A stretch of 64,000 bases of DNA from Ilex aquifolium (lineage: Eukaryota > Streptophyta > Magnoliopsida > Aquifoliales > Aquifoliaceae). Below are positions 1 through 64,000 of the stretch, piece after piece (the stretch's first letter is position 1; the number at the start of each line of letters is the position of its first letter). Both the position numbers and the translations under genes were made by a program. The notes below the pieces were generated by a model. The model did no database searches and was not told the DNA's origin. It saw only the letters and a program-made list of their open reading frames with translations. The DNA is taken from assembly GCA_951799425.1 (NCBI GenBank), contig OX637401.1, positions 18,980,501 to 19,044,500 of the forward strand, read 5' to 3'.

Positions 1-489
1 CGTCGATTCATTAAAAATTTTAGTGCATTGGCCCGACCTTTGACCAATTTATTATCTAAAGATGTTCCTTTCGAGTGGTCGGATAATTGTGAGACATCTT
101 TTACAAAACTCAAAAGTATGCTTGTCACACCTCCAATTATGCGACCACCCAAGTGGGATTTACCTTTTGAGCTTATGTGCGACGCGAGTGATTACGCGGC
201 CGGCGCAGTGCTCAATCAAAGAGAGGAAAATAGACCATATGTAATATACTATGCTAGTAAAACTCTTAATGAAGCTCAAATGAATTATACCACCACTAAA
301 AAGGAGTTACTAGCAGTAGTATTTGCATTAGATAAATTCCGGTCTTACATCATTGGTTCACCGATAGTTGTTTATACTGATCATTCTGCTTTGAAGTATT
401 TGTTGTCTAAGCAGGATGCCAAACCAAGGCTTATCAGGTGGATCCTCCTACTCCAAGAGTTCAATCTGACCATCAAAGACAAGAAATGA
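1..489 (+). pseudogene. Pol fragment: end of reverse transcriptase and RNase H (element A)
   Basis: The frame is open from base 1. It encodes the RT connection ([18 protein letters not shown]) followed by RNase H, with the catalytic-region string MCDASDY, then [17 protein letters not shown] and [11 protein letters not shown]. These are the standard RNase H motifs of plant Ty3/gypsy Pol. RNase H would remove template RNA during cDNA synthesis. An in-frame TGA at 487-489 separates it from the integrase part in the same frame (VENVVADHLSRL follows at once). Element B has a TGA at the identical place. The start lies outside the window. Confidence 0.9.
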
Positions 490-1914
490 GTGGAGAACGT
501 GGTGGCGGACCATTTATCTCGACTGGTCATGCAAGAGGGCGAGGAGCACATTCCTATCCCAGATTACTTCCCTGATGAACAATTACTTTCAATTCATTAT
601 GTGTGTCCTTGGTATGCTGACATATGTAATTATCTTGCAACAGGACAAATACCACCGCATTGGAGCCCAGAGGATCGAAGACGATTTATGGCAGATGTGA
701 AGTACTTTTACTTCGACAACCCGTACCTGTTCAAGTACTGTCCTGACCAAGTCATGAGGAGATGCGTACCTGAGAATGAACAACGGGATGTCCTGGCATT
801 TTTCCATTCGCAAGCATGCGGTGGACATTTCTCGGCGAAGAAAACTTTGGCCAAAATTCTTTAGTCAAGTTTTTATTGGCCCTCTCTTATTAAAGACGGT
901 GTTTCATATTGTAAGGCATGCGACAGATGCCAATGATTGGGTAGTGTGACCCGTAGAAATATGATGCCCCTTTCCCCCGTGCTTGTCATCGAAATATTTG
1001 ATTGTTGAGGCATCGATTTCATGGGTCCATTCCCCATGTCTTTTGGTTATCTGTACATTCTTCTGGCAGTGGACTACGTGTCCAAGTCGGTAGAGGCTAT
1101 CCCAACCAAGACTAATGACCACCGGGTCGTAGTCAAGTTCCTTAAAGAAAATATTTTTTCGAGGTTTGAGATGCCTCGTGCAATGATCAGTGATAGTGGA
1201 TCCCACTTCTGTAATAGGCCATTTGCATCATTAATGTTTAAATATGGCATTACACACAAAGTATCCACTGCATACCACCCACAAACCAATGGCCAAGCTG
1301 AATTAGCCAATAGGGAGATTAAAAATATCTTGGAAAAAACGGTTAACCCAAACAAGAAGGATTGGTCAGTCAGACTGACCGATGCCTTATGGGCGTACCG
1401 TACTGCCTATAAGACTGTTTTGGGCATGTCTCCCTACTAGCTGGTTTATGGAAAGGCTTGTCATTTGCCGGTTGAAATGGAACACAAGGTCTATTGGGCC
1501 ATTAAGACCTTGAATTTTGACTTGAGAATGGCCGGTGAGCAGAGAAAGTTGGAACTGAATGAATTGGAAGAAATCCGCCGAGATGCGTATGAGAGTTCAA
1601 AAATTTCAAAAGAACGGACCAAAATATTTCATGACAAATCCATTTTGAGGAAATCATTTGAGTCCGGGTAAAAAGTGCTTTTATACAATTCTCGTCTATC
1701 CATTTTCCAAGGAAAACTTCGATCCCGTTGGGATGGCCCCTATCTTGTCAAGTTGGCCTACCCCAACGGAGCTGTGAATGTCACAAACCCCGACAATGGC
1801 CAGACATTCAAGATCAATGGCCAAAGGCTTAAGCCATTTTTTGACGGTGTTGAAGGACAGATGGTGGAGGAGGATTTAATTGATCCGGTGTATCCGGATT
1901 TGGTGGAGGAGTAG
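490..1914 (+). pseudogene. Pol fragment: integrase (element A)
   Basis: This continues the Pol frame after the TGA. The N-terminal zinc-binding part (H near 828, then CKACDRC around 915-935) reads through a TAG near 862. The catalytic core starts near 1006, where the usual Trp codon before GIDFMGPFP is TGA. Core acidic residues can be placed at [15 protein letters not shown] and GQAELANRE, the D-D-E pattern. Further stops interrupt at 1438-1440 and 1669-1671. The C-terminal part has [12 protein letters not shown] and closes at TAG 1912-1914. Integrase would insert the cDNA into chromosomes. With at least four stops the copy cannot make the full protein. Confidence 0.88.
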
Positions 1915-2870
1915 CTAGTATTTATGTTTTTTTTTAATGTACAGTTGTTTTTATTTATTTATGTTATTTTTATGTCACTTACTTTCTTTGGTTGTATAGT
2001 ATTGTTTTTTTGAGTTTTAGATATTGGTGCTTTTATCGAAGCTAAATTGCAAGGTGTTTTCTAACCCTACTCATTTTTTTTACTGTCCTTCATTGAATAT
2101 CATACCTTGTTGTTTCATTTAGGACAATGCATGACTCAATTTGGGGGTGAGATGTACCATTTGCATGTTATACCAATGTATTCACGCCTGCCGACATTTA
2201 AAAAAAAAAAGTCAGAAGGATGCCTTTATTAGGCCTCCCACTTTTTCTTTTTTCTTCCCCAATCACCGGTGTTGGTCCCCCCCCCCCCCCCCCCCCTTCT
2301 TCTTCTTCTTTTCTTCTGCCTGCAGACACTCGCTTTCAATAAAAGGGGGGGCCTCCCACTTTTTCTTCTTCTTTTCTTCTGCCTGCCGACACTCGCTTTC
2401 AATACAAAAAAAAAAAGGGGGGGGGGGGGGCCAACCCAGCTCCTGTCGACACTTCTAAAAAAAAAAAATCAGAGGGATGCCTTTATTAGGCCTCTCACTT
2501 TTTTTTCTTCCCCCATCACCGGTATTCGTTCCCCCCCCCCCCCATGCTTTTCTTCTTCCCTTCTTCTTCTTCTTCGTCGTTCTCTCTGTTCTCTATAAAA
2601 ACAACCCAACCCCTGCAAATCCATGACTATATACGCCGATGACCCAGTCATTTGTTTAATAATTTGTCTTATATGTTTGTATTTGTACCTGGGTGCTCTT
2701 TTTATTCTCGCACTTAGGATGAGGGGTTTTCAGCACTCAGATCTCCCTCGAGTTGAGTAATTGTTGTGTTTTGTTTGTAGGGTTCGGCAGCTGAACAAAT
2801 CTCTACCCTATAACCTCATTTCCAAACTTCATAAACTAGTAAATTCGAAACATTGGGGACAATGTTCAGT
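1915..2870 (+). repeat. Post-pol noncoding DNA with imperfect tandem duplication and homopolymer tracts
   Basis: There is no convincing gene here. A first polypurine-like string (TTTGGGGGTGAG) lies near 2140. Between about 2205 and 2570 a block starting GGATGCCTTTATTAGGCCTC occurs twice about 260 bp apart, and a block with GACACTCGCTTTCAATA occurs twice within it. These blocks are joined by long C runs (about 2278-2296, 2531-2543), a G run (about 2418-2430) and poly-pyrimidine. Such tracts are typical of slippage, and base counts within them may be unreliable. Confidence 0.7.
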
Positions 2871-2889
2871 TTAGATTGGGGGGTGTGGA
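2871..2889 (+). promoter_or_regulatory. Internal polypurine tract upstream of the accessory ORF (element A)
   Basis: The string TTAGATTGGGGGGTGTGGA follows ACAATGTTCAG. Element B has a matching tract and matching flanks at the same place relative to its accessory ORF. Polypurine tracts prime plus-strand DNA synthesis. An internal tract before the env-like region is, as I recall, known from Athila-type elements. Priming here is inferred. Confidence 0.55.
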
Positions 2890-3040
2890 TCTACTTTCTC
2901 TTTCTCTAATTTCGTATTTGTAATTCCAGTTTTAGATAAATAAAAAAAAAAGGTTCTGTTTATTTTTATTCTGAATTGCGTATTTTTATAGTATTTGTGC
3001 CTGTATTTCATGATCACATCGGATGCAGCTTCAATCGTCT

Positions 3041-3070
3041 TTGTAACTGGCAGACATTAAAGAACCAGAT
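3041..3070 (+). promoter_or_regulatory. Conserved 30-bp block upstream of accessory ORF (element A)
   Basis: By hand alignment this block is identical at 26 of 30 positions to the block at 7480-7451 (-) in element B, and all four differences are A/G transitions. It contains a CAG preceded by a branch-point-like TAACTG, so a 3' splice site for a subgenomic mRNA is one possible role. The ORF start follows 24 bp later. Confidence 0.4.
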
Positions 3071-3094
3071 AGGGTGTCTCTAATTTTAGCAAGC

Positions 3095-3499
3095 ATGGAT
3101 AATAGACTTTTTTGGTTCAGTTTAGGCGTTTTACGCACCTTTCCATCCGATGTGTATGCTGTGATAATGAAAAATGCAAGAGTTGTGAGACAAATTGAAA
3201 TCCGGGAAGCACAAGCAAACCCATTGTGTGGCAGAAGTAGTTATGCTAAACGCCGTCGTGCCAAACGACTGGGTGCTTGTAAAAAATGTGGCAGGTGTTT
3301 TCACATGAAAAAATACAATCAGTGTTCTGAACCAATTTTGGGTCGTGCAACCGATCGATTAAACTGGATAGTGTATGGGCAGAGCAAGGATTTTCCTAAC
3401 ACGCCATCCTATTCCAGCCCGGGACTTACACGTTATGTGTTACAAGAAGTTGGAAGGGTCACTAATACTGATATAGACACAAGTGATGACTCGGATTAG
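3095..3499 (+). CDS. Carlavirus NABP-like zinc-finger accessory protein of element A (134 aa)
   Basis: This is an intact ORF in a retrotransposon whose pol is broken. I chose ATG 3095 (MDNRLFW) over the in-frame GTG at 3074 because element B's homologue starts at the same residue (MDEKLFW). The N-terminal half is probably helical. The middle has GRSSYAKRRRAKRLG followed by a C-x2-C-x4-H-x6-C cluster (residues about 61-76). The C-terminal third has a conserved YGQSKDFPNTPSYS string and an acidic tail (DTSDDSD). A basic block placed right against a Cys cluster is the signature of the small cysteine-rich nucleic-acid-binding proteins at the 3' end of carlavirus genomes. That resemblance is my recognition, not a search. 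RNA or DNA binding is likely; silencing suppression or packaging is speculation. About 63 of 110 positions match B's copy. It occupies the env-like slot of Athila elements. Confidence 0.65.
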   Translation: MDNRLFWFSLGVLRTFPSDVYAVIMKNARVVRQIEIREAQANPLCGRSSYAKRRRAKRLGACKKCGRCFHMKKYNQCSEPILGRATDRLNWIVYGQSKDFPNTPSYSSPGLTRYVLQEVGRVTNTDIDTSDDSD

Positions 3500-5361
3500 A
3501 TTTTGACTACTAAAGACAAAGCTGTAGAAAAACGTGTTTTGGGATGAAGGTTAAGGGTCCGAACTTTTTTTTGTAAAAATTTTTTGTACAAAGTCTTGTT
3601 GTTGAAATAAAAATGTGGGCCGAGTAAGGAAAGTCCTAAAATGCCAACCTATAGCGTGGGTAGGGACTGATCCTGAGACGCCATAAATTTCCAAGTTCAA
3701 TTTGTGCATTTTATCTTCTTTTAATTTTCATAGATAAATATGTATGTAAATAATTTTGATTTTGTTTGATTTCGAATTCCAGTATAAAAAAAAAACAAAA
3801 AAAAAATTAAAAATTAAAAATTAAAAATTAAAAATTTGTGGAAAATATCTAATATTGAACCATATCCCCCTATTGAAAGTGTATGGGCCTAGTGATATTT
3901 TGATCTTCATTTGAACTGTGAATACATGAGCATGTTATAGAAGTTTATCCTATTGTTAAGAGTATCACATACCTGTTTGCTTTTGAACTCAACCATAAGT
4001 GCACCATGAACTTGTAATTTTGGCAATTTACGGATTGAGTTCACATTTAGTGCTTGACATGAATAGTGGAGATGAGTAAAAACTCATGTGAGCTTTTAGT
4101 GTCAATCCTTGTTGGAGGGAGCTTACATTTACTCAAGGAACAATTTTTCAAATTTCAAATTTGTTCAATAATCTCATTATGCTTGTTTTGGTTAGAGTGC
4201 ATTTGGGTAGTTGATTGACTTGGTCTTGAAACGAAAAATACTCCCCCATGCTTATTTAGAAATGGTATTAGGCCATCTTTGAAATGTTTTGAGCATTAGC
4301 CTTTTTCTTGTGAAATTTTATCCCTAGTGCCGTGATTGAGCCTTAAATTATAAATTCGTTTCCATGCCACACATTTGACCAAACCAGTGCAAAATGATAA
4401 AATCTACCTCACCTTGGTTGTTCCTAGTGCTGAGTATGATAGATCATAAAAGAGAAGGAAGTATGGTGTGAAAATTCAAACAATAGGGATGAATGATGTT
4501 GGAACTCAAAAGAGTTGAAAAAAAAAAAAAAACAAAGAGTGTGGTGATGGTGTTAACCTAGAAATCCCATAAAAGAAAAATTTTGTTTGAAATAAAGGTC
4601 ATTCATTCGGAACAAACCTCTTTGCTATCCTATGTCCTTCATTTCATTTACCTAGATATCACCCCAAGGCCTCATTACAACCCTTGAAAGTCCTAAATGA
4701 TCTTGAGAAGCATGGGAGATGCATACTTTAAAAAAAAAAAAAAAGTTGATTTTGCTATCTAGTGCCCTAACATTCCTTTCATGAGATTATGCCAAAGTTG
4801 TTTCACTTTTTATGCATGTGCTTCATTTCTGGATTATAGGTGAGCATACTTCGGTTTGTGCATAAAATTCTATCTCACATATACACATGGAGACCATGCC
4901 AATATATTCATAGTGTGATTCATTGTTGAGAGAAACCCTTGGTGAGTTTTGCATCAAAGCTTAATTTGGATAGCTAGGTGAATGTGGATTCTGTTGAGTA
5001 AATACTTAAATTACATCTTCATTTCACACACACACGAGTTTGGAAAGTAAATGTGTAGGTGAATACTCTAGAATAGCATTTAAGACTATGATGTCTTTCA
5101 TGTATGATTAGTTCAGGTGTATTGAACAAAGCTATTATTGACATCCCATTGCTAGTTAGAATACGGGCATATGTTGTAATTATTGGATATTAGGAAAAGA
5201 AGTTTGTAGATACTTTCATTGGAAACCTTCACGAGACAAAACTCGTCCACTAAGAATCACCTAGGGGTTTAACGGCTTGTTGCATATGCTAAATGCAATC
5301 GTGTTATCTACGAAAGTGATTTTGTTATGTTGTTATTTATTACTAGGGACTAGTAATGTTT
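3500..5361 (+). other. Long 3' noncoding region of element A
   Basis: There is no ORF of note in this AT-rich stretch. It contains a degenerate copy of the accessory ORF's 3' end (3613-3668) and several A-runs. The long spacer between the accessory ORF and the 3' LTR is in keeping with Athila elements. Confidence 0.6.
3613..3668 (+). repeat. Degenerate duplicate of the accessory ORF C-terminal coding segment
   Basis: The stretch containing GTGGGCCGAGTAAGGA and ATGCCAACCTAT aligns with 3373-3428, which encodes the conserved YGQSKDFPNTPSYS part of the accessory protein, at an offset of about 240 bp. The duplicate has stop codons in frame. Confidence 0.55.
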
Positions 5362-5374
5362 AGGTTGGGGGGTG
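5362..5374 (+). promoter_or_regulatory. Terminal polypurine tract of element A
   Basis: AGGTTGGGGGGTG lies directly against TGATTAACCCTAATT, the LTR start. The same LTR end is seen, in reverse complement, at 19000-19014 in element B. This is the expected plus-strand primer. Confidence 0.75.
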
Positions 5375-5648
5375 TGATTAACCCTAATTAATGCAAAATG
5401 TAATTAAGTTTATATGTCAATTGTGTAATTAAATAAAGTTAAACTAGTCAAAATAAATCTAATTAGGGTTAATGTGTGAATTAAGGATAATGCATTGAAT
5501 GTTGTTCTTTTCAGGGTTTTATGCGTCAAAACTACAAACTACTGGGGAGCCAATTATCAAAGCATGGGGAGCCAATTATCAAAGCATAGGGTGTCAATTA
5601 TTAAAGCTCAAAACAAAGGGAGATCAAAGTGTAAATCAAGATCTTCTT

Positions 5649-5755
5649 GATATTTGTAAATAAAGATCTTTTAGGATATTTGTAAATAAAGATCTTTTAG
5701 GATATTTGTAAATAAAGATCTTTTAGGATATTTGTAATTTGGATGCCTATAAATA
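5649..5755 (+). promoter_or_regulatory. 26-bp tandem repeat array and TATA box in LTR A
   Basis: GATATTTGTAAATAAAGATC recurs at 5649, 5675 and 5701, with a partial fourth unit at 5727, a period of exactly 26 bp. The array ends about 10 bp before the TATA box at 5748-5755. This looks like an enhancer array in U3. Confidence 0.65.
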
Positions 5756-5882
5756 CCCCCATTGGGGGCTTGTAATCATAATCTTTCTCTTGTATCATTT
5801 TTCTTGTAAAGAGCATTTCTTCCTAGTGGAAAACACTCAAAAAGTCTTGATTGCTTTCTTGTATCATCTACAAAGTAGTTAT

Positions 5883-6160
5883 TGTTATCTTTTAATTATT
5901 GCTTTCTTTTATGTTATTATTATCTCTTGGTTGTGGATTAAACACCAAGAAGTTATTGTTTTCTTTTATGTTATTATTATCTCTTGGTTGTGGATTAAAC
6001 ACTAAGTAGTTATTGTTTTCTTTTATGTATTATCATCTCTTGGTTGTGGATTAAACACCAAATAGTTATTGCTTTCTTTTATATTATTGCTTTCTTTTAT
6101 TGTATTATCATCTCTTGGTTGTGGATTAAACACCAAGTAATTATTGCTTTCTTTTAATTT
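5883..6160 (+). repeat. Tandem repeat of about 57-80 bp in LTR A downstream of TATA
   Basis: The string ATCTCTTGGTTGTGGATTAA recurs four times with TTATTGCTTTCTTTTAT-type spacers. It lies in the transcribed R/U5 part of the LTR. Nothing here looks coding. Confidence 0.7.
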
Positions 6161-6703
6161 AAGTATTGTTTTCTTTTACTTCCATTGTTGGAGCTTCCTT
6201 CTTCCCTTAGAGGAGTGAAACTCTTCCACTTTTCTAGAGCTTTACCAAAGCCGTGAAGGGTGGAACGTGATTCACTCATTCTTTGTCGAAGATCGGCTTT
6301 CTTGTTGTAATATGTCGAAGTTATATTGATGCATTTCTTTTATGCTTAGCTTAATCTTTATTTCTTCATAATGTCTTTCCATTTCATTGTTGTTTCCCTT
6401 TTAAGCATGAGTAGCTAAGCTTTTTAGTTGGCTAGTCCAAAAAGAGACCTCCATTTGAAAATGCTATTTCAACTTTTTTCTCTCCTTCCCTCAGAGTACG
6501 GTGGTTCGGTTTGACTGGGTAGAGAGTGGATGAGATAGTGAGTTTTTTATATTCCGTAGACTTGTCACGGTTTATGCTTAGATCCTCAATCAATCTCGTC
6601 CCTAGCTTCCCACGAATCAATCGTTCACCTATGCTCTATTAGAGGAATGATTTGAGTTGAATTGGTATTTCCATTGGAGTGACCCCTAGGACTAGCCAAC
6701 ACT

Positions 6704-7049
6704 TATTTCCCATTCAGATTTCACCACAAGACAAACCACAAACCCAACTTCAAACAACAAAAGATTTTTCACTTTCTTTTGCACCAAAATCACCTTCATG
6801 ATGATACAACTCCTTCCCTGAAGAGACGACCTTGGAATACCACCAAGTAAAACACGACCTGCAAAAGTTTTCTTGCGCTTGGGAAGCACTTTTGTTCATT
6901 CACATCCCACATTTTTAACATTCTATTTTCCCATTGTCTTGCCCTTTCTTTTGACATCATCCCTACGGGAGAGGGACACTTCCTTTCATCCATACATCAT
7001 ATATACATCATTGAGGGAGATGTTAAGAGGTTAGAAACAACAAAGGTTT
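6704..7049 (-). other. Tail of element B downstream of the accessory ORF
   Basis: Short minus-strand frames exist here (to 6993) but they overlap each other, and I see no counterpart in element A. I call no gene. The stretch ends at the junction with LTR A. Confidence 0.5.
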
Positions 7050-7388
7050 TTACCAAGCAATAGGGGTAGAATAGGATGGCGTCTTAGGGTAATCTTTACT
7101 CTGCCCATACCTAATCCACCATTGACGATCTAACGGTCGACCTGAAATTGGTTCCGCACACTTATTATATTGTCTCAAATGCTCTAAACGACCACATCTT
7201 ACACAACCACCGAGACAATTTGATCGTCGGCGTTTAGCAAATGTACTTTTTCCACACAGGAGTCTTGCTTGACTTTCAAAAATTTCTAAATTTCTAACAC
7301 TTCTAGCTTTTTGCATGATCAATGCATGTATATCTTTTGGAAGATGACACAGTAAAATTAAACTTAACCAAAATAGTTTCTCATCCAT
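7050..7388 (-). CDS. Carlavirus NABP-like zinc-finger accessory protein of element B (112 aa)
   Basis: This open ORF starts at ATG 7388 (MDEKLFW). It shares the whole layout of the copy in element A: a hydrophobic N-terminal stretch, then CGKSTFAKRRRSN, then a C-x2-C-x4-H-x6-C cluster (CVRC...H...NKC), CAEPI, and the C-terminal YGQSKDYPKTPSYS string. It lacks A's acidic tail and stops 22 residues earlier. Substitutions between the copies are mostly conservative (R/K, I/L/V, F/Y), and the Cys and His ligands and the RRR block are kept in both. The neighbouring integrase is disrupted, so the ORF's integrity is notable, though at this length chance survival cannot be excluded. A nucleic-acid-binding role is inferred. 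Confidence 0.65.
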   Translation of the reverse strand: MDEKLFWLSLILLCHLPKDIHALIMQKARSVRNLEIFESQARLLCGKSTFAKRRRSNCLGGCVRCGRLEHLRQYNKCAEPISGRPLDRQWWIRYGQSKDYPKTPSYSTPIAW

Positions 7389-7450
7389 TGTGTACTTATT
7401 TTTCGCAAAATTTTAAAAACGACTCAAAAATTATTGAAAATTGACTCAAA

Positions 7451-7480
7451 ATCCGGTTCTTTAACGTCTGTCAGTCACAA
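7451..7480 (-). promoter_or_regulatory. Conserved 30-bp block upstream of accessory ORF (element B)
   Basis: It matches 3041-3070 of element A at 26 of 30 positions. It lies 62 bp before ATG 7388. It contains GACTGACAG, which could be a branch point and 3' splice site. Confidence 0.4.
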
Positions 7481-7537
7481 AAACGAACAAATTCGAAAAA
7501 CATAAAAACACTTAAATACTTAATATAAGTAAATTCA

Positions 7538-7556
7538 CAGCCACACCCCCCCAACT
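7538..7556 (-). promoter_or_regulatory. Internal polypurine tract (element B)
   Basis: On the minus strand this reads as a run of seven G followed by TGTGGCTG, preceded by ACAATGTTTAATTTAAGTT. Tract and flank match the internal tract at 2871-2889 of element A. Confidence 0.55.
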
Positions 7557-7799
7557 TAAATTAAACATTGTTCGCAATGTATACCCAATATCTGGCTTTA
7601 CTCAGGAGATCTGGGTTTGATTTTTGGCATTGGACTCTAATCTGTCAAATAAATAACAAACAATTAGTATTTATATTTTATATTCAAACAACAATATGTA
7701 TTTTTCAGAGCACACAATATGGATCAACAATATGGATCAACAATATGTATTTTAATCCTTTGACCGTTTACTCTAAAAACATTTTCAGTTAATAGATTC

Positions 7800-9155
7800 T
7801 CAATTTCAATTGTCCCATAGTCAAAAACTTACTTGACAATATAAGGACCTGTCTATCTAGATCTTAATTTTCCAAGAAATAACCGAAGTTTTGCATTATA
7901 TTGCAGAACTTTTTGAAAAGGTTTAAAAAATTTTCGCATGCTATTTTCATCATGAAAAATTATAATAGAACTTTTTTAAAAGGTTCAAAAGTTTTTCGCA
8001 TGATATTTTTATCATGAAAAAGTTTTGTTCTAGATTTAGCAATTTTTGCACTTCATAAGCTTTGTTTCTTAATTCTTCTAATTCATTAATTTGCAGTTTA
8101 CGAGCTACTCCAGCTTTATTCATATCAAAATTCATTATTTTGATTACCTAGTATGCTCGATATTCTAATTCTATAGGCAAGTGACATGGTTTACTAAAAA
8201 TTAACCGATAAAGGAGACATTCCTAAAATAGTTTTATATGCAGTACGGTAAGCCCAAAACGCATCAGTCAATCCCAAAGACCAATCCTTATGATCTGGAT
8301 TTACTGTTTTTTCTAAAATGTATTTTTTCTCCCTATTAGCTAATTCGGCTTGTCCACTTGTCTGTACATAATACGGAGTGGATATTTTATGAGAAATCGA
8401 GTATTTTTTCATAAAATTTTTAAAAAATTTATTACAAAAATGTAATCCACCATCACTGATAATGGTTCGAGAAATTCCAAATCTGAATAAAATATTTCCT
8501 TTTAAAAACTTGACCACTGTTCTGTGATCATTATTTCTACATGGAATCGCTTCTACCCATTTAGAAATATAGTCGACTGCAACCAAAATGTACAGATATC
8601 CAAAGGATGAGGGAAATGGTCCCATAAAATCAATGCCCCAACAATCGAAATTTTAACAATTAAAATAGGGTTTAAAGGCATCATATTTCTTTTTGAAATA
8701 TTCTCCATTCTTTGACATTTGTCACAATTTAAACAAAAGATATGAACGTCTTTAAAAATAGTTGGCCAATAAAATTCACACTGTAAAATTTTAGCAGCGG
8801 TTTTCTGTGAAGCCAAATGGCCTCTACAAGCTTCAGAGTGACAAAATTGAATTACCTGACCAATTTCATGATTAGGTACACAACGTCTTATTATCTGATC
8901 TTTACAGTATTTAAACAAATAAGGATCTTCACAGAAAAAATTGCGTACCTCACTTAAAAACTTATTTCTATCAGTCCAGGTATAATTAGAAGGGATAGTA
9001 CCAGTAGCTAAATAATTGGTTATATCTGCATACCATGGTACTTCTGTTATTGTAAAAAGTTATTCATCTGGAAAGGTTTCTCTAATCGGAATTGGTTATT
9101 CTTTTATATCATAATTTAGTCTTGACAAGTGATCTGCTACCACATTTTCAACTCA
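7800..9155 (-). pseudogene. Pol fragment: integrase (element B)
   Basis: This begins after an in-frame TGA (9155-9153, minus), with VENVVADHLSRL next. The zinc-binding part is at about 8918-8700 (HSEACRGH and CLNCDKCQ). The catalytic core is at 8625-8194 with [22 protein letters not shown] and GQAELANRE, the D-D-E residues in place. The C-terminal part (8135-7950, then decayed to about 7800) ends in several frameshifts. The Trp codon before GIDFMGPFP is intact here, unlike in A. Confidence 0.85.
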
Positions 9156-9556
9156 TTTCTTATCTTTTAGGATAAGATCAAATTCTTAAAGTAGCAAAAT
9201 CCAACGTAGGAAACGTGGCTTAGTATCTTTCTTAGCAAGTAAATATTTTAAAGCTGCATGATCAGTAAATACTACAATTGATGATTCAACCAGATATGAA
9301 CGAAATTTATCTAATGCAAACACAACAGTAAGTAATTCTTTCTCTGTAGTTGAATAATTCATTTGTGCATCATTTAGAGTTTTGCTTGCATAGTAAATAA
9401 CATAAGGCTTCTTATCTTTTCTTTGACCTAATACAGCTCCTAATGTGTAATCACTCGCATCACACATTAATTCAAAAGGTAAAGATCAGTCAGGAGGTTG
9501 CATAATAGGTGCAGAAATAAGCATGTGTTTTTTTAATTTATCGAATGCTAATTGAC
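9156..9556 (-). pseudogene. Pol fragment: RNase H (element B)
   Basis: The core frame at 9467-9186 has [42 protein letters not shown] and [11 protein letters not shown]. The stretch 9556-9468 is the RT connection up to the insertion of a solo LTR. Domain order and sequence parallel element A at 1-489. The shared TGA after DKK lies at 9155-9153. Confidence 0.88.
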
Positions 9557-10103
9557 TGTAAGACCCCGTATTAAAATTAAATACGTAGAATATGATCTTA
9601 AGACTTCTCCTAAGAAGAATAAAATTATGGTAGAAACTTAGAATAATTGTTAAAATATTGATTATGAAGTTTAAGTTTTCAGCGTATTTGACTTTCGGTG
9701 TAATTTGAGTTTTAGAGATGTTTAAATTTGAGAAGGGGGACGAAATAATTTTATAAATATTTATAGGTCAAAATAGGTTTCTATTGAATCCGGAAGATCG
9801 AAAAACATTGGAAGAGGTTATATGAGTTGTATTAAAAGTTCAGAAGTATTCTAGAGTTAAAACCTATTTTGGAGAGGATTTGGGTAGAAAAGTTTTTGAT
9901 ACTATCTTAGTATTTTAGACATAAATTTTTACTCCGATTTCAGATTGAGCTGAAATTTTTAGAGTAGAAACTAAAATTCAAGGGCTACAAAATGTTATTT
10001 CACGAAAATTTCGTAAATCGGCCTCTAACTAGGTCAAAACTGAGCTGGAAGTAAGGGGCAGACTTCTACCCGCGCCCATACGGGAATTCTCTATTTTTCA
10101 GCC

Positions 10104-10111
10104 TATAAATA
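10104..10111 (+). promoter_or_regulatory. TATA box of the solo LTR
   Basis: TATAAATA in GCCTATAAATACCC, about 550 bp into the LTR. This is typical of a plant LTR promoter. Confidence 0.6.
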
Positions 10112-10338
10112 CCCTAGGGCCGTGATCTAAAGAGTCTTTACCTATTTTTCAACCCCAAGAAACCTATAAAAGTTTGAGGAGAAAAAAAGGAGGAAGAACG
10201 GGATAAATCTTGAAGGATTAACGTGGGGTAATCACAACGAAACACATTATGATCAAGATTCAAGAATCAAGGTAGGGGTTTCTTCCTAAACTTGTTCATT
10301 GAGATTAGGGTTTATGTATATGTATGTTTTGATTCTAA

Positions 10339-10341
<3 letters not shown>

Positions 10342-10393
<52 letters not shown>
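10342..10393. repeat. (TA)n microsatellite
   Basis: About 26 uninterrupted AT units inside the solo LTR. The homologous solo LTR near 51320-51350 lacks the expansion, so it grew after insertion or in this subfamily. Confidence 0.95.
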
Positions 10394-10396
<3 letters not shown>

Positions 10397-11668
10397 ATGA
10401 AACCATTGTTTCTTGATTTTCTTGCAAATCATATCATGTCTTGAATAAAGTTATCGTTTCATAGCCATAAAGATTCTCGTTTTTGTTATCAAAACCCTAG
10501 TTTTCAAGAAATATTAGTTTTACCCTTGAGATTCTATTATTCTTGATTTAAAGGCTCTAGTGTTTTGTTGGAACAATAAAATTATATTTCTTGATGATCT
10601 CTTGTATATTTTCTTGAGTTGTTATGTTGGAAAAATACTTGTGCAATTATGGTTCTTGGTTACCTGTGGAATTATGGTTCTTGGTTTACCTGTGATTTGG
10701 TGAACTGGTTTGGTATTGTATCTCTTGTGTAGATGTTTTGATAAACATGGGTGACCGTTGACCGGGTATCATATAGTGGGTAGATGTGTTTCTTACTCCG
10801 AGTGGATTTGAAAGTTCCCTACCACTCGTAGTGGGGTTGGTGCCATGTGAGGACCAAACCACTATTCGCTTACGGGTATCGAGGCTGGGGGCTAATATAC
10901 TATTCCTGGGTTGGATTTGTTATTGCCGATGCGTTGGTATACGCCCTTCCTAAAGTTGTGTATCCTTGCGAGGATTGGGTGTGTGTGTGGGCCAGGATAT
11001 TCTCAATGTGTGTATTCATGCGAAGTCTTACTATATACCTGAGATACAGTGTCGATAATGGTTTGTTGTTTGAAAGTTGGTTTTACTTCTTCATTTAATT
11101 TATTTCTACTACGTAACTTGAGATCTGATGAACTGTCACTGTTTTATTTCAAAAGTTATATATTATATTTTGTAAAATGAGACCGACCCTATTTTGATAT
11201 ATTTTCAAAACCTTGTTTAAGTTTGGGAGGATTTTCCAACAGAGCTTAGTGCTCACCCCCTACAAACAACATTCTTTTCAGATTTTGGTTCAGAGAAAGA
11301 GCTCGGAGTGGACGAGCAGGTACTTTGGGAAGTTCAAGTGGATGGGCATGTGGTTCCGGAAGGGGATGTTTAGAATTGTTCTCTTTATGTCCTAGACTAG
11401 GAGATTTATTTTGAGATAATGATCATGTTAATATTTTCCTTATTCTGCTGCGAGATAATAGTTTGGTATATTCTTTTGGGCGTAATTGCCATAGTTTGAC
11501 ATATTCTTTTGGATGTAATGGCCATGGTTTGACATATTTATTTTAGATGTTGCAGATATTATGGATGATGAATGTAATTTTCTTTATTTATGGATCTTAT
11601 TAGTTGCTCTCATGATGTGAATGGTTTTAAATAGTAATGTCGTCCAAGGGGGATTTTGGGGCGTTACA

Positions 11669-12904
11669 TTGACATGCATCATTCCAGTCAAATAATATAT
11701 CATGAAACAAAAGATTACATATAGGTCTAGATATTGAACTAAAGTTTTTAACAAATCTTCTATAAAATTCTGCATGACCAAGAAAAGATCGAACATCTTT
11801 TACTGTTTTCGGTGAAGGAATATTAGCTATTAAGTCAATTTTGGATTTATCAACTTCAATTTCTTTTTCAGAAACTATGTGACCTAAAATAATACCTTGT
11901 GTAACCATGAAATGACATTTTTTCCAATTTAAAACAAGGTTTGTTTCTTCACATCGAATAAGCACTTTTTCAAGATTTTCTAAACATAAATGAAATGAAT
12001 TACCATATACTCAAAAATCGTCCATAAATTTTTTTAGATATTGTTCTATAATATCACTAAATATGCTTAGCATGCAACGCTCGAAAGTAGCTGGGGCATT
12101 ACATAATCCAAAAGGCGTCTTTTTATAAGCAAAGGTACCAAAATGACATGTAAATGTAGTTTTTTCTTAATCATCTATTGCAATTTCAATTTGATTATAA
12201 CCAGAATAGCCATCTAAAAAACAATAATATGCATGACCAGCTATTCTTTCTAAAACTTGATCTAGAAAAGGCAATGAAAAATAATCTTTTCTAATGAGGA
12301 AATTTAGTTTTCGATAGTCAATACACACACGCCACCCTGTGACTGTACGCATTGGAACTAATTCATTCTCTTGATTTTTTATTACCGTAACACCAGACTT
12401 TTTAGGAACTACATGTATAGGACTAACCCATTTATTATCAGATATAGCGTAGATAATATTAGCATCTAATAGCTTAAGTACTTCAGCACGGACTAATTCT
12501 TTCAAATGTGGATTCAATATTCTTTGCATTTGACGACATGGTTTAGCATCTTCTTCTAAATAGATACAATGGGTACATAGAAATGGACTTATACCTTTGA
12601 TATCTGCTACTGTCCATCCAATAACACTTTGATGATCTGTCAAAAAAAATTTCAGTTCTTTTTCTTGAATTTCAGATAATTTTGATGATATTATCACTAG
12701 ATAGATTTCATTCTTCCCCAAAAAGACATATTTTAGGTTAGATGGAAGAGGTTTTAATTCTGGTTTAAAAACTTTGACATTAGATTCTTCAGATTTAGGT
12801 GGATCATTTGCTGATATAACTTCAGATTCAGTATCAGGTATAGATTCTAATGGATATGACTCTTTTTTCATAAAAATATTTTCAAATAAACTCTGAGTTA
12901 ACAA
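11669..12904 (-). pseudogene. Pol fragment: reverse transcriptase (element B)
   Basis: The N-terminal part (12904-12167) has WVSPIHVVPKKSG, TVTGWRVCIDYRKLN and motif A FLDGYSGYNQ with its catalytic Asp. A frame change near 12167 leads into the palm. The motif C equivalent is FMDDF (MDD at 12025-12017), and it is followed directly by TGA (12013-12011), where the family has a sense codon. The thumb and connection (11965-11627) read CHFMVTQGIILGHIVS and RSFLGHAEFYRRFVKNFS. The wording is that of Athila-lineage RT. The gene is cut at 11668 by the solo LTR. Confidence 0.88.
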
Positions 12905-13102
12905 CTAAACACAATTTACTTCATGCACTTCATCTTCTTCTCTGGGTTGTTTTGTAAAGTTAAAAACATTTAATTCCAAGGTCATGTTTCCAAATGAAAG
13001 TTTCATGACTCTATTCCTATAATTAATCAATGCATTTGATGTAGCTAGGAATGGTCGACCCAAAATAACAGGTATGTACAGTTCTTGATCCGAAATGTGT
13101 AC
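12905..13102 (-). pseudogene. Pol fragment: end of protease (element B)
   Basis: The frame carries VILGRPFLATSNALI, the conserved C-terminal protease string of Athila-type Pol. The 5' half of the protease lies on the other side of a solo LTR, at 15014 and beyond. A stop follows VHEVNCV before the RT frame. Confidence 0.85.
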
Positions 13103-14377
13103 ACCCAAGTGCAGGCGGTCAAGCTGTAGTAATAATCCGGTTTGAGTCCGGAGTCGAATCCACAGGGAACTTTTGTTGATATTTCTAAGGCAAGTAGTGG
13201 TACAGACCTATTGATTGTAACCCTTGAGATTTGCTGTGAGATATGAGTTTTCCTGGACAGAATATAAGATTCTTTCCAAGAGGATTTTCTTAACAAGATA
13301 GGAGATAAGTGCTGATTAAAAAGAGTCATTCTTTAGTGCAATGATCTGGACATGTAGTTAGTTATCCGGTTTGTCATAATTGTGCTTGATAACTCAATTA
13401 ACTCCCGTGTCAACAGCAAGTTACTCGGAAGATAAAGATGTATTGTGAGAATTAAGAACATGATTCTGATGTCTTTCTAGAAGTTTACAAGAATTGCATG
13501 TGCCGAGACTTAACCCGTCTACAAACAAGCAAGTGTTTCTACAAGATATCCAATCATGATATTAATATTACATTCTTTAAATGAAGTACAATAAGGGGGA
13601 TGATTGAAGGGTAGTCATGAGGATCTAGCCGGGGTACTTGCCTTGAACTGATGAGTCTTTCTATGCAAGAGTCATCTGTGTCATAGAAAGAGCTCACAGT
13701 TATACAAAGTACCTTAGCTTTGCTAGATGCAATCAATCATCCAATAACAAGAAGAAATAAACGTTAAGCATAAAAACAATGCACAAATATGATTCCCGGA
13801 TAACTTATACATGCCCTTCTCCTCTTACTAAAGAGTGAATGAGAAACTACTCACTCTTCATGGCTTGGGTAAAGGTAGAAAAGTGAGTGATGCTCATCCC
13901 TCCAAGTAGAGAACTTAAAAGATAAAGTAACAACAAACACGGAGCCAATCTTTAACAAAGAATGGGTGAATCACGTTCCACCCTTCACGGCTTTGGTAAA
14001 GCTCTAGAAAAGTGGAAGAGTTTCACTCTTCTAAGAAAGAAAAAAGCTCAAGCAATGGAAGTGAAATGCATGAACAATAAAAGTAGAAGAGAACTAGTCA
14101 CATTTGGAGGGTGGCTTCCTCAACCAAGAATTAGAGGGTTGCTTCCTCAACCAAAAGATGAACTATCTCTCTTCTATGCATGTAAAATGAAAGCATAAGC
14201 TTAAGCATAAGCATAAAACTAATTTTATAACAAGCAAGAGATGTTGGACTAGAGCCAAACTAATCTCTAAGATAAAAACTTCATACAAGGAAAACAAGCT
14301 AAATCTACAATGAGAGTGGGAGTCTAAGCCTCCATCAACTTTCCTACTTGGCTCCCTTAGGTCTCCAACAAGAGGAG

Positions 14378-14385
14378 TATTTATA
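14378..14385 (-). promoter_or_regulatory. TATA box of the solo LTR
   Basis: TATAAATA in GCCTATAAATACTCC on the minus strand, about 80 bp downstream of the nearest CGTTCGAACG palindrome. Confidence 0.6.
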
Positions 14386-14466
14386 GGCAAGAGGAGGTGA
14401 AGGAATAGTGTTTGCCGCCCAAGTCCAAGTGAAAAGCCAACCACTCTGCTGCCAGTCTGTGGAGAA

Positions 14467-14828
14467 CGTTCGAACGTGAGTTGGCGTTCGAACGTTGTTT
14501 CTGTTTTTGCACTAAGGGCGTTCGAACGTTAACTGCCGTTCGAACGTTTCTTCTGTTTTTGCACTATGGGCATTCGAGCGCCAGATTTGCGCTGACCCTT
14601 TCACTCGAGTGGTCTTTTGGTCTTCTGTGAAGTTCAGTTCCAACTCTATATAGTAGTCTGGTCATCAATCAACTCAAGTGCACGTTCGAACGTGAGTTGG
14701 CGTTCGAACGTGACACTCAAGTGCTTCAGAGCTTCAATCTTCTTTCCTAACTGCAACACGCCTTCTCTTAGCAGTTGAGTCTGCTACAGTATAATGTGGA
14801 CGTTCGAACGTGAGTTGGAGTTCGAACG
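14467..14828. promoter_or_regulatory. Array of CGTTCGAACG palindromes in the solo LTR U3
   Basis: Perfect 10-bp palindromes lie at 14467, 14485, 14519, 14537, 14683, 14701 and 14801, with an imperfect one at 14819. They come in pairs 18 bp apart, with the spacer GTGAGTTGG in three pairs. All lie upstream of the TATA box. Paired, phased palindromes suggest protein-binding sites. Confidence 0.6.
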
Positions 14829-15013
14829 TTCTGGCTGTGCTCCAAGTTCCTCCAATTTTGGGCTCTAATGTGATGGTGTTGCATCCAAGTGTGGTACTTG
14901 TTGTTCTTGGGTCCTTGTTCAGTTTAGGGCCTGAAATGACATTACTTAAAGTCCATCAAAGTACAATTAGTCTTAAAATGTCACAATAATATGTCAATTT
15001 TAAGTACTAATCA

Positions 15014-15741
15014 TGTACGCAGATGCATGAAAAATTGGTTGCGAGTCTAAAACGATAAAATCTGCTGGGAAATAGAATTGATAAACTTGGATAATAACAT
15101 CTTCCACAATTCCTCGTGGAGTTTTTACGGATCGGTCTGCTAATTGAAATGTAACATTGGTAGGTTTTAACTCACTCAATCCTAATTGTGTATACACCGA
15201 ATATGACATTAAATTACAACTGACTCCCAGATCTAGCAGAGCTTGTTCAATTCAAAAATTTGCAATGATACATGAGACTATAAGACTATCTGGATCTTTG
15301 TATTTAAGTAGAGTGTTTTGTTGTATTATAGTACTAACTTGTTCAGTTAGAAATGTCTTCTTTGGTACATTTGTTCTTCTTTTTACTGTGCAAAGATCTT
15401 TCAAAAACTTGGCGTAGGCTGGAACTCGTTTGATGGCATCCAACAAAGGAATGCTAATCTTTACCTGTTTAAATAGCTCAAGAATGTCAGATTGATCTTT
15501 TTCAGATGAGGACTTCTTAACCCCTTTAAGGAAAAGGTAAATGAATAGGACACGTATGATCTCTCTCATTTTGTATTTCTTGTTGTTTTTCGGCTGAAGG
15601 TTCAGGTTCAAGTGGTTCATTTACAAGAATTGACTTACGTATTTTTTTCAAAATTTTAGGTTTAATGGTCTTATCAATAACTTTATCACTTCTCAGTGTT
15701 GTGATTGCTTGTACTTGACTTGGCAAAGCTTCAGAAGACAC
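15014..15741 (-). pseudogene. gag-protease linker and start of protease (element B)
   Basis: Around 15480-15370 the reading ELFKQVKISIPLLDAIKR and AYAKFLKDLCTVKRR is typical of Athila polyproteins ahead of the protease. The protease active site reads ALLDLGVS (Asp codon at 15233-15231), followed by SYSVYTQLGL. Athila proteases generally use D-L-G rather than D-T-G. The frame runs to FHASAY and is then cut by the solo LTR. A stop separates the linker and active-site frames. Confidence 0.8.
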
Positions 15742-17051
15742 GGTATTAGCTTGACTCTGTGGGGTTTAGGTTGAGATGAAAACTTTACCTTCTCTGGCAT
15801 ACTCAAGGATTGGGTCAACTTAGCTAGATGACTCTTGATGTCTTCAATACTTTGTGAAATTTGAACTTTAAATTCATTGAATGCTTGAGTTGTTTGAGTA
15901 TTAAAATTCATTTGACTTTGACTAAATTATTTCATAGTATCTTCTAGAGTTATTTTATGAGGAGGTTGATAAGGTTGATATTGTTGTTGATTCTGTGGCT
16001 GTGGTGGACCTTGTGTTTGATTTGTAGGTTGTGTATTTTTTCAACTAAAATTTGGATGATTTCTCCATCCTGGATTGTAGGTTTCAGAATATGGATTTGG
16101 ATAAGGCTTAGTATAAGTTGGAATAACATTAGATTGTTCAATCAAAACTTCTTTAAATGTGGGTATAGTTGGACATTCTCCAGCAGGATGTCCTGACAAT
16201 GCACAAATTTCACATATTTGGTCATTAGAAGAAACAACACACTTGCTTAATTTTTTTCATTTCCAAGGCTTCTAGTTTTCGAGATAAACTAGCCATTTTA
16301 GCTCTTAAATCATCATCTTCTTTTAATACATATTTTCCTCTTTTGGATGTAGACGGCTTAGTTTCAAAAATATTTGAAGAAGTCGAGTCCCACATCTGGG
16401 AACTATCAGAAATAGTATTAAAAAATTTGAATGCTTCCTCAGGGTATTTACTCATAAATTCCCCTTGGGCCATCATTTCAATAAATTGTCTCATTGCAGA
16501 TGGAAGAGCATCATAAAAGAAACCAACTAAAGTTCAGTTTTCAAATGCATGATGTGGACAAGCTTGAAGAAGATCCTTAAATCTTTCCCAACATTGATAA
16601 ACAGTTTCCCCTTATTTTACAGAAAAATTCATTATTTGACATCTTAATGCATTTGTACGATGCACAGAATTTTTTTTAAAAAAAACTCAGTTTGTAAAGC
16701 TTGCCAGCTTGTGATAGAATTAGCTCGTAAAGAATTAAGTCATAGTTTAGCTTTATCTTTCAAAGAAAAAGGAAAAATTTTTAATCGAGTCATTTCAGAA
16801 TTATCTTGCAGAGTTCCACAGACTTCTTCAAATTCTTTCTTTTGCACGTAGGAGTTTTCAGTTTCTAAACCATGGAGTTGTGGTAATAACTGTATTGTTC
16901 CTGGCTTAATATTAATATTTGGAGCGTCTGGTGGAAAAGCAAAACATGACGGGACATTAGTTTGTGTGGGATGTAAATATTCTCTTAATGGTCGAATATT
17001 TTGAACTACTTTTTGCCCTTGTTCTTGCTCCCTAGGTACGTTTTGAGCCAT
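15742..17051 (-). pseudogene. gag (element B)
   Basis: The start is at ATG 17051 (MAQNVPREQEQ), 193 bp inside the primer site. The frame is broken near 16740 by stops and frameshifts and continues as MRQFIEMMAQGEFMSKYP (16494 onward), with a coiled-coil-like stretch (LRAKMASLSRKLEALEMKK). A zinc knuckle at 16214-16173 reads C-E-I-C-A-L-S-G-H-P-A-G-E-C, the C-x2-C-x4-H-x4-C spacing. Gag would form the particle and bind RNA. Gag's own knuckle differs in spacing from the cluster of the accessory ORF. Confidence 0.82.
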
Positions 17052-17243
17052 ACTTAATTCAAATTATGCTTGTGTAGATGAAGATGATGAAGATGAAGAT
17101 GATGAAGATGAAGGAGATGACTGATTTACAGAACCTACTGATTAATGAACAGACATAAACTATTAAAAGTAACCAAACAACCTATAAACATATAATACAA
17201 GTAAACAACTTCTCTATTATATTTAATTTCAAATTACCGTAAC

Positions 17244-17261
17244 TCCCCGGCAATGGCGCCA
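17244..17261 (-). other. Primer binding site for tRNA-Asp (element B)
   Basis: On the minus strand it reads TGGCGCCATTGCCGGGGA. I recognise this as the primer site complementary to the 3' end of tRNA-Asp used by Athila elements, with one apparent mismatch. It lies 6 bp inside the LTR. Confidence 0.8.
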
Positions 17262-17724
17262 AAAACTTGATTCGACTTGTTTTATATAATACACCCAAGT
17301 ATAAGTGGTCAAAGTATAGTTTTCTCGGTTTAAGTCCAAGATCGATCCCACGAAGAGTTTTAATAATTCAAATTTAAAATAAAAACAGTAAAGTTGTTGT
17401 TAATGTAGCGGACATAAGATAACTTGTGGTGTGAGTTTAGATTGATAACTAGTTTAATTCAATAAAGTGTGTAGATAGGTTGTTAAAGACAATAATATTA
17501 AAGATACCCTTCAATTTAAGGATCTCATATGCTTTGTATTGGTTGAGTACCGAAAATGCCACCTTAGAACAATTAACTTTCCTGTCACTTGGAAAGTCAA
17601 CTAGTAGGTTTGATGTATATTAAACCATAAAACAACAATTTCTTAGGTTAGCTGGTGATATATGTGCATATTAAACCATGTTACAACAACTTCTTAGGTT
17701 AGCTGATAGGCATATGCATCAATT

Positions 17725-18040
17725 GACTAATTCAAATAAACCAGAAGGACAAGCCATTCAGGAGGAATATTTGAATTACTCAGTTGTCAGTTTAATATTA
17801 TTAGTTAAATAACCCTAGTGAACTAGAAGGTCAATCCATTCAAAAGGATCACTTAGATTATTAATCTGACAATTTGTATATCCTGTATCAGTTAAACAAC
17901 CCTAGTAATCTAGAAGATCAAGCCATTCAGGAGGATCACTTAGGTTATTCATCTGACAACTTTATGTACCAGTTAAACAACCCTAGTAATCCAGAAGGTC
18001 AAGCGATTCAAGTGGAGCACCGTAGATATTCAACCGGCAG
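17725..18040 (-). repeat. Tandem repeat of 81-87 bp in LTR B
   Basis: AACCCTAGT-containing units begin at 17811, 17898 and 17979, with a degenerate unit before them. Each carries a CAAGCCATTCAGGAGGATCA-type string. A separate repeat of about 55 bp lies at 17621-17720. Confidence 0.7.
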
Positions 18041-18172
18041 GTTGATGATTCACTGATGACATAATTCCAGGCTACGTAGTAACACCCAATTACGTACATC
18101 ACTGTATCATGCATGAAGTTCATAATAATATATAGTATATTATAACTATAATCATCCATCAATTAAGGGAGG

Positions 18173-18176
<4 letters not shown>

Positions 18177-18225
<49 letters not shown>
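18177..18225. repeat. (TA)n microsatellite
   Basis: About 24 AT units inside LTR B. Confidence 0.95.
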
Positions 18226-18233
<8 letters not shown>

Positions 18234-18663
18234 AGTATAATTAAATATCGGCATTTCCATAACTTAACCAGTATTATACATGTGTTTACCCCTCACTGAA
18301 GGGTATAAGTAAACTACTCACACCTCATTGCTATTATCAATCAAGAAGTACAGGTAATTCTAATTATAATACGAGATAAAGTACAGACACTGACACTCCT
18401 TTCTCAAAGAATAACTGAAATACAACCACCCTTAATATCAGTTAAGACACAAAGGTGGCGGTAGTTCAACTCTCCAAGTAGAAAGACATAACAGAAATGT
18501 AGAAATAATAGAGTTTTGGCTGGAGAGTAGGACATACCGGATCTTGAATATGACTTTCTCTCTTTTCTCTCTTTTCTTTCTCTTCTTTTTCTCTCCTTTT
18601 CTATTCTTTCTTGGAGCTCCTCTCTTATTTTTCCAGCCGGCTCAAGAATGAAGGATGCATGGC

Positions 18664-18673
18664 CTATATATAG
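18664..18673 (-). promoter_or_regulatory. TATA-like box of LTR B
   Basis: CTATATATAG lies 340 bp from the LTR start. GC-rich palindromes (TGTCCGGACA at 18744-18753 and near-palindrome CGTCTGGACG at 18724-18733) lie 50-80 bp upstream. Confidence 0.5.
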
Positions 18674-19014
18674 GCAAACTAGGAAGCAGGAGGTGGGGAT
18701 CATCATCAACCGCCAAGAGCCACCGTCTGGACGCCACCACCACTGTCCGGACAGTCCTTGTTTGCTGGTGGCGTTCCATCTTCTTCTTGCATGTTCTTGA
18801 TCTTGAATTACACTTTATTTCCTGCTGGTTTCAAGCTTTAATAAAATGCTCCTCACAATTTCTAGCAATTCCTCACAACACCCTGAAATTTCAGACAATA
18901 TACACATAAAACCCTAGTTTACGCACAAACCCTAATTGACAGTTTTTAACTGTTTTATCTTACAAAATTAACTTTTTTAATTATTCTAGTTCACATACTA
19001 ATTAGGGTTAATCA

Positions 19015-20955
19015 CCCACAATCCAACACTAGTGATAAGGTGGGACCTTTCTCATGGCCTATCTCGTTTTGGCTCCTTAGAAGACTAGTCAATGTCGATG
19101 TAAGTAGTTGGTGTATCCGGTCATTAAACAAACAAAGAAAAAGTATTCGGTCATACATGTTGTGAATTTTTTTTAATCACAAGAAAACCCCTCTGAGACT
19201 ATCTCTTTGAACTTAGGAAAAATAAATCCTCGATACCTTCAATCAGAGGCAAATCACATGTATCTATTATATTGATGAAATGCCAAAAAGGGAAATCAAA
19301 ATTAAGACATCTGAGTATATGGCGCAATATAAAGTTAACTCCACATGATTAACTTACACGATGCGGGTTTCGTGTTTCCACTTTAATAGGGCAATTGCAT
19401 GCCTATTTCTTTTTTTCAAGAAAAAATAATCAATGGGTGGTTGTGTTCCTCTTGATAAGTTATTCGTAAAACATACACCACCTAACATTTTTATGGAACC
19501 CTCTCCAACAGCTCTACTTGGGAATTCTAAATTAAATGGCCTACACCCATTAAGTAGTCTAGTAAGACTCCTCTCCAATTTTAAAATAATTTGAGGATCT
19601 TTCAATTATTTTTGAAGGGTGAAGATCTGTCAATGTCAATATACCTAATTTATTTTTGAATTTTAAAATTTCAAGTGTTTTTTGAAGGAGATAAAATTTG
19701 ATGACATAGAGCGACCTTTACCATTCAAAAAGAGTTAAAAGGATTCACCAATTATTTTAAATTTGGAGAGAAGTCAAATTCGATGTAAATATTTTCAAAT
19801 ATTAATTGGTGTCAAATCATTATTTAATCTATCTTAGATCATCGTTAATATTTCTAGAAATTGATGATTGTATCATGATTGATAAAACAATAAATAACCA
19901 AATAACAAAAAACAAAGAGAATAAAAAGGTAAATAATATTGTCTTCCATCTATGAAGCACGTATACTTCGTCAAGGTCGACGTACCCGTATCGGATATCG
20001 TATCTGGTATGATACTCGTCAGATACTCGATGATACGTATCGGATACGCATCATTCGTATCCGATAATTAATAAAATATATGGATACTTCGCGGATACTT
20101 CTAAACATGGAGCAAGATGTACAATTTTCAATTTTAAGCTATACCCTTTCTTTGGAGTTCACATACAATATAAAACATCAACAAAATTCCATCTAATTTT
20201 GAAGACACTTACACTATACTTTTAAAAATAAATACTTGTAAAACCAACTAGTTAAATGTGGTTATGATCCTTCAATTGGTCATGCTCATTTTATGAACAT
20301 ATCATAATGAGACGATATTACATCATTTTCATGGTAAAAATTTCTAATTTTACTTACTAATGTTAAAGAATTATTGAAAAATTGTAATTTCTAAATTGTT
20401 AAATAATAAAATATAAAATATATTTTATTATAGACGTATCCTGGCCGTACCCGTACCCGTATCCTTTTTTTTTTTTTTTAGTTTTATCGTATCGCTATAT
20501 TCGTATCATATCGTACCCGTGTCACGTATCCATATCCGTGCTTCCTAGTGTTCCATACAGGGATAGAGCTAAGCCGTGGCTTGGGCCCATGGCCCCCTTG
20601 TAATTTCTATAACCTGAGGTCCATAAGGTGGTTGCTGAAGTGTTTTATATGTCAAAGAGACTTGGTCCCTCTTTTGATAACTTACCTATTGGTACAAGAG
20701 AAGATATGTGGACCAATTAACCATGAGACAATAATAAACTATTTTTCTTTCCTAATTAGATCAATAAAAGTTGTTCTTTTCCTACTGTCTCCATAAAAAA
20801 TCTCTTTGGTAAATGGAAAGGGAACAAAAAAAAAAAAAATAACACTTTCTAATTTCTTTGAGTTTCCATTCTTCTCTAACAAAAGAACTCGTTGCCCCTA
20901 TAACTCCAAAGTACATTCTTGAGTCTTTCATCAAGCATTGATCGGACAAAAATAG
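19015..20955. repeat. Duplicated noncoding segment, copy 1 (interrupted by a MITE)
   Basis: It begins directly at the end of LTR B with CCCACAATCC and CTAGTGATAAGGTGGGACC. About 780 bp match 22245-23040, and 20557-20955 continues like 23075-23181 and 33876-34146. The hAT-type MITE at 19950-20548 is absent from copy 2. The frame at 19605-19354 (minus) is shared with copy 2 but shows no sign of protein-level constraint. Confidence 0.8.
19950..20548. mobile_element. hAT-type MITE (599 bp) with empty site known in copy 2
   Basis: Termini are CTATGAAGCACG and, inverted, CTAGGAAGCACG (11 of 12 match). The 8-bp flanks TCTTCCAT (19942-19949) and TGTTCCAT (20549-20556) match at 7 of 8. Copy 2 near 23068-23085 reads CTTTCCATACAGGGACAGAG with no insert, which shows the original site. 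Inside, CGTACCCGTATC-like strings recur near both ends. There is no transposase. Confidence 0.75.
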
Positions 20956-22244
20956 ACGATTGTGAGGAGCACCAGAGAAGAAACGATCGTGAGGAGCATA
21001 GGAGAAGAGACGATCGCCGGCGAAGACTTCGGTCTTTGTTGGATGGACAAAGGCAATGGAGAGAGAGAGAGAGAGAGAGAGAATGAAATGGGTTTAAATA
21101 CTTCCACATACAAATACCGTTTTTGTTACTAACAAAGCTCGAAGCCTGGATCTCATTAACTCTTCCCCCAGCCCCACGCGCTTGTTTCTGTATCCCTTGT
21201 TTCTTGGAACATCTTTTTTCTATTTCTTGTTTTTGGGCATTATCTTCAAAACAACTTGCCTTTTATAAAACAAAAACACAAATCCAATTGCGTTTTTATT
21301 TTCGTTTTTTGCAAAAAATTAAAACAAAAAAATGCGAAATAAAAAACACTTACCAAACGCACCCTAATATTTCTATTTTTTGTACCAAAATTGATATTTT
21401 GCTTAAACACTTATTTCAAAAAACAGAGAGATACTAAAAGTGTCTGCTTACTTTTCAAATATAGAGATGCACAAGCAAGAACTTCTTTCAAATTTTGGTG
21501 GACTAGTTCCAAATCAAGTTTCGTGTAGTGACTTTTTTTCATTGACTGACTTTCAATATTCATGTCACGACAGGTCTTGGCCTGTCATGGTGGCACCAAA
21601 CGAGGTTGATATGTTGATGCTCGCAATCCACATATAGAAGCGATAAGAGTGGGGACCTTTTTGTTTCTTCCAGCTTCCCTCTTGTTTTAATTTTGTCTAG
21701 GCTTGTTATATATAGTTGTTTTTATAACAAAACTCCTATTTTGTTTAAAATATAGTGAGAAAAAAAGATAAAAAAGTATTCGTTTACATTTCAAACATGA
21801 ATCCGCTTCCAATTTTTGGTGCACTATCTGCACTCATGGAAAAGAAACAACCCAATATGTACATCGACTTGTAAATAAAAATCTATAATAGTATTTTTAA
21901 TGATTTCTTTATAACCGAAAATCTTGATTTTTTAATCACGTAATTTTTAAAACATAAAATTTTTAAATACATATAATCCATCACAAATTACGTATATAGA
22001 TTACACACAAACTTTATACTCCTATACCACCTCTAATCAGTAGGTACTTCTTTTTGTTAAACCATGCATGTTAGTTGGAAATATTTCTTTTTGTTAAACC
22101 ACCACATCCAATCACTAACATATAAGATTAGTGGAATTTATTATACCTATTTGTTATCTTTTAATTGGATAGTGACACCATGGGACGGTGATGACATGGT
22201 GTCATCGTTGCAATGAATATTTTCTCTAAAAGAAGGTTGATGCC
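20956..22244. other. AT-rich stretch without recognisable gene
   Basis: The only clear features are a (GA)n tract (21059-21082) and many short frames in low-complexity AT-rich sequence. Confidence 0.6.
21059..21082. repeat. (GA)n microsatellite
   Basis: Twelve GA units. Confidence 0.95.
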
Positions 22245-23181
22245 CACAATCCACACACTAGTGATAAGGTGGGACCTTTCTCATGGCATCTCTCGTTTTG
22301 GCTCCTTAGAAGACTAATCAATGTCGATGTAAGTAGTTGGTGTATCCGGTCATTAAACAAACAAAAAAAAACAGTATTCGGTCATACATGATGTGAATTT
22401 TTTTTAATCACAAGAAAAACATCTGAGACCTTCTCTTTGAACTTAGGAAAAAAAAACCTCGATACCTTCTATCAGAAGCAAATCACATGTATCTATTATA
22501 CTGATGAAATGCCAAGAAGAGAAATAAAAATTAAGACATCTAAGTATATGGCGTAATATAAAGTTAACTCCACACAGTTAGCTTACCCAGTGCAGGTTTC
22601 GTGTTTCCACTTTAATAGTGCAATTACATACCTATTTCTTTTTTTCAAGAAAAAATTATCAATGGATGGTTTTGTCCCTCTTGATAAGTTATTCGCAATA
22701 CATACACCACCTACCACTTTTACGGAACCCTCTCCAACAACTATACTTGGGAATTCTAAATTAAATGGCCTACACCCATTAAGTAGCCCAATAAGACTCC
22801 TTTCCAATTTTAAAATAATTTGAGGATCTTTCAATTATTTTTGAAGGGTGAAGATCTTTTAATGTCAACATACCTAATTTATTTTTGAATTTTAAAATTT
22901 CAAGTGTTTTGTAAAGGAAATAAAATTTGATGATATAGAACGACCTTCACCATTCAAAAATAATCGAAAGGATTCTCCAATTATTTTAAATTTGGAGAGA
23001 AATCAAATACGATGTAAAAATGTTCAAATATTAATTAAATGAAACAAATGAAAATAAAATAATACTGCTTTCCATACAGGGACAGAGCCCATGGCCCCCT
23101 GTAATTTCTATAACATGGGGTCCATAAGATGGTTGCTAAAGTGTTTTAAATGTCAGAGAGACTTGGCCCTTCCTTTGATAA
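22245..23181. repeat. Duplicated noncoding segment, copy 2 (left part)
   Basis: It is closely similar to 19015-19790 and 20557-20690. It is interrupted at GATAA by element C and resumes at 33876. Confidence 0.85.
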
Positions 23182-23980
23182 TGATGAGTCCGAATTTGAC
23201 TGGGCCAAGCCCGATTTGAATAAACCAAGAGAACCCAAAGGAAGCCCAATCGGAGCTGGGTCAACCCAAAAGAGGAAGTCCTAGGCACCAAGAAGGGACC
23301 AGCACTCAAATGAACCAAGAGGACAGCACCCAGCACAAGGGGGCGCCACCCAAAGCCCTTAAGAGGGCGCCGCCCATAGGCCTCCCAAGGGGCGCCACCT
23401 ATGGGCTGGCTCCCCAGTTCTCCTTTGTCCTCCGCTTTCTTCTCCTTAGCCTTCCAAAGTATCATTAGAGTTATTCCAACTCGAAGCCCAGGTTTAGGAT
23501 CAAGCCCAATTCAACTCAAGATCATCCTCCGGCGAAATAGGAGCACGAGGAAAACAATATCGGGATACGAAGATCTAATCCTACTAAAGTTGTACTTACC
23601 AAAATAGTAGAAACCCTCTCCCTCACGTCATCGCCTCACCGCCTTACCCTAACTATATAATGTATGCCCTCTCAACAATAAGGGCACGCTTCCAATAGCT
23701 CACATATCTCCCTACGCATATTACTCTCTCTCTTCCCCAAGCACTGTAATACTCCCGGAGCAACTCTCCTGGCTACATTGGTCATCAATAAAACACCTCC
23801 AGCCACCGCTGCCGTTCCTGAGAGTGGAGTAGGTCAACCAGACCGAACCACTATAAATTTTTGTGTTTACAGTTACTCATTGCATTGCATTGCCTTTAAT
23901 TATCTGTTTATTGTTCATTAATTACACCCTTACATATACTCGACTGTTGATTTTGCGCGATACCAATTTGTGCATCATCA
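23182..23980 (+). mobile_element. 5' LTR of element C (799 bp)
   Basis: A TATATAA box lies at 23654-23660 and AATAAA at 23787-23792. U3 contains three GGGCGCC(A/G)CC(C/T)A motifs (about 23341, 23366 and 23391) that recur elsewhere in the element. It ends at GCATCATCA before the primer site. Confidence 0.92.
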
Positions 23981-23983
23981 GTT

Positions 23984-24002
23984 TGGCACCGTTTATGAGA
24001 AA
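23984..24002 (+). other. Primer binding site (element C)
   Basis: TGGCACCGTTTATGAGAAA begins 3 bp after the LTR. It resembles the TGGCGCCGTCTGTGGGAA site of Tat-type elements. I do not assign the tRNA. Confidence 0.6.
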
Positions 24003-24052
24003 CGACTAGTTTTCTACTCTCTTTTCAATTCATAGCAATCACAACCAGGTCG

Positions 24053-25352
24053 ATGAGTCAACAACCGGGAGACAACAACCCTGCCCCCTGGGAGGAGGTA
24101 CCGCCTCCCCTCGCACCCTCGGAACCGTATGGTACGGCGACCCCTGTCGTCGGACAACAACAGCTCTTACAAACTATGCAACTGCTGGTAAAACAAAACT
24201 AGCAAATCATTCAGTTAATGCTCACCCAAAGCGGCGTCGCCCCTCACCCCGTGGGAGAAGTCCAACTCCCTGCAATAGGAAAGCCATTGCCTGTCCCGTC
24301 TGGGCGTCAGACAGGCCCTCACCATGGGGACCCTCGCCAGAATGCCCCAGGACCACGTCAGGCAGCCCCTCACCTAGTAGTCCATCCTCAACATGCAGGA
24401 AGCTCACGTGTTCCCCCTTTGCATGTGCCTGCACAGGAGGATGAAGTAGAAAGTCAATACGGAGACCACGAAAGCCAATATCATCACCCGACCGAAGATG
24501 TCTCCAACCAGTGGGACGAGAAGATTAGAGAGGTGCAAAACCAACTCGGTGATGCCCTCAATGCCACCAAGGCACAGGCGCCTGAAGCCGTGGACTACTT
24601 GGTAAGATGTACCGATACGCCTTTTATTGTTGATATTGTCAATTATCTTTTGCCCTCGAAGTTCAAGATGCCCACCATCGAGATCTTCGACGGCACCAAA
24701 CACTCCCTCGACCACCTTGACACATATAAGTCCCTCATGCAACTCCACAACGTGCCTGAGGAGATCATGTGTAGAGCTTTCCCTACCACCTTGAAGGGGT
24801 CTGCTCGCCAGTGGTTCTCCAAGATAAAGCCCTCCTCCATCCGCTCTTTCGCAGAGCTTAGCAGGGCCTTCATCTCCCACTTCATTGAAGGGCGTCGACA
24901 TCAGAAACCAGTAACCCATCTGCTCACTATCAAGCAGGACAGGGATGAAAAGCCTCAGAGGCTACCTTGCCCGCTTCAACGAGGAGGTTCTCCAGGTTGA
25001 GGAGCTAGATGATAAGGTGGCCTTAGCCGCTTTTATCGCTAGACTCCGCTCCTCCAGTTTCATGTTCTCCGTACTCAAGAAGCTGCCCTCCAGCATGCCC
25101 GAGCTGTTGTCCAGGGCACAGAAATACAAGAATGCTGAGAACGTCACCAAGGGCCATCGGGGTGAGTCCTCCCGAGGAGGCGAGAAGAGGAAAGAAACCC
25201 ATGAAGATAGAAGGGAGACTAAGAACAAGAGGAAGAAAGCCAATAGAATTTTTTGTGAAGGACATTCTCGTTCCACTGCCTCCGAGAGACCGATAACCCT
25301 TCACACCACTCAACGCCTTGGTGGAGAACATCCTGTTCCAGATACAAGATGA
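24053..25352 (+). pseudogene. gag (element C)
   Basis: I place the start at ATG 24053 (MSQQPGDNNP), in frame with the main gag frame. One TAG near 24200 interrupts a Gln-rich N-terminus. The retrotransposon gag domain follows (KMPTIEIFDGTKHSLDHL, then GSARQWFSKI and FIEGRRHQKPVTHLL). Near 24945-25000 a frameshift moves the reading to SLRGYLARFNEEV and AAFIARLRSSSF. A basic tail (RGGEKRKETHEDRRE) ends at 25352. The protein would build particles and bind RNA. Confidence 0.88.
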
Positions 25353-25683
25353 CCCCGCCATCCATTGGCCCGAAAAGATGAAGTCCGACCCCAAGCGCCG
25401 GAACCCCAGCTAGTACTGTCGCTTCCACCGCGACCACGACCATGACACAGATGACTGCTTCCAGTTGAAGAAGCAGATTGAGGAGCTTATTCAGCGAGGC
25501 CAGCTAAGGCAGTATGTTGTTGGTCGAGGACCAGCTCCACCACATGAAGAACGCGAGCACCAACAACCTCTCGGTGAGATTCAGACCATCGTAGGAGGGT
25601 TAGGAGGAGGAGGTGACTCCAACTCCATCAGGAAGGCGCACACCCGGAAAGCCAGATAGGCAGGGTCACATGACTCTCGCCCA
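25353..25683 (+). pseudogene. gag-pol linker with His/Cys motif (element C)
   Basis: After a TAG near 25411 the reading is YCRFHRDHDHDTDDCFQL, the C-x2-H-x9-C region typical of the end of Tat-lineage gag, then KKQIEELIQRGQLRQYV. A Gly-rich linker and a stop near 25658 lead to protease. Confidence 0.75.
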
Positions 25684-26403
25684 ATGAAGACACCCCGACA
25701 CGGGGAGGAGGAGGTCATCACCTTCTCAGACAGGGACCTTGAGGGGATCAAGGTCCCACATGATGATCCTCTGGTCTTGACCTTGATGGTGGCCAACTAC
25801 CAGGTCAGGAGGATCCTGGTCGACAGCGGAAGCTCAGCCGACATCCTGTTTGCAACAGCTTACGATAGTCTTCACCTCGGCAGAGAGAGACTACAGCAAG
25901 TTAGGACTCCTTTGGTTGGCCTCTCAGGAGAGAGAGTCCATCCCCTGGGATCTATCACCCTCCCTGTCACGGTAGGGAATGCACCGAGGAGCTCTACTAT
26001 CATAGTAAACTTTCTTGTACTTGATTGTCCTTCTACTTACAACATAATACTTGTATGTTCTGCCCTCAATGCCCTAAGGGCAGTACCGTCAACCTATCAC
26101 CTTCTCTTCCGCTTCCCGACCTCTAACGGGATTGGGGAAATCATAGGAGATAAAGTCTCAACTAGGGAGTGCTATGTGGCCTCTATGAGGGCCAGGAAAC
26201 CACACGAGACTCTCCAAGTTGAAGTCCTCGATTCGAGAGACGACTGTACCTTGGAGAGGAGTGAACCAGCGGAGGTGCTCCGCCCAATAATGCAAGATGA
26301 CAGCCTTCCGGAAAGGAAGGTCTGCCTAGGCTCCTCACTCTCCCACGAGCAGGCATCTTCCTTGGTAAACTTCCTCAGGCGGAACACAGACGTCTTCGCC
26401 TAG
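25684..26403 (+). pseudogene. Aspartic protease (element C)
   Basis: The 239-codon frame has the active site ILVDSGSSADILF (D-S-G), the flap region VRTPLVGLSGERV, and FLVLDCPSTYNIIL. Here the family usually has a G-R-P string, and this copy reads VCSALNALRA. The protease would cut the Gag-Pol polyprotein. It ends at TAG 26401-26403 inside the N-terminal RT region. Confidence 0.88.
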
Positions 26404-27114
26404 TCCCAGGAAGATTTGGAGGGCATTGACCCCGAAGTAGCCTCCCACCAACTCAATGTTGATCCAACATAAAAGCCCGTTCGCCAGAAGTTGAGGAGTG
26501 TAAGTATTGAAAGGGGGCAAGCCATAGAGGAGGAGGTAGACAAACTGCTGACGAATGGATCAATGATGGAGGTAGCCTACCCCGATTGGCTATCCAACGT
26601 GGTGATGGTAACAAAAACCAATGGGAAGTGACGCTTCTACGTGGACTTCACGGAGCTCAACAAAGCCTGTCCCAAGGACAGCTATCCTCTCCCACACATC
26701 GAGCTCCTGAGTTTTCTGAACGCCTACTCTGGGTACAATCAAATCAGTATGTTCCCTTCAGACCAGGAGAAAACCTCATTCATCACCCCAAGAGGTACTT
26801 ACTGTTACAGGGTAATGCCTTTCGAGCACAAGAACGTCGGAGCCACATATCAGCGCATCGTCAATAAGATGTTCGAGGCCCAAATTAGAAAGACGATTGA
26901 GGTCTATGTAGACGACATGTTGGTGAAAAGTGCAGCAGCAGATGATCATGTAACACACCTGCAGGAGACCTTTGATGTGTTGAGAGCCTACAAGATGAAG
27001 TTGAACCCAGAAAAATGCGCCTTCGGCATCAGCTCACGGAAATTCTTAGGCTTCATGGTCCATAAAAGGGGTATTGAAGCCAACCCAGACAAAATAAAGT
27101 CGTCTTGGAGATGA
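26404..27114 (+). pseudogene. Reverse transcriptase, catalytically damaged (element C)
   Basis: RT motifs run from VRQKLRSVSIERG through WLSNVVMVTKTNGK to FTELNKACPKDSYPLP and YVDDML (26905-26916). Two defects stand out. Motif A reads FLNAYSGYNQ with Asn (AAC, 26719-26721) where the catalytic Asp belongs. About a dozen residues normally present before it are missing without a frameshift. Stops occur near 26470 and 26630 and at 27112-27114. PFEHKN replaces the usual PFGLKN. Confidence 0.88.
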
Positions 27115-27830
27115 GGTCCCCTGCTTCCACAAAGGTGGTTCAGCGCCCTCAACAGGTTTGTCTTTAAGTCTGCAGATAAGTGCCTACCCTTTTTTAAAAT
27201 CCTCTGCAGGTCTTTCCAGTGGAGCCCAGACGCAGAGGAGCCCTTCCAGAAGCTCAAGGCCTATCTTACCAAATCGCCACTTCTCTCCCATACTGTACCA
27301 GAAGAGACTCTCTACCTTTATCTCTCCTCCTCACCCTCCGTCGTAAGCTCTGTCCTCATCAGAAAGGATGGAGGCGTCCAGAAGCCCGTATATTATGTAA
27401 GCAAAGCTTATAGAAGAGCAGAGGTGAGGTACTCAGAGCTTGAAAAATTGGCTCTCACCCTTGTCACTACAGCCAGACGCCTGCGACACTACTTTTAGAG
27501 CCATACCATTGTGGTTGTCACAGACCAACCACTCAAAAGAATTTTGGGAAAGCCTGATGTCTCTGGCAGACTACTCAAGTGGGATGTGGAGTTGAGCGAA
27601 TTCGATGTGCAGTACCAGCCGAGGGCTGCCATCAAAGCACAGGCACTTGCAAACTTCATCGCCGAGTCTACCCCACCGCAGGAGTTTAAGGATAAAGCAT
27701 CAGGCACCCCTGCGCCCACATGTTCAGTACACACTGATTCCACCCACCAGGAGGCCAATCCAGGCGCTGCCCAGGGAGAACCCCACAACCCGGAGAGGGA
27801 ACGAGGAGTAGCCTCGCAGAATGGGCAGCC
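27115..27830 (+). pseudogene. First RNase H (Ty3-type) and spacer (element C)
   Basis: This reads LTKSPLLSHTVPEETLYLYL, SVLIRKDGGVQKPVYYVSKA, EVRYSELEKLALTLV, a TAG near 27497, then VVVTDQPLKRILGKPDVSGR and LLKWDVELSEFDVQYQPR. This is the RT-linked RNase H of gypsy Pol. The spacer after IAESTPPQEFK runs into a stretch with four GGCGCCGCCCA-type motifs (27830-27910). Confidence 0.82.
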
Positions 27831-27989
27831 CTAGGCGCCGCCCACTTGGCCTCAGGCGCCACCCACTTTGGCAAGGGCACCGCCCACCTGGGTTGGGGTG
27901 CCGCCCAGCCTACCTAGGGAGTTGCCATCGCTACCCGTACCACATTCCACCCACTCTTATCTCCAAGTGTTGCCTCCATCACCTGCTAC

Positions 27990-28350
27990 ACCATTCTGGA
28001 AGCTCTACGTAGATGAGTCCTCCACCAATGAAGACGGCGGAGCTGGACTAGTGTTGATCAGTCCCCATGGCACTCCATTGAAGTACGTCGTCTCCCTTCA
28101 CTTCGCCACAACAAATAATCAGGCTGAGTATGAGGCCCTTATATCAGGCTTGAAACTGGCATTGGAGATGGAGGCCCTCAACCTGACAACCCACAGTGAT
28201 TCGCAGCTCATAGTCAACCAGGTGAGGAGGGCTCTTTGAAGCAAAGGAGGAAAGGATGCAGGAGTACCTCTTGGTGGTCCAAGCCCTACTCACGAAGTTT
28301 GTCTGCTTCGAGATACACTATGTGCCTCGAGAAGAAAACGCTATGGCGGA
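27990..28350 (+). pseudogene. Second, archaeal-type RNase H (element C)
   Basis: WKLYVDESSTNEDGGAGLVL, then FATTNNQAEYEALISGLKLA, then THSDSQLIVNQV give the D-E-D residues of an aRNH domain, the extra domain that marks the Tat lineage. A TGA at about 28237 interrupts it. The following frame resumes with RMQEYLLVVQALL and HYVPREENAMADALTKFAS, the end of the domain. Confidence 0.85.
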
Positions 28351-29711
28351 CGCCCTCACCAAGTTTGCCTCTGCCAACATACTCATGGGCCCAGCGTTGA
28401 CAGGTCATCAATTCGAGCCTAGTAACACCAAGCCAGAGGAGGACAAGGTCCACTACGCATCCTCGGAGTCTAACTGGATGACTCCTATTCGAGCTTACTT
28501 AGAGAAGGACTCTCTCCCAGATAGCCCAGTGGAAGCCAGAAGGTTGAGGATGAGAGCGTCCAGGTATGTCATATTACAGAACACCCTATATAAGAAAAGT
28601 CATTCTCTCTCACTACTTCGTTGTCTCACCCCCGAAGAAGCCGACTACGCCATGAGAGAAATTCATGAGGGGATATGTGGAAATCATTCGGGAGGACGCG
28701 CATTGGCCCATAAAGCAGTTAGACAGGGATACTATTGGCCCACCATAATCCGAGACACTCAAGACTTTGTCAAGAGATGTGACAAGTGCCAGTGCTTTGC
28801 GATTGTGCCCAGATAGCCACCGAAAGAGCTCACCACCATCCAGAGCCCATAGCCCTTCTCCATGTGGGGGATCGACATCCTAGGTCCCCTCCCTGTAAGT
28901 CGAGGCTAGTGCAAGTTTGTAGTCATAGTCATCGACTACTTCACTAAGTGGGCAGAAACCGAAGCCTTAGCCAGAATCACAGACTAGAAGATAAAAGACT
29001 TCATATGGAAGAGTCTAGTCTGCCGCTTTCGGATACCACACGCCATTGTAAGTGACAACGCCAAATAGTTTGACAACAAACTCCTCAACGGTTTCTGTGC
29101 AGACCTCCAGATCAAGCAGCCCCACTCCAGCCCCGCCCATCCACAAGCGAACGGGCAAGCAGAGGTCACTGTCAGGACCATACTCCGCGACCTGAAAGCC
29201 GGATTGGAGACTACAAAAGGGAAGTGGGTAGACGAACTTTCCAGGGGTACTATGGGCGTATCGAACGACAGCAAGAAGTCCTACGGGTGAGACCCCTTTC
29301 TCTCTAGCCTATGGGACAGAGGCAGTGATACCCGTTGAAATCGGGGTACACTCCCTCAGGGTCCAACATCATGATCCTTTACATAATGAAGAAAGCCTCC
29401 GCATTAACCTCGACTTGGTAGGGGAGGGGCGGGAAATAGCCATGCTCAGGAATGCAGAGTACAAGCATCGCATGACCAAGTACTACAACTCGAGGGTGAA
29501 ACCTCGTTTCTTCTTACCTGGGGACTTAGTCCTCAAAAAGGTCATCTTGTCTACCAAAGACTCTCGGGAAGGAAAGTTGGGACCCGACTAGTAAGGTCCC
29601 TACACTGTCACAGAGGTAGTAAGGCCGGGAACCTACAGAATCCAAAACTTCGAAGGAAAGATCCTGACCCATCCATGGAATGCAGAACACTTAAAGAAAT
29701 ACTACCAGTAG
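28351..29711 (+). pseudogene. Integrase (element C)
   Basis: The zinc-binding part reads HEGICGNHSGGRAL and CDKCQCF (up to 28816). The core follows with several stops: WGIDILGPLPVSRG, IVSDNAK and ANGQAEVTVRT supply D-D-E. The C-terminal part (29300-29591) reads IPVEIGVHSLRVQ and RVKPRFFLPGDLVLKKV. The end near 29690-29711 reads WNAEHLKKYYQ. At least six stops or frameshifts are visible. Confidence 0.85.
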
Positions 29712-29977
29712 TTGGGGGCAGTGAGTTATGAGTTGATGGCCACTACTTAGACTATTTACCTTTTAGTCAATTTGTTATTTTTTGCTTTCTTCAAATATTT
29801 ACTTGGAATTATGAAATAAAATTTCAAGATATTTTCTCAAAAAGTTGTGTATCATTTAAGTCCATGAAGTTTTTACAAAAGGATAGACATAGTCTGTCGA
29901 CAAAACAAAAAAGTACAAAGGTATCACTCCTAATGACCCTCACTGGCATCACTCCTAGTGACTCTCATTACTCCCGT
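29712..29977 (+). other. Start of the 3' region of element C
   Basis: No gene on either strand. It probably holds the 3' end of the antisense gene's transcript. Confidence 0.5.
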
Positions 29978-32637
29978 TCACATAATCGCCCTCATCATTA
30001 TCAGTGTCAGGGGCCTCATGAGGTTGAAGCTAGAAAATTCGTTGAAAGGGTATGCTATTGTGACCTTCCTCCTGAGCTCCTCGTAGCCGTCAATGAAGGC
30101 ACCGACCCTGCCCCTCTCAGCAGCTTCCCTCAGCCTCTCCATCTCCACAAAGTGAGCCTCTTCCCGGGTAGCTCTCTCAAGTGCTACACGGAGATCAGCC
30201 TCAAGTTGGGTAGCCTTCTCATGCGCTAGCCTCAACTCCTCAGCGGCACTCTCTCGTGCCTGTCGCTCGAGCCTCACCTGCTCTGCGACATCCTCTCGGG
30301 CCTGCCATGCGAGCTCCGTGGGATCCTCTCGGGCTTGCCACTTAAGTCTAAGCTGCCCCTCGGCAGTGTCACGCGCCTGCCTCTCCATCGCCTGGCCGTT
30401 GACTGCCTCCCTGATCTTCAGAGTGTTATTGAATAGGCAGGGCAAGGCAGCAGCCACTTATAGACATTCAAGGATGAAAATACATAAAAATCAGGAACAA
30501 AGCCAAAATATTACAAAAAAGCCAAGTGCAAAGCAAGGAGAGCAGAACTTACCAAAGCGAAGCCCTCCACAATGGCATTAATTACACCCTCTAGACCTCG
30601 AGAGGAAACCTCTTGGGTTTCCGTGATAGACACGAAATCACAGTTTCTCTCCCTAGCCAGCCTCATGTCCCGCAGCATAGACATCGGGGCACCGCACAAA
30701 GGGGAACAACTGGACGGACCTTCCGTCCCGGTGGGACACGGCACCGAACCCTCAGCCCCCGCAGTTGTGTTAGAGCCATCCCTGAGGGGTGGGGAGACAT
30801 CAATCGAAGGGGGAGGAGGAGCATCACCAAGCTCTGCCTCCACGAGGCCAGCCTGACCAATGGATCCTGGCTGAGAAGCGCTAGGGGCACTGGACTTCGC
30901 TCACTTGGGAGGAGGAGGAGAAGAAGACACCGCCCTAGAAACAAAGACTTCCCTCATTGTCGATCTATCAATAGAGGTACCTGCATAACCAGTATAGATT
31001 GAGAAGCCTACAAATTTTGTGCATACAAGGAGTCAACTGGAAAAGTCAAGCACATTTCCTCCTCGGCCTTGGAAGGGCTTTGGGATGACCAGATGTCTCC
31101 ATGATTTCAGCAAACTCTTTGAACAGCTAATCACGAGCCGTCTGCAACCTTCTATCTTGCTCCACTGATAAAGTCGGTGGATCCGGAAGAAAGCCAATTG
31201 CATTATAAAGATAGATACGTGACAATTGGAATGAAGTTAAAAAGAAAAATACTTACCCTGCTTAACCTTAGGAACAATATCCCATTTCGAGGGAACCAAG
31301 TCTCGATCGGATTCAGCGGCCCACTTGTCCCCAGCAAAGAAGAATTTTCTCTTCCACTTATGAAGATTCGAAGTAAGCCCTGTGATGAACTTGCCCAACC
31401 TTGGGGAGCAACAGTACCACCCCTAGTGGGGAGCGGGATTTTCCAAAAGAACATAGGTGGCCAAAAATTCCTCGAACGGAAGGGGAACATCAGCACCATG
31501 TACCAGCGGCCATAATGCAAAGAATCCCAACAACGCCCTCCACCCGTTAGGTGCCAACCTCCCAGGAACCAGTGACAAGCGCCCTAGAACCCGGCATATA
31601 GGCCCAGGAATAGGGAACCGCATGCCCGCCTCCAACATGCCCTCGTAAACAACAATCTCGTACAAAGAATCGCAGCATCCAGACTCATCGGCCTCAGCAC
31701 GACGACAAGTCACGCGGGGTGGAATATGATATGAAGACACTATGGCAACAATATCCTCATCACGGTCAAGGGAGCTAAGTATAGAGGCTACCTTGAGACC
31801 ACTGCCTCCCTCAGCAACTAGACCTCCGTCGGGGACCCCAGCAGTCTCCTTCTCACCTGAGTGAATACCCGTATAAGCAAGTTCAAGCCATTGCTAAAGA
31901 AGATAATTATGCCAACCGAAGAGTAAAAAAGAATACTGAAAACATAACTCGAGAGCCCGTATCGTCCAAAACATTGATCAACCGTTTCCTGGTCTCGCGA
32001 AGGGGGGTTGAGCCACGTCTGGAGTGCTACCCAGGGTGTCTGGGACGCCGCCTAGTGCACCACGAACATCACCCGAGGTGACTGGGGCGCCACCTAGCCC
32101 ATGACAGGTGCTCCCTGTCCCTTTTGAAGACCTCTTTTGCTGTTCACCTACGTCTTGGGTCCCTCTTGATACACTAAAAGGGTTGATTGAAGCCTCCTTG
32201 CTCGTACCCAGCCATGAGCTAAGGATGCCAAAGGGCCTCTCACCAACTAAGGATACCTCACAAAGACCGCCACGAGGAGGAGTACCCAAGTGACTAAGGC
32301 CTGAAGGGAGGTCACCCAAGCCCCTGGCGCCGCCCAAGGAGGCACCACCCAAGGCTTGGGTGCTGCCCATGGGGGTCCTCAAGGCCTCTCCTCCTCTCTA
32401 TCCTTCGTCAAAGCCACGAGCCCCAATGCCTGCACCGCGCCCAGCTCTACCCGAAGCATGGGCACCGCCCGCCTTGTCATAGGCGCCATCTAGACTACCT
32501 CCATGGGTGCTACGCTCTGAAGAACCACCATGGGCGCCGCCCATCTTGCCACCCTCCTTATGGGCGCTGCCTATAGGATCAAGGCCACAAGTTTTTCTTT
32601 GCTTCGCCCCACAAACTTTTGAGCTCCTTGTTTCCAT
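29978..32637 (-). pseudogene. Antisense multi-exon gene of element C (gypsy-type 'Transposase_28'-like protein)
   Basis: Start ATG 32637 (METRSSKVCGAKQRKTCG). The first exon region runs to 31978, with a single TAG at 32400-32398, and is rich in GGA tripeptides. The next coding block (about 31800-31257) reads EGMLEAGMRFPIPG and LAPNGWRALLGFFALW, then KWKRKFFFAGDKWA. I recognise this as the domain Pfam calls putative gypsy-type transposon (PF04195). It ends at CAGG|GTAAGT, with the donor at 31256. An acceptor (TTATGCAG) at 30981 gives a 276-nt intron. The next block ends RGLEGVINAIVEGFAL at donor GTAAGT 30552. The last exon (about 30457-29978) is a long Arg/Glu/Ala coiled coil. A frame break between 31423 and 31400 suggests decay. 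Its function is unknown; antisense extra ORFs are a known trait of Tat elements. Confidence 0.7.
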
Positions 32638-32906
32638 GAGTATTGAAAGTGGGAAGAGACTAAGGGAGAAATGGTTATGAACAGTGAGAAGTGGTGATGA
32701 ATAGCGAGCCCTTGAAATGTCTTTAAATAAGGAAGGAATGGCTTCTTGAGGAAGCCTTGACAAAGCTTCTTGAGGAAGCTTGATGAGTTAGCTTCTTGGA
32801 GAAGCTCAAGGATGTGGTTTCTTGAAGAAGCTTGGAGGGACACCCTTTTGAAGAAGAGCCTGTAGAGATGAAAAAAGACTGAGGGAGGTGTGAACAGTAG
32901 TGACCT

Positions 32907-32915
32907 CTATTTATA
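32907..32915 (-). promoter_or_regulatory. Candidate TATA box for the antisense gene
   Basis: TATAAATAG on the minus strand, preceded by TTTG, 270 bp before ATG 32637 and just inside the 3' LTR. Placement and wording fit an independent antisense promoter. Confidence 0.5.
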
Positions 32916-33063
32916 AACAAAGAAGCAGTAAAAAAAAAAAATTCGATATCGATAAATTCAGCGAGTCCCCGAGGACGAAGAAGTGTCGCGGAGAGCAAGA
33001 AAACTCCTATTCAGGTGATGGCGAAATACATGCCCACAACCCTTTCCTCCCACAGAAGTCAGA

Positions 33064-33085
33064 GGCTTGGAGCATGGGGGGCAAA
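33064..33085 (+). promoter_or_regulatory. Polypurine tract of element C
   Basis: GGAGCATGGGGGGCAAA abuts the 3' LTR start TGATGAGTCC. Confidence 0.75.
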
Positions 33086-33875
33086 TGATGAGTCCGAATT
33101 TGACTAGGCCAAGCCCGATTTAAATAAACCAAGAGAACCCAAAGGAAAGCCCAATCGGAGCTGGGTCAACCCAAAAGAGGAAGTCCAAGGCACCAAGAAG
33201 GGATCAACACTCAAATGAACCAAGAGGGCGCCGCCCAAGGGGCTTCAATAGGGTGCCGCCCAAAGGCCTCCCACGGGGCGCCGCCCATGGGCTGGCTCCC
33301 CAGTTCTCCTTCGTCCTCCACTTTCTTCTCCTCAGCCTTCCCCAATATCATTAGAGTTATTCCAAATTGAAGCTCAGGTTCAAGATCAAGCCCAATTCAA
33401 CTCAAGATCATCCTCCGACGAAATTGGAGCACGAGGGAAAGAATATCAAGATACGAAGATCTAATCCTACTAAATTTGTACTTACCAAAATAGTAGAAAC
33501 TCTCTCCCTCACGTCACCGCCTCACCGCCTTATCGCCTTACCCTAACTATATAATGTATGCCCTCTCAACAATAAGGACACGCTTCCAATACCTCACATA
33601 TCTCCCTACGCATATTGCTCTCTCTCTTCCCCAAGCACTGTAATATTCCCCGGAGCAACTCTCTTGGCTACATTGTTCATCAATAAAACACCTCCGTCCA
33701 CCGCTGCCGTTCTTGAGAGTGGAGTAGGTCAACCGGACCGAACTACTATAAAACTTTGTGTTTACTGTTACTCATTGCATTGCATTGCCTTTAATTATTT
33801 GTTTATTGTTCATTAATTACACCCATACATATACTCGACTGTTGATTTTGTGCAATGCCAATTTGTGCATCATCA
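33086..33875 (+). mobile_element. 3' LTR of element C (790 bp)
   Basis: It is collinear with the 5' LTR, with small indels in the GC-rich U3 part where the GGCGCCGCCCA motifs lie (about 33227, 33251 and 33278). TATATAA is at 33548-33554. The end GCATCATCA is followed by the target duplication GATAA. Confidence 0.92.
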
Positions 33876-34146
33876 GATAACTTATTTATTGGTACAAGAG
33901 AAGATACGAAGACCAATGAGACAATAATATATTATTTTTCTTTCCTAATTAGATCAATAAAAGTTGTTCTTTTCTTACCGTCTCCATAAAAAATATCTCT
34001 TTGGTAAATGGAAAGGCAACAAAAAAAAAATCACACTTTCTAATTTGTTTGAGTTTCCATTCTTCTCCCACAAAAGAACTCGTTGCCCTTGTGACTCCAT
34101 AGTACATTCTTGAGTCTTTCATCCAATCATTGGTCAAACAAAAATA
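33876..34146. repeat. Duplicated noncoding segment, copy 2 (right part)
   Basis: It continues copy 2 after element C and matches 20680-20955 of copy 1, for example ACAAAAGAACTCGTTGCCC and GTACATTCTTGAGTCTTTCA. Confidence 0.85.
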
Positions 34147-34685
34147 ATTTCTAGTTTTTTCTCCATTGATTAACCGGTTAATATAATTAAAAACTACATA
34201 TTTTGTTCATTTTGGCGTGAATAGCTTTGTTTACATTGAATATTGGAAAAATATTACTTTGCCGCCTAAAAGATACAAAAATTATCAATTTTTCTTTCGA
34301 AGGATTAATTTCTCACATTACCCCCTAAAATATTATGTCAAATCAACCATTTAGAAAGCACAAAACAGACATGTTCCTCCTTTTCTTTACTCTCTAAAAT
34401 CCACATACATGATGTGTGTTCAAATATTAATTGGAGTGAAATTATTAATTACTCTATTTTAGATCATCATAAATATTTCTACAAATTGATGATGATATCA
34501 TGATTGATAAAAACATAATAACCAAATGACAAAAAACAAAAAACAAAAAACAAAAAAAAAGATAAATAATACCGTCTTCCATATAAAGTTTTCCAAAATT
34601 TACGTCTACATATATGCCCCCCTTCCACCTCTTCTGAAAACTCGCTTCTATTCTTGTTGGAAAGTCACTCTCTCTCTCTCCTCCA
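34147..34685. repeat. Gap with partial copy 3 of the duplicated segment
   Basis: 34410-34583 (TTCAAATATTAATTGG through CGTCTTCCATATAAAG) resembles 19785-19949 of copy 1. This third copy sits directly upstream of the receptor pseudogene, so the duplicated segment may be receptor-gene promoter DNA. There is no gene. Confidence 0.6.
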
Positions 34686-35560
34686 ATGTTGAGAGAAAAT
34701 CTCATTGTTGTGGGTTTCATCACAGTCCTTGTTCTCATCCACTTCCCTCAACCATGCTGGTGTAAGCAGAATCATCACTGTGACCCTTATTCCTGCGGCA
34801 ATATCCATAATCAGTTACCCTTTCCGATTGAAAGATGATTCAAAAAATTGTGGTAACCCCAAATATGAGCTTGCTTGTGAAAATAATGTTGCAGTTTTAT
34901 ACTTGGGTTCCCATAAACGTAAATACCTCGTTCAATCTATCAACTACCCTAACTTCACAATCCGCCTTGTTGATTCTGTTGTACAAAAAATGGATAATTG
35001 CTCCTTTCTTCCTCAGTTTTCTTTAACCAGTTACAACTTCACTTACAAAGATCCATATCTTTTGTAAAGCAATTTTTCCAGCAGATAAACAAGCCTGTAA
35101 GTTTTCTGAATTGCCCATATCCGGTAGATTCTCCTCTCTACCTAGAGATAGGACAGTGCATCAGTGGAGTTTATACTGCAAACTCCTCTTTCTCCTCCTC
35201 TTCCTCCTCCTCTTCCAGAATACACTCTTATGTCAATGTTAGCGGCTTGAGGGCAGTAGAAGTGAGAGAGAGGTGCAGTATAGAGCTAATGGTGATGACA
35301 TCGTGGACGTTTAAGGATGATAATAATATCACTTTTTCAGACATCTACGACGCCATAGAATATGGGTTTGAGCTTTCATAGTTCAAAACTCAGTGCGAAA
35401 ATTGCCAGTTCGGGGTTTGCATCCTTGATGGCGACAATCAGAAAGTGCGCTTAAGAGATGGTTATTGCTTCTTTCTTGGAATGCTACTAAAAAGGACGCC
35501 AGTCAGTGTGCCATTCAGTCTATCATTCAGTACTGCGCCACTCAAGTTTTCCACCAATTG
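34686..35560 (+). pseudogene. Receptor-like kinase ectodomain pseudogene (WAK/LRK10-like)
   Basis: ATG 34686 opens a signal peptide (GFITVLVLIHFPQPCWC), then HHCDPYSCGNIHNQ. A frameshift moves the reading to ISYPFRLKDDSKNCGNPKYE, CENNVAVLYL and YLVQSINYPNFTIRLVDS. These are the motifs of the GUB_WAK_bind galacturonan-binding domain (S-C-G-N, then Y-P-F). After another break, FLNCPYPVDSPLYLE and EYGFELS*FKTQCENCQFGVC resemble the C-terminal WAK-associated domain, with TAG in place of a Trp codon. No transmembrane helix or kinase follows. It is most likely a remnant of an LRK10-type gene. Intact relatives sense the cell wall or pathogens at the plasma membrane. Confidence 0.8.
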
Positions 35561-35765
35561 CGGTAAAAAATCGAAAATGGAAATATATATATGAACAATG
35601 TTATAAGGACTTAATTTGGGGACTTAAAAATATGGTTTCAATATAAACATTAGATTAGTTGTGAGTTTCAAAATTATATGAAGTCCTAAATTATATGGAT
35701 CAATTCAATGATTATACATCATTAGGTCCCTAAATTAGATTCTCAAATTAAGTTCAAATAACATT

Positions 35766-35828
<63 letters not shown>

Positions 35829-36469
35829 GTGTGTGTGTGTGTTTCTGATTTCTCCTCACCTTTACATGATCGATTTCTTTATGGACTAACGGGCTAATTT
35901 TCACTTAATCTGCAGGAGAGTGTACAGTTGACTAATGACATATTGATAGAACTTCAAAATCTATTATATAATATCATCAAAATTGACGGCAAATTTTTTT
36001 TTTTTTGGAACCTAACATTATGGAGCAATGTGTTACAAAAAATCAAACTTCAAATAAGAACGGTATTAATTTTCCTACCTGGTTCAAGGTGTTGAGTGAC
36101 AAAAGTGAGAAACTAAATGAGCATCTCATATGATTTTAAACTGAATAATATATAACAAAGTGTGTAGGAAGTCAAATCAATTTAGTTTAATAGATCACAA
36201 CATGCTAGCAGCGTCCCAGAAAGTTTTATTATGTAACAACAAACTTGTTACCAAGCATAATGGAATTATTTCCAGTTTAAAATTCCCCTTTTCACTGTTT
36301 TATTCTCTGATGGTAAACTTTATATGAACAATACACGCACGAAGGAAATTTTTTTGGCCATCGTTTACTGTAAGTATTCTTTCTTTTTCTTCACATGTTT
36401 ATTTCTCTACCACCTAGGCTGATTCCAACATGACTTAACTTGGAACATGGGGAGTGAAACGTATGCTAG
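35561..36469. other. Intergenic AT-rich DNA with compound microsatellite
   Basis: (CT)n, (TA)n and (GT)n run in succession at 35766-35842. Otherwise there are no recognisable features. Confidence 0.7.
35766..35842. repeat. Compound microsatellite (CT)n(TA)n(GT)n
   Basis: (CT) 35766-35788, (TA) 35789-35826, (GT) 35828-35842. Confidence 0.95.
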
Positions 36470-36519
36470 CACTACATCCCAAGTTCAACTCTCCTAAAAG
36501 ATGGGGGATTGGATGTTTT

Positions 36520-36990
36520 CTAAAAACGTCGCAAAATGAGACTACACGCTTTTTGTTTTTGGCGGGAGAAATGACGGGAATTGACAAATTAAATAAAAAC
36601 AAATTAATTAAGTTTTTAGCGACCTTTTTGAAAAACGTCACAAATAAATTTTTTACTTAAATGAAAAATTAAAAAAAATAACAATTTAAATTAATTTTTG
36701 GCGACGTTTTTAAAAAACGTCGCAAATAAATTTTTTACTTAAAATGAAAAAATTTTTAAAAAATAATTTAATTAATTTTTCGCGACGTTTTTAAAAAACG
36801 TCGCCAATAACTCTTTACATAAAATAAAAAATTAACAAAAGTATTAACTTAGGTAGTTTTTTGCGACTTTTTCAAAAAACGTCGCAAATAAATTTTTACA
36901 TAAAATAAAAAATTAACAAAAATAATAACTTTGGTAATTTTTAGCGACGTTTCTAAAAATCGTCGCCAATAACTTTTTACATACAATAAA
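36520..36990. repeat. Left subterminal palindrome array of the CACTA-like element
   Basis: GCGACGTTTTTAAAAAACGTC-type hairpins recur at about 36617, 36700, 36780, 36862 and 36945, roughly every 80 bp, separated by AAATAAAAAATTAACAAAA-like spacers. Confidence 0.8.
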
Positions 36991-36999
36991 AAATTAACA

Positions 37000-38480
37000 A
37001 AAATATTAACTTTGATAAACAATTACATTTTAATTTGGTGCTGATTTGATAAATTACATGTTAATTTGATGAAATTGAATGTCAATTTGTTAAATCTGAA
37101 TGTTAGTTTGATAATTTGAATGTTAATTTGATGAAATTGAGTGCTAATTGAATGAAATTGAAAGTTCATTTGATTAGTTTAATGTTAACTAGTTGAATCT
37201 GAATGTTAATTTAGTGTTAATTCGATTAATTGAATGTTAATTTTTTATTTAATTTGATAAATTAAATTTTAATTGAATGAAGTTACATGTTAATTTGGTG
37301 TTGATTTGATAAATTACATGTTAATTTGATGAATTGGGTGTTAGTTGAATGAAATTGAAAGTGTATAATTTAAATGTTTACTATCTGCGACGTTTTTTGA
37401 ATTTTGTCGCAAATTTCTTTTTTTGGCAATTTCATTTGCAACGTTTTTTGAAATTGAGTGTTAATTTGGTATTAATTCGATTAATTGATGAATTGAGTGT
37501 TAATTGAATGACATTGAAAGTGTATAATTTAAATGTTTACTATCTGCGACGTTTTTTGAATTTTGTCGCAAATTTTCTTTTTTGGCAATTTCATTTGCAA
37601 CGTTTTTTGAAATTGAGTGTTAATTTGATATTAATTCGATTAATTTGATGAATTGAGTGTTAATTGAATGAAATTGAAAGTTTATTTGATTAGTTTAATG
37701 TTAACTAGTTGAATCTGAATGTTAATTTAGTGTTAATTTGATTAATTAAATGTTAATTTTGTTTTAATTTGATAAATTAAATTTTAATTGAATGAAGTTA
37801 CATGTTAATTTGGTGTTGATTTGATAAATTACATGTTAATTTGATGAAATTGAAAGCCAATTGGTTAAATATAAATATTAATTTGATGAATTGGGTGTTA
37901 ATTGAATGAAAATTGAAAGTTTATTTGATTAATTTAATGTTAACTAGTTGAATTTGAATGTTAATTTAGTGAATTAAATGCTTATTAGAAAAAAGTGAAT
38001 GTTAATTAGAAGAAATTGAGTGTTAATTTGGTGTTAATTTGATTAATTGAATATTAATTTGGTTTTAATTTGATAAATTAAATTTTAATTGAATGAAATT
38101 ACATGTTAATTTGGTGTTGATTTGATAAATTACATGTTAATTTGATGAAATTGAATGTCAATTTGTTAAATCTGAATGTTATTTTGATAATTTGAATATT
38201 AATTTGATGAATTGAGTGTTAATTGAATGAAATTGAAAGTTTATTTGATTAGTTTAATGTTAACTAGTTGAATCTGAAAGTTAATTTAGTGTTAATTCGA
38301 TTAATTAAATGTTAATTTTGTTTTAATTTGATAAATTAAATTTTAATTGAATGAAGTTACATGTTAATTTGGTGTTGATTTGATAAATTACATGTTAATT
38401 TGATGAAATTGAATGCCAATTGGTTAAATCTGAATGCTAATTTGATGAATTGGGTATTAATTGAATGAAATTGAAAGTGT
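37000..38480. repeat. AT-rich minisatellite inside the CACTA-like element
   Basis: Short phrases such as TGAATGTTAATTTGATGAA and GTTAATTGAATGAAATTGAA are shuffled throughout. The longer block ACATGTTAATTTGGTGTTGA recurs near 37280, 37798, 38098 and 38356. A unit with ACTATCTGCGACG recurs near 37385, 37548 and 38498. It is not coding. Confidence 0.85.
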
Positions 38481-38792
38481 ATAATTTAAATGTTTACTAT
38501 CTGCGACGCTTTTTGAATGTTGTCGCAAATTTCCTTTTTTGGCAATTTCATTTGCGACGTTTTTGGAAAACGTCGCAAAAAGGTGATTCCCTCCCAATCT
38601 ATTTTTGGCCCGAAAGAATGCGGGAGCTGAATAAAATTATTATTTAGTGACGTTTTATATTAGTCGCAGAATTCAGTTTTTTGTAATTTTAAATTAGAAT
38701 TAAAATATTAATTGCGACATTTTAAATTTCGTCGCGAAATATATTTTTTAAAAGAGAAATGACATCGTTTTTGGGCGAAAGAAAATTCATTT

Positions 38793-38820
38793 ATACTCAA
38801 AACGACGTCGTTTTGAGTAT
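38793..38820. promoter_or_regulatory. 28-bp perfect palindrome ahead of a cryptic transcription unit
   Basis: The half-site is ATACTCAAAACGAC, repeated inverted with no spacer, so the centre is GACGTC, a bZIP-type core. It overlaps a TATTTAAG that could act as a TATA box. Confidence 0.65.
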
Positions 38821-41800
38821 TTAAGTACGTCCATTTGGCCCTAGCAGCCCCTACTTCTTCACATTCCCCTTTCCAACACTCTCACCCACAGTCTCCCTCT
38901 CTCTCTGCTTTTCTATCTCATTCCCCCCCCCCCCCCCCCCTCTTTGTTCCCTCTCTTCTAAGCCCCACCCACCTATTACTTACAGCCATACCCACCTCTT
39001 CTTCGTCAGCCGAAGCCTCCAGCCCCACCCACCTCGTCTCCCTCTCTCTCTCTATTTTTTTGCCTGGGATTGGGTCTGTGTGGTCCGCCGATGTGATTCG
39101 ATTTTGTTGGATCACCGCCTGTGTCGGTTTGATTTTGGAGATCGGAACGGCGTCGTTGAGGAATGGTAAATTGCCCGAACCAGGTTCTGCAGTTCTAGCA
39201 ATTTCTGCATTTACTGAGGCTCAAAAGGTGCCCAAATCGCTTAGGCTGAGAGGTTTTGTGGAAGGACAATGCTCTGAGAAGAAGGAAAAGAGGACCCCGC
39301 AGCCAACCACCACAGCCCCAACGTTGGCCACTGCCACATTCAAACAGCCAACCACCGCCTTCAACCCTTTCATCCTCTCCCTCACGACCACCAGCCACCA
39401 ACAAAGTCCCACCATGCATAAATTGTTTATTGAAATGACTGACAGAAGGTGTCAGAGGAGTTCGGTGGCCTCTTGGACGACATTGGTACAGAATGTGGAT
39501 GATTACCGTGGTATGATTACGATTGGGTCTGGTAGTTGATCAAGGGGATTTTGTAGTGTGGGGATGCAATGGTGGATAGGTTAAGGTGGGGGGATGAGTT
39601 CTTGAAGAAGAGGATAGGACAGGCTAGGAATTCCAATATATGTCCTCAGGCGTTGAAGAGGATGAAAAGGTATGTGATTAAATGTCTACTCATTAGCTCT
39701 GTGTTAATTTTTTTTGGTCTAATTGTTTAACATATAGTGGTTTTTCATGCTGGCCTGTTAATTGATCACTCTATGATGTCCTCATTGCTTGGTCATTAAT
39801 AGCTTATCTGTTTAATTGAGGAATGTTCTGAGCACATGCGTGCATGTGTTAAATTATGACAAGAATTGTATGTAATTGAATGATGTAGAATTGAAAAAAT
39901 GACAAGAACTTTTTATTGATTCTGAGTTACACTTGCTGTGAAGGTTTCCTTAGATCACACGTTTTTGAGAAATCATTTGAATGTCTCCCAATCACCATTT
40001 GAAATTGATTGCTTTGAAGATGAAGGAAAAAAATGCAAATTGACTGTATGGCTTTTATGCGTGTATTAAACAATATTCTCTGAACTAGGTTTGATATCCT
40101 TTGATGATTGATTTTTCCTGGGGTTGATAAAGAGGTAATGAATTGTAGGATTTTAAGGGGGTTGTGATTGATTTTTCTGTTTACAATTCATCCGTGACTA
40201 CTTTTTCAGTTTTTAATTGGTCTGAAAGGAAGTGCTAACTTTATGTAATGGTATGAATGCCACTAATATTCATTTTGAAAATTATTCCTTATGCTTCCCT
40301 TTTGTTTTGTATTAGTTCATTTAGCTTTTTGAATCGAGATGAAAGGCATCTTGGTACTGGGAGTAAGAAAAATTTGTTTGATTATCCTGCTTATTTGTTT
40401 TAGTTATTTCTTGATTGCAGGTGCATGTCAACGTAGAGTGCATTACTTATCATCATGTAAGGAAAAAAGGAAAACAAGAATCCAATGGTTATGACTCATC
40501 AATGGTAGTTCAATATGGTATTAAACATGTTCAATAGCATTGATGTGTCATTTGGTTCAAGTTTAGATTTTAATATGATAAGTAGAAATTGATTTGGCTA
40601 TAATTGATAGTTCACATTTAGAATAGAATCCATTTGTTTTATGAGATCTGACTCAAATGGATTTCTTTATCTTCCGCTCATTCTTTGCATGACCGACCTT
40701 TTTTTTGTGACGCACCCCACTTGCACCAAGGAAATAAATTTTGATTCAAAACAGTTAAAACGTTAGAAATGTTTCCGTTTTTATGGACACCAAAGTGAAT
40801 TAGTGATAGAGTATTGAAATTCCTGTGTTTCTTGGTGTCTAAGTATGTTTTAGAATGTTCCACAAACAAATTTTGATTTTTTTCTTCAATTCTAGCCTAA
40901 TTCCGAAACGTTTTCAAAATATCACAGAAACGTGTCTAGTTCCAACCAAAATTATACACCGAAATAAAATTTTGATTTTTGACCAACACAACTTCAATTT
41001 AAAGATTCAATGGTAATGCTCTTGAAATTTAATGTACTTCAACATTTGTTTTTTTACGATTGTTGGATAGGTTGTGAATTGAGAATTTTTTTTACGAATT
41101 GCTAATATGAATTTGAGAGTTAGTTTTTTTTTTAAAGGTAAAATATATATTTTTCGACTTTCTTGGGGTTTTCTTCTTTGTGTTCTACATAATGTTTTTT
41201 GGGTACTATGCAGTTTATTTTGTGGACAGCAGCATGTGACAAGCTTGATTGATTTTGTTATGCATTGCTAGATACAAGGCATACAAAAATTTACATAAAA
41301 GAAGAAACCTCAAATATAAAAATGGCCTTCTCATGAATAACGAGGTATCTCAAGTTAATAAGATAACTCATCCATCAATTGGTATGAATTCTATTACATA
41401 TGGTGATTAATTTGTAATTTTCAAAATGCAATTTAATGCAATTTGTGAATATTAATGGAGAGCTTTTTTGGGTTTGGTCACTAGGAATTTTATTATGTCT
41501 CTAGGCTTTGGACTCTCTTAAGGTTCAAACTTCGTTCTTGCTTTCCCTCTCACCTTAATAACATGCCTGAGCATTGCACACATTGTTGCTATATGATATG
41601 TGGGTTTTTTTTTCTGTTTTATAGTGCCTATATATGTTATAGACTTAACAGAATTCATATGAATCACTAGATTTTCTTGAATTGTTCCGTCTATGCTAAC
41701 AAAAGCTCTTGTCTTCTGCAGTGTAGTCTTGTGTTGTGCTTGTGCCCACACCTATGCTTCTGTAAAATTGCAACAGTTCAACTCCGGCTGCAGTTTTCTC

Positions 41801-42530
41801 CATCTTTAGTCTACTTTTATTTCTTTAACCCCCAGTAAGATCCTTTCTATTCTTTCTTATTGTCACTGTATGTGTCCTGATTGTTCTGTTTAACATTGGT
41901 TGATTTCTTCGTGCTATAGATTGATCAATAAATCTTGAATGAATAGGAAGTTCTTATTTGTTAACTGTTTAGTTGATAATAAAAAATGTTGGAATTTACT
42001 GCATTAGTTTTAAATCACCAAGAAATAACTAAATTCTAAATTCTGGTTCACCAGTTGCTTTGTATTCGGCTTTACTTCATCAATTTTCAAGTCTTTATAA
42101 CTGGTTTGAGCTGTGAAGGTCTGATGTGCTGTAGGGTAGAAGTTGAGCTGAACGACAGGAGCTGAGTCTGTCAGTTGTTGAGCAGTTGGTTTCCCAGCTG
42201 GTTCAGCAGTTGCAGTAGTGCTGGACTGCTCTGTCTGTTGGGCTGCTGTGCTGTGCTGGTCTGTTCTGCTGTGATATGCTGCTGGTTATATTGAAGGAAA
42301 TGTTTGAGCTCAAAGTGGTTGCAGGCAGTCTGTGGTATGGGTGAGCTGGAGCATGGAGTGGAGTCTGAAGGCATTTAGTTTTTTTGACATTTCCAATTTG
42401 TAATTAGAAATGGTTTAATCCATCTTGAAGGATTAAAGCCATTATATTTTTTTGTAGAGCTGTTGTTCTTTGCTTCTTGTAAATGCATTTTTTGGAATAA
42501 AATTTTCCTTTTTAAAAAAAAAAAAATTGT
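38821..42530 (+). other. Cryptic gene-like unit inside the CACTA-like element
   Basis: After the palindrome comes a C/T-rich leader (38860-39060). A short frame at 39569-39669 (MVDRLRWGDEFLKKR) ends at a good donor, AAAAG|GTATGTG (39670). Candidate acceptors are TTGATTGCAG (ends 40420) and ACTATGCAG (near 41212). The unit ends with AATAAA (42496-42501) and an A-run 12 bp later. Nothing matches a protein family I recognise. It could be a captured host gene fragment or a long noncoding RNA. Confidence 0.35.
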
Positions 42531-42639
42531 TTTTGTTAGAATTTTTTTATAATACCATTTTTAATAAAGGTATTATTGGTGTACAGGTGAAAAATTTTAT
42601 TAGAATACCATTTTTTATAAAGGGTCATTTTTAAAAAAA

Positions 42640-43240
42640 ATGAACTTTTTCGCGACGAAATTAAAATCGTCGCAAATTTATTTATTCAATTATTTTTTTG
42701 CATTTTTTATTTAAAAAAATTATTTGCGACGAGTTTTTTTACGTCGCTAAAAAATCATTAAATTATTATTGTTTTACATTTTTTATTTATGTACAAATCT
42801 ATTTGCGACGTTTTTTTTTCGTCGCTAAAACTTAATTTAATTATTATTTTTTTACATTTTTATTTTTGTAAAAAATTATTCGCGACGATTTTTTTTTACG
42901 TCGCAAAAAATTAATTAAATTATTATGTTTGAAATTTTAGTTTTAAAAAAATTATTCACGACGATTTTTTTTATGTCGCAAAAAATTAATTTAATTATTA
43001 TTTTTTATTTTGTTACGCTAGTGGAATATATTTTAGCTACGTTTTTTTTTTTACTTTTCGCGACGTTTTTTTTTCGTCGCTAAAAATTTTGTTTGCAATG
43101 AAATTAGATTTGCGTCGCAAAATACTTTCTGCGACGAGGCTATTGCGACGAACACGCGACGAAAAAAAAACGTCGGAAAAAATAATTTGCGACGATTTTT
43201 TTGAATTTAGCGACGAAAAAAATCGTCGCAAAAAACGATT
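42640..43240. repeat. Right subterminal palindrome array of the CACTA-like element
   Basis: GCGACG(A/T)TTTTTT...CGTCGC hairpins recur near 42650, 42727, 42806, 42883, 42956 and 43060, every 75-80 bp except a wider final gap, then as a dense cluster up to the terminus. Confidence 0.8.
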
Positions 43241-43252
43241 TTTGTTGTAGTG

Positions 43253-44342
43253 ATTTCACAAAATTCTCAACATTTTGATAATATCCTTTCAAGTTTGTGA
43301 GAGGAAAAAAAAATCTGTTAAGTGACAGAGAATGAGAGAAATGGGAAAGGAGAGACTAGCATGAAGATGTCATTAATTTTATTTTTTATTTTTATTTTTG
43401 AAAATATGAGTAAGAAAAAAATTTGTCCAACTTATACACTTTAAATACATCTCAAAAGATCGATTGAGAAAAGACTAATTAGATTAATTATGGTTTGAAA
43501 TATAGGAGAATCGGTTACCGATTAGTATTGAGTTATTTGTGGTTGTGAATTAGCATATAAAAGGATGATAAAATATTTAAGATTAATTTTTTTTAGATTA
43601 AAAATTTGATCTAACTTATTGATAAAATGAGGTGACAATTGAACTATATTATTTGACACATCATTAGATAAATAAAGTGGGTCAAAAATTTAAATCTCAA
43701 TAATAATACTCATTACTTGATGGTGTAACATCAAAAAACTAGCAATAACCACGTGTCTGGAGACACTCTACAGTAAAAAAAATTAAACATCGGTCATGCA
43801 ACTTTTATATTTTAAATAGATTTTTTTTAATTACATAATTTAAAATAAAAAATAAAAGAGAGAAGAGAGAGAGAGATAGGTGTGAATTAGTAGAGTTGTG
43901 TAACATTAACAAATGCGTTGATTGAGTTATTTAATAATTAGGACCGTGTAAAACAAATGATATTTTTGAACGAAAAAAAAATTTTGAAATGATTTTTGTA
44001 CCATTGGAATAAAGTAAAAAAAAAAATTTTTGGATTAATCTTAACCGTTATTGTATTTTCATAATTTAAAATTCAACATCCTAACTGTAATATTAGATAA
44101 ATATACAAAATATAATTATAACTAATACTCTTGAATTTTTTAGTTGGAATTATATTACATGACACATCATTAGATCAATAAAGTGGGTCAAAATTTTAAA
44201 TCTCAATAAAATTAATGATGATGTGATATCAAAATATATACAAAATAGTATTGTATATGTTGAGAAGAGAAGACTAAGACAAGAAATATTACTATTTTAT
44301 TCATAATCAATCATAAAAAAATTCTAAGACTGTGTCGGCACA
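43253..44342. other. AT-rich intergenic DNA
   Basis: No gene seen. A block of about 60 bp with AATAAAGTGGGTCAAAA and AAATCTCAATAA occurs twice (about 43668 and 44163). Confidence 0.6.
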
Positions 44343-44359
44343 CGTTGAATTCCTGCCTT

Positions 44360-46250
44360 TTTTTTTTTTTTGCTCATGCAAGATGAGGAACAAGAGTGGG
44401 AAAGTAAATAATAGTACTACAAAAAAAAACCAAGCAAAATCTACTACTAAACTACTACTAGGATCCACAAGCCAGATAAAAATCCTTGAGAACCACCTCC
44501 CTTACTGCTTGTGGGAGCACTGTTTCGTTGAATATTTCATCCCTCTTGACAGATAATTCCCACTTGGCCAAGGCGTGGGCAGCTTTATTTGAATCCCTGT
44601 AAACATGGACCATGCACCAGTCTGGGTGGAGTGCTAGCAGGTGTTTGATATCTGCTATAATGTTGCTGATAGACCAAGGCATTCTAAACTGTGGGATCAT
44701 GGCTGCATGGACTACAACTTGTAATCTCCTTCAATTGTAACATAATTCCACCCCTTTGCATGTGCCCACTGTGCAGCATTTTTGGCCACTAATGCTTCCT
44801 CAATAAGAGGATCCTCACCTTGGTCAAGCTTAGTTTATGCTTCTAATATTTTGCCTTGTGAGTCCTTGGCAACTGCAGCAAGGCAGGACGCTCCCTTGGC
44901 AATTGCAGCATCAACGTTGATTTTGGTTGTGCCTTCTTGGGGGGGGAGACCAACAGTTATGGATATGACCTGTTGCAAGTTGCTATGAGCTTTCCTCCCT
45001 TGTGTGAGCCTTGACAAACTAGAATTCTTTGCAAGCATTCAAAACTTCTTGAAGGATTGTCATGTGGTCAGTTTTTGCATCTCTAAACAGAATTTTATTC
45101 CTCCACTTCCAAATGGTTGACATAAAGATTGCTGCAAAAGGGGACTAGTTGACTATGATGTGGGCAATTTGGACCAAATGCTAGGGGGGATTAAGGATAT
45201 TATGGGTCCGTTCTTGCATTGAGAGGTGAGAGAAAATTTTAGTTCTGAAGCCCCATCTGTGAAAGCATATCAAACAAGCAATTGCACAGGTAAAGAACAT
45301 ATGTGTTTCTGTTTCTGGTGCTTGTTTGCAAAAAGGACATAATGGGTCAAGGATAGGGACTCTTGATGCCAAAATACTTTTGGTTGGAAGACTTTCAGTA
45401 GATGCTCTCCAGAGAAACATTTTATGCCTTGCGTGCAATGGGTACTTCCATAGCTTACTCCAATCCGTGCTACTAAGATAACAGCTGTTTGCATCCTTCT
45501 CAGTTCTGTGAAGTGAGTAAGCTGATTTGGTAGTGAATTGTCCTGCTGCATTGGGTATCCAGGCCATGTGGTCTTCTATTGGATATGAAGGAAGTTTTAT
45601 TTTGAGTATGGCTTGTATGGTTGAGGGACAAAATAAGGTTTGAATCAATTGTTGATTCCAGGTTTGGCTAACTGTGCTTGGCAAGGAATCCATAACTGTG
45701 CTTGGTAGGGAATCCAAGTCTTGGATCAGCTGGGGTTTAAATGAAGGAATGCTCGGGATCCATGGATCTGTCCAGACATTAATTTTATGCCCATTTTGTA
45801 CAATATAGCATGCGCCCCTCTCAATAATGTGCCTACAATCTAGAATCTGCTTCCATATCCTCGAATCTGTGGGTTGCTTTTCAGCTTGGAAGAAAGTATG
45901 TCCGGAACAATACTTTCTCTGTAGTTGGGCAGTCCATAACTTCGGTTGTTCATATATCATTTGCCAACCCAATTTGGCTGTAAGGGCTACATTTATGTCT
46001 TGTGTTTTCTTGGATCCTAGCCCGCCCACTGCTTTTGGTCTGCATATGAAGTCCCATGATTTAATACACATAGCCTTCTTTTCTCCTGTGTGACCCTACC
46101 AAAAGGATCTAATTCTCCTGTCAAGTGACTGACATGTTAACTTTGGTAGAAGAGTAGATTGCATGGCATAAGCTGGCAAGGCCAAGGCAGTAGATTTAAT
46201 CAACGTAGCTCTACCTGCAAAAGACAAGAGCTTAGCTTTTCCACCCTTGC
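44360..46250 (-). mobile_element. 5'-truncated L1-type LINE with 17-bp target duplication
   Basis: The poly(A) tail appears as the T-run at 44358-44371. The 17-bp flanks CGTTGAATTCCTGCCTT (44343-44359) and CGTTGAATTACTGCCTT (46251-46267) match at 16 of 17. The body is the 3' third of ORF2. Confidence 0.88.
44458..46250 (-). pseudogene. LINE ORF2 fragment: end of RT, zf-RVT and RNase H
   Basis: It begins inside GKAKLLSFAGRATLIKS, the region after the RT palm. It continues with MCIKSWDFICRPKAVGGLGS and WIPNAAGQFTTKSAYSL. The zinc-binding zf-RVT domain carries CPFCKQAPETETHMFF (46071-45181). RNase H follows in pieces: KINVDAAIAKGA (near 44920) and CMVHVYRDSNKAAHALAKWE (near 44590). The catalytic RT region was never copied, so this insertion was dead on arrival. 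Confidence 0.85.
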
Positions 46251-46279
46251 CGTTGAATTACTGCCTTCATAATGAGGAA

Positions 46280-49200
46280 AGATTTATTGAATAGCAGTTT
46301 CATACATTAGCAGGGCACCCACTTCCTCTACTGTTTCATAAACTGCTAAAATTTCAAACTCTTTTAGATTGAAACACTCTACTACATCTACTGAAACTAG
46401 AAGCTCATCACCACCTTGCAAATGATTACCGATTAGGTAACGACTTATCCACATCATATCTTCATTGTTTTTTGGAATAGCCACAACAAGTGGGAAATGA
46501 GACCGCACAACTTGTGACGTCCTATGTGTTCCATTGTTATGTGCAATGGTAGACTAATGTCACATCTTTCGACTTCATCCTTTGAGTTTGTAAACACACA
46601 GCATACAACAAAGACTCGGATCTCACGATCAACAAGTTTAGGCACAATAACAGATACTATTAATGTTGAATCCACTAGGCACCTTATCCCCAGGAAGAAA
46701 ATAGTTGTATACACCTATTTCATACAATCTATGTGCCAAATAACCATAATTAATAAAACCATTTGTGAAAGGTATAGAGGGACGGAGGGAGGTAGGCAGA
46801 GAAAGACAGAGAGACCTAGAGAGGAAGCATCTTTGGTTTAGTTTCTACTATTATGTAGTAGTAGTTTAACTTGATGTCTCCCATGGCATCTAAGCTCAAG
46901 AATCCCCATCTCTTTAACATCTCTATGTCAACAACTTTAATGAGTTCTATCTTGAAGCGGCCCTCAACGTCAACTAGATTGTGGAAATTCCTGCAGAAAA
47001 TGCGTGGGGTTGGCCAAGTTTGTTGATAGCATACCTTTTCCAGCGATGTGCATTTATGAATGTGGTTTGCACTCAAGTCCAAGAACTGCAGCGCGGAGAG
47101 GTTACTAAAATCAAAGGGAAAGGCAGCATTACACAGATTGCTGCCCACAAGACTCAAGGGCGGCTCATGGTAATTTCAGGCCTAAAGCGGTAATACTAAA
47201 TGAGGTTTTTTTATTTTTAGTATTATTTTTAAAAAAACAAAAAATATTTTTAATTTTTTTTAAGTGAGAGAGGAGGATGTGATACTTTGTTTTTTGTTTT
47301 TTAAGAGAGAGAGAGAGAGAGTAGATGTGAGTAAATATGAGTTGACTTTTGAATTTTTTTGTATTAGTTTTTTAAATTTTTGATTTTTGAATTGCTAATG
47401 TTATGAATTGAATTGTAGGCCCAAATTATTGAAATTATAATTTTTTGATTAGGCTTAAATTTTGTGGAGCCTTTTTGTAAAACCTAAAATTTTCATAGAT
47501 TTAAATTTTTTATGTGGACTAATTATGTATCTAAAATTATGGGGTCTTTTAAAATTTTGGGGCCTAAAGCCCTTTTTTTTTTTTTTTTTTTTTAATGCTG
47601 TTGGACCAGCCCTAACAAGACTTAGTTTCACAAGAGAGCATGGTAAAGAAATCGATAGAATTTAGTTTCACAAGAGAGCATGGTAAAGAAATCGATAGAA
47701 TTTCTGAGCTTTTTCTGGCACTTGATACCCACGACCTAATAATTGCACACTAGGACTGGACCTCCTTTTGTGCTAGAGAGTGCTTGATTTATAGCAATTC
47801 CATCAGCAACAAGCACTTTCAAAGAACTCTTTGTCGTCAACTCTGTTGGCAAACAGTCAATAATGGAGCATCCAGAGATGTTAAGTGTCTCAAGTTGTTT
47901 TAGCATAAGAATGTTTTTGGGAAACATCTTAAGATTTTTGCAATCTTTTAAATTCAATAAAATGAGTCCTTCTAGCTTTCCAATGGATTCATGAACCTCA
48001 ACCAAATTTACACAATCTTCAAGAATCAATCTCTCAAGATTTGGCAGTCCTGAGACGTCAGAAGTTTTGGTAAGTTGATGGGAATGACTGAGATCAAGTA
48101 TTTTCAGAATCCTAAGAACCTGAAAAAAATAAAGAAAAATCATTCACATACACAAAATAAAGACCATAAAAGAAGGAAATTAAAATAGATGAATTACCTT
48201 AGTGCCTTCCCAAACCTGTTTCAAGCTGCTATAACGCATGTCAAGAGCAACCAACCTTTCCATTGGAAAATCACTAGTTATAGTTCTTAAAGGACATCCA
48301 TGCCAACACAACCATCTTAAAGTCTTGGGGAGTTTTTCGAAGCATCCAGTGATTTGTACATAATTGATTTGGAGTAGTCTTAATCTATACATCCTTGCAA
48401 ATGCATTAGCTTCAACAAACTTTGACATACTTGAATTTCTTAATGAAATGTCAACTGGGGCTCCAGAAGTATCGGCTCAAACAATGTCTTTTTATTGAAT
48501 TGCCTATGTCTGACAATAATGATTTGTCAAGAATTTCTGTGCAGCTACGCTTTCTTGCATCATTATCACTAAATCTAGTGATGATAGGCTCATCTTCCTC
48601 AAACAAATGCATATCTACGATGAGGCCTTCAATTTTTTCTGTGCCCTAATATAAAAGGAATATGTATTAAAATGGAACCAAATAAGGAGAACAAACAAAA
48701 AGTAAGAATATTGTTGTCCAGAAAAAGGAAAGACCATCAACAATCTATAAGTATGTTGTAGATAGAATATACGCATGAGAAGCATGTTCCTTACAGTTTT
48801 TTCTGTCACTATCGTATAATAATCCTTATGATGCTACAATCTGCTTAGTTTTCCTGGCTCCTTAGGTGATTCTTGACAAAAAATTTCTCTTCCCATCTCT
48901 TGAATCAATTGGTGCATGGTCAACTTACTAAACATATCGACTGCTAGGAGGCAACTATCAGTTAGATTTTGAATCCCAATTGTTGTGTGGAAATCACATT
49001 AATCTAGTATTGTAATTACCCAATCCCTATCCCATCCAACAAAGAAACATGCAATGTGGAGAAACAAATCTTTGTCATGATCATCTCGTAAAGAATCATA
49101 GCTTATTCTAAGTTTTCTAAGAATTTGACTATTAGGAATTGCCTTCAATTTCTTTGATGCACTTTCCCAGACGTTTACACTCTTCCCAGATAGAGCAGAA

Positions 49201-49620
49201 CCCAAAACTTGAAGAGCTAAAGGAAGCCCTCCGCAATGATGTACTAAGCTTATTGAGTGCTTCAAGTAATCTTCAATGGGATGGACTTGTCCAAAGGCAT
49301 GCCAACTAAAGAGCTTAAGTGATTCTTTAAAATTCAGATGTTCAACCTGATGCATCTTATGAACTTCAAGAGGATTTAGCAACCCTTTGTTCCATGTTGT
49401 TACAATAATCTACTTCCAGGACTAAACAATTTTCGCATTCCAAAAACTGCATTAAGTTTATCAATATGATCCACATCGTCAAGAACAAGAAGTATTCTTT
49501 TATAGCATATGGCAGCTGCAATTCTAGGAATTCCTTCATCAACACAACTTATTTTTTTACTCTTTCCCAATATCCGAAAGAAGTTGTTTTTGCAACTTAG
49601 CTAAACCATTTTAGTAATGA
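46280..49620 (-). pseudogene. TIR-NBS-LRR (TNL) disease-resistance pseudogene, 5' end missing
   Basis: Read on the minus strand: NB-ARC kinase-2 (KRILLVLDDVDHIDKLN, near 49500), GLPLALQVLGSALSGK (GLPLA motif), ACFFVGWDRD, and an MHQLIQEMGREIF region in the MHD position near 48920. LRRs follow, including LPKTLRWLCWHGCPLR and ERLVALDMRYSSLKQVWEG (about 48428-48180), then LDLSHSHQLTKTSDVSGLPN (48143-47736). After a non-coding insert of about 550 bp there is another LRR (47157-46980) and a post-LRR C-JID-like tail to about 46284. The TIR domain and P-loop are absent and several stops break the frame. Intact relatives are intracellular immune receptors. The presence of a TNL supports a eudicot source. 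Confidence 0.85.
47186..47735. repeat. Non-coding insert within the TNL pseudogene
   Basis: This AT-rich stretch lies between two LRR blocks and starts and ends with GGCCTAAAGC-type strings (about 47177 and 47561). It includes a T-run of about 22 and a perfect 40-bp tandem duplication (47623-47702, unit TAGTTTCACAAGAGAGCATG onward). Part of it may be an old DNA transposon. Confidence 0.5.
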
Positions 49621-49785
49621 GACAAACTCCATACTTTAGTAGCCTCTAGTGCAATTAACCCTTGAAATTTAAACCCAACAACTATTTAGCATTTGCATTT
49701 TGCACTACGAGTCTATGAATATATATATATATATTTTGGTTTCCCCAACAATGGAATCGTTTGAACCAAACGCTTTTTGGCATCA

Positions 49786-52783
49786 TACTACAAGAAATAA
49801 GCTTGTTAGTGGCAAAAGTATTAGTGACGAAACTTAAATGGTCACTAAAACCTAATGTTTAGTGGTGAAAATAAATATTGGCCACTAACCCAAAATAGTT
49901 AGTGGCAAGCTAAGAAAATTGTCACTTATTTCATAAAATTGAGTGTTACTACTGACAACATTAGCTTTGTCACTAATATTTGTCACTAAATTTGAGGCGG
50001 GAGAAATTTGATGCCAAAAAAAATGGAGGGCAGTACGTTAGTGGCAATTAATTTAATGTCGTCACGAAATAATCAATCAAATGATAACTCTTTAGTCACG
50101 ACTTGTCCACTAATCACTATTTTTATGAACCAAGGTGGTATTAGTGACCAAATTTAAATTGTTGCTAATAATCTGATCACTAATTTGGGGGCGGGAATTT
50201 TTTGGCACAAAAAATGTGTTGGAGGGAAGAATTTAAGCGACAATTATTTTAATGTTGTCGATAAATAAACAATCTAGGGCCAACTATTTAGTGATGACTT
50301 AGCCATGAGTCACTATTTGGTATGAACCAAGGTGCTCTTAGTGATAAATTGGAACTTGTCACTAATAATTTTATCATTAATTTTGAGGCCGGAATTTTTT
50401 GGTGCTAAAATGTGTTGGAGGGAAGCATTTTACCAACAAGTTTTTAACATCGTCACTAAATAATAAATCTAACACCAATTATTTAGTGACGATCCAACGA
50501 CACGTCACTTTTTGCATAAACCTGTAAGACCCCGTATTAAAAATTAAATAAGGATACTATTATTTTAAGAGTTCTCCTAAGATGAATAAAATGATGGTAG
50601 AAACTTAGAATCATTGTTGAAATATTGATCATTAAGTTTGAGTTTTTGGCAAATTGACTTTCGGGTCAAACTTAGTTTTGAAGGCGTTTAAGCTTGAGAA
50701 GGGTTGTTAGGTAAGTTTCTAAATATTTTTAGGTCAAAATAAGATTTTCATTGAATCCGGAAGATCGAGAAACCTTGGGAGAGGTAATATGGGGTGTGTT
50801 CGAAGTTAGGAAGTATCCCGGAGTTAAAACACATTTTAGAAAGAATTCGGATTTCGGATATGAAGAAATTTGATACTACCTTAGTATTTTAGCTATAACT
50901 CTTTACTCATAACTCCGATCAATCTGATTTTTGGAAAGTAGACATTAGACTTCAAGGGCTACAAAAGTGTATTTCATGAAAATTTTCTTAATCGTCTTTT
51001 AAATAGGTCAAAATCACTCTGGAAGTTGAGGGTATACTATCACCCGTGTCCGGACGAGAATAGATACGCGTCCGAACACACCAACCCGGGAGCTTCACGT
51101 CCCAGATCTATTTTGGGTGTTTTCTCCAATTTTCACCCCATTTCATCAATGCTAATCACTAGAGAGCCTTGGAGAATAAGAAGGAAGGGAAAAACAAGAG
51201 ATTAAGGTGTTGATTCAAGTTGGGAAAGATCAAATCTTCTAGTTCTTCACACAAAAACTGAGGAGCAAGGTAAGAGTTTCTTCCTATTCTCTTCCATTGA
51301 GGCTAAGATTTAGATATATGTATATTTTGACTCTAAATCCTATTTATATGTTAGGAAATCTTTGATTCTTGATATTCTTGCAAATATTACCATGTTTTAA
51401 ACAAAGGTATTGTTGGATAGCCATGAAATCTCTTTTTCTTGTCCTAAAACCCTAGTTTTCAAGAGAAATTGATTTTTCCCTTGATTTTTTCCTTTGTTCT
51501 TGATTTTAAAACTCTAGTGCTTGGTATTGAACAATAAAATGGTATTTTTGATGATCTCTTGCATATTTTCTTAAATTGTTCTATTGAAATAATACATGTG
51601 AAATTTGGGAATTTTAGATTTTGCTTGTGATTTGAGGAAATAGGTTGGTATTGTATCTCTTGTGGATGTTTGGATGACCATGGATGGCCGTTGACCGGAT
51701 ATCGTAGAGTGGGTAGATGTGTTTCTTACTCTGTGCGGGTTTGAATTTTTTCTACCACTCGTGGTGGGGTTGGTACCTTGCGAGGACCAAACCACTATTC
51801 GCTCATGTGGTACCGAGGCTGATGGTTAGTATACTATTCTTGGGTTGGATCGTCCCTGCCGATGCGTCGGTATACACCCTTCCTAAAGTTGTGTATCCTT
51901 GCGATGATTGGGTGTGTGTGTGTGTGGGCCAGGATATTCTCGATGTGTTTATTCATGTGATGTCATACATCATACCTGAGATACATATACAAGTTGTGGT
52001 TTGAGATACATTGTGGGCTATTGTTTATTGTGCAAATGGTTGGTTATGGTTTATTGTGGAAATGAGTTTATTGTGAAAATGGTAACTTGTTGGAATGGTT
52101 ATTTTTGGGAATTGGTTTTACTTTTTCATTAAATTATTGCTACTGTGTAAACTTGAGATCCACTAAAATGTCCATGTTTTCCTTCAAAAGCTATATATGA
52201 TATTTGTAAAATGAGACCGACTGTTTTATATGTTTTCGAAACCTTGTTCGAGTTAGGGAGGATTTTCCTACAGAGCTTAGTGTTCACCCCCTATAAACAA
52301 TATCTTTTTCAGATTATGGTCTAGAGGAGGAGCTCGGAGTTAATGAGTTGGTACATTGGGAAGCTCCAATATATGGGAACGTGGATCCCGAGGTGGCCAT
52401 TTAAAGCTATATTCTCTTATGTTCTAGACTAGGAAATTCATTTTGAGATAATGTGAAGTCTAATATTTTCGTTATTCCGCTGCAAGATAATAGTTGATTT
52501 TTGAGATGTAATTGTCATAGTTAGGCATATTAATTTGGATGATGTTGTATATATTGTGGATGATGAATGAAATTCTCTTTAGTTATGAAGTTTATTTAGT
52601 TGCTCTCATGATGTGAATGGTTTTAGATAGTAATGTCGCCCAATGGGGATTTTGGGGCGTTACAAAACCAATGAGGTATTAGTGATAAATATACTTTTGT
52701 CAATAATTATTTTTCTCATTGATTTTTTTGAACTATGAGGTATTAGTGACAAATTTAAGTTTGTCACTTATAACAGTGTCAAT
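49786..52783. mobile_element. Second CACTA-like repeat, interrupted by a solo LTR
   Basis: It starts TACTACAAGAAATAAG, one base off a CACTACAAGAAA terminus. Its body (49786-50522 and 52665-52783) repeats TTAGTGAC and GTCACTAA strings in both orientations every 30-100 bp, like subterminal repeats. The far end is not clear. No transposase. Confidence 0.45.
50523..52664 (+). mobile_element. Solo LTR, chromovirus-like family, TSD AAACC
   Basis: The 2142-bp sequence starts TGTAAGACCCCGTATT and ends GGGGCGTTACA, with perfect flanks AAACC (50518-50522 and 52665-52669). It is collinear with the solo LTR at 9557-11668 and is in the same orientation. The (TA)n expansion is missing. GTCCGGAC (51048-51055) sits in the promoter-proximal part. 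Confidence 0.87.
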
Positions 52784-53415
52784 CAGTGGCGGATTTAGTA
52801 TGGGGGCAGTGGGGGCAGCTGTTCCCACTGAATTTTTTGAAAGTTTTGGGATCTAGGTGTAATTTTAAAAATTTCAAGAATTTCTTAAACTTGCCCCCAC
52901 TGAATTTTTCTTAAAGTATAGGGTATATTAATATAATTTTCAACCCTTAAAAGCTAACTTTTGGCAGCTCCTCCTCATTTTTCACGCCTAGCAGCTGCCC
53001 CCACTAAAATTTTAAAACATTTTGGGATCTAGGTGTAATTTTAAAAATTTCAAGAATTTCTTAAACTTGCCCCACTGAAATTTTCTTTAAATATAGGGTA
53101 CATTAATATAATTTCCAACCCTTAAAAACTAACTTTTTGCAGCTCCTTTTCAGGCCTATTTTTTTTTTTTTCCTGTAAACCTTCGTCTTCTTCGTCTAAA
53201 CCTAAGTATTTTGAAATTTTCTTGAAGTATAGGGTATTTTGGGACCTAAGTATATACATGAGTTGTGCTTCTAAATGACATTCTTTTGATGTAACTATGC
53301 TTATAAACAGTTTATCAAGAATATATATTTTGATGAAAACAATGTTATAATTATATTTAAAAAATTTAAAAATTTAGGTTGCCCCCACTGAGGCAATATC
53401 CTGACTCTACCCCTG
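52784..53415. mobile_element. hAT-type non-autonomous element (632 bp), TSD GTGTCAAT
   Basis: Termini are CAGTGGCGGATTTAG and, inverted, CAGGGGTAGAGTCAGG, the CAG(G/T)GGCGG-like ends of plant hAT elements. The 8-bp flanks GTGTCAAT (52776-52783 and 53416-53423) are identical. Inside, a segment of about 120 bp (with GGGATCTAGGTGTAATTTT) is repeated at an offset of about 180 bp. No transposase. Confidence 0.85.
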
Positions 53416-53423
53416 GTGTCAAT

Positions 53424-54188
53424 CACGGTTATCAAAATTGTACTAGACCGCTTGGTCTGACTGGTGAACCAGGCCCTTCAACGGTCCGGTTCACTAAAAA
53501 GATCGCAGGTATAATCAAACCGTTGAAAAATAAAAAAATCGGTGAACTGAAAACTTTTAAACCGCTAGTTCAAAACTTGAACCAACCGACAACCACTATC
53601 ACTTTTTGATGCTTGAAGGACAATTTCTGGCATTATTAGGGAGAACATTATTATATGGAGCTTGACCCTCCATGTACTTAAAATAAGGATGCAAATAAAT
53701 TATGCATATAAATAAATCGAATTGAGATCCATATTTTACCTGAATACAAACTTGTATACAAATTCAAATTTAATTAATTAATTATAGATTGGAGTTTATT
53801 TTAGGATATTCAAATTCGAGTATGAATCATTTATAAAGCATACGAAAACATTTAAATTTTGATATATCGAAACCTAGTTTGGTCAAATAATCTAAACCCA
53901 TTATAATTAGATTAAACTGAATCCGAATCTGAATATGCTATTAATTAAATAATTTTGATCGAACTAAATTTAAAGAGTACATATATAGACATTGAAAATG
54001 AAATATACCGGGTAACGGAATCGGAGTTTTCAAATTGGATTTGTATTCTAATTGTTTGGTCTAAATCGAGTATGCTTATCGGCTAGATAATCGATTGTGC
54101 ACTTGTCCTAAATGATCATAAATTGATCCAAATTTGTCATTTTGTATGTAAGGTGACACGAACACAATCCGAAATTAAATAGTTTGAA
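53424..54188. other. Intergenic AT-rich DNA with a degenerate repeat
   Basis: 53424-53620 has CCGGTTC and GAACCGG-like strings (for example CGGTCCGGTTCAC and AAACCGCTAGTTC) that may be an old MITE. The rest shows no gene. Confidence 0.45.
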
Positions 54189-54198
54189 TCTTTCTTAA

Positions 54199-54898
54199 CA
54201 ATATTATCTTTCAGATAAAGCCATCAAATACACAAATCAAGCTTCAGGCTCTAGGGTTTTTGGCGGCTCCACGTCACAACCCTCAGCCACCGGCCACCGC
54301 CCCATTCACGGCCCAACCTAGCAACCCCACCGACAAACCCATTGTCCTCCCCACTGACCTCCACTGCCACACCGATAAACTCCACCACCGATTGGCCACT
54401 CAATTCATCAAATACCCCACCGACCTCCACTGTCACACCGACAAACACCACCGACTGGACATTCATCAAACTACCAAAAACCTTCATCATCATCTTTTTG
54501 AACCAAGGCCAACGACTGCCCACCGACTGCTCAAACCATTCCACCGAAAAATAAACTGCCACGAGGACTGCGCCTTCAATCGGCCACTGACTGCCCACTG
54601 CCTGAACCCACCGACTGCCCAAACCAGTACTGGTTCCACCGAAAAAGACACTGCCACGAAAAAGGACTGCTCCTTCAATCAGTGAGTTCTTCTTTTTCAT
54701 GTAATTAACCCTAACCCTAGCCCCTCCTCCACGTCGCAACCACCTGCCCCAGCCACCGCCTGAAAAACCCATCCCATCGACAAACCAACTGTCCACACCA
54801 CTCCACTACCACACCGACAAACCCGCTGCCCACTGACTGCTCACTCCACCGCCAACAACCACACCAACAAACCCACTGCCACAAGTCCACTGAATCCC
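54199..54898 (+). promoter_or_regulatory. C-rich 5' leader of the LINE with internal repeats
   Basis: CCACCGAC-type strings recur throughout. A plus-strand frame (54260-54685) reads PTDLHCHTDK twice at a spacing of 27 codons, which reflects DNA repeats. L1 elements carry internal promoters in this position. I do not call a protein. Confidence 0.55.
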
Positions 54899-55969
54899 AT
54901 GGCCAATCTAGTTGCCGGTGATGACCCAACCGCCGGCCTAAATCGATCACCTGACCTTCCTCCTCCAGGCGCACACACCTATACCGGCGGAGTTATCCAC
55001 CATCCCACTGCCGGCGACTTGCATCACATTGCCAAGTCTATGGGTGGCTCCAACGGAGATCAAACTCAACCGGCCACTGCCCATCCCATCATCAAATCTG
55101 GCCCATTACCTACAACTAATACCATTCGCCAACCTCCACAAGCTAAACACCAACCCGGCAGAAACCCAACACAACCTGGTGTTCCCAAACCAGCTGTACC
55201 CACCACCCATAATTCTTGGACCCGACCACCCGATTTTGCCTCGGACTCGACTAGACCACACAAGTCATTCATAGATATTTTGAGGAGGTCTGCCACCCCT
55301 GGCTCCGACACCCCCACTTATCGAGTTCCCCACCCCGTCACACAGTACAGGGGAGCCCCAGCGGTTGACTTTTCTGACGAGGAGATTGAAACTCTCGCAG
55401 CTCCTTTCAAGTTGGCCTTGGTGGGCAAGTTTACCCGAGGCCGCCCTCCGATGAAAATGGTCAAGAGATTCCTGCAGCTGATTGGATTGAGGGGGCAGGT
55501 TAGTGCATTTTTATTAGATAGCCGACACGTGCTCATGATGTGCGACCTTGAGGAGGATTACACCCGTCTCTGGGTGAAGCAGGCTTGGTCGGTTTATGGT
55601 AGAGAGATGCGCATGTTCAAAGGGACTCCGCAGTTTCGTTGTACCGAGGAGTCACCCATAGTTCCTATCTGGGTTTCATTTCCATATTTGTCAGTCCACT
55701 TTGTGAGCTCCCAGGATGCATTATTCACGATAGCCTCGGCGATTCGGACACCTTTACGGGTTGATCAGGCCACAGTGAGTTTGAGTAGCCCCTCAGTTGT
55801 CAGGGTGCTGGTTGAGTATGATGTCACATGGCGACGGGTGCCGAGGATTAGGATAGGCAGACAGGAGATCGAATTTTGGCAGGATGTGCTTTACGAGGAT
55901 GTACCACAGTATTGTACTGGGTGTCGGTATTTAGGTCATTTAGTGGAGACCTGCATCACCCACTCCTAG
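54899..55969 (+). CDS. LINE ORF1: DUF4283 and CCHC zinc-knuckle RNA-binding protein (356 aa)
   Basis: This single open frame starts at ATG 54899 (MANLVAGDDP). The first 150 residues are Pro/Thr/His-rich and disordered. Residues about 165-330 read ALVGKFTRGRPPMKMVKRFL, DLEEDYTRLWVKQAWSV and VPIWVSFPYLSVHF, the DUF4283 domain found in plant L1 ORF1 proteins. The C-terminus has C-T-G-C-R-Y-L-G-H-L-V-E-T-C, a C-x2-C-x4-H-x4-C knuckle. The protein would coat LINE RNA. TAG at 55967-55969 ends it soon after the knuckle. Downstream frames to about 56780 look like a continuing ORF1 tail with stops, so it may be shortened. It is the best preserved frame of this element. Confidence 0.85.
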   Translation: MANLVAGDDPTAGLNRSPDLPPPGAHTYTGGVIHHPTAGDLHHIAKSMGGSNGDQTQPATAHPIIKSGPLPTTNTIRQPPQAKHQPGRNPTQPGVPKPAVPTTHNSWTRPPDFASDSTRPHKSFIDILRRSATPGSDTPTYRVPHPVTQYRGAPAVDFSDEEIETLAAPFKLALVGKFTRGRPPMKMVKRFLQLIGLRGQVSAFLLDSRHVLMMCDLEEDYTRLWVKQAWSVYGREMRMFKGTPQFRCTEESPIVPIWVSFPYLSVHFVSSQDALFTIASAIRTPLRVDQATVSLSSPSVVRVLVEYDVTWRRVPRIRIGRQEIEFWQDVLYEDVPQYCTGCRYLGHLVETCITHS

Positions 55970-56783
55970 CCCCAGGAGGAGGTCAGTGGAGACCGGCCAC
56001 AGCAGGGTCGAGGTGATGGCCAACATAGAAATAGACCACAGAAAGGTGCACCCATTCAGAGAACCCCAGCCCCTACTATTCCTCATAGGAGTTCTGAACA
56101 GGTTAGAGTATCCTCTGGGGGAGTGACAGATGTTGTTACCATTATTCCTTCCCCTAGGGCCATAGTTGTTTCCGCTGTGGAGTCTGTTTCAGTTGCTCTT
56201 GTCCAGATTGTTGTTCAGCCGCGTACTATGGATGAGCATGTGGGTGTGGTCAGTTCGGATACTATCCCTACTAGTGTTGTGCAGGAACAGAGTTAGTGCC
56301 CCGACCCTTCAGTTGACACAGTTTTTGAGCTAGTCCGTGATGAACCTGTGACTACCCCGGTTGTTCGTCCTCCTATTCGTGAGCTTCGAGGGGTTCAGAG
56401 TCTCCTGGTTGTGTCAATTTCTGAGGATACTAGTTTGAGGCATAGAGATAAGGGTGTTGGGACTTGTAGTCGGCCCATGGATTGTACCACCTCGACTGAT
56501 ATTCCTCTCAACCCTAGATTGTCTACTGGGGTTTAGAGTCACTCTACTGGAGATATATCATCTGATGAGTCATTGGGTGGTGATTTTGGATCATTTTCTG
56601 ATACGTAGGAGGACATTTCTTAGCCTAGAGGAGCTTTAGTGCCTTATGATGCTTCACAGTCCGGTTGGCAGGTCCCGTTGCGTAGATCTCAACATATTGG
56701 TAAAGGAGGTAGAGCAGGCAGAGGGAGTAAAGGTGGTAGGCCTAGCCTAGGGACGCTTAGTGTGATTTTTCCACTCCTTTCTG
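55970..56783 (+). pseudogene. ORF1 tail and inter-ORF region of the LINE
   Basis: Ser/Pro/Val-rich coding-like sequence continues after the stop at 55969 and is broken by further stops (about 56296 and 56533). Just before ORF2 a Gly/Arg-rich stretch occurs (GKGGRAGRGSKGGRP, near 56700). Confidence 0.5.
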
Positions 56784-57560
56784 ATGATTAGTACGCTTAT
56801 ATGGAACATCAGAGGGATCAGCCAGGCCTCTTCGATTAGAAGGCTCAGGAAGCTGATCCGCTCACACCATTTATTGATGTTCTATATTTTGGAATCTTTT
56901 GTTGACCATGATCGGTTGGAGTCTTTTCGGAATCGTTTGCACATGGAGCATTGTTTTTGTTCTATTTCGGGGAAGATTTGGGTCTTTTGGTCTTCCCCTT
57001 TTCAGTTGGAGGTACTTCAGGACAATGGTCAGGTAGTTCACTGCTAGGTGCGACATTCTTCCTTATCGGATCCAGTTTTTGTTTCTTTTGTGTATGCCAG
57101 TTGTGTAGCTTCTGTTTGGCAGGGTTTGTGGGATTCTTTGACACAGTTTGGGAGCATTCATGATGGTCCGTGGATGGTTGGTGGGGATTTCAACGTTGTT
57201 GAGTCCCATTCTGAGATCCAGGGGGGTCATACACAGTCTCAGTCTGCTATCAATGCCTTTTCCCTAGCTTTAATGTCCAGTGGTTTGGAGGATACTGGGT
57301 TTGAGGGTACTACCTTCACATGGACGAATGGACGTACTTGGAGGAGATTGGATAGAGTAGTGGTGAATGCTCAGTGGAGTTCTTATTTTTCTGTATTTCG
57401 GGTGGCTCACCGGAACCGGACTTGTTCAGATCATTCACCACTACTGATTTATGGAGATCAGCGTCAGAGCAGAAGGCCGAGCCGGTTCAAGTTTCTTCAC
57501 CCTTGGACCAGGCACAAAGATTTTCTGGAGGTTGTGCGGCAGAGCTAGATCCTTCTTGTG
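56784..57560 (+). pseudogene. LINE ORF2: apurinic-type endonuclease domain
   Basis: Starts MISTLIWNIRGISQAS at 56784. Motifs are VGGDFNVVESHSE, FTWTNGRTWRRLDRVVVNAQW and TCSDHSPLLIY, the N, D and SDH catalytic residues of L1 endonuclease. A TAG after VVHC (57045-57047) and a stop near 57546 interrupt it. It would nick target DNA. Confidence 0.85.
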
Positions 57561-59298
57561 TTCGCTTCGGAGATGTTTGCGTTTCAATCGAAGTTTATTC
57601 GATTGAAACAAACCCTGAAGGTCTAGAACAAGGAAGTGTTCGACAATGTGTTTCAACGAGTTCAAGAGGCAGAGGACGAGGTTAGTAGGAGAGAGGTGGC
57701 ATATGATCATTCAATGTCTCCTTCAGATCGGGTTGCCCTTCATCAGGCCAGGGCTGAGTTGCAGTAGGCATTACAGTGTGAAGAGTCCTTTATGAGACAA
57801 CAGTCCCGTGTCCGCTGGCTTCAAGAGGGGGATTCAAACACCCGCTTCTTTCATGCTTCAGTGAGGAAAAAGCGGCATGTTCTTTCAATCCATCAGATCC
57901 GGGGTGATGATGCAGAGTGGATTACTGAACCTAGGGCTATTGGTGCTTCAACATTTTCCTTTTTTTAGGGATTGTTCTCTGTGGGGGCTGGTCATGTTGA
58001 GATTGCAGACTTTTCGGCTATTCCAACTATTGTGACTGATGCAGATGATGTTGGGTTGTATGCTAAGCCGACTTTGGAGGAGGTGAGACAGGTCGTGTTC
58101 TCTATTGATTCAGATAGTAAGCCAGGGCCGAATGGGTTTTGCAGTCATTTTTATCAGTTTTGCTGGGACATTGTGGGAGCAGATTTGCTAGCTGCAGTTC
58201 AGGATTACTTCCGGGGTTCCCATGTGCCCTGAGGATTCATGAGTACGTTGGTAGTACTTTTACCCAAGAAGGAGTCACCTTCGACTTGGGCAGATTTTCG
58301 ACCGATCAGTTTATGTAACGTGAGCAACAAGGTGTTGACGAAGATCCTCGTTTCTCGTTTGTCGTCCTTGTTGCCGCGTATCATATCACCGACGCAGAGT
58401 GGGTTTGTGCCAAGTTGAGTGCTGCAAGACAGTGTACTTTTAGCTCAGGACTTGGTTCATGATTTGGGGAGAGGTTCCCAGGGTGGGAACGTCGTGTTAA
58501 AGCTAGATATGGCTAAGGCATATGACAGAATGTCTTGGACATTCATTCTCCAGATGTTGCGGGCTTTTGGGTTCTCTGAGGGCTGGATTTCTTTGGTTCG
58601 GCGAGCTATCTGGGGGCCGTGGTTTTCTGTGATGGTAAATAGGGTCAGTCAGGGCTTTTTCCAGTTGCAGGGGGGCTGTGGCAGGGTGACCCCTTTTCTC
58701 CTTGTTTGTTCATCATAGTTGCAGAGTATCTGTCTCGAGGCTTAGACTCTTCATATGCTCGATTTTGGGGGTGGCTTATAGTACTGGAGTTGGGGTTTCG
58801 GTTTTCCATTTGACTTTTGCTAATGACATTATTATTTTTGCTAATGGGTGCCGGTCGAGCTTGGAGCGAGTTATGAATTTTCTTCATCACTATGAGGCTG
58901 TCTCTGGTCAGTTAGTTAGTCAGGCTAAGAGCAGTTTCTATATCAGTTCGCGTGCCTCGCATTCTAGAGAGGTGATTACACGACAGATCACTGGTTTTTA
59001 GAGGCGTGACCTTCCGTTTATTTATATGGGGTGCCCTATCTACTTGGGTCATCTCCGGATCTCGTACTTTGATGAGATGATTCGGAAGGTGCGCGAGCGA
59101 ATTTCTGGATGGGCGAATCGCTTGCTCTCCTTTGGAGGTAAGCTCACTCTGATTCTTCAAGTGCTCGCATCGATGCCTATTCACTTGTTTCACGTGCTGA
59201 GGCCTCCTGCGGATGTTTTTCACCAGTTAGAGAGGTTGTTCACTCGTTTCTTATGGGGTGATACAGCTACTCATCGGAGGATTCACTGGTGTCACTAG
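57561..59298 (+). pseudogene. LINE ORF2: reverse transcriptase, catalytic motif altered
   Basis: The RT motifs read [64 protein letters not shown] (first catalytic Asp present) and, after a frame change, FANDIIIFANG at 58816 onward. The expected F-A-D-D has Asn in place of the first Asp (AAT, 58822-58824). ERISGWANRLLSFGGKLTLI follows. Several stops and frame changes (57546, 58230, 58417, 58700, 58999) make it inactive. Confidence 0.85.
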
Positions 59299-60880
59299 GC
59301 TGAGGTATGTTTCCCTGTAGAGGAGGGAGCTTAGGGATGCGTTCTTTTTCTGACTTAGCCAAGGCTTGTGAGGTGAAGCTCTGGTGGAGTTTTCGTGCTC
59401 AACAGTCACTTTGGTCCACTTTTATGAGGGCCAAGTACTATAGGTCCACCCATCCTAGGCTGATTGAGTTTCGTTACCCAGCTTCACCTCTTTGGAGGTG
59501 GTTGTGTGGGATTCGATCCGTGGCTGAGCCGAGGATCAGATGGTTAGTACGGTCTGGTAAGGTCAGCTTCTGGTATGATTGTTGGTTGGGGGATTATCCA
59601 TTGGCTTTAGTATATCCGGGGGCAGCTTCTGGGGTTCCTATTTCTGCTTACTGGGCAAGTCGACAGTGGGACAAAGGCCGATTGTTGGAAGTTTTACGTT
59701 CTTCAGTTGTTGAGTAGATTGTGCAGATTCCGATTCCAGAGCAGGGGGTTGATCAGATGAGGTGGAGGTTGTCTTTGGATGGAGATTTTTCATTGAGGAC
59801 TGTTTGGGCTGATATTCGGGGTGTGGCTCCAGTTCGGGCTGGGTTTTCTTGTGTCTGACAGAGGCATATTCCGACTCAGATCTCCTTCTTTATGTAGCGG
59901 TTGTTTTATGGTTTCCTGGCCACAGATGATGGCTTAGAGAGACGGGGTTTCTGTGTAGTATCCCGGTGTGTGTGTGTGGTGGGGCTTTTGAGACTCTTAG
60001 ACATCTTTTTCTGGATTGTCCGCTTGCAGTTCAAGTGTAGGGTCACTTTTATCGGATGTTTGGAATCAGATGTCAGCCGTTTCAGTCTCCTTATGCTTTG
60101 ATGCTTCATTGGCGGCGTTGTGCTCCTTCTGCAGGTTACGTGCAGGTACTGCTACCGTGCTTCATTCTGTAGCACTTATGGAAGGCGCGTAATGCTTATA
60201 GGTTCGATGGTCGGGTCTTTCAGGTGTCTGTTGTGATTTAGAGGGTTATGACCAATATGCAGTTGGTTGGGCTTGCTTTTGGGTTTGCTCCGAGTCAGTT
60301 GCGTCGGAATGAGTCAGTCGAGTTTGTAAGTTCTCTTAGGGTCTTGGTTCCTCGACCTCGACCTCTTCACTTGGTTGCTTGGACTCGTCCTGTAGCGGGT
60401 TGCCTGAAGATCAGCGTTGACGGCTGTTCTAAAGGCAATCCGGGGCTGTCTGCGGCAGGGGGTGTTATTCGGGACCATCAGGGTCGGGTACTTAGGGCTT
60501 TTGGCTTGTTTCTGGGGCATCAGCCTATTCTATATGCGGAGTTGCAGGCTCTTTGTGCTGGGTTGGAGTTGGCTGCAGATTTGGGAGCTTCAGAGTTGGT
60601 AGTAGAGTTAGATTCAGTTACAGTAGTTTCTTGGGTTTCTTCTCAGAGTACTGGGTGCTAGGTTTATGCTTACCTGCTTGCTCGGATTCGGCTTTTGTGT
60701 GCTTCTCTCTCTGCTAGCGTCTGCCACATCCTGTGGGAGGTGAATCAGGCTGCAGACTTCATGGCTAATTAGGCTTGCTCTCAGCAGCTCAATCAGCAAT
60801 TCCCCGATTCGTCATCCTTTCCTTCTAGGATTGCTGGTATCCTCGTCTTAGACACTCGATAGACTCCTCACGTTCGTCGT
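59299..60880 (+). pseudogene. LINE ORF2: zf-RVT region and RNase H
   Basis: GGSLGMRSFSDLAKACEVKL and WRWLCGIRSVAEPRIRWLV resemble the region before zf-RVT. The zinc-binding part (about 59860-60100) is broken. RNase H reads ISVDGCSKGNPGLSAAGGV, then ILYAELQALCAGLELA and VVELDSVTVVSW (60248-60661), with the final NQAADFMAN string near 60750. This RVT_3-type domain is a known addition in some plant L1 lineages. Confidence 0.82.
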
Positions 60881-61134
60881 TGAATTTTTATTTTAATTGA
60901 TGTTTTATGTTATTTTGTTCTGTGGGGATTCCTCACTTTGCTTTTCTATTTATTTATTTTTCATGCTTTTGGTGATGAGTCACCACCAAACTTTTGCTTT
61001 GACTTTCTTCCACTTCTGGAGGCTTGGCTCTATGTCCTCCTCCCTTGTACATTTTTCCTTTTAGTTATATATACAGGTAGGGGTTCAGTCAAACCCCCCA
61101 CCCACACTGGGTGGCTTTGAGAAAAAAAAAAATT
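60881..61134 (+). other. LINE 3' UTR and A-run
   Basis: T-rich, then AGTCAAACCCCCCACCCACA and a terminal A-run at 61122-61132. Confidence 0.65.
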
Positions 61135-61536
61135 TCTTTCTTAAGTCACCCGTTTCGTAAACTTGTGGACATGATATGATTAAAAACCAAATCGGGTATG
61201 AGTGAAGTCAACCAAAAGAAATACATATACAACTTGTTTATATTCCGATTGTACACGATTCATATAAGACACAAACTCAATATGTCATGTTTCGTTAAAC
61301 ACGAATTAGTAAACGAATCGGTTATGCGTGAATTATTTTAGGACACAAAATCATTAAAACTCGAAACAAACCCATCTTACTTGACACAATTGACAAACCT
61401 ACTCTTATGTACTATTTATATTTTTCAATTAATTTTAATAAAATGTGCTATTTTTTTGTATGTGAAAGTGTTAACTAGATTAAATATCATTTTTGTCATA
61501 ACTAAAAAAGTAATCTATAACAACTATATTATATTG
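61135..61536. other. Intergenic AT-rich DNA
   Basis: Nothing recognised apart from ACACGAATTAGTAAACGAATC-like strings typical of degenerate repeats. Confidence 0.5.
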
Positions 61537-62079
61537 CTAGTAATTGCCCGTGCCTGAAGGCATGAAGTAAAAAAAATTATTGTTGTTAATTAAAAGACAT
61601 ACCGAGTAAAAGATAACTAAGGACATTGAGAAATGTATTTGAAGGCACTTATTTTTATACCTATCAACATATTTGCATCTAAAACTTCAAAATTAAGCAT
61701 AAATTTATATAAATTCATCTATTAGTCAATTTCATATTCTCAATCAATCAACAAACACTAAAACCAAACTATGTAGTTTCATAGTTTGCACAAAACAACT
61801 TGTAAAGAAGGTTACACAAAAAAATAACTCTGGCAATGGTTACACAATGTTGATGTGAGCTATTTGTTATCAAGTTGATCAATATGAACTTGTAAATTTC
61901 TTTGATGATTGTTTCACTGATATCACAGACAAATAAATTCCAACTATTTCAATTATTCCACACATAAAACCAAAATCAAATAAATAATTCTTGCAAAAAA
62001 TTGAGAAAAACAAAGACTCAATCCCATACAGTACTAGGCCACCCTAAATAAGTGTACAACTGAACTGTTGTAGCTCAGA

Positions 62080-62140
62080 GATTCAAACTTACCAAGGCTT
62101 CAATGGATTTTTTGATTGGTCAACCCTGCAAAGAACATTA
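62080..62140 (-). pseudogene. Small exon-like fragment with consensus splice sites
   Basis: On the minus strand CTTTGCAG|GGTTGACCAATC and, 33 nt later, GAAGCCTTG|GTAAGTTTG give good acceptor and donor sites. The 33-nt core resembles part of the exon at 62640-62725. Product unknown. Confidence 0.35.
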
Positions 62141-62639
62141 AAGAACAATTAAAATAGATTTGCAGATGAGAGAGTGAGGGGAAATAGATTTCTGGCTGGG
62201 GAAGATGCTAACATGGTCAACCGCTGAGTCGAATTGCCAAACGGTCAGCTAAGGGCTGGGCTGAACTTCTTTTTCTTCTCTTTGACATTTTCTTGATAAT
62301 CTAGAAATCACCTCATGAAATACAGCAAGAACATAATACATACACAAACAAACATACACTTTCTCATCAAACTGAACAAGTCAAATCAAGCAAAACAGAG
62401 ACAATCAAAAGTTTAGAACAAACCAATTCAAGAACCATTAAACAAATTAATATTGAGCATCTTCGTTAGCACCAGCAAAGATATTCACAAAATTGAAAAG
62501 AGCAAAACAGACACACATGTAGATATACCTGTAATGAAGACAAAAAAGCAAAACACAACAAACTGATTTGCCACAACAACATCCCGATTCCATTAAATAA
62601 TAAGAAAATTCAGTTCAGCTACAAACCAAATGACTTCAA

Positions 62640-62725
62640 GGATTCAAACCTAAAACATTGCATTCAGTCTCCCTCATCCATTTTGGATTTTTTTCCCATT
62701 GGTTGACCTTCTCCTTAGCACCCTG
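62640..62725 (-). pseudogene. Exon-like fragment (AKEKVNQWEKNPKWMRE)
   Basis: A minus-strand acceptor TTTTTTGCAG|GGTGCTAAGG opens a frame reading AKEKVNQWEKNPKWMRET and ends near a TTTTAG|GTTTGA boundary. I do not recognise the family. Confidence 0.35.
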
Positions 62726-63046
62726 CAAAAAATTAAAAGTCATAACACCATGAAGCATTACATGTTATTATCTTAATGCACATTGATAACACAAACTTCC
62801 AACAAAAACAAAAAGTTAATGCTAAAACACACCTCCAAACCTAAAACTATTGGCAACAAACAATCATCACATAAACCACTCCTTAGCACCTTGCAAAAAA
62901 TTAAAAGTCATAACACCATGAAGCATTAAATGTTATTATCTTAATGCACATTGATAACACAAACTTCCAACAAAAACAAAAAGTTAATGCTAAAACACAC
63001 CTTCAATCCTAAATCTATTGGCAGCAAACAATCATCACATAAACCA
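62711..63046. repeat. 168-bp tandem duplication
   Basis: Two adjacent copies (62711-62878 and 62879-63046), each starting CTCCTTAGCACC and containing AAGTCATAACACCATGAAGC. They differ at about ten positions by eye. The unit includes the first bases of the exon-like fragment and its acceptor. Confidence 0.88.
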
Positions 63047-63719
63047 CTCATCTTTATCATCTTTAGTAGTATCTACAAAAGCCTATTCCTTTGTAAGAAA
63101 CCTGTAAGCATTTTCTAACAGCCACAACTATTGGCCATATATTCCCCCTCACCTCTAGCTAATGCCACTTTTTGGACCCAACCAAAGGGAAAAGTTATGC
63201 ATATTAGTGATTATCATCCATCATAATAATACACTAATGAGAACCAAATAATCTAATGAGAACTAATTAAATCTAACAGAAAACAAAAAAAAAATGTATT
63301 AAAATTGAGAGACCCAACTCAGGGAAAAAAATGCGCAACAGGATCCTGATGATATTCTTTTAAAATTCTTGACTGTTTTTCAGTTTCAATCATCATCTAT
63401 TAAGAAATCAACACAAAAAAGGCCTCAACCACTGCATCATTCTAATAAAATGGAAAGGGGGAAATATACTTCATGCCCAATAATGGTAGCAATCTCTGCA
63501 TCGAACTAAAATGATGAGGCAATGTTGTAAACACATCCACCTCGTAAGCAAAATGCACTAATAACTGGCTCATTGTCAAAATGCTATAGTTCATGATCAG
63601 TTTAAAGAAACCTTGGAAGAATAAAAGTTTTCAAGTTTATAAAGATCATATATTGAGAAACTTCATTTTTTTCTAAAGGATGCTTTCAAATTCAGCACCT
63701 AGTTGTTTACTTCAATTGT

Positions 63720-63812
63720 TTAATTCATGTTCTTTTGAATTTGGTCGATTTTTGTCCATGGATCTTCATCCAGTCACCTTCTCAAATAAGACCACTCCAA
63801 AACTGAAGACAA
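63720..63812 (-). pseudogene. Receptor-like cytoplasmic kinase exon fragment
   Basis: On the minus strand, after TTGTCTTCAG (acceptor), the frame reads SFGVVLFEKVTG, then TGA, then RSMDKNRPNSKEHEL. This matches kinase subdomains IX-X of RLCK-VII-type proteins (SFGVVLLE...TGRRSMDKNRPN). The stop replaces an Arg codon. No other kinase exon is visible nearby, so it is a stray or captured piece. Confidence 0.65.
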
Positions 63813-64000
63813 AACTTTTTGAAATCAAATGATATCACCTCTTTCACATTTTATAAACACATAAAATCACCTAATTAACATGTTCACTCAAATGAATACG
63901 CATGTCATTGATATCTATAATAGAGATCCTAATCTTTTGCGGTTACTATTGTGTCACACACTAACAATCATTCAACTTTCGTTTGCTACTTACTAACATT

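What the first reader, a model, noticed from the sequence alone, without database searches (positions are those of the whole stretch)
3095..7388. Carlavirus-like nucleic-acid-binding protein gene carried by an Athila-type retrotransposon family
Seen: two diverged elements (A and B) with broken pol frames both keep an open small ORF at the same place after pol (3095-3499 + and 7388-7050 -). A hand alignment gives about 63 identical residues of 110. The GRS/GKS..AKRRR block, the C-x2-C-x4-H-x6-C cluster, CSEPI/CAEPI and YGQSKD(F/Y)P.TPSYS are shared, and most changes are conservative. Established: carlaviruses have a 3'-terminal small protein with an Arg-rich block next to a Cys cluster (Viral_NABP family), some members of which affect silencing or transcription. 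Inference: the retroelement family exchanged this gene with a carla-like virus, in either direction, and uses it in place of the env-like gene. I know of no such description.
Basis: partly seen in the sequence, partly recalled or inferred. Interest (0 to 1): 0.92.

Follow-up and report, generated by a model that had tools for sequence, protein, structure and literature searches.

The report
Virus-type RNA-binding gene in plant retrotransposons
Retrotransposons in this plant genome carry, on a cassette after their enzyme gene, a small gene related to an RNA-binding protein of plant RNA viruses; selection keeps it intact, and it likely helps the element resist host silencing.

Summary
Both ORFs pass the Pfam cut-offs of Viral_NABP and Carla_C4. 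A profile of the family reaches a Grapevine virus A protein at E 1.1e-8 among 5.8 billion sequences. In the window's own genome all 150 scored hits to ORF A (of 4076 candidates) are 78-100% identical. One copy shows LTR, PBS, gag, pol, then TWO NABP ORFs, PPT and LTR.

The gene sits on a cassette of about 1.6 kb (window about 2180-3820). Of 17 sampled integrase relatives, 14 lack it, and 13 of those join the cassette's flanks directly. Families A and Y have integrase pS 0.83 but NABP pS 0.25, so the cassette moved between lineages. Between families pN/pS is 0.33-0.48 in frame and 0.84-1.87 in wrong frames. A conserved 20-bp block before the ORF resembles a splice acceptor.

Corrections: ORF B lacks the C-terminal tail; a carlavirus rather than vitivirus link is not shown; the direction of exchange is open. 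Function (nuclear nucleic-acid binding, anti-silencing) is inferred. Ten paper searches showed no description.

The parts
3095..3499 (+). NABP-like ORF of element A, 134 aa, complete
   Evidence: 96% identical copies elsewhere in the genome
7050..7388 (-). NABP-like ORF of element B, 112 aa as read; family tail missing after about 7062
2180..3820 (+). cassette holding the NABP ORF and its leader; absent from sister families, whose flanks join here
3047..3066 (+). 20-bp block CTGGCAGACATTAAAGAACC 48 nt before the ATG, splice-acceptor-like (inferred)
7455..7474 (-). same 20-bp block before ORF B
2876..2887 (+). PPT-like TTGGGGGGTGTG inside the cassette, upstream of the ORF
28..489 (+). element A, RNase H-region piece of pol (by alignment to the L031 pol; not scanned on its own)
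1021..1440 (+). element A, integrase core piece (PF00665)
5365..5376 (+). PPT TTGGGGGG running into the start of the 3' LTR of A (TGTGATTAACC from 5373)
8194..8918 (-). element B, integrase pieces of pol in two overlapping frames
12167..12904 (-). element B, start of the reverse-transcriptase region of pol; RVT_1 match below the cut-off (13.8 of 29.6 bits)
17244..17261 (-). element B, primer binding site, 1 mismatch to the recalled Athila 18-mer

Best explanation
Athila-type retrotransposons in this plant genome carry, between pol and the 3' LTR, one or two copies of a gene homologous to the nucleic-acid-binding proteins of plant flexiviruses, on a cassette that is absent from sister families, was exchanged between deeply diverged families and is held by purifying selection; the protein is likely made from a spliced mRNA, likely enters the nucleus, and is predicted to bind element or small RNA and blunt host silencing. 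Shown: homology, position, duplication, cassette presence and absence, exchange between families, selection, conserved leader block. Inferred: splicing (the block CTGGCAG|ACGTTAAAGAACC reads as a 3' splice site, with possible GT donors just after the PBS), nuclear entry (basic block GRSxxAKRRRAKR), nucleic-acid binding (basic block plus C-x2-C-x4-H-x6-C), and anti-silencing (from published work on the viral relatives).
For: Family: P0001 37.4 bits against PF05515 (cut-off 23) and 31.0 against PF01623 (20.9); P0002 24.0 and 25.0; the two ORFs of the L031 copy 41.0 and 47.6 against PF05515. The PF05515 match of P0001 spans residues 9-101, not only the basic block. Viral sequence: P0029 [Grapevine virus A] E 1.1e-8 with profile A2; 35 of 92 identical to P0001, z 19.5 against 2000 shuffles. 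Context: L031/L032 show PBS 1356, gag (PF03732), RT, RNase H, integrase, NABP1 7724-8155, NABP2 9362-9766, PPT and LTR; 23 of 150 listed integrases have a listed NABP 1.8-4.9 kb downstream on the same strand, none on the opposite strand within 6 kb. Sample from the NABP side: 14 of 14 loci hold it by selection, 10 are two-gene elements and 4 B-type. Cassette. Exchange: A-Y integrase pS 0.83 against NABP pS 0.25; pol 69% against cassette 81% nt. Selection. Leader block: 44 of 44 rows (43 distinct copies; two rows with too little upstream left out; up to 3 substitutions), 4 of 4 B-type, 3 of 3 loci with and 0 of 14 without the gene. Gag of L031 has its own zinc knuckle, so the NABP is not simply a missing nucleocapsid.
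Against: No expression, splicing, localisation or binding data. Y1-type genes have CTGGAAG instead of CTGGCAG, and L009 has no AG there, so not every copy could splice at this place. B-type pairs show weaker constraint: L077 against L079 and against B give in-frame pN/pS 0.66 and 0.68 with wrong-frame values from 0.59 to 1.29. 14 of 17 sampled sister elements lack the gene, so it is not needed for retrotransposition. The AlphaFold model is poor (mean pLDDT 64, pTM 0.33) and supports no fold claim. The donor-like GTs in the L031 and B leaders do not match each other.
Confidence: 0.55

Rival explanations
1. Same gene and cassette, but the protein works on the element's own life cycle: it activates transcription or escorts the genomic RNA or cDNA (chaperone, nuclear import), and does not touch host silencing.
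For: The basic and Cys-His blocks fit any nucleic-acid binder; the gene is optional and duplicated, as accessory genes are. A carlavirus relative is cited as a zinc-finger protein acting on plant genes (reference titles seen in passages of PMC12172455).
Against: Gag in L031 already has a CCHC knuckle; sister families multiply without the gene. Neither point excludes an auxiliary role.
Confidence: 0.3
2. The gene is a plant host gene captured by the elements, and independently by viruses; the virus and retroelement copies are not exchanged with each other.
For: NABP-like proteins are annotated in Populus, Acer, Xanthoceras and Orobanche (context not seen). Weak resemblance of the basic-Cys block to ribosomal proteins eL37 and eL43 (E 0.06-1).
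Against: The plant proteins come in clusters of up to 566 member sequences (P0039), as expected of repeats rather than single genes. The eL37 and eL43 matches are not significant.
Confidence: 0.15
3. The ORF is a relic: a viral fragment that entered an ancestor once, is carried along, and does nothing.
For: Most copies in the genome are old and non-functional in pol, as A and B are; many relatives do without the gene.
Against: pN/pS 0.33-0.48 between families with 0.84-1.87 in wrong frames, exchange and duplication of the cassette, and conservation of the leader block across NABP dS above 1.
Confidence: 0.03

Closest known systems
Viral_NABP / Carla_C4 proteins of plant RNA viruses (carlavirus cysteine-rich protein; Grapevine virus A RNA-binding protein)
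   Same: Passes both Pfam cut-offs; basic block directly before a Cys-His cluster, the arrangement described for carlavirus CRP (passage of PMC8742542); acidic end like that of P0029.
   Different: Encoded by a DNA-integrating LTR retrotransposon in very many copies, not by an RNA virus; a short N-terminal helical part precedes the block, absent in P0029.
Additional ORFs (aORF/eORF) of plant LTR retrotransposons, env-like ORF of Athila
   Same: Sense ORF between pol and 3' LTR, patchy between families; passages of PMC7264820 and PMC6317226.
   Different: Those passages report no similarity of antisense aORFs to viruses and name plant mobile domain, Transposase_28 and Athila ORF-1 as the prominent domains; the survey in PMC6317226 counted only eORFs of at least 250 codons, so a 134-codon gene would be missed.
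AlkB domain acquired by orchid Ty3/Gypsy elements
   Same: A domain also known from Betaflexiviridae found as an extra domain in plant Gypsy elements (passages of PMC9289625).
   Different: Another, enzymatic domain; a single host genus in that paper's title and passages.

Membership tests
Viral_NABP (PF05515) | score above Pfam's curated cut-off of 23 bits | tested here: met
   P0001 37.4, P0002 24.0; L031 ORFs 41.0 and 47.6; 150 of 150 scored places in the genome of 3095 candidates
Carla_C4 (PF01623) | score above Pfam's curated cut-off of 20.9 bits | tested here: met
   P0001 31.0, P0002 25.0; L031 ORFs 26.8 and 24.4
carlavirus-type cysteine-rich protein | Arg-rich block next to a zinc-finger-like cluster | tested here: met
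   44 of 45 rows each for the C-x2-C-x4-H-x6-C pattern and the basic pattern (L001 and window A are the same copy; L010, stopped at codon 7, left out); feature taken from a passage of PMC8742542
carlavirus-type cysteine-rich protein | 3'-terminal gene of a positive-strand RNA virus | tested here: not met
   lies in an LTR retrotransposon
carlavirus-type cysteine-rich protein | closer to carlavirus than to vitivirus sequences | not tested
   no carlavirus sequence retrieved; four viral-contig scans gave none
carlavirus-type cysteine-rich protein | suppression of RNA silencing | not testable with these tools
   published for viral members (passages of PMC12172455)
Athila (Ty3/gypsy, OTA) | gag-RT-RNase H-integrase order without chromodomain and without second (archaeal) RNase H | tested here: met
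   Pfam scan of L031 ORFs lists none at E 0.01; criterion from passages of PMC6317226
Athila (Ty3/gypsy, OTA) | Athila primer binding site | tested here: met
   L031 1356 exact, window 17244-17261 with 1 mismatch; the 18-mer is recalled
Athila (Ty3/gypsy, OTA) | place in a tree with reference Athila elements | not tested
   no reference set at hand; the name rests on the features above and on recall
Athila (Ty3/gypsy, OTA) | env-like ORF after pol (some members) | tested here: not met
   L031/L032: apart from the NABPs only a 196-aa frame overlapping the pol end and a 104-aa frame on the + strand; no membrane prediction was run

The most novel reading that the evidence does not exclude
The NABP gene is a shuttle between two worlds: a retrotransposon anti-silencing gene on a swappable cassette, from whose family the silencing-suppressing NABPs of plant flexiviruses were drawn (or the reverse), so that plant genomes hold a large hidden reservoir of virus-type counter-defence genes under selection.
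Probability: 0.3. Interest if true: 0.95.

Novelty: new variant of a known kind. Interest (0 to 1): 0.82.

Why it matters
Extra ORFs of plant LTR retrotransposons mostly lack recognisable relatives, so their function is open (passages of PMC7264820 and PMC6317226). Here one has a clear relative among virus proteins with published silencing-suppressor members. That makes the question 'do plant retrotransposons carry their own counter-defence genes?' directly testable. The cassette gives natural pairs of sister families with and without the gene in one genome. If exchange with viruses is confirmed, retroelements and RNA viruses share an accessory-gene pool.

Tried and rejected
Tried without result: four scans of viral contigs for NABP or for the A integrase found no relatives. 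The structure model was too poor for fold search, so none was run. Solved structures gave only non-significant ribosomal eL37/eL43 matches. The protein tree holds one viral row on a very long branch and says nothing about direction. The 182-aa plant group is not found as such in G000: its best hits there are Y1-type NABPs. The search for the group of P0021 in G000 did not complete.

Rejected: chance ORF; simple low-complexity basic match (match spans residues 9-101; shuffles); neutral relic; 'missing nucleocapsid' (Gag knuckle). I first thought the window group especially close to Grapevine virus A, but P0021 and P0039 score almost as high against it (113, 108, 102), so this was dropped.

Errors of mine: one search used loci on the minus strand without turning them, so its all-pairs dN/dS is void (its A-B value used turned sequence); redone. 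One search kept only 8 rows through a length filter. In one search the labels Y1a and Y1b mix close copies, so that row is not used. The 'polC' control lay outside the fetched stretches and tests nothing. L010 was dropped (stop at codon 7) and L001 left out as a repeat of window A.
Full report
What is there. ORF A (3095-3499 +, 134 aa) and ORF B (7388-7050 -, 112 aa) are real and homologous: 63 of 109 residues, E 2e-49. Both pass the curated cut-offs of Viral_NABP (37.4 and 24.0 bits, cut-off 23) and Carla_C4 (31.0 and 25.0, cut-off 20.9). A profile of 13 relatives reaches a Grapevine virus A RNA-binding protein at E 1.1e-8 in 5.8 billion sequences; ORF A and that protein share 35 of 92 residues and score 19.5 standard deviations above 2000 shuffles.

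Other plants. A wider profile found 648 proteins at E 0.01 or better among 7993 scored candidates. The listed best 120 include annotated proteins of Populus, Acer, Xanthoceras and Orobanche, mostly 182 aa long, and one named viral protein. Where these plant genes lie was not seen.

The genome. The window is C11:18980501-19044500 of an 800-Mb assembly. ORF A gives 150 scored matches of 4076 candidates, all 78-100% identical, 123 of 150 without internal stop by my count. PF05515 itself gives 150 of 150 scored places over the cut-off, of 3095 candidates. These lists are capped and favour the best copies.

Anatomy. A copy on C5 (L031, L032) shows the PBS at 1356, a gag ORF 1481-3556 (PF03732), a pol ORF 3557-7081 with RT, RNase H and integrase, split from gag by a stop in the same frame, then two NABP ORFs at 7724-8155 and 9362-9766, the PPT and the LTR. 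The two ORF modules are 72% alike over 825 columns. The array repeats every 12.16-12.21 kb. Among 7 fetched loci of this type, 5 hold both ORFs whole and 2 are cut by the stretch start. A sample of 14 places (every 11th of the PF05515 list) gave 10 two-gene elements and 4 B-type single-gene elements; pol was seen upstream in 9 of 14, and in at least one of the other 5 the stretch is too short to reach it.

Element A. Its pol ends at 1914, the NABP follows at 3095, the PPT is at 5365-5372 and the 3' LTR starts at 5373. Element B runs on the minus strand from a PBS at 17244-17261. Its ORF stops matching the family at about 7062, near where the 3' LTR of A should end; A may have inserted into B, which needs the left flank outside the window to show.

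The cassette. From the 150 integrases most like that of A (of 20252 candidates), 23 have a listed NABP 1.8-4.9 kb downstream on the same strand; none has one on the opposite strand within 6 kb. Every ninth of the 150 was then sampled: 3 of 17 have the NABP in the 3.6 kb fetched, 14 do not, by tblastn and by profile. In 13 of those 14 the sequence matching window 1837-2179 is followed at once by the sequence matching window from about 3811-3935 on; the other (L052) does not show the right side. So the gene and about 1 kb before it form a unit of roughly 1.6 kb that sister families lack. Both the joined site and the cassette carry a GGGGACAATG...TTGGGGGGTG motif, which may be where it was gained or lost (inference).

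Exchange between families. In pol, Y and B stand apart from A and its sisters with 100/100 support. A and Y are 69% alike in the 3' part of pol but 81% in the cassette. Integrase pS between A and Y is 0.83; NABP pS between A and the second gene of Y is 0.25. Path lengths are about 0.81 in pol and 0.28 in the cassette, although the exact place of the Y genes inside the cassette tree is not supported (22.7/52). The cassette thus moved between these lineages after their pol genes parted.

Selection. Between families pN/pS is 0.33-0.48 in frame and 0.84-1.87 in the two wrong frames; Jukes-Cantor dN/dS is 0.21-0.37. Within families it is 0.43-0.50, with wrong frames 0.68-1.22. B-type pairs are mixed: most 0.35-0.49, but two pairs 0.66 and 0.68.

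Leader block. CTGGCAGACGTTAAAGAACC (up to 3 substitutions) lies 46-86 nt before the ATG in 44 of 44 rows tested (43 distinct copies; two rows lacked upstream sequence), and 75-107 nt before it in 4 of 4 full B-type copies. It is in 3 of 3 sampled loci with the gene and 0 of 14 without. CTGGCAG|AC preceded by a pyrimidine-rich stretch reads as a 3' splice site. Y1 genes have CTGGAAG and L009 CTGGCTG, so the reading does not fit all copies equally. Possible donors after the PBS are not conserved between L031 and B.

How it likely works. Inferred: a spliced mRNA gives a small protein with a helical N-terminus, a basic nuclear-entry block, a Cys-His cluster and an acidic end. It enters the nucleus, binds nucleic acid and counters host silencing of the element, as viral relatives are reported to do (passages of PMC12172455). 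The gene is optional, duplicable and swappable, as expected of an accessory function. The structure model is too poor to help (pLDDT 64).

Novelty. All ten paper searches were seen as listings; one search listed 20 of 3707 papers. Passages were read in PMC7264820, PMC11728184, PMC9289625, PMC6317226, PMC12172455 and PMC8742542. None described a NABP gene in a retrotransposon. The large survey in PMC6317226 only counted extra ORFs of at least 250 codons, which would explain a miss. Supplementary files and most subscription papers were not available.

Noticed in passing
window 9556-11668 and 50522-52664: Two copies of one repeat, about 76-79% alike; the first interrupts the pol of element B.
   Followed up: no
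window about 13080-15040: A second insertion in element B, with repeated CGTTCGAACG-bearing units at 14467-14852 and a 125-bp stretch shared at 90% with the LTR region of A at 6174-6298.
   Followed up: partly
G000 C5:20385361/20397527/20409691; C13:22162720/22174934; C8:28147124/28159328: Two-NABP elements in tandem with a period of 12.16-12.21 kb; on C5 the LTR stretches compared are 99.1% identical.
   Followed up: partly
proteins P0014, P0033-P0142: A large plant group of NABP-like proteins, mostly 182 aa, named in Populus, Acer, Xanthoceras and Orobanche, with clusters of up to 566 members.
   Followed up: partly
ORF A residues about 30-97: Faint resemblance to ribosomal proteins eL37 and eL43 (E 0.06-1); a possible deep origin of the NABP block, not significant.
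   Followed up: partly
L043 2399-3262: An ORF near an NABP copy matches Transposase_32 (PF20167) at 38.8 bits, below its cut-off of 45.
   Followed up: no
window 36584-38569 and 42591-43051: Blocks of tandem repeats, partly inverted relative to each other.
   Followed up: no
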